Shown: positions 1 to 38,006 of the stretch, piece after piece
How positions within the stretch are numbered: the stretch's first letter is position 1
Layout of the letters: each line of letters begins with the position of its first letter
Program-made: the position numbers and the translations under genes
The notes under the pieces: model-generated
What the model was told of the DNA's origin: nothing
What the model saw: the letters and a program-made list of their open reading frames with translations, nothing else
The model's database searches: none
Assembly (NCBI RefSeq): GCF_002149035.1
Contig: NZ_NGFP01000060.1
Coordinates: 1-38,006 of the forward strand
DNA length: 38,006 bases
Source: Streptosporangium minutum
GTDB taxonomy: Bacteria; Actinomycetota; Actinomycetes; Streptosporangiales; Streptosporangiaceae
Reading direction: 5' to 3'

Positions 1-98
1 GGCCCGCCCCGGCCGAGGTCCGCGAGGAGCCGGCCCCGGTCCCGGCCGTCAGGAAGCCCGGTGACCCCTCGGAGAGGCTGCCCCGCTACACCGGCTGA
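1..98 (+). CDS. C-terminal end of an unknown protein (partial)
   Basis: An open frame enters from the left edge (first full codon at base 3) and stops with TGA at 96-98. The visible tail is about 31 residues, rich in Pro, Ala and Glu, and ends in SERLPRYTG. Proline/alanine-rich, probably disordered tails like this are common in actinobacterial regulators and membrane-associated proteins, so it gives no function. A strong hairpin begins 21 bases after the stop, which supports this being a real gene end. Confidence 0.55.
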   Translation, partial: PAPAEVREEPAPVPAVRKPGDPSERLPRYTG

Positions 99-118
99 AC
101 ACCGGCAGAGGACGACGA

Positions 119-143
119 GGGCGCCCGCGACCGGCGGGCGCCC
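119..143 (+). terminator. strong hairpin terminator behind the partial gene
   Basis: A perfect 10-bp stem (GGGCGCCCGC at 119-128 pairing with 134-143) encloses a 5-base loop. No T-run follows, which is usual for actinobacterial terminators. It lies 21 bases downstream of the TGA at 96-98. Confidence 0.6.
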
Positions 144-819
144 CGCCGCGCTGATCAAGCAGGCCAGGGCGGGTACGGCTGCCGGGCAGGCGCCGGCCGT
201 ACAGTCCAGACGTGGCGACGCCACCCCTCCAAGTTCGCGCCGCCACGCCCGTCCGCCGGGTGAGTCCGGACGACCGCGCCGTCCGGATCCCCCGAGCCTC
301 GTCGACCGGCCATCGGCAGGTCTCCTGTACTTCGGAGCCGCCGTCACCCCGGATTGCCCGCCGTACGGAGTCTTGCCCACCGCCCTCGCGGAGCCGGTGA
401 GCAACCATCTCGACATGGATCCGATCCTGCCCGTCGACGGCTCCAGCCTGACCCTGAGGACCCTGGACGAGCCGCCGACCGGCAAGGACAGACTGAGGCG
501 CTGCCTGCGGAGGCTGTACGACCGAGCCCACCTTGTACGGCGGCCGAGCCCATCTCGTACGGCGGAGCAGGGCGGAGACGCCGAACGCGGGCCGGGGTCC
601 CGGCGACCGCGTGTGGAACGAGCGGGAGGACACCGGCAGCCGGTCTCCACACTTAGCCGACCTGCAGCCGACCTGTGGGAACCGCCGGTTGTCGCGGAAC
701 TGCGAGGCTCGCAGGCTTTAGGGCCTTTTCAGGGTTCGGATCAGGACATGTGCTGACGCGCATCATCGTGGGACCATCAGGAGCACGCATCCCCGTCATC
801 CCTCCACGAGGAGACCACG
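144..819. other. 676-bp stretch with no convincing gene
   Basis: Several frames stay open because of the GC content, but none has a good ribosome binding site or a recognisable product. The best is a + frame ending at 756, of which the part from a GTG at 397 reads like protein for about 50 residues before becoming Arg/Pro/Gly-rich. Around 518-570 there are three imperfect copies of a roughly 20-bp element (TGTACG...CCGAGCCCA). The last 60 bases are probably the leader of the gene at 820. Confidence 0.4.
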
Positions 820-1263
820 ATGTCGTCCGACAGCAGGGTGGAAGTGTTCCGCTCGACCCAGCCCGGCCAGATCAAGCGGGTCGAGATCCGCATCGTGGGC
901 GGCAACATCAGGATCAACGCCATCGATACCGGCACGGTGACCGTCATGGCACTCGGTGATGTCGCGACGCTGGGCGCCCAGGCCACCGTCCAGGGCGACA
1001 TCCTGCACATCACCTCGTCGTCCGCCCTGCGCTACTTCCTCCAGAAGAGCCGCATCGACCTGGTCCTCGACGTGCCGAAGGACACGGGCGTCTTCATCAA
1101 GGTGTTCGGCGCCGACATCGTCATCAACGGCGGCACCGGGCCGCTGGAGGTACGCGGCGTCGCCGGCGCGATCGAAGGCACGACCCACTCCACGGACGTG
1201 AAGGTGCGCTTCGTCGTCGGCGGCAACGACCTCGTCCAAGCGGCCGCAGGCGGCCCCTCCTGA
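820..1263 (+). CDS. DUF4097-like beta-strand repeat protein
   Basis: A 147-residue protein made of short alternating strands (VEIRIVGGNIRI, GDILHIT, IDLVLDVPKD, VFIKVFGADIVI, GPLEVRGVAG). This resembles the beta-solenoid 'putative adhesin' DUF4097 group, in which repeats of the type 'v.i...ngdi.i' stack into a helix. No signal peptide or membrane segment is seen, so it is probably cytoplasmic. The ATG is preceded by GAGGAG about 7 bases upstream (CGAGGAGACCACG), which fixes the start. It appears to be a single-gene unit; the next gene is convergent. Family assignment rests on pattern only, and the role is unknown. Confidence 0.75.
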   Translation: MSSDSRVEVFRSTQPGQIKRVEIRIVGGNIRINAIDTGTVTVMALGDVATLGAQATVQGDILHITSSSALRYFLQKSRIDLVLDVPKDTGVFIKVFGADIVINGGTGPLEVRGVAGAIEGTTHSTDVKVRFVVGGNDLVQAAAGGPS

Positions 1264-1372
1264 GTCAGAGGGGCATTCTTGCGTTTGCGGACCACAGCCG
1301 CAGGCGAATCCCTCCGATCTCAACCCCGTCCAGGCCCCGGCGCCGCGCCCTGCGGAGCATTCACCGGGTTGG

Positions 1373-1954
1373 TCATGCCGACAGGATGCGGTCGGCGGGG
1401 ACCTCGAAGATGATTTCGAGACCGTCCTCCTCGTCCCACTGCTCTCCGACCTCGACGAAGCCGAAGCCGGCGATCGTGGCCAGGGACGCCGCGTTGTCGG
1501 GACCGATCGTCGCCCGCACGGTCCTGACCCCGGGTTCGGCCGCGGCCCGGCGCAGCAACTCGATCAGCATGGCCCGCGCATACCCCTGGCGGCGGAAGTC
1601 AGGAGCGACCGAGTAGCCGATCTCGACCATGCCCGCCTCGTCGGGCGGTCCGTGAAACCCGGCATGACCGATGACGACGCCTTCCGGCCCGGTCGCCACC
1701 TGCCGCACCATCCACCGCGCGTTGCCGGGGTCGGCGGCCATCTGGTCGAGCCGGAACCGCCACAGCCACCGTGCTCCGTCGGTCACGAAGTAGTCGGTCA
1801 GAGGGACCCCGGCCGTCTCGCCGGCCGCCCGCAGGTCCCCGTCGAGCAGAGCGGACATCGCGGTGCCGGACAGCTCGACGAAGCGCACACGCTTCGGGCC
1901 GGTGGGGAACGGCGTCCGGCGATCGGCTTCATCTGTCACCGCTTCATCTGTCAC
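1373..1954 (-). CDS. GNAT-family N-acetyltransferase
   Basis: A 193-residue protein with the GNAT fold order. The core is VIGHAGFHGPP then MVEIGYSVAPDFRRQGYARAMLIELLRRA (the Q/RxxGxG/A acetyl-CoA pyrophosphate loop is RRQGYA), then VRTVRATIGPDNAASLATIAGFGFVEVGE, where a residue of the substrate region and the 'N..S..i....GF' motif are typical. It resembles the RimJ/RimL-type transferases that acetylate amines or protein N-termini; the substrate cannot be read from sequence. The start is uncertain. I chose GTG at 1954; a second GTG lies 15 bases on because the first five codons (VTDEA) are tandemly duplicated. The frame stays open upstream to 2155, but that extension is Cys/Arg-rich and unlike a GNAT N-terminus. 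No clear ribosome binding site is visible. Confidence 0.8.
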   Translation of the reverse strand: MTDEAVTDEADRRTPFPTGPKRVRFVELSGTAMSALLDGDLRAAGETAGVPLTDYFVTDGARWLWRFRLDQMAADPGNARWMVRQVATGPEGVVIGHAGFHGPPDEAGMVEIGYSVAPDFRRQGYARAMLIELLRRAAAEPGVRTVRATIGPDNAASLATIAGFGFVEVGEQWDEEDGLEIIFEVPADRILSA

Positions 1955-2550
1955 CGTGCGGATGCTCGCAGAGCGCCCGGCAGACGTCCAACGGATTTCG
2001 GAGCGATCGATCAATCGAGCCTGCTCATGACCTCGTTCACCATCATGGGCAGGGCAGGGCAGGCGACCGGTGGCGGAATCCGCTTGAAATGACCGCCGGC
2101 CGCCACACGACGGATGACAGGTCCCCGCCTCCAGCCGGACCGGCATGCCGAGCACGGCCCCTGACAGGGACCGCGCACCGGAAGCGCATGGTGGACGACG
2201 GGTTCAGCCGCCGGTAATTGCCGGTGTCCTGCGAACATCCTCGGTGCCGGTGACACCTCGGCGGTCGCGCATCGGTCATCCGAGGGAGCCAGGAAGCGTG
2301 GTGGCGCCGTCCTCCCAACCTCTGGCTTCAGCATGTCTGATGTAGGCCACAAAATGTCCTATATCGATCATAATGTGGTCCTTGGCGGCAAACCGGAGAT
2401 CCGGCCGCGACCTACTGACCCGCGAAGTCTGCGGTTTGAGGGAGAGGAACAGGTGCTGGCCCCCCTTGGCCCGGCACCTCTTCTCCACGATGAAGGTCCC
2501 GATCCGCTACGCGGCACCGGTCGAACGTTATCGAAGGAGCTTGCCAGTAA
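1955..2550. other. intergenic region between GNAT and winged-helix gene
   Basis: A divergent promoter region of almost 600 bp. It holds the palindrome at 2347-2378 and a locally AT-richer stretch (2335-2385) that stands out from its surroundings. The 73-codon frame 2333-2554 has codon use unlike the neighbouring genes and was not accepted. Confidence 0.4.
2347..2378. promoter_or_regulatory. imperfect palindrome, operator candidate
   Basis: Arms CCACAAAATG (2347-2356) and CATAATGTGG (2369-2378) are inverted copies with 8 of 10 positions matching, separated by 12 bases that include ATCGAT. It sits in an AT-rich patch about 175 bp upstream of the winged-helix gene. Symmetry of this size suggests a dimeric regulator; which one is unknown. 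Confidence 0.35.
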
Positions 2551-3714
2551 ATGACTGACGCACCCGTGCTTTCCCAGCGTGCCCTCAATCGCACCCTGCT
2601 CGAACGCCAACTGCTGACGCGCCGTACCTCCCACTCCGCGCTCCAGGTCATCGAGCACCTAGTCGCGATGCAGGGCCAGGAGCCCAACTGGCCGTACATA
2701 GGACTTTGGACGCGGCTGATCGATTTCCGGAAGGAAGAGCTGAACTCACTGCTCCAGGACCGGAAAGTGGTGCGCTCCACGATGCTGCGCCGGACCGTGC
2801 ACCTGGCCGTCGCCGATGACTTCCGCTGGCTGCGGCCGACCGTCCAGCCCATTGTGAGCAGTGCGCTGAAGGCGGCGTTCTACGCGGGCGAGATCGAGGG
2901 GCTCGACCTTGACGAGCTGGCTCGGGTGGGCCGCGAACTGCTGAGCGGCCAGACGCTCACCCGGCAGGAATTCGGCCGCCTGCTCGTCGAGCGCTTTCCC
3001 GGCCGCCACGGTGGCAGACTCGCCGAGTCAGTGGAGATCATGGTCGCGATGGCGCACGGACCGGCCACCGGCGCCTGGGGGCGCTGGGGCAACCCTCCTC
3101 GGGTCCCGGTCACCCTGGCGGAAGAGTGGAACGGCAGGCCCATGGCCGCTTCGCCCGAGCCCGAAACGATGATCCGCCGCTACCTGGCGGCTTTCGGTCC
3201 AGCCACTGTTATGGACATTCAGGCGTGGTCCGGTCTTACCCGGCTGCGCGAGGTGGTCGAAGGGATGCGGAAACAGCTGCGCGTCCTCCGTGACGAGGAG
3301 GGCAGGGAACTGTTCGACCTGCCCGGCGCGCCACTCGCGGATGCCAGCCAGCCGGTCCCCGTGCGGTTCCTGCCCGCTTTCGACAACGCCCTCCTCGGCC
3401 ATAAGGACCGGAGCCGGGTAATCAGCGATGCGGACCGCAAGCGGTTCGCCAAGGTCGCGTCCGGAGGCGTGCCCATGTTTCTCGTCGACGGCTTCGTCCA
3501 GGGCACCTGGTCGGTGCAGGGATCGATGCTCCTCCTCGCCCCGTTCCGGCCACTGACGGAGGCCGAAACCGCGGCAGTGCTGGAAGAGGCCGACAGCTTG
3601 CTTGCCTTCATCGCCCTCGACGCCCCCGAGCGGAACATCGCGTTCGTCGATGACGAGATGGTGCCGGTCAACCGGCTCCACGCCGGCCAGCGGATCCGGA
3701 ACAAGGTTTCATGA
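2551..3714 (+). CDS. AlkZ/YcaQ-like winged-helix DNA-binding protein (HTH_42)
   Basis: A 387-residue protein opening with RALNRTLLERQLLTRR and then HLVAMQGQEPNWPYIGLWTRL, the hallmark N-terminus of the winged-helix superfamily PF06224. Known members are DNA glycosylases such as E. coli YcaQ and Streptomyces AlkZ, which excise alkylated bases or unhook interstrand crosslinks using a Q-x-Q motif. Here the motif reads QGQ (residues 39-41). The central part (VRSTMLRRTVHLAVADDFRWLRPT) and the C-terminal strand region around VRFLPAFDNALLGHKDRSRVI also match that family. GAAGGAG about 10 bases upstream supports the ATG. The gene overlaps the 3' end of the convergent gene by 6 bp. Family membership is fairly sure; glycosylase activity is an inference. 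Confidence 0.85.
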   Translation: MTDAPVLSQRALNRTLLERQLLTRRTSHSALQVIEHLVAMQGQEPNWPYIGLWTRLIDFRKEELNSLLQDRKVVRSTMLRRTVHLAVADDFRWLRPTVQPIVSSALKAAFYAGEIEGLDLDELARVGRELLSGQTLTRQEFGRLLVERFPGRHGGRLAESVEIMVAMAHGPATGAWGRWGNPPRVPVTLAEEWNGRPMAASPEPETMIRRYLAAFGPATVMDIQAWSGLTRLREVVEGMRKQLRVLRDEEGRELFDLPGAPLADASQPVPVRFLPAFDNALLGHKDRSRVISDADRKRFAKVASGGVPMFLVDGFVQGTWSVQGSMLLLAPFRPLTEAETAAVLEEADSLLAFIALDAPERNIAFVDDEMVPVNRLHAGQRIRNKVS

Positions 3715-4224
3715 GCTGAGTTCGAACCAGATGACGGTTCCGACGGAGTCGCGGTGGAACCCCCACCGGGTGGCGAGGCTGTTGACGAGGGCGAGACCAC
3801 GGCCGCCTGTGGCGTCCGGCCCGGAGTCCCTCGGGCAGGGGATCCGTGAGGAACCGGGGTCCTGCACGGTGATCAGCACGCCGGGGCCGACGAAGGCCAC
3901 CGTGACGAGGAACTCCTGCGGGCCGTCGAACGGCCCGGAGGGGTGCTCGACGGCGTTGGTGGCGAGCTCGCTGGTGAGGAGCACGGCGTCATCGCGGAGC
4001 GGATGGCCGTCCCCGAGTATCCCGGCGACGAAGTTCCGCGCGGGCCTGACCTGGTGGGGTGTGGCTCCGAACCGCCGGGTGATCACGAGAGGGTCGGTGG
4101 GCACGTGGCCCAGGAGCGATGGCCAGACCATGCCCGGGTGAGCGGGGCCCGTGGCGTCGTGGGCCGCTGTCCGGGACCGATCAGTGAACACGCCGACGAG
4201 CATGGCCAGGAGTCGCGCCGCCAT
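3709..4224 (-). CDS. RsbW-like ATP-binding protein (HATPase_c_2)
   Basis: A 171-residue GHKL-fold protein of the anti-sigma-factor/serine kinase type. The N box is LLTSELATNAVEHP, the G1-like region is VQDPGSSRIP and the G2 box is GGRGLALVNSLATRWG. In Actinobacteria many such small ATPases occur beside XRE and DUF397 genes; most have no assigned partner. The start ATG at 4224 is preceded by GGAGGGACAACG, a clear ribosome binding site; a longer upstream frame overlaps the preceding gene and was not used. It is the last gene of a minus-strand set (5334 to 3709) and overlaps the 3' end of the small gene before it by 44 bp. Confidence 0.85.
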   Translation of the reverse strand: MAARLLAMLVGVFTDRSRTAAHDATGPAHPGMVWPSLLGHVPTDPLVITRRFGATPHQVRPARNFVAGILGDGHPLRDDAVLLTSELATNAVEHPSGPFDGPQEFLVTVAFVGPGVLITVQDPGSSRIPCPRDSGPDATGGRGLALVNSLATRWGFHRDSVGTVIWFELSS

Positions 4225-4378
4225 CGTTGTCCCTCCTCTCCACTGCGATCTCGGTGCTGACACCGCTTGATCGCCCCATCCCTGGAACGGCCGTCTCGCG
4301 GCCCGTTCTGGAGATGGGGTGTGCCCGCCGTACGCCAAGGGCACCCCAGCGATCGGCATCGAGGTGGAACAGACTCAT
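4181..4378 (-). CDS. small hypothetical protein, translationally coupled
   Basis: A 65-residue open frame starting MSLFHLDADRWGALGV. I do not recognise it. Support is positional: its ATG overlaps the TGA of the previous gene as ATGA (4375-4378), AAAGGGGG lies about 8 bases upstream, and it runs into the start of the ATP-binding protein gene. Composition is Arg/Gly/Ala-rich with no obvious domain. It could be a linker cistron rather than a functional protein. Confidence 0.4.
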   Translation of the reverse strand: MSLFHLDADRWGALGVRRAHPISRTGRETAVPGMGRSSGVSTEIAVERRDNDGGATPGHARRRVH

Positions 4379-4821
4379 GTCACCGCCCCCTTTCGGTACG
4401 GCTCGTCCTTTCGGTACGGCTCGCTTTTCCGGTACGGCTCGCGCCTGCCGGACGGAGAGCGCACGCCCGGCGGCGATTCGCGCCCGTACGGCACAGCGGC
4501 CGCCACGGCCGGCTGCGAGCGGCGGCCCCGGCTTCCGGGAGAGGCCGTGGGGTGGTGAGGCTTTGGCGGCCGTACCCTCACGATGTCCGGCACGGCGGGG
4601 AGCGGTCGGCCGCACAGTCCGAGCCGCCGCCGCGCCGCCATGCGGGTACGGACCTGGGCGGGCGTGGGCTGATCCCACAGATGGTCGCGGCGGTGCGGCA
4701 GGCTGGCCGCGTCATGGGCGTAAGGGGGATGGCCGCACCACCGGCAACCAAGTGGTGATGGAGGCTGTTCGGCATGCCAACGGACCCGAATGATCCGGAC
4801 GGCTCTACTAGGGTTGGGCAC
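4375..4821 (-). CDS. small Cys/His actinobacterial protein with EPYRK repeats
   Basis: A 148-residue protein. The conserved-looking centre is GCRWCGHPPYAHD, then LPHRRDHLWDQPTPAQVRTRMAARRRLGL. The CxxC plus following histidines suggest a small metal-binding or zinc-ribbon-like fold, a type seen near XRE/DUF397/ATPase loci; the function is unknown. The second half is low-complexity, and the C-terminus holds three EPYRK-type repeats encoded by an 18-bp tandem repeat. I chose GTG at 4821, since CTGGAG sits 9 bases before it; the in-frame ATG at 4830 is too close to that site. The stop overlaps the next start (ATGA). Confidence 0.65.
   Translation of the reverse strand: MPNPSRAVRIIRVRWHAEQPPSPLGCRWCGHPPYAHDAASLPHRRDHLWDQPTPAQVRTRMAARRRLGLCGRPLPAVPDIVRVRPPKPHHPTASPGSRGRRSQPAVAAAVPYGRESPPGVRSPSGRREPYRKSEPYRKDEPYRKGAVT
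4389..4442. repeat. three 18-bp tandem repeats inside a C-terminus
   Basis: Three consecutive 18-bp units (4389-4406, 4407-4424, 4425-4442) sharing TTCGGTACGGCTCG, the last slightly diverged. On the minus strand they encode EPYRKG, EPYRKD and EPYRKS, directly before the stop of the Cys/His protein. The period is a multiple of three, so copy number can change without a frameshift. Confidence 0.85.
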
Positions 4822-4847
4822 GGGTCGCATCTCCAGTGTGCGATCAA

Positions 4848-4883
4848 GGCCCTGCCAGCCGACGGGATTCGCCTGGCAGGGCC
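4848..4883. terminator. perfect 11-bp stem-loop between two minus-strand genes
   Basis: GGCCCTGCCAG (4848-4858) pairs exactly with 4873-4883 around a 14-base loop. On the + strand it is followed by GCCTTTTAT, so it looks like a +-oriented intrinsic terminator, yet no + gene lies close upstream. On the minus strand it sits between the genes ending at 4981 and starting at 4821, where it could act as a terminator, attenuator or processing site. Confidence 0.55.
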
Positions 4884-4980
4884 GCCTTTTATGGTGTCAA
4901 TGGCCGCGTCCGCGTCACGGTTGATGGTCATGGCCCTATCTGGGAGCACCTCAATCACCAGGTGGGGGCTCACGGACTCG

Positions 4981-5334
4981 TCAGACAGGGTCACCACGCG
5001 CTCCCGGCATCGGTGGGGGCAGCGGATGTGTTTCGCGGAGATCCGCGTATCGGAAAGCGATCCGGCGAGCGGCCCGACCGGGTTCGGTGGCTGGATGCCA
5101 TGCATAGACGGCACACCGGCGTTCGGCGTTCCATCCGGCTCGCCACCAGTAGGTGCGCCCGTCGCACCACACGACAAGATCGACCCACAGGGACAGAAGC
5201 GCCACGCCGTCGCCGTGGTGCGCGTCGCCGAGGACACCCAGCGCCTCAAGCTCTCGCTTGAGCCACTCGACGGCCGTCCCGGCGGGGAGGCTACGGGGAT
5301 ATCGCCCGTCGCTCGCACCTTCATCGCTGCTCAC
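4981..5334 (-). CDS. small Trp-rich hypothetical protein
   Basis: A 117-residue protein with an amphipathic N-terminal helix (AGTAVEWLKRELEALGVLG) and a conserved-looking strand-rich core, LWVDLVVWCDGRTYWWRAGW and then AVYAWHPATEPGRAARRIAFRYADLR. I do not know a named family. It is the first gene of the minus-strand set and starts with GTG at 5334, divergent from the XRE regulator. No ribosome binding site is visible upstream, so the transcript may be leaderless, with TAGCGT ending about 8 bases before the GTG as a possible -10. The pairing with an XRE gene suggests a regulatory module. Confidence 0.65.
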   Translation of the reverse strand: MSSDEGASDGRYPRSLPAGTAVEWLKRELEALGVLGDAHHGDGVALLSLWVDLVVWCDGRTYWWRAGWNAERRCAVYAWHPATEPGRAARRIAFRYADLRETHPLPPPMPGARGDPV

Positions 5335-5358
5335 GAACGGTGACGCTACGACCGCGCA

Positions 5359-5387
5359 TAGACACCGACATCAGTGGCGTTGATACT
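5359..5387 (+). promoter_or_regulatory. promoter of the XRE regulator
   Basis: TAGACA (5359-5364) and GATACT (5382-5387) are separated by 17 bases, a good housekeeping-type -35/-10 pair. The predicted transcript would start near 5394, just before the ribosome binding site GGAGGAG (5397-5403). Confidence 0.5.
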
Positions 5388-5414
5388 TTGGCGAGGGGAG
5401 GAGCCAAGCACGCG

Positions 5415-6659
5415 ATGGCGGGTTACCTTGAGGCCATGGCCTACTCAGACCCGGCGGCGGAGAGTGTGGGAACCCGTGTGCGGCGCGCTCGTAAGCGTGC
5501 CGGCATCACCCAGAGCGAGCTTGCTCGGCGCGTCGGTCGTGCGCAGTCCTGGGTGTCCGGGATCGAGAACGACAGCATCCCCCTGGACTCCATCGCACTG
5601 ATCAACACCCTCGCCCGTACTCTGCGCGTGCACCCCAACGAGCTCACCGCACGTCCTTACCGAGGTGACACCCCGGGTGAGGACCGAGGGCATTCCGCTA
5701 TCCCCGAGATCCGCCGGCATCTGGAGCGTTACGACCTGGATCCGGAGTGGGACGGCGAGGTGCGGCCGCTGCCCGAACTGCGTGCCGTAACAGAGCACAT
5801 GAGCTGGCTACGGCGAGAAGCGCACTACGCAGAACTGGCCGACAGGCTTCCGGGGCTCCTCTCCGAGCTCCAGGCGGCCACCCACCTTTTCCCTGAGCCC
5901 GATCGAAGCACGGCGTTCGGGCTGCTCTCTTTCGCCTACCAAGCAGCAGACTCGGTGGTCTACAACCTGGGTTATGCCGACCTCTCCCTGATCGCCACCA
6001 GCCGGGTCCGCTGGGCGGCCGAGCGCTCAGGGGATCCCTACCACGGGGCAGTATCCGCTTATCTTCGGATACGGAACCTGTGGTCCAGCACCTCATGGAA
6101 CGACGCCCTCACCGTGCTCGACTCGGCGTGCGCAGGCATCGAGGACGAATACACCGCAGGCCAGCCGGAGGCACTGGCGGTCTGGGGTGCCCTGCAGCTC
6201 AGAGCATCGATCACCGCCGCTCGCAAGAACGATACCAACGAGGCATGGTCACGCCACCGTCTCGCGAGCGAGGCGGTCACCCGGCTCGGCTCTCGCCAGC
6301 GCACCAACTACTACGAGCTGTGCACCAACCAACCCAACATCGACATCCACGGCGTCGCCATCGCTGTCGAACTCGGTGACGGACCACAGGCCGTACGCCG
6401 GGGAGAGGCGGTCCGACTCCCCAAGGACCTGCAGGCCAATCGCGTCGGATACCACCACCTCGATTACGCCAGAGGGCTGCTGTGGTCTGGCAAGCGCGAG
6501 GCTGCAACGGCCGAGCTGGAGCGAGCAGAGAAGGCCGCCCCGATGCTCATCCGCAACCACCCGATGGCCCAGCAAGCTGTACGGACCCTCCTGGATCTTG
6601 AGCGCTACAGCTACCGCGAACGCATCCGCCGCCTCGGCGTCCGCATGCACATCCTCTGA
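5415..6659 (+). CDS. XRE-family helix-turn-helix regulator with TPR-like sensor
   Basis: A 414-residue regulator. The N-terminal HTH reads VGTRVRRARKRAGITQSELARRVGRAQSWVSGIENDSIPLDSIALINTLARTL, a typical lambda-repressor-like fold at about residues 14-70. The remaining 300 residues are helical with repeat-like pairs (ALTVLDSACAGIEDEY, AVWGALQLRASITAARK, ARGLLWSGKREAATAELERAEKAA), resembling the TPR-like sensor half of actinobacterial XRE proteins that may bind a peptide or small molecule. I chose ATG 5415 because GGAGGAG ends 11 bases upstream; ATG 5436 is an alternative. A broken DUF397 gene follows 61 bp on, the usual partner of such regulators. Confidence 0.85.
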   Translation: MAGYLEAMAYSDPAAESVGTRVRRARKRAGITQSELARRVGRAQSWVSGIENDSIPLDSIALINTLARTLRVHPNELTARPYRGDTPGEDRGHSAIPEIRRHLERYDLDPEWDGEVRPLPELRAVTEHMSWLRREAHYAELADRLPGLLSELQAATHLFPEPDRSTAFGLLSFAYQAADSVVYNLGYADLSLIATSRVRWAAERSGDPYHGAVSAYLRIRNLWSSTSWNDALTVLDSACAGIEDEYTAGQPEALAVWGALQLRASITAARKNDTNEAWSRHRLASEAVTRLGSRQRTNYYELCTNQPNIDIHGVAIAVELGDGPQAVRRGEAVRLPKDLQANRVGYHHLDYARGLLWSGKREAATAELERAEKAAPMLIRNHPMAQQAVRTLLDLERYSYRERIRRLGVRMHIL

Positions 6660-6720
6660 GACACCTGACCTGGTGATCATGTGTCGGGGCTGACAATCCC
6701 ATACGGGTGGAGGCGGAGAT

Positions 6721-6933
6721 ATGGACCTGATCGCAATGGAGTTGGCCTGGCGCAAGAGCAGCCAGAGCACTCAATAGGACAACTGTGTAGAGGTCGCAGA
6801 TTTTCCTGATGGAGGCCGTGCCGTACGGGATAGCAAGGATCCGAGTGGGCCGATGTTGCGTTTCACCAGCAGTGCGTGGCAGACGTTCATCAGAGGCGTC
6901 AAAAACGGAGCGTTCGACGACCTGAGTTGCTGA
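6721..6933 (+). pseudogene. DUF397 gene interrupted by an amber codon
   Basis: The frame begins ATG GAC CTG with GGAGGCGGAGAT just upstream and encodes ELAWRKSSQST, the standard DUF397 N-terminus (WRKSS). Codon 19 (6775-6777) is TAG. Reading on in the same frame gives DNCVEVADFP, then GGRAVRDSKDPSGPMLRFT and SSAWQTFIRGVKNGAFD, the rest of an entire DUF397 domain, ending with TGA at 6931-6933. No other damage is seen, so one base change explains the break. DUF397 proteins are small partners of XRE regulators, matching the gene upstream. It may be a recent null mutation, a sequencing error or, less likely, a read-through codon. Confidence 0.85.
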
Positions 6934-6990
6934 TCAGTGGTTCGGCTAGATCCTCTGTGGCGAACGGCCGACTTTGTCGGAAATGTGTTC

Positions 6991-7011
6991 GAGGCCATGG
7001 GGGATGGCCTC
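6991..7011 (+). terminator. hairpin behind the XRE-DUF397 unit
   Basis: GAGGCCAT (6991-6998) and ATGGCCTC (7004-7011) form a perfect 8-bp stem around five G residues. It lies 57 bases after the DUF397 stop and before the inverted-repeat element, and would fit as the terminator of the regulator operon. Confidence 0.5.
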
Positions 7012-7176
7012 AATGCTGCACAGTCGATGGGTTGATCCCCCCGGCAGCCCTCTAAACGGCGATTAAGGACTCTTTGCAGTTGAGGGTGTAGTCGCGGGGC
7101 GTGCGGTGCGCGCGTCGGTGGCCGGGTAGGGGTCGATGTCTTCCAATGATGAAGGCTCTTGCGCCGCTCACCCCAA

Positions 7177-7198
7177 CTACCCTCAACTGCGAGGAGTC
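7177..7198. repeat. internal copy of the inverted end repeat
   Basis: CTACCCTCAACTGCGAGGAG at 7177-7196 matches the right end at 8538-8559 apart from a 2-base deletion and small changes, and is inverted relative to the left end at 7067-7091. It lies immediately upstream of the ribosome binding site of the 402-aa gene, so the element end may supply or shape that gene's leader. Confidence 0.6.
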
Positions 7199-7214
7199 AC
7201 TACAGGAGCGGGCG

Positions 7215-8423
7215 ATGGATAACGAGATTCAGCTGATCAGTGACGGCGATGGACTTGCGGTCATCGGGAACCCGACGGATGTTGAGCGCTTCCTCCTCTC
7301 TGAGGGACTGTTGTCGTTGTCGGAGGACTTTAGATGGCAAAGGCTCGGGCCTATCCTCAGTGTCGGGGCTGGAGTCGCACGGGCAGGTTCCGAAATTGCC
7401 GCCAACTCGGGTCGCTGGGTGAAGCTGACCGAAGAGTCCGCGCAAGCCATCAAAAAGTTCGGGCTGAGAGAAAGCGCGAAGACGGGTCTCAGCACAGGTG
7501 TGATCAAGGGGAACAAGGGCCAGATCGGGGGATTCGTCGAAATCGTGAAGGGGTCCGGATCGCTTCTGACCAACCCGGCGATTCTTGCTGGTGCCGCAGG
7601 GATCATGGCGCAGCTCGCGAGGCAACATGAAATGAATGAGATCAAAGACTATCTCGCCACGATCGACAAGAAGGTCGACAGCGTGCTTCGCGCCCAGAAG
7701 AACGCTGAGTTGGCGAAAGTGATCGGAGCGGACTTCGACATCAAGTCCGCCATGACCATTCGAGAGCTGAAGGGTCGGGTCGACGAGACCACGTGGTCGA
7801 CGGTGCAGGGCAGGACCCATACGATCACAGACGCCCTGGGGTGGGCGTTGCTTCAACTCGACGCACTTGCGGAGAGGGTGGAGAGCAAGACCAAGATCGG
7901 TGATCTCGCCAAGATGGCCAAGGAAGCAGAGTCCGAGGTCCGGGAGTTGCTCGCCGTTCTGGCTCGTTGTTTTGAACTGCAGGACGCGATCGACGTGTTG
8001 CGACTGGACCGGGTGCTGGACGCGTCTCCGGACGAGCTGGACGGGCATCGCCTCGCGCTGAATGCTGACCGGCAGGACCAGCGGGAACGCATCTCACGGG
8101 AGACCGGGCACCTGATGGCCCGCATGGATGCGGCTGCTGGTGCGGCCAACTCGAAGGTGCTGCTGCACTCGACCAGATCCCGGGCTGTGGTGGGCTCGAT
8201 CAACCGTGTCGGGATCGCCGTCGATGACTTCCACGGGCTGCTCGGAATCGAGTTCGGGCGACATTCATTGGAGGCGACACGATGGTGGGACGCGGCTCGG
8301 GACCCGGGGCAATTGAAGAACGCGGCCGCGGAGGCAGGACACATAGCGTTCGTCGGAGCGGGCGTGGCGGGCCTGGTGGCTTTGAAGGTTTTGGCGAAGA
8401 ACGCGACGAAGAGGGATGAGTGA
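7215..8423 (+). CDS. 402-aa hypothetical protein with two hydrophobic helices
   Basis: Not recognised. The start ATG at 7215 (MDNEIQLIS) follows CAGGAG with good spacing. Residues 65-140 are Gly/Ala-rich, including GSGSLLTNPAILAGAAGIMAQLA, a possible membrane or pore-forming helix. Residues 140-300 are charged and helical, probably coiled coil (HEMNEIKDYLATIDKKVDSVL, then LAKMAKEAESEVRELLAVLARCFELQ). The end has another hydrophobic helix, AFVGAGVAGLVALKVLA, and a basic tail. Helical proteins with this layout occur in bacterial effector and defence loci. It lies inside an inverted-repeat element next to a restriction-type nuclease, so a defence or selfish role is plausible but unproven. Confidence 0.7.
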   Translation: MDNEIQLISDGDGLAVIGNPTDVERFLLSEGLLSLSEDFRWQRLGPILSVGAGVARAGSEIAANSGRWVKLTEESAQAIKKFGLRESAKTGLSTGVIKGNKGQIGGFVEIVKGSGSLLTNPAILAGAAGIMAQLARQHEMNEIKDYLATIDKKVDSVLRAQKNAELAKVIGADFDIKSAMTIRELKGRVDETTWSTVQGRTHTITDALGWALLQLDALAERVESKTKIGDLAKMAKEAESEVRELLAVLARCFELQDAIDVLRLDRVLDASPDELDGHRLALNADRQDQRERISRETGHLMARMDAAAGAANSKVLLHSTRSRAVVGSINRVGIAVDDFHGLLGIEFGRHSLEATRWWDAARDPGQLKNAAAEAGHIAFVGAGVAGLVALKVLAKNATKRDE

Positions 8424-8537
8424 GCGCCGGCCGTCAGCCGTGTTGGGCTCTCGGGTTGGACTGGACAAGTGAGTTTCTCCCGCTGGGTATGCCTCGACGG
8501 GCTCGACCCAGCTCGGCGATCGCCGCAAGCCCCGCGG

Positions 8538-8562
8538 CTACACCCTCAACTGCGAAGAGCCC
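8538..8562. repeat. right-hand inverted end repeat
   Basis: The 25-bp right end, inverted relative to 7067-7091; the best 22-bp core matches at 21 positions. GATTAA follows at 8563-8568. The surrounding 8424-8704 gap holds no gene that I can support. A 13-bp direct repeat, TGGCCTCAATGCT, also occurs on both sides (7005-7017 and 8682-8694). Confidence 0.65.
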
Positions 8563-8704
8563 GATTAAGGCAGCCATGTTCATCGGCCCATCGCGTCCTT
8601 GACCAGAGCTCCCAAGCGCTGAGCGCACCAGTCCCCATTGCCAGCTCGGCGACGCTGATGGGCCAACTGTGTGACTGAATGTGGCCTCAATGCTTGACGA
8701 GCAC

Positions 8705-9637
8705 TTAGGGCTCTTTCACCCAACAAGCTCGGTGATATCGCACGTACTCGATCTCGATCTTGTGGTTTGGATGAGTTCGCAATGAACCGATGTCAGCGCC
8801 GGTAAGGGCGTTCACAACTTTAAGGTCGTCGGTCAGGTAAAGGGCGCCGTTATCGAACCTCGTGTGATCGTTGGGGCACAGGCATAGGACGTTGCCGATC
8901 ACATCGGGACCGTTGTGGGGGATGCCAACGGCTTGTATGTGGGCGGCTTCGCTGCTCGGGCCATTGGGAAGCTCCACCGTGTCACCGCAGATTTGACAGC
9001 GGTTGGTGTGCAGAGATTTGACCTCCTTCACGACATCGGCACGGCGATTGATCTTGTTGACAGTTATCTTGGTTCTACTGGCCGGCTCCGCTGGCACATG
9101 TGGAATGGCCGAAGCATCGTCGATGACGATGTCGTCAGAGTAATCCGGATCGGAAACGTCGTACGGACTACCGATCTTGACCATGAGGAACTGGCAGACG
9201 CGGAACCCGTCGTCACGAGTCTTAAACCAGTGCCGCACAACCCGGTAAAGCCCGTCGTATCGGTAGCCGTCAGTGGGGGCATGCGATGATTTTTCGCCAA
9301 ATCCACGAATGACTCGGACGGGCAGACCATCAAGCTTACTCTTGACTAGTCCGGCATTGCCGGAATCGTCGAGATTCTGGTCGGCAACCTGCTTCTTAGT
9401 CTTGGGGTCCTGCCCTCCATGTCCGGTATAGACGATTACTGGCCCATAGTCACGATCGTCCGGATAGCCGCCGTTAAGAACGATCGCGTCAGCGCCCTCG
9501 TGCGCTGTGCCAGAGATTCCGGCGATGTCATGCGCATGGAGGCCTGCTAGGCGCACTTCCGAGCGCTTCCCGCTGGGAGGCTTCCAGCCTTCCGGGCATC
9601 CAGGGATCTCGCCGAAGGTCCTGACATACTTTCCCAT
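8705..9637 (-). CDS. SRA (YDG)-HNH modification-dependent endonuclease
   Basis: A 310-residue two-domain protein. Residues 5-155 form a YDG/SRA domain: FGEIPGCPEGW, LAGLHAHDIAGISG, AIVLNGGYPDDRDYGPVIVYTG, DGLPVRVIRG and YRYDGLYRVV. SRA domains flip out and read 5-methyl- or hydroxymethylcytosine. Residues 205-285 carry an HNH nuclease: two CxxC-like zinc pairs (CQICGD and CLCPNDH), AAHIQAVG and GNVLCLCPNDHTRFDNGAL. SRA-HNH proteins are known type IV-like restriction enzymes that cut DNA carrying modified cytosine. ATG 9637 is used because SRA domains begin here; an in-frame GTG at 9682 would add 15 residues. Neither has a clear ribosome binding site. It is divergent from the exonuclease gene, 160 bp apart. 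Confidence 0.88.
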   Translation of the reverse strand: MGKYVRTFGEIPGCPEGWKPPSGKRSEVRLAGLHAHDIAGISGTAHEGADAIVLNGGYPDDRDYGPVIVYTGHGGQDPKTKKQVADQNLDDSGNAGLVKSKLDGLPVRVIRGFGEKSSHAPTDGYRYDGLYRVVRHWFKTRDDGFRVCQFLMVKIGSPYDVSDPDYSDDIVIDDASAIPHVPAEPASRTKITVNKINRRADVVKEVKSLHTNRCQICGDTVELPNGPSSEAAHIQAVGIPHNGPDVIGNVLCLCPNDHTRFDNGALYLTDDLKVVNALTGADIGSLRTHPNHKIEIEYVRYHRACWVKEP

Positions 9638-9797
9638 GTCCGAATCTTGCCAGTAAATCCAGGCAGTCTGGACAAGTTGCACGACACGCCCGCGCGACCG
9701 AACCGTAATCGAGATGATTTTCGGTGATCTGGCACCTCTTGGGGTCTAGCCTGCCATCCTGCTCTTCACTAAACGGGCTCTCAGGGGAGGTACCGGC

Positions 9798-11396
9798 ATG
9801 TTTGCTTACGGTCAGCTCACTCGGGGGCAAGGCATTGATCCGCGAGGCCTGACGTTTGCCGTCGTTGATGTGGAGACCACGGGCCTTCATCCCGGACGAG
9901 GATCACGGATCTGTGAGATCGGTGTGGTTCGGATGCGTGGTGACGGCGTGGTTCTCGACGAATACTCCACGCTCGTCGATCCAAAGATGCGAATCGCCAA
10001 CGACGAGTATCACGGCATCACGAACGCCGACGTCAAGGGCGCTCCGACCTTCGAGCAGATCGCAGGCGACGTGCTCGCCTACCTCAGTGGTGCGATCGTC
10101 GTCGGTCACAATCTGGAGTTCGAGGACAAGTTCCTTACTGCCGAGTTTGGTCGCCTCGGGGTCAACCTCACAGGGATCCCGGGCTTATGCACGCTAGTGA
10201 TGTCCCGGATGCAGCTCGACCGATACGTCTACCGCCTCGATGATGTTGCCAACCTAGTCACCGGAGAGTGGCCCCGCGCTTCACACTCGGCGCTCGGTGA
10301 CGCCCGGACGCTTGGGTGGACGCTGTCGAAGTTCATCTCCGAAGCACCCCAGCGTCTCGCCTGGGCTGGTGCACCGCCAGTGGTTCTACCGCAGTATCCC
10401 CGCACCGGATTCATTGCTCCCCGTGCCGCAGGATTACGGAAGGGTACGGAGGGCTGGTTGGTCACACTGACTGCTCGTCTTCCGCTTATGACGCAGTCAC
10501 CCATGCCGCGCCCACAGGGCGTAACCGAATACCAGGCCATGCTTGGTCATGCGCTCGCAGATGGTCGCATTGTAGGTGAGGAAGCCGGACAGCTTGCGGT
10601 GCTTGCCGCTCGGGCGGGTCTGACCCAGACAACGGCACGCCATGTGCACGAGCAATTCCTCGCCAGCGTACGGGCCCGAGCAGAAGCGGATGGGGTGGTG
10701 ACTACCGTTGAACTTAAGGAGCTTCAGCGCGCAGCCAAGGAACTTTCAGCATCTCATCTGATCAGTGACCTGGAGGAGGCTGCCGGGGCCGACCGGGCGA
10801 AGAAGAATGGACCACTCAAGGGCTGGCGGCTTCTACCGGCGGGAGACGCGCCTGACATCGTTGAAGTCATGGACTTCGCTGTCGCGCATGGAGCCACGGT
10901 CGCGGTCAACGTGACCAAGACCGTTCGTTTGGTAGTCGCCGCCGACGCGGCTGACGATCCGCGTGTGGCGAAAGCTCTGGCTACGGGAATCCGCGTGGTT
11001 ACTCCTGAACAGGCGGTGGAGACGCTGCAGACTGAGATCAGTGCTGTGCACGGTGGTCTGTTCGCCAATTCCGAGGGGCAGGCACTGTCGGAACAGTTGG
11101 CGGCCGAACGTGAGGAGCAGGCCCGAGCCGGGCACCCGGAGTGGCACGGGTTCTGGCGTCGGAGGGAGTTGAGCCCCTCCGAATACAAGAAGCAGTTCGT
11201 CGACCGAACCGACTGGAATAGCACCCCGAGGGGTGAGCCCGTCATTCATGTGGCTGTACAGCCTCAGCCTCTTTCCCACGCTCAGCATGCGACCAAGACG
11301 GCGGCGAAGCAGGGAAGCGGCTGCGCGAGTGCACTGGTTGTCATCGGAGGCATCGGTGCGGGGCTCATCGATGTTCTTCGTCAGATCATCGCCTGA
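9798..11396 (+). CDS. DEDDh 3'-5' exonuclease with TerB-like and BRCT domains
   Basis: A 532-residue protein. Residues 18-180 are a DnaQ-type exonuclease: FAVVDVETTG (D24, E26), HNLEFEDKFL and HSALGDART (H163, D168). The third acidic position is Glu109 where DnaQ usually has Asp. Residues 245-325 resemble a TerB-like helical domain (MLGHALADGRIVGEEAGQL, then EADGVVTTVELKEL). Residues 345-420 look like a BRCT domain, and a hydrophobic C-terminus (ALVVIGGIGAGLIDVL) may anchor it. GGGGAGG 7 bases before ATG 9798 fixes the start. Similar proteins are annotated as DNA polymerase III epsilon-like but are not replicative proofreaders. Beside an SRA-HNH nuclease, it may process cut or foreign DNA. 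Confidence 0.85.
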   Translation: MFAYGQLTRGQGIDPRGLTFAVVDVETTGLHPGRGSRICEIGVVRMRGDGVVLDEYSTLVDPKMRIANDEYHGITNADVKGAPTFEQIAGDVLAYLSGAIVVGHNLEFEDKFLTAEFGRLGVNLTGIPGLCTLVMSRMQLDRYVYRLDDVANLVTGEWPRASHSALGDARTLGWTLSKFISEAPQRLAWAGAPPVVLPQYPRTGFIAPRAAGLRKGTEGWLVTLTARLPLMTQSPMPRPQGVTEYQAMLGHALADGRIVGEEAGQLAVLAARAGLTQTTARHVHEQFLASVRARAEADGVVTTVELKELQRAAKELSASHLISDLEEAAGADRAKKNGPLKGWRLLPAGDAPDIVEVMDFAVAHGATVAVNVTKTVRLVVAADAADDPRVAKALATGIRVVTPEQAVETLQTEISAVHGGLFANSEGQALSEQLAAEREEQARAGHPEWHGFWRRRELSPSEYKKQFVDRTDWNSTPRGEPVIHVAVQPQPLSHAQHATKTAAKQGSGCASALVVIGGIGAGLIDVLRQIIA

Positions 11397-11428
11397 AGGA
11401 TCTGTTGCTGACCATGCGGAATGGACCG

Positions 11429-12277
11429 CTACATGTTGTCCAACGCGGCGATGGCCGAAGCAATCAACGTCCGTGCTGCCGCGCCGTACACCGCGATCTC
11501 AGCGAGTTGGGTGAACGCCTTGGCATACAGCGCGATCTCATGCGGTTGAGTCACGGTCAGTTCCGCTGACAAGGTCTCCACCAGGACCCGTTCCTCGTCG
11601 AAGATCCAGAATCCGTTGGTGGGCCACATGACGCGGTTACGGATCGGGATGATCCCGAGGCTGATGTTGGAGCGTGAGGCGACGGTGAGCAGGTGGCCGA
11701 GCTGGCCGGCCATCACCTCGGCGTCGCCGATCCGGGTCCGTAGCGCCGCCTCCTCCAGGATGACCGCGCAGCGGCGGCCACCGGAGCTGAGGACCTTCTG
11801 CCGCTGCATGCGGGCCTCGACCGCCTCGGTGCTGTCGTCGGGGATCTCCCGGAACGCGACGACAGCCCGCATGAGAGCCAGCGCGTAGTCAGCCGTCTGG
11901 AACAGGCCGGGGATTAGCGATGGCTCGTAGACGCGGAAGTAGCTGGTCCGCTCATACAGCGGAACCGCAGCCTTCTGAAGCCGCTGCAGGCCGGTGCGCT
12001 GCATTCGCCGCCATTCGACGTACATCTCGTCGATGGTGCGTAGCGATGCGATCAGGTCACCGGCCTGATCATCGGCGCCGCAGTGCCGACACCAGGTGCT
12101 GATGTCGCTCTCGGACGGCGTCTGCCTACCGTGCTCGATTCTCGACACCTTCGAGGAGTGCCATCCCGCAAGATCGCCGAGGTCGCGCCCGGTGAGATGC
12201 GCGGCGAGGCGGATCTCACGCAGGCGGGTGCACAGAGCCTGTTTGGCCTGGTCGACTGCGTGTGATGGCGATGACAT
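11429..12277 (-). CDS. XRE regulator with DUF5753 (Scr1-type)
   Basis: A 282-residue regulator. The HTH at residues 10-65 reads LCTRLREIRLAAHLTGRDLGDLAGWHSSKVSRIEHGRQTPSESDI. The C-terminal DUF5753 region is recognised by YEPSLIPGLFQTADYALALM, RQKVLSSGGRRCAVILEEAALRTRIG, GHLLTVASRSNISLGIIPIRN and VMWPTNGFWIFDEERVLVETLSAELT. It is the last gene of a three-gene minus-strand operon, 37 bp after the DUF6879 gene. The same operon is divergent from the graspetide genes, so it is the natural candidate to regulate them. The ATG at 12277 has a weak upstream GGTAAG. Confidence 0.85.
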   Translation of the reverse strand: MSSPSHAVDQAKQALCTRLREIRLAAHLTGRDLGDLAGWHSSKVSRIEHGRQTPSESDISTWCRHCGADDQAGDLIASLRTIDEMYVEWRRMQRTGLQRLQKAAVPLYERTSYFRVYEPSLIPGLFQTADYALALMRAVVAFREIPDDSTEAVEARMQRQKVLSSGGRRCAVILEEAALRTRIGDAEVMAGQLGHLLTVASRSNISLGIIPIRNRVMWPTNGFWIFDEERVLVETLSAELTVTQPHEIALYAKAFTQLAEIAVYGAAARTLIASAIAALDNM

Positions 12278-12314
12278 GGTGCTGCTTACCGAGTGTGCGG
12301 GCGGGGGCGGGTGG

Positions 12315-12857
12315 TCAGGCGGGCGTGTAGTCGCTGTGGTCGATCCCAGCTGCCCACACCGCATCGAACGCCGCCGCGCACAATTTCACTACGTCGGGAT
12401 CTTCGCACCATTCCACCCCAGCCCAGTCGCCGTCTCCGGTGAAGTGGTTGAACTGTACTCGGGCTCCGTCCAGCAGCCAGAAGTCGTTGCCGGGCAGGGT
12501 GATCCCGGACGTCCGGCGCCGAGGAAGCCACCGTCCTTGCTCGCCCGCCATGATGTTGGTGAAAGAGACGTCGTACTCGAAGCGGATGTACTCGGTCACC
12601 GGCTCCGACACGATCCGGGCCCGCTTCACCTCCACACCTCTGCCGGTCGTTTCCCGCATCAGGCTCAGCCACGGCCGCCACCACGACTCCTCGTCAGCGG
12701 GGTCGTAGCGGTGGCCCGCCTTCCACGCCGAGAACATCGGGTCTTCGGCGGATACGGCGTACAGGTCGCGCATCTCCAGGTGGATGGCCGATTGCTCACA
12801 CGAGCGGAACATCGCGGTCCACTGGTCAAACGTTGGCGCTCCGGCGCTCCAGCTCAC
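12315..12857 (-). CDS. DUF6879-family protein
   Basis: A 180-residue protein with the conserved pattern of DUF6879: FDQWTAMFRSCEQSAIHLEMRDLYAV, RWRPWLSLMRETTGRGVEVKRARIVSEPVTEYIRFEYD, GEQGRWLPRR, LPGNDFWLLDGARVQFNHFTGDG and SDYTPA-like termini. In actinomycetes these genes sit directly upstream of XRE/DUF5753 regulators, as here; the biochemical role is not known. Its first 32 bases overlap the end of the 128-aa gene, suggesting coupled translation. Confidence 0.82.
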   Translation of the reverse strand: MSWSAGAPTFDQWTAMFRSCEQSAIHLEMRDLYAVSAEDPMFSAWKAGHRYDPADEESWWRPWLSLMRETTGRGVEVKRARIVSEPVTEYIRFEYDVSFTNIMAGEQGRWLPRRRTSGITLPGNDFWLLDGARVQFNHFTGDGDWAGVEWCEDPDVVKLCAAAFDAVWAAGIDHSDYTPA

Positions 12858-13212
12858 TGGCCACCTCCAGCGTGGGCATCGACGTCTTCGGAATCTCGAT
12901 CACCGTCTCATGGCTGGGCATATCCAGTTGGACGAGTACGGCCGGGTCGGTGATGAGCAGGCCTTGGAACACATACGTTTCTTCGCGATCGAGCACCAGT
13001 GGCGATCCCGCCGGGACGGTCACGCCCTCCGGCAGGAACTTCATCAGCTCCTTGGGCACCTCGACGACGGTCTCATGGTCAGCGAGGTCGAGCTGGGCGA
13101 GCACGGTCGGATCGGTGACGATCCAGCCTTGGAGCACGTATCTGTCGCCGTCGTCGAACAGCGTCGGCGAACCGCCGTCGATGGTGTCCTTGCCGAGGAA
13201 ACGTAGTGCCAT
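12826..13212 (-). CDS. two-repeat hypothetical protein
   Basis: A 128-residue protein made of two homologous halves: RYVLQGWIVTDPTVLAQLDLADHETVVEVP and TYVFQGLLITDPAVLVQLDMPSHETVIEIP. This internal duplication of roughly 45 residues suggests a small strand-rich fold. GGAGGAG 8 bases upstream supports the ATG at 13212. It starts the operon with the DUF6879 and XRE/DUF5753 genes and is divergent from the graspetide precursor. The function is unknown. Confidence 0.75.
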   Translation of the reverse strand: MALRFLGKDTIDGGSPTLFDDGDRYVLQGWIVTDPTVLAQLDLADHETVVEVPKELMKFLPEGVTVPAGSPLVLDREETYVFQGLLITDPAVLVQLDMPSHETVIEIPKTSMPTLEVASELERRSANV

Positions 13213-13254
13213 GGGGGCTTCTCCTCCGATCGGGGCGCGGATGACTACGCCACC

Positions 13255-13392
13255 GAGTTTGTGCGCCGTGCATTACCGCCTCAAGGAGTTTGCGCGAGTT
13301 TGCGCGGCGCGGCGCAGCTGCCGTCTGTTGAGCGGGCTGATCCGCAATGCCACTCAAACTCGTTGAGCTGCGTCGGAAGGGGCTTCTAGCGT
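13255..13392. promoter_or_regulatory. GAGTTTG operator repeats and graspetide promoter
   Basis: In the 238-bp divergent region the motif GAGTTTGYGCG occurs at 13255-13265, 13286-13296 and 13296-13306, the last two exactly 10 bp apart. Its inverse, CAAACTC, occurs at 13355-13361 within the palindrome CTCAA-ACTCG-TTGAG (13353-13367). That palindrome overlaps TTGAGC (13363-13368), which with TAGCGT (13387-13392, 18-base spacing) forms a plausible promoter for the genes at 13451. The layout suggests repression or activation by the neighbouring XRE protein; the regulator is an inference. Confidence 0.5.
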
Positions 13393-13450
13393 CAAGACGC
13401 GCGCTTCGCCTCCTACTCCTCCTGGGATCCACCAGGGAAAGGACGCACCC

Positions 13451-13723
13451 ATGAACAACCCGTGCAGTCAACCATGGGGCCTCACCCGATCGGCCCCGTT
13501 CACGTCCACAGCGCCCGCGCCCGCCGCGCCGTACAGGGTCGAACTCGATCCGGTCACCCAGACCGGCGTCTACTGCGACACGATGACCAGCCGGCTCATC
13601 GAGGCGGGCAAGCACGGCACCAACAAGCAGACCAGTAGGTCACAGAGGACGGGGGGCAGCGGCGACGGCAAGGGCCCTCAGCCTTCGGATCAGACCACGG
13701 TCACCGACTACGACAACGACTGA
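13451..13723 (+). CDS. graspetide precursor peptide (ATP-grasp target RiPP)
   Basis: A 90-residue peptide of the putative ATP-grasp-modified RiPP type. The leader carries YRVELDPVTQTGVYCD, the 'Y..dp.tQ..v' signature of this precursor family. After a spacer comes a Gly/Ser-rich hinge (GGSGDGKG) and the C-terminal core SDQTTVTDYDND. Thr82, Thr83, Thr85 and Ser79 are possible ester donors and Asp80, 86, 88 and 90 acceptors for omega-ester rings. Asp72-Gly73 and Asp88-Asn89 are candidate aspartimide sites for the neighbouring methyltransferase. AAAGGA 8 bases upstream supports the ATG. The stop is 11 bp before the ligase gene. The ring pattern is an inference. Confidence 0.85.
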   Translation: MNNPCSQPWGLTRSAPFTSTAPAPAAPYRVELDPVTQTGVYCDTMTSRLIEAGKHGTNKQTSRSQRTGGSGDGKGPQPSDQTTVTDYDND

Positions 13724-13734
13724 CGGCTACTTCC

Positions 13735-14670
13735 GTGATCCTGGTGCTCACCTGCCTGGACGATCCGACGGCAGACATGGTCATCGATCAGCTGAACCGG
13801 CGTGACGCGTGCGTCGCCCGCTTCGACCCCGGTGTGGAGTTCCCTGCCGATGCTGAGCTGTCGGCGTGGTTCGGGCGGTTCCCGCCGTACGGTGTCCTGA
13901 CCACACGATCCCGGCGGATCATCTTGGAAAAGGTGGAAGCCGTGTACTACCGGCGCCCCACGCCGTACCTGGCCGACAATCTGTCACAGGTCGAACGGTT
14001 CATCGGGACGCAGGCCCGATTCGGGGTGGGCGGGGTGCTCACGGCTCTGCGGTGCCCGTACGTCAGCCACCCGTGGGCGATCACGGCAGCCGAGCACAAG
14101 CCCCTCCAACTCGCCATCGCGCGGCGGGCCGGATTCGAGGTGCCCACCACCTTGGTCACCAATCGGCTGGAGGACGCCCGCGCGTTCGCCGCCCAGCATG
14201 GCTCGATCGTCTACAAACCGCTGCGAGCCACGCCGTACACCGGCTCCGATGGGGAGCCCCGCACCATTTGGACAGCTCAGGTCGGACCGGACGACATAGA
14301 CGGCACCGTCAGCGCCACGGCGCACCTGTTCCAGGCACGTGTCCGCAAAACAGCCGATCTCCGGGTGACAGCTGTCGGGAAGCGCGTGTTCTGCGTCCGG
14401 CTCGACTCCGATCTGCTCGACTGGCGGCAGGACTACGACCGCCTCTCCTACACAGTCGTCGAGCCGCCGCCCGGACTTGCCGACGCCTGCCTCGCCTACC
14501 TGGGAGAGTTCGGCCTGAGCTTCGGCGCGTTCGACTTCGCGCTCACCGGTGACGGCACTCCGGTGTTCCTGGAGTGCAACCCCAACGGCCAGTGGGGATG
14601 GCTGGAGGACGCCACCGGGCTACCCATCGCCGCCGCCATCGCCGACCTGCTCTTGGAGGACTCGACATGA
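13735..14670 (+). CDS. ATP-grasp ribosomal peptide maturase (graspetide synthetase)
   Basis: A 311-residue ATP-grasp ligase of the graspetide (MvdD/SAV_5884-like) group. The N-terminal half has ILVLTCLDDPTADMVIDQLNRR and the family motif AVYYRRPTPYLAD. The ATP-grasp half shows GSIVYKPLRATPYTG (lysine of the nucleotide loop), LFQARVRKTADLRVTAVG, FGAFDFALTGDGTPVFLECNPNGQWGWLE (acidic Mg2+ site and the conserved ECNPNGQW). It would activate Asp/Glu side chains of the precursor core as acyl phosphates and close esters or amides with Thr/Ser/Lys. Starts with GTG 12 bp after the precursor stop; its TGA overlaps the next ATG as ATGA. Confidence 0.9.
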   Translation: MILVLTCLDDPTADMVIDQLNRRDACVARFDPGVEFPADAELSAWFGRFPPYGVLTTRSRRIILEKVEAVYYRRPTPYLADNLSQVERFIGTQARFGVGGVLTALRCPYVSHPWAITAAEHKPLQLAIARRAGFEVPTTLVTNRLEDARAFAAQHGSIVYKPLRATPYTGSDGEPRTIWTAQVGPDDIDGTVSATAHLFQARVRKTADLRVTAVGKRVFCVRLDSDLLDWRQDYDRLSYTVVEPPPGLADACLAYLGEFGLSFGAFDFALTGDGTPVFLECNPNGQWGWLEDATGLPIAAAIADLLLEDST

Positions 14671-15824
14671 CCGCCCACGAACCCCCCGGCCTCGCCGTAC
14701 GGCTCCGCCGTACCCTCGCCGACCGGCTCGCCCGCACCGGTTCCCTACGCAATCCGGCCTGGCGGGACGCGGTCGAGGCCGTACCTCGTGAGCGATTCCT
14801 CGGTTCGGCGGTCGCCGGAGGCACCGGGGACGGCGAGTGGGAGGTGATCCACCGTGCGGAGGTCACCGAGGACGAGTGGCTCCACCTGGTCTACCGCGAC
14901 GAGACCTGGGTGACGCAGATCGACGGGAGCATGGTCGAGGGCGCGCACGGCACCGTCTCCGGAGCGCCCACGTCGTCGTCGACCCTGCCCGGCCTAGTCG
15001 TGCTGATGCTGGAGGCCACGGGGATCTCCGACGGAGACAAGGTGCTGGAGGTGGGCACGGGCACCGGTTACTCCGCCGCACTGATGTGCCACAGGCTCGG
15101 CTCCCACGCCGTGACCTCCGTCGAGTACGACCCGGCGGTGGCCGGCCGGGCCCGTGACGCGCTCACCGCGGCCGGGTACGCGCCGACGGTCGTGACTGGG
15201 GACGGCCTGCTGGGATATGACAAGAACGCCGAGTACGACCGGCTGATCGCCACCTGCTCGGTCCGTTCCATCCCGTTCTCGTGGATGTGGCAGGTCCGCG
15301 ACGGTGGCACGATCACCGCGCCGCTGTCCGGGTGGATGGGCGGGTCCGCGTTCGCGCACCTCACACTGGACGCCGACGGCACCGCGAGCGGGCGGTTCCT
15401 GAGGGATGACATCTCCTTCATGACCGCCCGTCCCCATGGCCCGCCTCCGATGCCGTCCGCCTACCTCGTGACCGGGGATGCCAGGGAGAGCCGGGTGGAT
15501 CCTGGAGTTCTGGACGACCCGGCCGGGCTGTTCGCTGCGCAGTTAGCCGCGCCGTCGGCGGTGAGGTTGGGCGGCGGTGACGAGGTCGTCCTGTGGGACG
15601 TGGCCACCGGTTCGCTGGCCGCCACCGGGCTCGATCCGCGAGGCGGGTGGACGGTCCGCCAGCGCGGGCCGCTGCGGCTGTGGGACGCGGTCGAGCACGC
15701 CGTCCTGACCTGGCAGGCAGCCGGGTCTCCGCACCAGTCGGCGTACGGGCTCACCGTCACCGGGGAGCGTCAGTACGTCTGGCTGGGTGAATCTGACGGC
15801 CCGAGCTGGGACCTACCCGTCTGA
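14667..15824 (+). CDS. PIMT-like O-methyltransferase of the graspetide cluster
   Basis: A 385-residue protein. Residues 75-200 match protein-L-isoaspartate methyltransferase: SAPTSSSTLPGLVVLMLEA, then the SAM loop VLEVGTGTGYSAALM, VTSVEYDPAVAGRARDAL and YDRLIATCSVRSIPFSW. The C-terminal 170 residues are the extra domain seen in methyltransferases of ATP-grasp RiPP systems. In fuscimiditide-type systems the homologous enzyme methylates an Asp in the cyclised peptide, and the ester collapses to a stable aspartimide. The start ATG overlaps the ligase stop by 4 bp, so translation is coupled. By context the product is probably an aspartimidylated graspetide (imiditide). Confidence 0.88.
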   Translation: MTAHEPPGLAVRLRRTLADRLARTGSLRNPAWRDAVEAVPRERFLGSAVAGGTGDGEWEVIHRAEVTEDEWLHLVYRDETWVTQIDGSMVEGAHGTVSGAPTSSSTLPGLVVLMLEATGISDGDKVLEVGTGTGYSAALMCHRLGSHAVTSVEYDPAVAGRARDALTAAGYAPTVVTGDGLLGYDKNAEYDRLIATCSVRSIPFSWMWQVRDGGTITAPLSGWMGGSAFAHLTLDADGTASGRFLRDDISFMTARPHGPPPMPSAYLVTGDARESRVDPGVLDDPAGLFAAQLAAPSAVRLGGGDEVVLWDVATGSLAATGLDPRGGWTVRQRGPLRLWDAVEHAVLTWQAAGSPHQSAYGLTVTGERQYVWLGESDGPSWDLPV

Positions 15825-16190
15825 CACTCGGTGACGGTTCGTGGTCTGGCTGGTTGAGGTCGGGGCAGCCGTAGTGATCGGCGCAAGTCCAACTGCAGGC
15901 ATCATGTTTTTTTGGCGCTCTCCTGCCGACCTGACTCAAAAACCAACGGGCCTTGGTGTCCTCGTATCCGGCACATCGGTCGGGGGAGTACGTCGCTGCG
16001 CTGCCGCCGACCGGCCTGATCGGTCGCTGTTGTCAGCGATTTGATCACGCGGTTACGCTGCTTCGGCGCTCTCGATCGCATGAAGGAGGTGGGAACCGTG
16101 GCCAGGATGACTGTCATGTGCTTCCACCCCGTTCCGAGGGCGCCGCGGATCTGAACGGGAGCGCATCGCTACCCGAAAAGGAACCCTCAC
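15825..16190. other. intergenic region after the graspetide cluster
   Basis: No terminator of clear form was found behind the methyltransferase gene. A run of seven T (15907-15913), unusual in this GC-rich window, lies about 80 bases after the stop but lacks a clear preceding hairpin. A short open frame with an excellent ribosome binding site lies at 16080-16154 (listed separately). Confidence 0.4.
16080..16154 (+). CDS. short open frame with perfect ribosome binding site
   Basis: AAGGAGGTG at 16083-16091 is a near-perfect anti-16S match, followed at 16098 by GTG and 17 further codons (MARMTVMCFHPVPRAPRI), stop at 16152-16154. The frame can also be read from ATG 16080. It ends 36 bp before the GNAT gene. 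It may be a tiny protein or a leader peptide that sets translation of the GNAT gene; nothing else supports it. Confidence 0.3.
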   Translation: MKEVGTVARMTVMCFHPVPRAPRI

Positions 16191-17099
16191 GTGACCGATC
16201 TGGTCATCCGCCCGCTCACTGCGGGCGAGGAAGATCTCTTTGAATCCCTGTCCGACCCCGGGCTGGTGGGCTTCGCCGCCTTCGGTGACACCTATGCCGA
16301 TATGGCCGTCGCCGGCGAGTACCGCCCGGAGTGGAGCTGGGTGGCCCTGCGCGACGGCGTCGTCGTGGCCCGCGCCGCCTGGTGGGCCGGCCCGAAGGAC
16401 GTCAAGCCTCTCGCCCTCGACTGGTTCGACTTCACCGACCCCGATGCCGCGGTGCAATTGCTCCGTACGTCGCCGTTGCATGCCCAGTACTCCCTCAAGC
16501 TGCCGCCCGGCTGGCGCGACAACCCCGCGGTCCGGGAACAGGCCCAGGCCCAGGCCCGGATCGACGCGGCCGTCGCCGCCGGTCTGTCCCCGCTCGTCGA
16601 GCGCTATCGATACCGCTGGACGCCGGACTGCGGCGTGCCTCCGCGTCCGGGCCGCCTCGAATTTCGCCCCGAGCCTGACGACGCGGTGATCTTCGAAGTC
16701 TTTCGCCGCATCCACGAGGGCAGTCTCGACGCCCATGCGCGCCGTACCGTCACCGAATCCGGGCTGGACGCGGCCGCCCAGGAGGACCTGGACTACCTGC
16801 GCTGGATGCCAAGCCCGCGCGACTGGTGGCGTCTGGCCTACACCCCCGCCGGGGATCTCGTCGGCCTGAGCGTCCCCGGCCGCAACTACGGTGACCCCCT
16901 CATCGGCTACATCGGAGTGGTGCCCGAGCACCGGGGCCATGGATACGCCTATGACCCGCTCGTCGAAGCCACGCACAAACTCGTCGGCGAGGGCGTGGAC
17001 CGCATCGTGGCCGGTACGGACCAGACCAACTTCCCGATGGCGGCCACCTTCGCGAAGGCGGGCTACCCGATCGCGCAGGAACGCATCGACCTGATCTGA
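16191..17099 (+). CDS. GNAT-family acetyltransferase (two-domain)
   Basis: A 302-residue protein, longer than single GNAT domains. The C-terminal half is a clear GNAT: DLVGLSVPG, GYIGVVPEHRGHGYAYDPLVEATH (the RGHGYA acetyl-CoA loop) and IVAGTDQTNFPMAATFAKAGYPIAQERIDL. The N-terminal half (WSWVALRDGVVVARAAWWAG) resembles a degenerate GNAT fold, so this may be a tandem GNAT. Such proteins acetylate small amines or antibiotics; the substrate is unknown. It begins with GTG; AAAGGA lies about 9 bases upstream. Transcribed alone. Confidence 0.85.
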   Translation: MTDLVIRPLTAGEEDLFESLSDPGLVGFAAFGDTYADMAVAGEYRPEWSWVALRDGVVVARAAWWAGPKDVKPLALDWFDFTDPDAAVQLLRTSPLHAQYSLKLPPGWRDNPAVREQAQAQARIDAAVAAGLSPLVERYRYRWTPDCGVPPRPGRLEFRPEPDDAVIFEVFRRIHEGSLDAHARRTVTESGLDAAAQEDLDYLRWMPSPRDWWRLAYTPAGDLVGLSVPGRNYGDPLIGYIGVVPEHRGHGYAYDPLVEATHKLVGEGVDRIVAGTDQTNFPMAATFAKAGYPIAQERIDLI

Positions 17100-17282
17100 G
17101 CCGCGAAATTCGCCACCCGGGCCGTGGGCCACGGCGTGAACCCTGTGGGCCGACCGGTCACCGTCGACGAATCGACGGCCCGGGTGGTGGGCCGGTGCGG
17201 TCGGCTGACGCGAGCTGAAGGTTGCGAGACAGGCCCTTGGCGCTGTCCACGGCCGGAAAAGGCATCCCGTTATGCTCGGACG

Positions 17283-17993
17283 GTGAGCTCCGTGAGAACG
17301 CTTGTGCTCTGGGACATCGATCACACGCTGATCAATGCCGATGGCATCGGCAGGGACATCTACGCCCACGCCTTCCAGGTGGTCACCGGGCAGCAGATGA
17401 AGCAGGCGGCGGCCATGGCGGGGCGGACCGATTGGGCGATCACGGTGGAGACGCTCCGGACGCACGGCGTCGAGGTGTCGGACCGGCTGCTGAACTCCTT
17501 CGGAACGGCCCTCGCCGAGGCGTTCGTCGTTCACGAGGCGGCGATCTCGGAGCGGGGCAGGGTCCTGGCCGGGGCACGCGAGGTGCTCGACGTGCTGGCG
17601 GGCCGGGCCGATGTGATCCAGTCGGTGCTCACCGGGAACATGGAGCCTCTCGCGATCGGCAAGCTCAGGGCGTTCGGGCTGGAGCACTTCGTGGACTTCG
17701 AGGTGGGCGCCTACGGGATGGACCACGAGGACCGCGCCGTGCTGGTGGGCATGGCGCAGAAGCGCGCCACTCAGAAGTACGGGGAACCCTTCACCACGCA
17801 CAACACCGTGCTGGTCGGGGACACGCCGAACGACGTCCTCGCCGGCCACCTGGGCGGAGCGAGGGTGGTCGCCGTCGCCACCGGCGCCAGCGATGTCCGG
17901 GCTCTGAAGGAGGCCGGTGCCGATCTGGTGCTGGAGGACCTCACCGACACGGACGCCGTCGTGCGGGCCGTACTCGTCGCGGCGGATCGGTAG
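17283..17993 (+). CDS. HAD-superfamily hydrolase
   Basis: A 236-residue phosphatase-like protein of the phosphoglycolate-phosphatase type. Motif I is LVLWDIDHTLINADGIG (DxDxT-like, catalytic Asp), motif II is SVLTGNM, the lysine lies in RATQKYGEP, and motif III is VLVGDTPNDVLAG. A helical cap domain fills residues 25-95. The substrate is probably a small phosphate ester and cannot be named. I used GTG 17283; GTG 17292 (MRTLVLWD) is equally possible and neither has a strong ribosome binding site. The 183-bp gap upstream has nothing else of note. Confidence 0.82.
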   Translation: MSSVRTLVLWDIDHTLINADGIGRDIYAHAFQVVTGQQMKQAAAMAGRTDWAITVETLRTHGVEVSDRLLNSFGTALAEAFVVHEAAISERGRVLAGAREVLDVLAGRADVIQSVLTGNMEPLAIGKLRAFGLEHFVDFEVGAYGMDHEDRAVLVGMAQKRATQKYGEPFTTHNTVLVGDTPNDVLAGHLGGARVVAVATGASDVRALKEAGADLVLEDLTDTDAVVRAVLVAADR

Positions 17994-18051
17994 CGCGCGC
18001 CTGACGGGCCACGTGGTGGTGCGGCGGATGGGCAGGGCTCGTGACAGAGGC

Positions 18052-19506
18052 CTATTTCCGCGTCTTCCTCGGCGGGTAGTCGCGGTAGATCACGGGCCTC
18101 TTCTCGTCGCCGGGGAACACCATGATCAATAATTGGACAGTACCGTCAGGGACGTCGATGTGTTCCTGTGCGGCCTTGCGCCCGCGGACGTGGACGCGGA
18201 CCCGGTAGCTTCCCGGCCCGTCGGCCGCCAGGTTGGGAAGCCGGTCGCCCTCGCCGTCCACGACGGTCAGAACTCCCTTCCTGGTCTCGTAGCCGACCTC
18301 GACGACCTGCTCCCACCCCCGGGTCTCCACCGGAGGCCGGCGCCGGTAGGCCTCGCCCGTCACGCACGCGTGGCCGATCTCGTCCGCCGCCCAGATGTTC
18401 AGCGCGCCGGGTCCGCTTCCGACCAGGCCGGCGACCATGCCGCCGACCTCCCCGCCCTCGCTCCCCTCGTCCCACGCGTTGATCTCCCAGAACTCCGTCC
18501 ACATGGTCGCGCGGACCTGCCGCACCGCCTTGATCCTCGGCCGGTGGCGGGGGTGGACGGAACAGCTCTTCTCCGCCGCCGCGATGAAGGCGTCGTTCTC
18601 CGCCTGCCTTTCCCGCTCTCTTTCCTGCTCCACCTCGGCGACCTTGGGACACAGCCTCGTCAGCGGCCCCACCAGCGAGTTCATCTCACCGATCGCCTCC
18701 GACACGGCGGGTGCGTTGACGTCGCCCCCGTTCCGTACGGCCAGCTCGCACAGATGGCGGCCGTACGCGAGAAGCTCGCGGTCCGGCATGTCCGCCAGCT
18801 GGGACACGCCCCTGCCGAACGATTCGTCCCGGATCCCGCACAGGAATCCCTTCTCGTGTTCGCCGAGCCCGGATACGGTGCCGTCGCCGAATCCGGCGCA
18901 GTCGAGCGCCCACGAGTCGCTCACCCTCCCGGCTGCGGTGTCGGCCACCGCGCCGACGATGATCATGATCGCGAGCGACGCCACGGCTCCCGTGCGGGTG
19001 AGACGGCCTCTCCGGGAGGGGCCCGGAGGGCGGACGGCTAGGAGCACGAGGACCGCGGGGACCAGATAGTAGAGGTTCATCGCGATGCCCCAGCCCGTCA
19101 CCTCCAGCGGCCCCCAGCTCTGCACGCACCTGGGATCGTTGGACGTGTCGAACATGAACAGCAGCGGGGACGGGAGGTGGTGGACGATCATCACTGTGGC
19201 GGCGGAGCGGACCAGGATCCGGCCGAGCCGAGGGTGGCCGGTCCGCTCGCTCAGAAGCCGGCCGCCCCAGGCAAGAGCGATCAGCGGCGCGGATCCGAAC
19301 CACAGCAGCGGGAAATCCCAGACCGGGCCGAGCAGCGACCGCAGCTGAGAGTTGATCTCGTAACCCGCGCACTGCCCCCACGACACCCAGCCGTAAAAGA
19401 CACGCTCCTCCGCGCCGGACAGCATCGTCACGACCCGGAAATAGATGTCGGGGGCCACGGTGGTCAGGATCGCCGCCGCCCAGAGCATTGATGATCGTTT
19501 GGGCAC
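18052..19506 (-). CDS. membrane protein with large soluble C-terminus, unknown
   Basis: A 484-residue protein. The N-terminal 210 residues hold about five hydrophobic segments (MLWAAAILTTVAPDIYF, FPLLWFGSAPLIALAWGG, ILVRSAATVMIVHH, LYYLVPAVLVLLAV, VASLAIMIIVGAVAD), so it sits in the membrane. The rest is soluble, with a charged helical stretch (EVEQERERERQAENDAFIAAAEKSC) and a strand-rich end containing several cysteines. I do not recognise a family. It is flanked by convergent and same-strand genes and appears to be monocistronic. Confidence 0.7.
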   Translation of the reverse strand: MPKRSSMLWAAAILTTVAPDIYFRVVTMLSGAEERVFYGWVSWGQCAGYEINSQLRSLLGPVWDFPLLWFGSAPLIALAWGGRLLSERTGHPRLGRILVRSAATVMIVHHLPSPLLFMFDTSNDPRCVQSWGPLEVTGWGIAMNLYYLVPAVLVLLAVRPPGPSRRGRLTRTGAVASLAIMIIVGAVADTAAGRVSDSWALDCAGFGDGTVSGLGEHEKGFLCGIRDESFGRGVSQLADMPDRELLAYGRHLCELAVRNGGDVNAPAVSEAIGEMNSLVGPLTRLCPKVAEVEQERERERQAENDAFIAAAEKSCSVHPRHRPRIKAVRQVRATMWTEFWEINAWDEGSEGGEVGGMVAGLVGSGPGALNIWAADEIGHACVTGEAYRRRPPVETRGWEQVVEVGYETRKGVLTVVDGEGDRLPNLAADGPGSYRVRVHVRGRKAAQEHIDVPDGTVQLLIMVFPGDEKRPVIYRDYPPRKTRK

Positions 19507-19600
19507 GGGACGGAAGGCTATAGGGCCTTTATCGCGTCCATTACGGCAACGGCAGGTTGTGATGGGATCTTCACGATGCGGGCTCCCCGGCGCTGCCGCC

Positions 19601-19648
19601 TCACATCGGGTCGGGTGAACCGCTTCACATCGGCTCGGGTGAACCGGC
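19601..19648. repeat. 24-bp tandem duplication at the end of the sirtuin gene
   Basis: Units 19601-19624 and 19625-19648 match at about 21 of 24 bases (TCACATCGG..CGGGTGAACCG). The second unit begins with the sirtuin stop codon (19625-19627) and includes its last codons, so the duplication repeats the gene's own 3' end, including the stop in the same frame. Confidence 0.85.
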
Positions 19649-20503
19649 TGCCGCGGCCCGGGTGTCGACGAGGCGGACCAGCTCCGGAAGAGTCGTGCCC
19701 AACGGGGCGTCGACGGCGAGGGTCGCGTATCGGTCGCCGCGGGTCGGGCCCTGATTGACGATCGCCACGGGGATGCCGAGTTTCGCGGCGTGCAGGACGA
19801 ACCGGCGGCCCGACATCACCGTCAACGACGACCCGAGAACCAGGAGCAGGCGTGCTCTCTCCACCAGGGCGAAGCACTCGCGCACCCGCCCCGCCGGGAC
19901 GGTCTCCCCGAAGAAGACGACGTCGGGCTTCAACACCCCTCCGTCGCACGCCCGGCATCCGACCACCTGGAACCCGTCGGCCTCCGTGTCCCCCAGGTCG
20001 ACGTCACCGTCCGGGTTGACCGCGGTGGCACGGGCGCCGAACTGTGGATTCGCCTCGGTCAGGCGACGGTCCAGCTCCTCCCGCGAGGTCGAGTCGCCAC
20101 AGCTCAGGCAGATCACGTGGTGCAGGCTGCCGTGCAGTTCGACGACCGATCGGGCGCCGCCCGCCTGGTGCAGGCCGTCGACGTTCTGAGTTACGACGCC
20201 GGCCACCAGACCCCGCTGTTGGAGGCGCGCGACCGCGTGATGGCCGCTGTTCGGCGCCGCCCGGGTCATCGCCCGCCATCCGACATAGCTGCGGGCCCAG
20301 TAGCGCCGCCTGGCCGCAGGGTCGCCGACGAACGTCTGGTAGGTCATCGGGGTGTGCCGACGGGAGGCCCCGCTCGGCCCCCGGTAGTCGGGGATCCCCG
20401 ACTCCGTCGATATCCCGGCCCCGCTCAGCACCACGACCTCGCCCGCGGTCAGCAGCTCCGCCAGCATGCTCGTACTCTCGCTCACCCCTCCATGCTGCCC
20501 CAC
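19625..20503 (-). CDS. Sir2-family NAD-dependent protein deacylase
   Basis: A sirtuin of up to 292 residues. It has VVVLSGAGISTESGIPDYRG (NAD-binding GAGIS), the TQNVDGLH motif, the catalytic His in VVELHGSLHHV, two zinc cysteine pairs (CLSC and CRAC), KPDVVFFGE and the LLVLGSSLTV Rossmann strand with IVNQGPT. It removes acyl groups from lysines using NAD+. The start is uncertain: GTG 20503 is used, and GTG 20485 and ATG 20467 are alternatives, none with a well-spaced ribosome binding site. The gene's end lies in a 24-bp tandem duplication. Confidence 0.88.
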   Translation of the reverse strand: MGQHGGVSESTSMLAELLTAGEVVVLSGAGISTESGIPDYRGPSGASRRHTPMTYQTFVGDPAARRRYWARSYVGWRAMTRAAPNSGHHAVARLQQRGLVAGVVTQNVDGLHQAGGARSVVELHGSLHHVICLSCGDSTSREELDRRLTEANPQFGARATAVNPDGDVDLGDTEADGFQVVGCRACDGGVLKPDVVFFGETVPAGRVRECFALVERARLLLVLGSSLTVMSGRRFVLHAAKLGIPVAIVNQGPTRGDRYATLAVDAPLGTTLPELVRLVDTRAAAAGSPEPM

Positions 20504-20551
20504 CGTGTGTGCGGAGCGGTCCCCGGCCGCCGCCGCGCTGCCTCGACCTCT

Positions 20552-20722
20552 CCGAGTCCGGGACAGGCGTCGAGGGGCCGGGGATCGCAGGCCTGGTTAC
20601 CCGTCTTTCTGAGCTTGGATCAGGCGTCGAGGGGCCGGGGGCCGCACGCCCGGCTACCCGTCTTTCCGAGTCTGGATCAGGCGTCGGCGGGCCGGGGACC
20701 GTACACCCGGCTACCCGTGATC
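20552..20722. repeat. three 57-bp tandem repeats spanning the NACHT gene stop
   Basis: Units start at 20552, 20609 and 20666, each 57 bp, sharing GGCGTCGAGGGGCCGGGG and CTACCCGTCTTT. The third unit contains the last codons and TAG of the NACHT gene (20711-20713). Because 57 is divisible by three, ribosomes reading through would meet the equivalent TAG at 20654 and then TAA. The array fills almost the whole gap to the sirtuin gene. Confidence 0.9.
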
Positions 20723-23227
20723 GGTGAGCCAGGACTGCAACTCATGGTGCCGGAACTGGTAGCCGGTACCCGCCACCCGCAGGAGCCCCGCCTGGCACGC
20801 CCATTGGCAGAACGCGGCGAACCGCCATGGCAGCCGCCCGCGCAGGGCGGCGAGCATGATGCCGATCGCGTAGTACGCGCCGCTGCTTCCCACGGTGAGC
20901 CCGCCCATGAACGCCAATACGAGCCCACCCACGAGCCCGGACCAGAGCCCCACTCCGAGATCGGCCCGGATCCCCATCGGGGGATCGACCACGGCCCCGA
21001 GCGCGACCATGAGCCCGAAGCCCACCGCGATCGTGATCACTACTGACAGGCGATCCTCTTCTCCGCTCTCGCCTTGGGGGATGAATCCCTGCGTGGACGT
21101 GAAGGAGGCGAGCATGACGAATGTGAGCCCGAATATGAATCCGAACGGCCCTCCCACGACCCCTCCCGTGATCCCGAGTACGAGACCGGATGCCAGACCG
21201 AACACGAGGTCGAGGTGGACGGCCTGCCGAGGGGAGACGAGATCGGCTGACGGGTTCCACGACCCCCGACCGCCCATGAGCCCGAACACGAGCCCGCCGA
21301 CGGGCCCTCCTACGAGCCCGAATACGGCCATCACCACGAGCTCGGACTTCACGGTGCCGAACACGCTTCCGATCGCGGCCAGGCCCACGATCAAAAGTCC
21401 GCTCATGAGACCGCCCCCGAGGCCGGCCTGGAGTGCGGGGGCGGAGATGTTCCGCATGGCGACGTGGGGTGCGGGCCATTCGGTGCGGTAGACGAGGAGG
21501 GGGAGGAACGTCACCCCGAGGACGGCGCCCAACACCCAGCGAGGGGCCTCGTCGGGCCAGGGGGCGGGCGGGAACGGGGTGAGAACGAGGGCGGCGACGG
21601 TGACGATGCCGACGAGCATCGCTGTGGTGTGCAGCAGGCGGGTCAGGCGGCGGCCGCCGATCGGCCACAGCAGGTGCGGGACGATGTCGACCCCGGACAT
21701 GCCGCTGGGGGCGGGGTGGTGCCGCAGGTAGTCGGCCTGCCAGCGCAGGTGCCGGGCCAGTACGGTGAGCCACCGCTCCACCTGCTCGGGGGTGTAGGAG
21801 CCACGGCCGCGGGGGGTCAGCGCGGTCGCGGCCGGGATGAAATTGGCCAGCATGCTCCCCTCCAGCCGCTGCCGGGTCTGGGCTGCCGTCTCCGTGCTGT
21901 GGCGGTCGGCATGGGGGACGAACTGGGCGGCCTGGCCGGGGTCGTGGTCGATGGCGCTGGTGGCCAGGATCAGCCGCCAGGGTGTGGACAGGAACTCCCG
22001 CACGCCCGCGTGCCCGGAGTGGTCGAGCCGGTCCAGTACGGCTTGCCAGGCGTGGTGCTGGCGGGGCTGGTACCGATAGCGCCTGTGCAGGTAGTCGGTG
22101 ACCTGCGGAACGGTGAGCGGCCGGATGGTGATCTGGCGGGCGTGTTCGAGCAGCAGGCCGCGTTCGATCAGCTGGGTATGGCGGCCGGGACGGGTGGTCA
22201 CCACCACCGGGCCGAACGCCGCACCGGTGTAGAAGCGGTTGAGTTCGTCGATCAGCGCGGCCGCCCGCCCTGGTGCGGCGTCCTGCCTGTCCAGGGCATC
22301 ATCCTGGTCGCCCGGCGCCGGGTCGGTGCCGGGGACGGGGTCGCCGCCGTCGGCCTGGATGGGATCGGGGTCCATCTCGTCCAGGCCGTCCAGGATCGGG
22401 AGGACGGCGTTCTCGGCGACCAGACGCCCGGCCTCCTGAGGGGACATGGCATAGCCGAGGACGAGCTGGTCGGCCAGCCAGTCGGCCAGCGGCCGGCCGG
22501 TGGGCCAGGAGGCGGCGCTCAGGCGGATCGCGACCGGTCCGCCGGCGGCGGGGTCGTCGAGGACGGCCTGGTTCAGGTCGATCACCATCTGGATCACGAG
22601 CATCGTCTTGCCTGATCCCCGCTCCCCGACGATGATCAGACGCCGGCCGGGCAGGGCCGAGAGATAACCGGCGGCGTTGGCCAGCGTGCCCTGTCCGGCC
22701 GGCGGCACGTCGGCGCCGTCCTGGGGCGGGAGGGGGTCGGTCTCCTGCCAGAACAGCAGCCCCGCCGCCTTCTTCGACACCCACCTCGCCACCGCGCCGC
22801 CCTCTGGCTCCCGGCCGTCGCCGTCACGGTCGCGGTCGGCGCTGTAGCCGGCGGCCGCGGGATCGGTGTCGTCGAAGGACAGATCGGCCGCGATGACACC
22901 ACGCAGCAACGCCGCCCGCACCTGGCATTCCTGTTGATGGACCTGGCGGGCCAGAGCCACCCGCACCGGCTCCGGCGCGGTGGAGCGGCGAGCGGTGAGG
23001 GAGGGCACCACGATGCTCACCACAGCCAGCGGGAGGCCGATGATCTGGCTGATGTTCGCCACGGTGGTGAGCCAGTCGGGACCTCCCGCGGCGACGATGA
23101 GGTAGATCGAGCCGCTCAGGAGGATCGTGAGCCCGATCGAGATCAGCCCCAGCCGCGTGGACGCCCGCGACCGCCGCCACAGATTCCGCATGATCGTATG
23201 ATGATGCGTTCCGTCCCGATCTGGCAT
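20711..23227 (-). CDS. NACHT-domain NTPase with membrane segments
   Basis: An 838-residue protein. Residues 25-80 hold two transmembrane helices (LGLISIGLTILLSGSIYLIVAA and IIGLPLAVVSIVVPSL). A linker leads to the NACHT P-loop LIIVGERGSGKTML (Walker A at 201-208) and Walker B AVLPILDGLDEMDPD (274-286) with the small-residue/acidic pattern of STAND NTPases. An acidic insert follows, then VVTTRPGRHTQLIERGL (sensor Arg). Residues 545-760 contain many Gly/Ala-rich membrane helices, and the end is soluble. NACHT ATPases act as ligand-triggered switches, and some are anti-phage sensors; the membrane end suggests a membrane-acting effector. The start could also be ATG 23191. Its 3' end lies in a 57-bp repeat array. 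Confidence 0.85.
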   Translation of the reverse strand: MPDRDGTHHHTIMRNLWRRSRASTRLGLISIGLTILLSGSIYLIVAAGGPDWLTTVANISQIIGLPLAVVSIVVPSLTARRSTAPEPVRVALARQVHQQECQVRAALLRGVIAADLSFDDTDPAAAGYSADRDRDGDGREPEGGAVARWVSKKAAGLLFWQETDPLPPQDGADVPPAGQGTLANAAGYLSALPGRRLIIVGERGSGKTMLVIQMVIDLNQAVLDDPAAGGPVAIRLSAASWPTGRPLADWLADQLVLGYAMSPQEAGRLVAENAVLPILDGLDEMDPDPIQADGGDPVPGTDPAPGDQDDALDRQDAAPGRAAALIDELNRFYTGAAFGPVVVTTRPGRHTQLIERGLLLEHARQITIRPLTVPQVTDYLHRRYRYQPRQHHAWQAVLDRLDHSGHAGVREFLSTPWRLILATSAIDHDPGQAAQFVPHADRHSTETAAQTRQRLEGSMLANFIPAATALTPRGRGSYTPEQVERWLTVLARHLRWQADYLRHHPAPSGMSGVDIVPHLLWPIGGRRLTRLLHTTAMLVGIVTVAALVLTPFPPAPWPDEAPRWVLGAVLGVTFLPLLVYRTEWPAPHVAMRNISAPALQAGLGGGLMSGLLIVGLAAIGSVFGTVKSELVVMAVFGLVGGPVGGLVFGLMGGRGSWNPSADLVSPRQAVHLDLVFGLASGLVLGITGGVVGGPFGFIFGLTFVMLASFTSTQGFIPQGESGEEDRLSVVITIAVGFGLMVALGAVVDPPMGIRADLGVGLWSGLVGGLVLAFMGGLTVGSSGAYYAIGIMLAALRGRLPWRFAAFCQWACQAGLLRVAGTGYQFRHHELQSWLTDHG

Positions 23228-23265
23228 TGAAACGTCGCATCGTGTTCACGTGCAACCCGCATGCA

Positions 23266-23379
23266 TGTCAGCGGCGGGTCCGGCCGGTGTAGACGTGTGA
23301 CCGTGTCAGCGGTGGGTCCGGCCGGTATAGATGTGTGACCGTGTCAGCGGCGGACCCGGTCGGCGTAGACGTGCAACCG
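23266..23379. repeat. three 38-bp tandem repeats spanning the ESX-like gene stop
   Basis: Units start at 23266, 23304 and 23342, 38 bp each, sharing TGTCAGCGG, GGTCCGGCCGGT and TAGA.GTGTGACCG. The third unit contains the last codons and TGA (23344-23346) of the 80-aa gene. The period is not a multiple of three, so downstream copies are in other frames. Confidence 0.9.
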
Positions 23380-23586
23380 GGTCGCGGCCTCGGCCAGGTC
23401 GGCGGAGGCCGCGGTGCAGGCGGCGATGTGGGCGTTCACGGTCTCCAGCAGCCACTCCGGTGCGACGCCGTCTCCGTCCAGCCGGGCCCCGATCTCCCGC
23501 AGGCGTTCGGCGCATTCGGCGAGCACGCGGGCATCGGACCGCAGGACCTTGGCGTGGGCGGTGATCGCCTGGGGAACGGCGGGCAT
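23344..23586 (-). CDS. small ESX/WXG-like helical protein
   Basis: An 80-residue, almost entirely helical protein: two long helices (residues 3-33 and 44-77) joined by GDGVAPEWLL. Size and helix-turn-helix shape match the ESX/WXG and EspC-like type VII secretion proteins, though no exact WxG is present (the turn is PEWLL). GAAGGAG 7 bases upstream supports ATG 23586. It follows the lipase-like gene by 196 bp, most of which is a repeat array, and is probably in the same transcript. A joint role with the lipase, whose N-terminal half is also helical, is an inference. Confidence 0.65.
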   Translation of the reverse strand: MPAVPQAITAHAKVLRSDARVLAECAERLREIGARLDGDGVAPEWLLETVNAHIAACTAASADLAEAATRLHVYADRVRR

Positions 23587-23612
23587 CCGGATACTCCTTC
23601 AGTTAGACGGTC

Positions 23613-23797
23613 GAGGACACCGGGTCAGGGGGTCCGTACGAGGACACCGGGCCAGGGGTCCGTACGGGAACGTCGGTCAGGTGGTCCGTACGGGGACACC
23701 GGGTCAGGTGGTCCGTAGGGGAACGTCGGTCAGGTGGTCCGTACGGGGACACCGGGCCAGGGGATCCGTACAGGGACATCGGTCAGGTGATCCGCAT
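23613..23797. repeat. seven 26/27-bp tandem repeats spanning the lipase gene stop
   Basis: Seven units of alternating 26 and 27 bp (starts at 23613, 23640, 23666, 23692, 23719, 23745 and 23772) share GGTCAGGTGGTCCGTAC. Two versions alternate, one with GACACCGG and one with AACGTCGG, which suggests growth by doubling of a two-unit block. The last unit contains the final codons and TGA (23783-23785) of the hydrolase. Confidence 0.9.
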
Positions 23798-26209
23798 CGG
23801 GACAGCGGCGGCGCGGAGGGTCTGGTGGGCGACGGTGGACAGGCACAGCAGCGGGCGGGCGCCGTCGAGGCCCAGCTCACGCAAGTGCCGTGCCATGGGG
23901 TGGGCCGCCTGCCCGACGGTCAGCCGTGCCCGTGGCGCGGGATGCGCCCGTCCCCGGCCCCGGGTCTCGACGCACGACCGCAGCGTGGCGCCCTCGCGGC
24001 GGGAGTAGCCGACCAGGTCCCAGGCTCCGGCCGGGATCCCCGGGCCGAGGGGGCCGCGGAAGGCGAGGAGCCTGCTGTCCGGGCCGCCGACCACGACGCG
24101 GGCGGACCTCGCCGTGACCGCGACGTCCAGGGGCACGACGGACGGCTCGCAGCCCCAGATCTCCGGCGCCACGGCCGACACGGTGTCGGTGTCGACCACG
24201 GAGCCGACGAGAAAGCTGCCGGAGCGGCGGCGGTCCGCTCTCCGGACGAGATCCGGCCAGACCCGGAACGGCCGCGGCCGCCACGGGTCGTGTACGACGA
24301 TCCCGAGGTGGACCTCACGGTAGCCGCCCAGACTGGTCCGCCGGTTCCAGAACGCGTGGACGGCGACGAGGGCGCGCCCCGCGATCTGGACGGCGGGCCC
24401 GAGCCCGGTCCCCTCCAGCAGGGCCGCCGCCACGCCCGGGTCGGCGGCGAAGTAGGCCGTGAGGGCGGAGCCGTCCTGGCATCTGACCGGCAGTTCGAGC
24501 GTCCCCCGCGAGGTCGCCGCCGGATAGGTCGGCACGGTGAGGAAGGGGAAGCCCTCGGGGTGGGGGTCGCGGTCGGACAGCAGGTAGGCCTGCGAGCGGG
24601 TGACCGGCCCCCGGTACGGCGTGAGCTGACGGTCGATCCGGTCGCGGGCCTCGGGCAGGTCGTGGGCGAGGTTGGCGGTGTAGCGCTCGATGCTGTGGCA
24701 GATCGGGAACAGGTGGGTCGGGTCGGAGTAGTCGACCACGTACCAGCCGGGATGCAGGTCGAAGCAGCCGCCCGCGCCCTGCCCGTCCAGGGTGGGGATG
24801 ATGTCGTGCTGGTTGGTGACGCTGGCGATCCACGTCCGCGGGTCGGCGGGCTTCTTGAAGTCGACCGGCGACCCGACGGCCACGGCGTGGGTGACGGTGT
24901 AGCGGGCGCAGAACTCCGGGTCCTGCGCCAGGTTCATGATCGCCGCACCGCCCGCGCTGTGCCCGACCAGGGCGATCTCACCCCCCGGCGGGATGCCGAA
25001 GTCGTCGACGGCTTTGATCAGCGCGCGGCTGTAGGGGCCGCTGTCGAGTACGGCGCTGCTGAAGGCGCCGAGCAGGTCCTGCGGGGAGCCGTTGTCGGGC
25101 CGGCCGGACCTCATGCCGGGCGCCTGGACGACGTGGCGCACCACCCCGTCCGGGCCCGCCACGCTCTGGATGAGCACCCGCCCGGTCGTGCCGAGGGCGC
25201 CGATGTTGCGGAGGAAGCCGAGCAGCGACCCCTCCGAGCTCAGCCGCGTGACCTCGGCCGGGGCCGGCTCCAGCCGGCGCGCGCCGCCTTCCCCCGTGTC
25301 GAGGACCGCTACGGCCCGGTTGCTCATGCCGATGATCGGGTCGGCGCTGGCGTACCCCTTCCCGGTCGCGATCAGCCAGGCGGCGGTGTCGTTGAGCGGG
25401 TTCTCGTCCAGCAGGGCCCGCAGGGCGAGCACCTCGCCGAAGACCGGGGCGAGCTCGCTGAGCGTGCGTACGGCGCCGCGGTCCCTGAGCAGGGCGCGCA
25501 GCGCCCGGACCGACTCGATGTCGCGGTCGGCGCCGACCGCTCCGATGAGCCTGGCCAGCAGCGGGTCGTCGACCAGCTCCGGATGGTCCAGGGCCACGGC
25601 GGTGATCCGCAGCCGTAGTGAGGTCGCCAGGACGAGGACGGCCAGGCTCTCCGCGCCGGCCATGCCGCCGAGCCTGGCCGCGAGAGCGCCCAGCCGCCCG
25701 CCGGCGACCGCGTATCCGAGCCCCCTCCGATCAGTGACCACGCGGAGCAGGGCACGCTGGGCCCGGTACCCCTCCGCCGGGGCGTACGGCAGGGCGCCGA
25801 GCACGGTGCCGTCGGTGAGCGCCGCCGTGGCGTGGACGGACGCCTCCTGGATCGCCACCCCGATCTCGGACAGCTCCCGGGCCGCGGTACGCAGCAGCTG
25901 CGCGGCCGCGGCACTTTCGGCCAGGGCGCCCGGGGCGGGGGCACCTCCGGCCGGGGCGCCTTCGGCTGGGGCGTCTCCGGCCGAGGTGCTCTGGGCGGGG
26001 GCACCTCCGGCCGGGGCGCCTTCGGCCGAGGTGTTCCCGGCCAGAGCGCCTCCGGTCGGGAGATCCCCGGCCGGGGCGTCTTTGGCCATGGCGCCTTCAC
26101 CCGGGAAAATCCCGGCCGGGGTGTCTTCGGCCGCGGCGTCTTCGGCCGGGGCGGCCTCCCCGCGAACATCGGAGCGGAGGTGGTTCCCGGAGGCATCCGC
26201 GCCGCTCAC
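23783..26209 (-). CDS. lipase-like alpha/beta hydrolase with repeat-rich N-terminus
   Basis: An 808-residue protein. Residues 20-98 are low-complexity Ala/Pro/Gly/Glu repeats (APAGGAP type), followed by a helical region (100-270) reminiscent of ESX-associated domains. The hydrolase core has IALVGHSAGGAAIMNLA (nucleophile Ser418), probable acid Asp469 in NQHDIIP and probable His505 in ICHSIERY, as in lipases of the PGAP1/PE-PPE kind. The C-terminal 280 residues are unassigned. It would release fatty acids or hydrolyse an ester product. The GTG start overlaps the peroxidase stop by 4 bp (GTGA); GGGAG lies upstream. No signal peptide is seen, so export, if any, would not be Sec-dependent. Confidence 0.78.
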   Translation of the reverse strand: MSGADASGNHLRSDVRGEAAPAEDAAAEDTPAGIFPGEGAMAKDAPAGDLPTGGALAGNTSAEGAPAGGAPAQSTSAGDAPAEGAPAGGAPAPGALAESAAAAQLLRTAARELSEIGVAIQEASVHATAALTDGTVLGALPYAPAEGYRAQRALLRVVTDRRGLGYAVAGGRLGALAARLGGMAGAESLAVLVLATSLRLRITAVALDHPELVDDPLLARLIGAVGADRDIESVRALRALLRDRGAVRTLSELAPVFGEVLALRALLDENPLNDTAAWLIATGKGYASADPIIGMSNRAVAVLDTGEGGARRLEPAPAEVTRLSSEGSLLGFLRNIGALGTTGRVLIQSVAGPDGVVRHVVQAPGMRSGRPDNGSPQDLLGAFSSAVLDSGPYSRALIKAVDDFGIPPGGEIALVGHSAGGAAIMNLAQDPEFCARYTVTHAVAVGSPVDFKKPADPRTWIASVTNQHDIIPTLDGQGAGGCFDLHPGWYVVDYSDPTHLFPICHSIERYTANLAHDLPEARDRIDRQLTPYRGPVTRSQAYLLSDRDPHPEGFPFLTVPTYPAATSRGTLELPVRCQDGSALTAYFAADPGVAAALLEGTGLGPAVQIAGRALVAVHAFWNRRTSLGGYREVHLGIVVHDPWRPRPFRVWPDLVRRADRRRSGSFLVGSVVDTDTVSAVAPEIWGCEPSVVPLDVAVTARSARVVVGGPDSRLLAFRGPLGPGIPAGAWDLVGYSRREGATLRSCVETRGRGRAHPAPRARLTVGQAAHPMARHLRELGLDGARPLLCLSTVAHQTLRAAAVPMRIT

Positions 26210-27798
26210 CGCGCTCCCTGCCGGGTCATGCTCACGAAACGCGGTCGCGGGTCCTCCGGGACGTTGCGGTGGAGCACGTCCGACAGTGTCCGCGTGGTGG
26301 CGATGACCTTCATCCCGGGCGGGGAGAAGGTCGCGGCGTTGAACACCCGCGACGCCAGCAGCGGATTGGTCAACGCCTGCGAGAAGGCGTCAATGGCGAT
26401 GATCTTCGTTAGGAGCGGCGGCAGCATGGCGTTCGGGGCGCCCGGCTCCTCGGCGAACAGGCCGACGTACAGATCCAGGTCGTCCACGCTCCGGTAGAGC
26501 TCGCGGAGTGCCTCGCTCACCCTCACGTCGCCGGAGACCTGGTCGAAGCGGCGCACGCGGGGGAAGCGGCAGTGCTCGCGGTAGCTGTTGTAGGGAGCCA
26601 GGTTCAACGCGCGCGATTCGGCGACGCTGGCCACGTCCACCGCCCGCAGGACGGGGTCGGTGTTGAACAGGCCGATGCGCCCCGCGCGCTGCCGGGAGGC
26701 GTCCTCGAAGAGCCGGCCCAGGCCCGGCCCAGGGATGAGCGCCGCACCGACCATGGTCTCCGCCATCGGAAGCTCCCGGTCGCCCACGGCCAGTTTGGAG
26801 GGGATCAGGCTGTGCCAGCGGTAGACGAGGTTGAACTCCGCCGAGGCCCAGTTCTCCCGGTACCAGGGTGCGTGGGCCAGCATGGCGGAGAGCCGCGGGT
26901 CCAGGGTGAAGCGGAAGTGGTAGGGCGTGATGTGGTTGATGTACTCCTCCACCACCAGCTTGATGAGGAGCACGATGAGGATGTTGCGAGCCGTCTGGAA
27001 CAGGCGTTCGTCGTCCCAGTGCGGATAGTGGCCGGCCAGGAGGCGTGCCACCCTGTTGTGCTCGCGCAGGAACAGCACCGTGAGCATGGTGAAACCGATC
27101 TGGATGTTGCCGCGGTCACTGCCCGTCGCGAACAGGGTGTCGCGCTGCGCGTCGGTGAGCTCGTCGAAACGGATCACGCTCAGCGCGGAGAACTCGCCTT
27201 TGATCTTGCCGTTCTCGCAGAGCTGGGGAGGGAACTCCGCCCCGTTGACGATCCGGCTCTTGAGCAGCCCGCCGTCGAACGTCCGGAGGGCGGCGGTCGC
27301 CGCCTCGTCGAGCCCGTAGAGCTGGTTCAGGTCGATGTGGTGGTTCGAGCTGTTCTTGCGCGGATCCCTGGGGACGTGGCTGTCGCCGCGGAGGAACCCG
27401 TCGGTGAACCACTGGGCGAAGTAGGCGAACAGCACGGTGGACCGGGGACACGGGATCATGGCGTCACCCCGGGTGAACAGGTCCGCGGCCTGTTCGGGCG
27501 TGGGCCGGCCGCCCTCGGGTCCGGTGACCGGCGGCATGTGACGCCCGCTGAACGTCCGGTCGGTCAGCGAGGCCCACGAGGTGTAGTCGGCCATGGTGCT
27601 CAGCGGCTCGGGCCGTGGCGGCATCTCGCGGACCGCATGGTCGATCAGAGAGGCGTTGAGGCGCCGCCGTACGGGCTGGACGCGCTGTGCGAGGTCCCAC
27701 AGCGGACGTCCGCTGGTCAGGGCTAGGAACCTGAGACGGTTGGCGGCGCCGTCGGTCGCGATGCTTCTCGCCCGCGCTCTGGTGGGTGCCACCGTCAC
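26206..27798 (-). CDS. cyclooxygenase/alpha-dioxygenase-like haem peroxidase
   Basis: A 530-residue member of the animal haem peroxidase superfamily, closest in motifs to cyclooxygenases and fatty acid alpha-dioxygenases. Seen: FAYFAQWFTDGFLRG, then SNHHIDLNQLYGLDE (COX has DLNHIYGE), FLREHNRVARLL, EEYINHITPYHF and FNLVYRWHSLIPS. In the last, Tyr326 and His329 align with the catalytic tyrosyl-radical Tyr and proximal haem His of COX (YHWH) and alpha-DOX (YRMH). At the distal site COX reads AQHFTH but this protein reads AQWFTD, so the distal His appears to be Asp133. Fatty acid dioxygenation is the likely reaction. GTG start overlaps the P450 stop (GTGA) and its stop overlaps the hydrolase start. 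Confidence 0.88.
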   Translation of the reverse strand: MTVAPTRARARSIATDGAANRLRFLALTSGRPLWDLAQRVQPVRRRLNASLIDHAVREMPPRPEPLSTMADYTSWASLTDRTFSGRHMPPVTGPEGGRPTPEQAADLFTRGDAMIPCPRSTVLFAYFAQWFTDGFLRGDSHVPRDPRKNSSNHHIDLNQLYGLDEAATAALRTFDGGLLKSRIVNGAEFPPQLCENGKIKGEFSALSVIRFDELTDAQRDTLFATGSDRGNIQIGFTMLTVLFLREHNRVARLLAGHYPHWDDERLFQTARNILIVLLIKLVVEEYINHITPYHFRFTLDPRLSAMLAHAPWYRENWASAEFNLVYRWHSLIPSKLAVGDRELPMAETMVGAALIPGPGLGRLFEDASRQRAGRIGLFNTDPVLRAVDVASVAESRALNLAPYNSYREHCRFPRVRRFDQVSGDVRVSEALRELYRSVDDLDLYVGLFAEEPGAPNAMLPPLLTKIIAIDAFSQALTNPLLASRVFNAATFSPPGMKVIATTRTLSDVLHRNVPEDPRPRFVSMTRQGAR

Positions 27799-29264
27799 GC
27801 CCCCTTTCCGTCCGGGCCGGGATTTCCGTCCGGGCCGGGATTTCCGTCCGGGCCGGGATTTCCGTCCGAGCCGGGGCTTCCGTTCGGGTTGGGGCTTCCG
27901 TTCGGACTGGGATTCCCGTTTGGGTCGGGGGCCGCGTCCGGGCCGGGATGCCCGTCCGAGCTGAGACTTCCGTCCGGGCCGAGACCCAGGACGAAGCGGT
28001 CGGGGAAGATCCCGTGGCTACGGGTGATCGCCCCCTCCGGCGGCGGGAGCGTGCGGACCCCGGGGCGGCGGAACAGGCGGCGCACGACCTCGCAGATGAC
28101 GACTCTGGCGGGGTGCACGCCGAGGCAGGCGTGGTGGCCGTGTCCGAAGTGCAGCTGGAGGTGCTCCGGCCGGTCGAGGCGGAAGTCGTCCGGCTCCTCC
28201 ACCACGTCCGCGTCGAACATGGCCGAGGCCGGCGCGGCGAGCACGAACGTCCCCGCGGGGATGACCGTCCGGCGCGGGGTGCCGGCGGCGAGGACGTAGT
28301 CGCGCTCGCACAGCCGGGGGAGCAGCTTGAAGAACGGGCTGAACCGCAGCGCCTCCCAGACATAGCGATCGAAACGGGTGGGATCCGGGTCGGCGGCGGC
28401 GTCGGAGGCCTCCGCCCGCACCCGCGGGCGGAGCATGAGCTGCTCCACCGCCTCCACCATGGCCCCCGGCCCGCTCTCCACGAACCCGAGGGGCAGCCCC
28501 GCCATGTTGATCAGCAGGCGCTCGTCGTCGACGCCGACCTCGGCCGGGAGGGTCGTACGGATGAGGCGGCCGAAGATGTCATCCGGCGGCTCGCACCCCG
28601 CCTCCAGGGCGGCCCGGCGTTCGGCGAGCCGGCCGTGGAGGTAGGCCATCATCTCCTCGCCCGCGCGGACCGACCCGGCCTGGATCGCCGGGTCGCCCTG
28701 GAAGTTGGCGAAGCCGTCGGTGATCACGGCCCGCGTCCACCGCGACAGGGTCTCCGGAGTGGGCCCGGGGAAGCCGAAATACTCCCCGCACACCCGTAGG
28801 GCGACGTGCCGGAAGAGCTCGCCGACGGCCTCGATCCGCCCCCGCCGCGACGCGGCGTCCAGAGCCTCGTCCGCGATCCGCCCCGCCAGCCCGCGCAGGT
28901 CCGCCGCGTCCTGGGGGGCGAGCATGACCTGCATCAGCCCCTTCTCCCGCCAGTTCATCGGCGTCGCGTCCCGGCCCAGCATGAACGGGCCGCCCAGCGC
29001 CGCGTCCAGGCGCGGGCCGAAGGCCCTGACCGTGAAGGTCTCCTCCCGGGAGAGCACCTCGACGACGTCGGCGAAACGGGTCACGACGGTGAAGGCCGGG
29101 GTGACGAAGATCGGCCTCTGGGCGCGGAGCTCCGCGAAGAGGGCGCGCCAGTCCGTGCGCATCCATTCCCGGACGAGGCCGAAGGCGGCCATCGGATCAC
29201 GCGCCACGGCCACGTCGTATCGCTCCAGATGGCCGCCCATGGTCGATTGATCGACAGCACCCAT
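27795..29264 (-). CDS. cytochrome P450, atypical I-helix
   Basis: A 489-residue P450. The haem loop is LHFGHGHHACLGVHPAR (Cys380), the K-helix ExxR is EALR (304-307), and the C-helix region is MNWREKGLMQVM. The I-helix segment (251-266) reads LINMAGLPLGFVESGP and lacks the usual A-G-x-E/D-T acid-alcohol pair used to split O2; P450s that rearrange hydroperoxides also lack it. The last 55 residues are a Gly/Pro/Asp/Asn tail (PGPDGN repeats) not needed for the fold. GGAGG 10 bases before ATG 29264 fixes the start. It heads an operon with the COX-like gene (4-bp overlap) and lipase. A hydroperoxide isomerase or peroxygenase role is inferred. Confidence 0.9.
   Translation of the reverse strand: MGAVDQSTMGGHLERYDVAVARDPMAAFGLVREWMRTDWRALFAELRAQRPIFVTPAFTVVTRFADVVEVLSREETFTVRAFGPRLDAALGGPFMLGRDATPMNWREKGLMQVMLAPQDAADLRGLAGRIADEALDAASRRGRIEAVGELFRHVALRVCGEYFGFPGPTPETLSRWTRAVITDGFANFQGDPAIQAGSVRAGEEMMAYLHGRLAERRAALEAGCEPPDDIFGRLIRTTLPAEVGVDDERLLINMAGLPLGFVESGPGAMVEAVEQLMLRPRVRAEASDAAADPDPTRFDRYVWEALRFSPFFKLLPRLCERDYVLAAGTPRRTVIPAGTFVLAAPASAMFDADVVEEPDDFRLDRPEHLQLHFGHGHHACLGVHPARVVICEVVRRLFRRPGVRTLPPPEGAITRSHGIFPDRFVLGLGPDGSLSSDGHPGPDAAPDPNGNPSPNGSPNPNGSPGSDGNPGPDGNPGPDGNPGPDGKGA
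27805..27930. repeat. seven 18-bp repeats encoding the P450 tail
   Basis: Seven 18-bp units run from 27805 to 27930, the first three nearly identical (TTTCCGTCCGGGCCGGGA), the rest progressively diverged. On the minus strand they encode the six-residue repeat GNPGPD and variants. The gradient of divergence away from the 3' end suggests newest copies nearest the stop. Confidence 0.88.
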
Positions 29265-29342
29265 GCCGTAGGACCCTCCGCTTTACGCGTGAACCGACCA
29301 CTGAAGCCATGGCGAACAGAGATCGTCACTTTCCGTAGCCAC

Positions 29343-29370
29343 AATCTAGGCAGGCGATACATTAGCTCAA
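29343..29370 (-). promoter_or_regulatory. promoter of the P450-dioxygenase-lipase operon
   Basis: On the minus strand TTGAGC (29370-29365) and TAGATT (29348-29343) are spaced by 16 bases, a good -35/-10 pair in a locally AT-rich stretch (29340-29415). The start codon lies about 80 bases downstream. The rest of the 434-bp divergent gap is occupied by the 33-bp repeats. Confidence 0.45.
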
Positions 29371-29514
29371 GATGGCTACTGAATGCATTGTTTTGACTCC
29401 AGTAAGTAATTAAGGCGTCACTTCCCGGCAACTCCCGCCGTCCGGCCGTCCGGCCGTTCAATGGGTGGCCGGACAGCCGGACGGCCCACCCGTTGGACCG
29501 CTCGGCCGATCCGG

Positions 29515-29680
29515 CTCACCGGCGGACCGTTCGTCAACCGGTCCTGCCTGTCAGCCGGGCCGTTCGTCAGCCGGTCCGGCTCACCGGCCGGACCGTTCAT
29601 CAGCAGGCTCGGCTCACCGGCCGGACCGTTCATCAGCCGGTCCGGCCTGTCGGCCGGACCGCGCACCAGGCGGTCTTCGC
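29515..29680. repeat. five 33-bp tandem repeats upstream of the desaturase
   Basis: GGACCGTTC or a close variant recurs at 29524, 29557, 29590, 29623 and 29656, exactly 33 bp apart, within units of the form CCGGCCGGACCGTTCATCAG plus GTCCGGCTCA. They end just before the ribosome binding site of the desaturase. All frames stay open through them on both strands (11-residue repeats), but no frame has gene support, so they are probably a leader or regulatory array. Confidence 0.88.
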
Positions 29681-29698
29681 CGACCGCGAGGAGGCAGC

Positions 29699-30814
29699 GT
29701 GACCACCTCGGCCTTCCCGCCGGGTCAGCCGGAGTCAGGCACGGCCGAGACGGTGGCGGTCACGGCCGGGCGCCGCACCGTCTACCTGGTCGCCCTCGTC
29801 GTCCTGCCGGTGCTGACCCTGGCCGCGGCGGTCCCCGCCGTCTGGGGATGGGGGATCGGTCCGCGCGACGCGGTCATCGCCGTCGTCATGTATCTGATCA
29901 GCATCTTCGGGATCGCCATCGGCTACCACCGGCACTTCACCCATCGGGCCTTCAGGTGCCGCAGGCCGCTGCGCATCGCCCTCATGCTGGCCGGCGGCAT
30001 GGCGCTCGAAGGTCCGATCACGCTGTGGACGGCCGAGCACCGCCGCCACCACAAGTACGCCGACCGGGCCGGCGACCCGCACTCGCCCTGGCGGTACGGC
30101 GACAGCGGCCTGGCCCTGCTGCGCGGCATGGCGCACGCCCACATCGGCTGGTTCTACACCGCGCGCCGCCGCTCCAGCCGGCAGCGCTGGGTGCCGGACC
30201 TGATGGCCGATCCGGACGTCCGGCGGTTCGACGCCGCCTACCCGGCCGTCGCGGCGCTGTCGTTCCTGCTGCCCGCCGCGGCGGGGGGACTGTGGTCGAT
30301 GTCGTGGACCGGCATGTGGACCGCGCTCTTCTGGGGCGGGCTGGTCCGCTACGCCGTGGTGCACCATGTGACCTGGTCGGTGAACTCCATCGCCCACACC
30401 TTCGGCGAGCGCCCCTTCAGGACCAGGGACCGGTCGTCCAACGTCCGGTGGGTGGCGTTCCTGACCCTCGGCGAGGGCTGGCACAACTGGCACCACGTCG
30501 ACCCGGCCTGCGCCCGCCACGGGGTGCTCAGAGGCCAGCTGGACCCGAGCGCCCGGCTGATCCGCTGGTTCGAACGGGCAGGCTGGGCGTACGGCGTGCG
30601 CTGGCCGGACCCCGTGCGCCTGACCGCCCGCCGCGTCGCGGCGGGACCGGGACCAGGAACCTCCGGAGCGGGACCGGGGCCGGAGCCGTCCGAGGCGGGA
30701 TCAGGACCGGAAACCTCCGGAGCGGGGCCGGGGACGTCCGCCGTACGGAATCCCGGGCGACCGGCGCGGGACGGGGAAGGGGACGGCGTCCGCTGGACGC
30801 CACCGCGCGTCTGA
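29699..30814 (+). CDS. acyl-CoA/fatty acid delta-9-type desaturase
   Basis: A 371-residue integral membrane desaturase. The three histidine boxes are present: GYHRHFTHRAF, EHRRHHKYAD and GEGWHNWHH, binding the di-iron site that introduces a cis double bond with O2 and an electron donor. Membrane segments are visible at TVYLVALVVLPVLTLAAAV, AVIAVVMYLISIFGIAIG, YPAVAALSFLLPAAAGG and ALFWGGLVRYAVV. GAGGAGG directly before GTG 29699 fixes the start; the longer frame would translate the upstream repeats. The last 45 residues are a Gly/Pro/Glu/Ser tail. Divergent from the P450 operon; it could supply unsaturated acyl substrate for the dioxygenase. Confidence 0.92.
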   Translation: MTTSAFPPGQPESGTAETVAVTAGRRTVYLVALVVLPVLTLAAAVPAVWGWGIGPRDAVIAVVMYLISIFGIAIGYHRHFTHRAFRCRRPLRIALMLAGGMALEGPITLWTAEHRRHHKYADRAGDPHSPWRYGDSGLALLRGMAHAHIGWFYTARRRSSRQRWVPDLMADPDVRRFDAAYPAVAALSFLLPAAAGGLWSMSWTGMWTALFWGGLVRYAVVHHVTWSVNSIAHTFGERPFRTRDRSSNVRWVAFLTLGEGWHNWHHVDPACARHGVLRGQLDPSARLIRWFERAGWAYGVRWPDPVRLTARRVAAGPGPGTSGAGPGPEPSEAGSGPETSGAGPGTSAVRNPGRPARDGEGDGVRWTPPRV

Positions 30815-30817
30815 CCG

Positions 30818-30895
30818 GACAGCCGCCGGGCGGAGCCGCCGGACAACCATCGGCCAACCGTCGGACAGCCGCCGGACGGAGCCGCCGGAGCGGGT
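30818..30895. repeat. 46-bp imperfect duplication between convergent genes
   Basis: GACAGCCGCCGG and the following CGGAGCCGCCGGA occur at 30818 and again at 30864, 46 bp apart. The first copy begins within a few bases of the desaturase stop. It fills the 108-bp gap between convergent genes and may contribute to termination through its inverted GGCGGCT/AGCCGCC pieces. Confidence 0.6.
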
Positions 30896-30922
30896 CCGTC
30901 CGGGATCGCCGGCCGTGACGGA

Positions 30923-32932
30923 CTACCCCCTCACCCCCGTCACCTCCTCTCCGCTCACCTCGCCGTCACCCGGGACCAGGGCGCCGCTGAACTGGGCGGA
31001 GTAGAGCCGGTGGTAGGCGCCCCGGGTGGCCAGCAGCTCGTCGTGGGTGCCCTGCTCGACGATGCGGCCCGCGTCCATCACCAGGATGAGGTCGGCGTCA
31101 CGGATGGTGGACAGGCGGTGGGCGATGACGAAGCTGGTGCGGTCGGAGCGGAGGGCGGCCATGGCGTGCTGGACCAGGACCTCGGTCCGGGTGTCGACCG
31201 AGCTGGTGGCCTCGTCGAGGATGAGCAGCGACGGGTCGGCGAGGAAGGCGCGGGCGATGGTCAGCAGCTGTTTCTCCCCGGCGCTGACGTTGTTGCCCTC
31301 GTCGTCGATCACGGTGTCGTAGCCGTCGGGCAGGGTGCGGACGAACCGGTCGACGAACGTGGCCCGCGCGGCGGCCTGGATCTGCTCCTCGGTGGCCCCG
31401 GGGTTGCCGTAGGCGATGTTCTCGCGGATGGTGCCGCCGAACAGCCAGGTGTCCTGGAGGACCATGCCGATGTGCGAGCGCAGGTCATTACGGCGCATCG
31501 CGGTGATGTCGACGCCGTCGAGGGTGATCCGGCCGGCGTCCAGCTCGTAGAAGCGCATGATCAGGTTGACGAGGGTCGTCTTCCCCGCGCCGGTCGGGCC
31601 GACGATCGCGACGGTGTGCCCGGGCTCGGCCACCAGCGACAGGTCCTCGATGAGGGGCTGCTCCGGGTCGTAGCGGAAGGACACCTGCTCGAACTCGACG
31701 CGACCCCGCCGCGAGGTGGGCGGCACCGGGTCGGCGGGGTCCGGGGACTGGTCCTCGGCGTCCAGCAGCTCGAAGACCCGCTCGGCCGACGCCACCCCCG
31801 ACTGCAGCAGGTTGGCCATCGAGGCGACCTGGGTGAGGGGCTGGGTGAACTGCCGGGAGTACTGGATGAACGCCTGGACGTCACCCAGGCTCATCGACCC
31901 GGTGGCGACCCGCAGGCCCCCGACGACGGCGATGACGACGTAGTTGAGGTTCCCGATGAACATCATCGTCGGCATGATGATCCCGGAGACGAACTGGGCG
32001 CCGAAGCTGGCCTTGAACAGCTCCTCGTTCCTGTCCCGGAACACCTGCTCGACCTCCGGCTGCCGCCCGAACACCTTCACCAGCTCGTGGCCGGTGAAGG
32101 CCTCCTCGATGTGGGCGTTCAGGGTGCCGGTGTTGGCCCACTGCGCGACGAAGAACTTCTGCGAGCGTTTCGCGATCTGCGCGGTGACGACCATCGACAG
32201 CGGGATGGTCACCAGGGCGATCAGCGCGAGCAGCGGCGATATCACGAACATCATCGCCAGCACGCCGATCACGGTCAGCAGCGAGGTCAGCAGCTGGCTC
32301 AGCGTCTGCTGCAGGGTCTGGGACACGTTGTCGATGTCGTTGGTGACCCGGCTGAGCAGTTCGCCGCGCGGCTGGCCGTCGAAGAACTTCAGGGGGAGCC
32401 GGTTCAGCTTGTCCTCGACGTCCGCCCGCAGCCGGAACACGCTGCGCTGCACGGCGTCGTTGAGCAGGTATCCCTGCAACCAGCTGAAGACCGAGGCCGC
32501 GACGTAGAGCGCCAGGACCCACACCAGGACCGTGCCCAGCGCGCCGAAGTCGATCCCGCGACCGGGCACGACGTCCATCCGTGCGAGCAGGGCGGCGAAG
32601 TTGTCGTCTCCCGCCGCGCGGGCAGCCTGGACCGCCTGCTCCGTGGTCGTCCCGGCGGGGAGCCGGTTGCCGATCACACCGCTGAAGATCAGGTCCGTCG
32701 CGTGGCCGAGGATCTTCGGTCCCACGACGGCGAACACCACACTGATCACGGCGAGGCCGATCACGGCCAGGATTCTCGGGCGTTCGGGGCTCAGCCGTCC
32801 CATCAGCCGCCGCATGGACGGCCCGAAGTTCATCGACTTCTCCGCGGGCATCCCGGCCCCCCCGAAGGGCCCTCGGCCGAAGCCTCCGCCGCCCGCCGGC
32901 GGTCGTGTGGTCGTCACGGGCCTGTCGCTCAT
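30923..32932 (-). CDS. ABC exporter subunit, catalytically complete half
   Basis: A 669-residue fused permease-ATPase. The N-terminal 320 residues hold six membrane helices after a Gly/Pro-rich lead, then the ATPase: Walker [14 protein letters not shown]-loop [11 protein letters not shown], signature VSAGEKQLL (not LSGGQ), Walker [14 protein letters not shown] with catalytic Glu, and switch His in VIAHRLSTI. Compared with the partner gene the sites are complementary, so the working ATP site would pair this Walker B Glu with the partner's normal signature. Start ATG overlaps the partner's stop as ATGA. Exports a drug, lipid or peptide; substrate unknown. Confidence 0.92.
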
Positions 32933-34662
32933 GCTGCGCTCCCCGCGGTCAGTTGGGATTCGACGATCTCGATGTATGTCGGGCAGGAATCCAGCAGCTC
33001 GTCATGGGTCCCCATGCCGACGATCACTCCGTCGTCGAGGACGATGATCTGGTCGGCGTCGGCGATGGTGGACACCCGCTGGCCGACGATGACGACGGCG
33101 GCCTGGGCGGTGTGCGGGCGCAGGGCGGCGCGGAGCCGGGCGTCGGTGGCCAGGTCGAGAGCCGAGAACGAGTCGTCGAACAGGTAGATCTCGGGTCTGC
33201 TGACCAGCGCCCTGGCGATCGACAGCCGCTGCCGCTGCCCGCCGGACACGTTCGTGCCGCCCTGCGCGATGGGGGCCTCAAGGCCCTCGGGCATCGCCTC
33301 GACGAAGTCGCGGGCCTGGGCGACCTCCAGCGCCTCCCACAGCTCCTCGTCACTGGCGTCCGGGTTGCCGTAACGCAGGTTGCTCGCGACGGTGCCGCTG
33401 AACAGGTACGGCTTCTGCGGCACCAGGCCGATACGCGTCCAGAGCATCTGCGGATCGAGGTCGCGGACATCGACGCCGTCGACCGACACCGTTCCGGAGG
33501 TGGCGTCGAACAGCCTGGGCACCAGGGAGACCAGTGTCGTCTTGCCCGCCCCGGTGCTGCCGATGACGGCGGTGGTCTGTCCGGCGGTGACGCGGAAGGA
33601 GATGCCGGACAGCACCGGTGCCGCCGCGCCCGGGTAGCGGAACTCGACGTCCCGCAGCTCCAGCTCGGCGCGGCCGTGCACCTGCCGTACGGGGTCCCGG
33701 GGCGGGCTCACCGACGACTCGGTGTCCAGCACCTCGACGATGCGCTCGGCGCAGACCGCGGCTCGCGGGATCATCATCGAGATGAAGGTGGCCATCATCA
33801 TCGAGGTGAGGATCTGCATCAGATACATGAGGAACGCGGTGAGGGCGCCGACCTGCATCTCGCCGCTGTCCACGCGGCTCGCGCCGAACCACAGCACGGC
33901 GACGCTGGAGGCGTTGAGGATCAGCATCACGACGGGGAAGATGAGCGCGGTCAGCCGCCCGACGCGCAGCGCGGTCCCGGTCAGCGCGTCGTTCGCCGCG
34001 GCGAACCGGCGGGTCTCCTCGCCCTCCCGGACGAAGGCGCGGACGACCCGGATGCCGGTGAGCTGCTCGCGCAGCACCTGGTTGACCGCGTCGATGCGGT
34101 CCTGCATCGCCCGGAACTGGGGGACCATGCGCGAGACGATCAGACCGATCGACACCAGCAGCGCCGGGACGCAGACCAGCATGAGCCAGGACAGGCCGAG
34201 GTCCTGCCGCAACGCCATGACGATGCCGCCGACGCCCATGATCGGCGCGGCGACCAGCATCGTGCAGGTCATCACCACGAGCATCTGGACCTGCTGCACG
34301 TCGTTGGTGCTGCGGGTGATCAGCGAGGGCGCGCCGAACTGGGCGACCTCCCGGGCGGAGAACCCGCCCACCCGGTGGAAGACGGCCGAGCGGACGTCGC
34401 GCCCGAATCCCATCGCCGCGCGGGAGCCGTAGTAGACCGCCGCGATCGAGCAGGCGATCTGCACGAGGGACACGGCCAGCATCCAGCCCCCGGCGGACAG
34501 GATGTAGCCGGTGTCGCCGGTGGCGACGCCCCGGTCGATGATGTCCGCGTTCAAGCTGGGCAGGTACAGCGAGGCTATGGTGCCGATCAGCTGCAGCACC
34601 ACCACGGCGGTCAGCGTCGACGAGTAGGGCCTCAGGTAGGTGCGGAGCAGCCGGCTCAGCAT
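32929..34662 (-). CDS. ABC exporter subunit, degenerate-ATPase half
   Basis: A 577-residue fused permease-ATPase starting [17 protein letters not shown]. Six membrane helices are followed by Walker [14 protein letters not shown]-loop [11 protein letters not shown] and a normal signature [15 protein letters not shown]. Walker B is [11 protein letters not shown], with Asp in place of the catalytic Glu, and the switch is VGQRVSTI, with Gln in place of His. This is the classic degenerate half of heterodimeric exporters such as BmrC/LmrC-type or TM287. The longer upstream frame overlaps the TetR gene and lacks membrane character, so ATG 34662 is chosen; it overlaps the TetR stop by 7 bp. Confidence 0.92.
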
Positions 34663-35294
34663 GGGTGTTCCCCGTTCGTGGAGTCCGGGTGGAGCGCGTC
34701 GTGCCCGGGGTGCAGGCGGATGCCGTCCAGCAGCGTGGAGACGATCTCCACGGGTGGCAGCGGATCGTCCCCGACGAACCGGGGGTGGCTGAACGCGACG
34801 GCCAGCAGCTGCAGCCGTCGCGCGGCCTCGTGCGGCTCGCACCGCAGCTGATCGGCTGCGGGGCCGATCAGGTCGACGAGCGCCTGCCCGATGAGAACGC
34901 CCTGATCGGATCGGTCGCGGGCCGTCTTGGCGACTCCGTGGCATCCGAGCGTGTCCATCAGCCGGAAGACGCGTGCCGTACGCTGCTGCAGGCACTCGAC
35001 CGCCGCGACGAGCCGGACCGGCAGGGGGGCGGCGCGGTCGATGGCCGCCAGGTCCCGCAGGAGCGGGGAGAGGTCGAAGGCGCTGGCCACGGCCGCGTTC
35101 ACGAGCTCGTCCTTGGTGGCGAAGACCCGGAAGATCGTCCCTTCGGCCACGCCGGCCGCCTGCGCGATCTGCCGGGTGCTCACGTCGGGGCCGTGGGCGA
35201 GCACCAGCGAGAGGGTTGATTCGATGAGCGCGGCACGCCGTTCGTCCGGTGGGAGGGGGGCTGCGCGCTGGGAGGCCAAGATCACCCGGGACAC
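34656..35294 (-). CDS. TetR-family repressor of the ABC exporter
   Basis: A 212-residue TetR-type regulator. The N-terminal HTH (residues 18-62) is RRAALIESTLSLVLAHGPDVSTRQIAQAAGVAEGTIFRVFATKDELVNAA; the helical ligand-binding half follows. It is the first gene of the operon with the two ABC genes, and a perfect palindrome lies 11 bases upstream of its GTG start, so it very likely represses its own operon until a substrate binds. No ribosome binding site is evident and TACTAG ends just before the start, so the mRNA may be leaderless. Confidence 0.9.
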   Translation of the reverse strand: MSRVILASQRAAPLPPDERRAALIESTLSLVLAHGPDVSTRQIAQAAGVAEGTIFRVFATKDELVNAAVASAFDLSPLLRDLAAIDRAAPLPVRLVAAVECLQQRTARVFRLMDTLGCHGVAKTARDRSDQGVLIGQALVDLIGPAADQLRCEPHEAARRLQLLAVAFSHPRFVGDDPLPPVEIVSTLLDGIRLHPGHDALHPDSTNGEHPC

Positions 35295-35305
35295 CCTAGT
35301 ACAGG

Positions 35306-35328
35306 AATGAGTGAGTTACTCACTCATT
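35306..35328. promoter_or_regulatory. perfect palindromic TetR operator
   Basis: AATGAGTGAGT (35306-35316), a central T (35317), and ACTCACTCATT (35318-35328) form an exact 11-1-11 inverted repeat. It lies between the TetR gene (minus, start 35294) and the protease gene (plus) and overlaps the expected promoter. TGAGT-type half-sites are common for TetR proteins that control transporters. Confidence 0.8.
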
Positions 35329-35484
35329 TAATTGACCGCCGTACGGGCCTCTGATCGACCGGCGTGCGGCCGGCCTGCGCGGCGTCCTCGGCGGCGACCA
35401 CGGCACATCCGAAAGAAATTACTGAAGTCGCGTAATCCAGGCGAGTGGGCGGACTCCTTCCTCAGTGAAGGAAAGGAGCTCGGA

Positions 35485-37215
35485 TTGAGCAAGATGAGAT
35501 CTACCCTCGCGCTGCTGCCGTTGCTGTTGTCGATGTGCGGGGCGGTCCTGGCGGTGCCGTCGCCCGCCGTGGCGGCGGCTCCGGCGGCCCAGTCGGGGTT
35601 CGCCTGCGATGGGGTGGATGCCAAGGACAAGGGCTGGGTGCTGCCGATCTACGTCCACCAGCCCGGGCAGGACGCCTGGGAGGCCGACAGCGCCGCCCTG
35701 CTGAACACCCTCTGGGAGACCGACCAGACGGTCGACTCGAGTGCGGAGCGGTTCGGGGTCTCCCGGCGGCTCCGGGTCGTGCAGGACGGTGACTGCCGTC
35801 CGGTGGTGGCGAAGCTGCCGTTCGCCAAGGGGCGCAACCGGGCCGAGATGGGCAAGGCGATGGCCGAGAACCTCGCCTCCCAGCCGGCCCTGATCCGTAC
35901 GCTCTGGCAGACCAACCGGGTCAAGCCGTTGTACTTCGTCAGGGACAACGAGATCACGGACTCCTGCACGGGCGGCGGCGCCAACGCCGGCCTGAGCACC
36001 GGCAACGTCATCCTCCCGCGCTGGTGCTGGAGCGAGGCCGGGCTCACCCACGAGCTGATCCACAGCTTCGGGCTCTCGCACTGCGACGGGGGCGGCGTGA
36101 ACGGCAACGACCCGGTCTGCCGGAACATGGGCACCCGGAAGGAGTGCACGAGCGACCCCGCGGCCAACTACCACCTCGACTCGTGCCGGATCGACGAGTT
36201 CCGCTACTTCGAGCCGACGCCGGTACGGCAGCCGGCGCTGGAGAAGATCAGGAACGTCGCGTTCAGCCCGTACCTGATCCAGGACCAGCCGAGCCCGGTG
36301 TGGCAGTTCCGCATCAAGGTGGTGGACGGCGGCAGATGCCTCGACGCGAGCGCGGCGCAGGTCGTGCAGCGCGCGTGTACGGGCAGCTCCGCGCAGACGT
36401 GGCAGCGCGGCATCGACGACGACGGGTACCTCACGATCCGCAACGCGGCGAACGGCCGCTGCCTCACCATGGCGGACACCGTCGTGACCGGCCCGTGCGC
36501 GAAGCAGGACAAGTCGCAGCAGTGGCTGCCGCAGGCCGGTCAGGACAGGACCAACTTCGCCGCCCGCGCCGGTGGGAAGCTGGCCATCAAGGACAACCGT
36601 GACGGCGGAGCGGTGGTGCGCGACGGCAAGGGTGAGTTCGTGGCCGAGCTGCTGGGCGGCCTGGCCTCCGCACCCACCCAGCCGAACACCCCGGCCCCGA
36701 CGGCTACGTCGCAGCCGACCACGCAGCCGACCACCAGGCCGACCACGCAGCCGACCACGCAGCCGACCACGACGCCGACCTCCGCTCCGGAGCCGGCCGT
36801 CACGTCGGACCCGATCGGGTCGCTCGACCCCGCCAAGACTCCCGCGCGGGGCCGGAACGTCCAGTTCAAGAGCGCGTACGGCACCTGCCTGACCGCGTCC
36901 GGCACCAGGGTTCGCCTCGGCGCCTGCGGCGCCAAGTGGAACGTCGTGACGGTCGGCAAGCACGTGCAGGTACGTCACCAGAACCGCTGCATGGCGCTCG
37001 GCAAGGTCAGCGGCGGCAAGCGCTCGGTCGTCCTGACCAAGTGCGGCACGGCCGCCAAGGGGCAGCGCTGGTTGCTTGAGAAGGCCGGCGGCTCGGTCAC
37101 GCTGAAGAGCGCGACCACGAAGGCCACCCGGCTCATCGCCGTCACCGCCAAGCCCGCCAGCATCTACGCAAAAGCCGCGTATCAGAAGAATTCCGTCAAA
37201 TTTATAATCAGGTAA
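35485..37215 (+). CDS. secreted metzincin-type protease with ricin B lectin domain
   Basis: A 576-residue exported enzyme. The signal peptide is MRSTLALLPLLLSMCGAVLA with cleavage expected after AVAAAPA. The zinc site HELIHSFGLSH (H189, E190, H193, H199) has the HExxHxxGxxH form of metzincins. Residues 245-395 and the end show ricin-type sugar-binding repeats with QxW motifs (SAQTW, SQQWL, GQRWL). A Pro/Thr linker (PTTQPTT repeats) separates two lectin-like parts. AAAGGAG 6 bases before TTG 35485 suggests that start; ATG 35494 is the alternative. It probably degrades host or cell-wall-associated protein while bound to polysaccharide. The sigma gene starts the base after its stop. Confidence 0.88.
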   Translation: MSKMRSTLALLPLLLSMCGAVLAVPSPAVAAAPAAQSGFACDGVDAKDKGWVLPIYVHQPGQDAWEADSAALLNTLWETDQTVDSSAERFGVSRRLRVVQDGDCRPVVAKLPFAKGRNRAEMGKAMAENLASQPALIRTLWQTNRVKPLYFVRDNEITDSCTGGGANAGLSTGNVILPRWCWSEAGLTHELIHSFGLSHCDGGGVNGNDPVCRNMGTRKECTSDPAANYHLDSCRIDEFRYFEPTPVRQPALEKIRNVAFSPYLIQDQPSPVWQFRIKVVDGGRCLDASAAQVVQRACTGSSAQTWQRGIDDDGYLTIRNAANGRCLTMADTVVTGPCAKQDKSQQWLPQAGQDRTNFAARAGGKLAIKDNRDGGAVVRDGKGEFVAELLGGLASAPTQPNTPAPTATSQPTTQPTTRPTTQPTTQPTTTPTSAPEPAVTSDPIGSLDPAKTPARGRNVQFKSAYGTCLTASGTRVRLGACGAKWNVVTVGKHVQVRHQNRCMALGKVSGGKRSVVLTKCGTAAKGQRWLLEKAGGSVTLKSATTKATRLIAVTAKPASIYAKAAYQKNSVKFIIR

Positions 37216-38006
37216 GTGATCGAACCGGAAAGTGATGACCCGGCCCTGACCCGACTGGTCAGGGCCGGGGACGACCGTGCCGTCTCCGAGCTGTACGAGC
37301 GGCACCATCCGGCCGTCATCGCTTTCGCCCGCCGCCTGTGCCGGGACCCGCACACCGCCGAGGACCTGGCGAGTGAGGCGTTCGCGCGGACCCTGCGCAC
37401 CGTCCGGAACGGCCTGGCCGGTCCGACCGGCGACTGGCGTCCCTATCTGTACGCGGTGGTCCGCAACACGGCGGCGGAGTGGGCCCGGTCCGATCAGCGG
37501 TCCGTCCCGACCGACGAGTTCCGCGAGGACGATCTCACGACGGCCGCGCCGGAGCCGCCGGACGATCTCGTGACCCGCGCCTACCGCTCGCTGCCGCGAC
37601 GCTGGCAGACCGTGCTCTGGCACACCCTGATCGAGGACGAGGAGCCCGAGCGGGTCGCGAAGATCCTCGGCATCACTCCCGGCAACGTCGGCGTGCTGGC
37701 CTTCCGCGCCCGCGAGGGGCTGCGCAAGGCGTACCTGGCCGCGCACGTGTCCAGCGCGTCACCCCGCTGCCAGGAGTACGCCGAGCCACTGGCGGCGATC
37801 GTGCGCAAGAGAAGCGGCCGCCTTCCGCGGGCGCTGCGCGCGCACCTGGAGTCCTGCGCGAGCTGTGCCCGGGCGCACACGGAGCTGCTCGACCTCAACG
37901 CCACACTCCGCGCGGCGCTGCCGATCGCACTGTTCCCGCTCGCCCTGGGAGCGGGGAAGTGGACCGGAGCCGGAGCGGGGACGCCGGGGGCCGGGACGTC
38001 AGCCGG
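37216..38006 (+). CDS. ECF sigma factor with fused zinc-finger anti-sigma-like tail (partial)
   Basis: An open frame starts with GTG at 37216, immediately after the protease TAA (37213-37215), and stays open to the window edge. Residues 10-75 match sigma-70 region 2 (LVRAGDDRAVSELYERHHPAVIAFARRL, then AEDLASEAFARTL, RPYLYAVVRNTAAEW). Residues 110-165 match region 4 (RAYRSLPRRWQTVLWHTLIEDEEPERVAKILGITPGNV). Residues 185-215 carry an Hx3Cx2C zinc finger (HLESCASCAR), as in zf-HC2 anti-sigma proteins, then a probable membrane segment (LPIALFPLALGAG). So one protein may hold both sigma and inhibitory parts. No own ribosome binding site is needed if translation is coupled. Confidence 0.82.
   Translation, partial: MIEPESDDPALTRLVRAGDDRAVSELYERHHPAVIAFARRLCRDPHTAEDLASEAFARTLRTVRNGLAGPTGDWRPYLYAVVRNTAAEWARSDQRSVPTDEFREDDLTTAAPEPPDDLVTRAYRSLPRRWQTVLWHTLIEDEEPERVAKILGITPGNVGVLAFRAREGLRKAYLAAHVSSASPRCQEYAEPLAAIVRKRSGRLPRALRAHLESCASCARAHTELLDLNATLRAALPIALFPLALGAGKWTGAGAGTPGAGTSA

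Follow-up and report, generated by a model that had tools for sequence, protein, structure and literature searches.

A stretch of the Streptosporangium minutum genome (assembly GCF_002149035.1, contig NZ_NGFP01000060.1, positions 1-38,006, forward strand; hereafter the window, meaning the whole 38,006 nucleotides analysed) carries neighboring genes for a P450, a COX-like dioxygenase, a hydrolase, and a fatty-acid desaturase. This locus raises the question of whether the four genes act together as a bacterial oxylipin pathway. In animals COX-like dioxygenases and the P450s they work with are distinct proteins, in fungi the two are fused, and structural work on the fungal enzymes is lacking (PMC13049297). 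Among the titles and abstracts of the best-ranked matches in the open-licence literature, no bacterial gene pair of a COX-like dioxygenase and a P450 was described. A conserved bacterial operon of this kind would display the pairing as discrete genes, supply separate proteins for structural work, and hint at oxylipins not yet known from actinobacteria. By its content, the gene set resembles a bacterial pathway that could make oxidised fatty acids on its own, a type of chemistry more familiar from animals and the fungal fusion enzymes.

Layout and co-inheritance of the gene cluster

The P450 is the first gene of the operon (27795..29264, minus strand, 489 aa; identified from the ORF call, Pfam, and alignments). 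It is followed on the same strand by the predicted COX-like haem fatty-acid dioxygenase (26206..27798, 530 aa; Pfam, solved-relative search, and alignment) and by a Lipase_3-like alpha/beta hydrolase with a C-terminal acetoacetate-decarboxylase-like stretch (23783..26209, 808 aa). The three-gene arrangement with two GTGA overlaps noted in the sequence-only reading is real: the P450 stop overlaps the dioxygenase start (27795..27798, minus strand) and the dioxygenase stop overlaps the hydrolase start (26206..26209, minus strand), and both junctions read TCAC on the plus strand. Its P450 and desaturase identities were borne out by Pfam (E values of 1.7e-7 for P450 and 3.3e-20 for FA_desaturase), and the animal haem peroxidase family was matched at 2e-50. 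Downstream lies a small protein with no family assigned (23344..23586, minus strand, 80 aa), which was matched at 20/32 relatives' loci.

The membrane fatty-acid desaturase (29699..30814, plus strand; Pfam, histidine boxes, and a relative's alignment) is divergent from the P450. The intergenic region between them (29265..29698) presumably holds the promoters for both directions and contains a 33-bp repeat array at 29505-29675. A desaturase start at the GTG at 29699 is more likely than one at 29465, since the alignment with the relative L034 begins there.

An orthologue of the dioxygenase was present in 32 of 200 genomes of the family Streptosporangiaceae (one second copy of equal score, G064:C39, was left out of the fetched copies). 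The sequence-only reading hung on the P450 and the peroxidase being conserved together, and they were: the P450 was found in 32/32 dioxygenase-bearing genomes versus 1/168 others, and the hydrolase gave the same counts (32/32 versus 1/168). The overlap was exactly 4 bp between P450 and dioxygenase in 20/32 relatives and between dioxygenase and hydrolase in 15 of the 30 relatives having the hydrolase gene. The desaturase adjoined the dioxygenase locus in 28 of the 32 fetched copies, and in four of those 28 it was co-directional, with a 4-bp overlap with the P450 or the dioxygenase. It is thus well supported, by near-perfect co-occurrence and by conserved desaturase linkage that includes co-directional arrangements, that the P450, dioxygenase, hydrolase, and desaturase genes form one unit. 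The earlier claim of a single pathway stands as far as this gene unit goes, and the chemistry is a proposal taken up below. The enzyme genes were found again as a block in other genera and pairwise dN/dS was 0.21-0.62 (19 comparisons of the window with five relatives), so the cluster is more than a chance arrangement. Among the fetched loci compared, matches to the hydrolase and to the desaturase were confined to the Streptosporangiaceae clade; neither had a match in the fetched flanks of P450-paired loci from rhizobia, other actinobacteria, and cyanobacteria.

The dioxygenase and its partners across bacteria

The sequence-only reading had called the dioxygenase COX/alpha-DOX-like. The first half of this label holds and the second fails, because the nearest solved relatives were COX-2 and COX-1 (E 7.6e-60 to 2.4e-56) and the match to fatty acid alpha-oxidase was far weaker (1.2e-13 versus 7.6e-60 for COX-2). 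A plant-type alpha-dioxygenase was ruled out on the same values. The aligned residues include Gln129, Asp133 (codon 27400..27402, minus strand, placed by alignment to COX) where COX has His207, Tyr326 (Tyr385), Trp328, His329 (His388), and Asp470-Ala471. Arg44 aligns at what we take to be COX Arg120, the carboxylate anchor, and Ala471 at what we take to be Ser530. The Arg44 position is His in L058, L059, L061, and L062 and holds other residues in some distant relatives.

The catalytic Tyr, Trp, and proximal His (YRWH) were conserved in 129/129 aligned bacterial dioxygenase rows, and the distal haem position was Asp, never His, in all 129. Two loci (one entered as L158 and L077, the other as L163 and L060) are each counted twice in these 129 rows and in the 128 loci described below. 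Asp470 and Ala471 were both invariant in 35 aligned rows and also in alignment A1, in which the row for L063 was entered with its ends some residues off. The distal motif of the window enzyme is AQWFTDGF, so that the distal His207 of cyclooxygenase (PGHS) is replaced by Asp133. MPO/LPO-type animal haem peroxidases have the motif GQxxDHD (PMC4420034), and AQWFTDGF in its place rules out that class as well. We dropped the reading of the distal Asp as a mark of a dead peroxidase, as all the bacterial rows have this Asp and it is not special to the window's cluster. Peroxidase activity may be retained, since dye-decolorising peroxidases carry a catalytic Asp (PMC4420034). An apparent dioxygenase fusion in L076 (an 886-aa ORF) was judged by eye to be a frame extension and was set aside.

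A close parallel is a cyanobacterial enzyme. Brash et al. reportedly described, in 2014, a Nostoc punctiforme linoleate 10S-dioxygenase together with a catalase-related hydroperoxide lyase. PMC13049297 and PMC9579011 likewise have the two enzymes working together, and PMC13049297 has the dioxygenase oxidising oleic and linoleic acid and gives it the motif F143tdsF, a Tyr 199 residues on, and Asp486-Ala487. Judged from its residues, the window enzyme is of the Nostoc 10S-dioxygenase kind and neither a COX nor an alpha-dioxygenase, because it keeps the COX Tyr and proximal His and has a distal Asp as in the Nostoc enzyme. The bacterial relative for which our literature search turned up a described chemistry is this catalase-paired protein.

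We surveyed the neighbors of the dioxygenase at 128 loci from several phyla. Within 2.5 kb, a catalase-related protein was found at 58 loci, a counterpart of the window's P450 at 41, and neither at 29; both were found at 0/128. The 80 named loci are the 80 of 366 most similar to a query from cyanobacteria and are therefore mostly cyanobacterial, and the tree omits L079, L158, and L163. Some of the 29 partnerless loci lie at contig ends, and they include the distant family copies L064 and L065. The cyanobacterial locus L122 has both partners, with the P450 about 3 kb off. We count the 29 partnerless loci and L122 against an oxylipin reading. A conserved operon of dioxygenase and P450 also makes a general question testable: does the dioxygenase's neighbor, P450 or catalase-related protein, determine the product?

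Catalase-like partners at other bacterial loci also fit another explanation, namely lipid-peroxide defence or membrane repair, in which the hydrolase would release chains that had been oxidised, for repair or clearance by the haem enzymes and the desaturase. A desaturase and a lipase would suit such membrane remodelling. However, the dioxygenase retains hydroperoxide-making residues and is without the COX distal His, and the patchy presence of the cluster (32/200) fits an accessory pathway better than housekeeping. We consider a defence role quite improbable.

The P450, hydrolase, and desaturase

The P450 has its haem ligand at Cys380 (FGHGHHACLG), an ExxR motif, and Glu263-Ser264 replacing the acid-Thr pair (Ser264 codon 28473..28475, minus strand, placed by alignment to 2yoo). 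Residues 429-489 form a repeat-encoded Gly/Pro/Asp/Asn tail absent from most relatives. With the remnant L060 excluded, the oxygen-activating Thr was replaced in 32/32 aligned family P450s (16 Ser, 16 Asn) and Glu263 was invariant. Thr was found at this I-helix site in 21 of the 24 readable P450s of the host's own genome (of 41 matches, 30 loci were fetched, the window's own being among the 11 left out, and 6 of the 30 could not be read at this position). The 10 P450 relatives read outside Streptosporangiaceae all retain Glu-Thr, so the P450 partner may originally have been an ordinary oxygenase. Asn occupies the acid-alcohol Thr site in prostacyclin synthase, plant AOS, LDS, and EAS (PMC13049297). 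The site is not decisive for hydroperoxide P450s, because Thr is present in some known AOS (PMC13049297). The best solved matches were bacterial (2yoo and CYP113A1); among the best 60 of 255, many labelled merely cytochrome P450, none was named CYP74 or PGIS. The predicted structure was too poor to use (pLDDT 55.9, 5-row alignment). Ser rather than Asn in the window, the retained Glu263, the Glu-Thr of the relatives outside the family, and the bacterial nature of the best solved matches were counted against an oxylipin reading.

These same features bear on a second explanation, in which the COX-like enzyme would make the hydroperoxide and the P450 would be a monooxygenase of the conventional kind, dependent on redox partners, and would hydroxylate or epoxidise a fatty acid or a later intermediate. 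The resemblance to ordinary bacterial P450s, the invariant Glu263 beside a Ser that might replace Thr functionally, and the Glu-Thr of the 10 outside relatives are all consistent with this, as is CYP107N3 of Streptomyces peucetius, reported to epoxidise oleic acid directly (PMC11719350); this P450, too, was counted against an oxylipin reading. Loss of Thr in 32/32 members, half of them to Asn, against its presence in 21/24 P450s of the same genome, argues the other way, as does the exchange of the P450 elsewhere for catalase-related proteins of a hydroperoxide-reactive type. On balance we regard a conventional monooxygenase as unlikely.

The hydrolase has the motif GHSAGG, and Ser418, Asp469, and His505, invariant in 18 aligned members, probably form its catalytic triad. 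With E values of up to 1 allowed, 15/18 members matched Lipase_3, the best of them at 9.2e-5; the Pfam cut-off is 22 bits, and among seven members shown singly just L057 passes it (22.8). The window hydrolase had no Pfam match at 0.01. The label of a lipase-like hydrolase is plausible in kind, resting on the Lipase_3 likeness and GHSAGG, with scores mostly under the Pfam cut-off. The acetoacetate-decarboxylase-like stretch covers about residues 562-686 (E 0.15 in the window, best 4.8e-8 in L063). Inspection by eye of the WG-type stretch, where we presume the Schiff-base Lys would lie, showed no Lys in the domain-bearing members. No solved relative was matched at E up to 1 by a profile built from 18 hydrolases, and the predicted core structure was too poor to use (pLDDT 42.2, 1 row).

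The small protein had no Pfam match at 0.01 and no WXG100 family match. Its sole sub-threshold match was to the SCO5555 family, at 15.8 bits versus a cut-off of 40, and its earlier description as ESX-like finds little in its favor. If that impression were nevertheless correct, the hydrolase and small protein could be a type VII secretion substrate and its partner, merely adjacent and unrelated to the oxygenases. The position of the small protein downstream of the hydrolase and the long helices at the start of the hydrolase core model, of very low confidence (pLDDT 42), would be compatible with this. Co-inheritance of the hydrolase with the dioxygenase in 32/32 genomes, the 4-bp overlap in 15/30 loci, and a small protein without a Pfam match at 0.01 argue against it, and we consider it the least probable explanation.

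The desaturase carries the histidine boxes HRHFTH, EHRRHH, and HNWHH, and we take it to be of the delta-9 type. It is one of four desaturases in the host genome, which was also counted against an oxylipin reading.

A proposed oxylipin pathway and its known counterparts

We favor, at a probability of roughly 70%, a dedicated bacterial oxylipin cluster that desaturates an acyl chain, releases it, makes a hydroperoxide, and rearranges it by the P450. The catalytic residues, co-inheritance, co-directional variants, and the partner swap with catalase-related proteins support this reading. The desaturase would produce a cis-monounsaturated acyl chain, probably delta-9, and the hydrolase would free it from lipid. 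A tyrosyl radical of the COX-like enzyme would then give an allylic hydroperoxide, with C10 as the most likely position by analogy with the Nostoc relative acting on oleic and linoleic acid. The P450, needing no redox partner, would rearrange this hydroperoxide to a diol or epoxy alcohol or, less likely, to an allene oxide or cleavage product. Substrates, regiochemistry, step order, redox-partner independence, and biological role are as we infer them; no assay of a bacterial relative paired with a P450 turned up in our literature search. The COX plus P450 logic proposed from the sequence alone gains from the partner swap and the change at the I-helix Thr, and its substrates and products are still conjectural. 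A bolder version is possible but tentative: a complete prokaryotic oxylipin pathway in which the P450 isomerase lost its Thr within the clade, converging on prostacyclin synthase, plant AOS, and fungal diol synthases, with an actinobacterial signal as product and a dioxygenase clade that uses interchangeable haem partners, P450 or catalase-related.

The oleate-diol synthase pathway of Pseudomonas aeruginosa, a source of oxylipin signals, also passes through a 10-hydroperoxide of oleic acid to a second enzyme, as proposed here. Its enzymes, which PMC4496055 places among di-haem cytochrome c peroxidases with two CXXCH haem motifs each, are set apart from those of the window by published description rather than by sequence. 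MnHPL of Methylobacterium nodulans is likewise a bacterial P450, named a hydroperoxide lyase; it belongs to the CYP74 clan, and the portion of PMC10813956 consulted describes no pairing with a COX-like dioxygenase.

As animals do with COX and a prostacyclin or thromboxane synthase, the window combines COX homology, including the Tyr385 and His388 equivalents, with a P450 without the I-helix Thr. Unlike animal COX, its dioxygenase is without the distal His207, has Ala471 at the Ser530 place, and has an Arg44 that varies in relatives, and it would presumably not use a C20 polyene substrate. The Nostoc enzyme likewise has Ala at this place (PMC13049297). With that enzyme the window shares the distal Asp, YRWH, an F-T-D motif, the terminal Asp-Ala, and a separately encoded partner; Nostoc has FTDSF and a catalase-related partner, whereas the window has FTDGF and a P450 partner, plus the hydrolase and desaturase.

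Like the fungal dioxygenase-P450 fusions (linoleate diol, epoxy alcohol, and allene oxide synthases; LDS/EAS/AOS), the window joins a COX-like dioxygenase to a P450, and half of the clade's P450s have Asn at the I-helix site; the fungal P450 domains are set beside the window P450 by pairing and by this site, not by direct sequence comparison. The fungal fusions are one polypeptide with a distal His, whereas the window has separate genes overlapping by 4 bp, a distal Asp, and its own desaturase and hydrolase. The pairing is already known from the fungal fusions; what appears to be new is a bacterial version with the P450 as a discrete gene.

Layout of the cluster in the window

The P450 (27795-29264), the haem peroxidase-like protein, here called the COX-like dioxygenase (26206-27798), the hydrolase (23783-26209) and an 80-aa small protein (23344-23586) are all encoded on the minus strand, and the desaturase (about 29699 to 30814) lies on the plus strand, opposite to the P450 operon. 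All five were delimited as ORFs, and the P450, dioxygenase and desaturase were also recognized by domain search. In the window sequence, a 4-bp GTGA overlap is present at each of the two junctions joining the P450, dioxygenase and hydrolase genes. The genome is a draft of 9.58 Mb in 548 contigs.

The cluster region contains at least seven minisatellite arrays (repeat units of 15-60 bp), located between genes or at their edges: 20551-20718, 23266-23388, 23615-23808, 25903-26159, 27805-27981, 29505-29675, and 30641-30732. An 18-bp array encodes a collagen-like tail of the P450, which most relatives lack, and a 15-bp array encodes the Ala/Gly/Pro-rich N-terminus of the hydrolase. Downstream of the cluster, 20711-23227 encodes a NACHT-domain protein (9.7e-10); a NACHT-like gene (27% identity) also adjoins the distant dioxygenase of locus L065. 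Two overlapping ABC exporter genes (30923-34995) adjoin the desaturase, an arrangement that among the loci compared recurs only in the near-identical L032. Similar genes (66-75%) were found ~4 kb past the hydrolase of L051, and the exporter genes are probably outside the cluster.

Ser418, Asp469, and His505 of the hydrolase are invariant among 18 members, and Lipase_3 was the most widely matched family (15 of 18, E up to 1). A C-terminal acetoacetate-decarboxylase-like domain (4.8e-8 in L063) is missing from the short hydrolases of L058, L059, L061, and L062. An alignment of members with this domain has no lysine where we take the Schiff-base lysine to belong, and we read the domain as a probable non-catalytic or altered module. 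Domain search returned no convincing family for the small protein.

Conservation and linkage in relatives

Among 200 Streptosporangiaceae genomes, dioxygenase matches (E up to 1e-10) were found in 38: 32, including the window's own, at 58% identity or more, two at 46%, and four weak. The P450 (E up to 1e-60) and the hydrolase core (E up to 1e-15) were each found in 33. The sequence-only reading had inferred that the P450, COX-like, and hydrolase genes form one pathway, and their co-conservation supports their being one unit: P450 and hydrolase are both present in all 32 dioxygenase genomes and each in one of the 168 others. The sole P450 without a full dioxygenase (genome G123; L201 8733-10228) is kept over most of its length beside a remnant of 62 aligned dioxygenase residues, with a transposase-like gene, judged by eye, ~2 kb off. 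The sole hydrolase without a dioxygenase (G003) is at a contig end. A full hydrolase at a separate locus (53% identity) was found in G004 and G070, and second hydrolase-like matches of 49-51%, two of them partial, in three genomes (G000:C124:58295-58822, G180:C69:63708-64310, and G062:C28:366153-367478).

Other genomes contain 35 full-length copies of the dioxygenase, and the 34 that we fetched comprise 32 orthologous loci and two distant 46% copies (L064, L065), near whose dioxygenase no P450 was matched. The P450 adjoins the dioxygenase at all 32 orthologous loci, in L060 only as a 122-aa remnant; the overlap is exactly 4 bp at 20 and the genes are at most 30 bp apart at 30. The hydrolase shares the locus in 30 of 32, with a fragment in L046 and a position upstream of the P450 in L063, and the small protein is found at 20. 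In L063, a flavin amine oxidoreductase gene (5128-6660, 9.7e-80) lies between the hydrolase and small protein and the P450-dioxygenase-desaturase operon.

The desaturase is present at 28 of the 32 loci (24 divergent, four co-directional). Co-directional 4-bp overlaps with the P450 (L058, L059, L061) or the dioxygenase (L063) argue that the link is not merely a common divergent promoter. Since the copies of L058 and L061 (57-58% identity to the window's) are about as distant as a paralogue elsewhere in the window's genome (61%), desaturases may have joined the cluster on more than one occasion.

Across 396 Actinomycetota genomes, the dioxygenase matched in seven and the P450 in six, own included; of the five other genomes with a P450 match, four contain the dioxygenase too, and the remaining match is at 34%. 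Thermomonospora echinospora (L060, identical to L163) carries a second dioxygenase copy adjoining a P450 of which an internal deletion has apparently left about 100-122 aa. G123 would represent the converse decay, with the P450 kept and the dioxygenase reduced.

Partners of the dioxygenase across bacteria

In plasmid records of Sinorhizobium medicae and Rhizobium etli, the gene next to the dioxygenase is annotated as a P450; in those of Paracoccus yeei and Methylobacterium currus, the neighbor is a catalase-family protein. From a reference-genome scan we kept the best 80 of 366 dioxygenase relatives. Of the 128 loci (two counted twice), 58 have a catalase-related neighbor within 2.5 kb of the dioxygenase, 41 have a cluster-type P450 there, and 29 have neither; no locus has both. 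A P450 lies farther away in L122 (~3 kb, in addition to its catalase-related gene) and in L077 (identical to L158; ~4 kb, on the opposite strand). A quick tree of 126 rows, with several long branches and an unsure deep order, required five changes for the P450 label and 13 for the catalase label. The distal site was readable in 53 of the 58 catalase-related partners, with Thr-His in 45 and another residue before His in eight. In Paracoccus yeei, the catalase-related gene and the dioxygenase follow a gene (L080 2141-4003) whose product has RoxA-like and cytochrome c domains (1.2e-19). At a cyanobacterial locus, the start of the upstream gene (L132 4160-5245) has what we take to be a patatin-like motif, and this gene is possibly another fatty-acid-releasing partner.

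Such neighbors already carry the labels 'peroxidase family protein' and 'cytochrome P450' in public records, so databases display the pairing, yet, as far as our searches go, the literature does not describe it. Among the papers listed by full-text searches of open-licence literature, none had a title or displayed abstract on a bacterial COX-like dioxygenase-P450 pair, and 'actinobacteria' and 'bacterial P450' are absent from the first 300,000 of the 522,781 characters of a 2024 C18 oxylipin review. As of 2015, bacterial cyclooxygenases were merely putative sequences (PMC4420034).

Proposed pathway and enzyme residues

The best-supported reading is a four-step order. From gene content and linkage, the desaturase would introduce a double bond and the hydrolase would then free the acyl chain; the dioxygenase would form a hydroperoxide, as suggested by its residues and the Nostoc punctiforme precedent, and the P450 would convert it, as suggested by fungal precedent, the partner swap, and an I-helix change. 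A diol or epoxy alcohol is our first guess at product class.

The P450 retains the cysteine motif and ExxR. Thr is absent from the acid-alcohol site in all 32 aligned family members: the Glu precedes Ser in 16 of them and Asn in the other 16. Glu-Thr is kept in all 10 relatives read outside the family, and of 41 P450 matches in the window's own genome (30 fetched, 24 readable and counted by eye), 21 have Thr, two Ala, one Ser, and none Asn. Asn is found at this site in prostacyclin synthase, plant AOS, LDS, and EAS, and a nonpolar residue in thromboxane synthase (PMC13049297). Because some AOS keep Thr and the residue is called not indispensable (PMC13049297), its loss is suggestive of hydroperoxide chemistry but no proof. 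The P450 could instead act on the fatty acid itself: direct epoxidation of oleic acid is reported for Streptomyces CYP107N3 (PMC11719350), which counts against reading the I-helix change as the mark of a hydroperoxide P450.

For the dioxygenase, the nearest solved relatives are COX-2 and COX-1. Its Tyr326, Trp328, and His329 correspond to COX Tyr385, Trp387, and His388, and Asp133 occupies the place of the distal His207; all 129 rows of the wide alignment, in which two loci appear twice, have the Tyr, Trp, His, and distal-site Asp. An Asp-Ala pair is invariant in 35 family rows. The Nostoc linoleate 10S-dioxygenase has an F143-t-d-s-F motif, catalytic Tyr342, and Asp486-Ala487, and acts at C10 of oleic and linoleic acid (PMC13049297); FTDSF with the catalytic Tyr at a spacing of 199 also occurs in Nostoc loci such as L111. 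As a monoene suffices for that enzyme (PMC13049297), a desaturase in the cluster fits. Because residues, motif, and Asp-Ala pair agree with the Nostoc enzyme, we place the window protein, on sequence grounds, in the bacterial 10S-dioxygenase clade as an FTDGF subtype, in contrast to the FTDSF of Nostoc.
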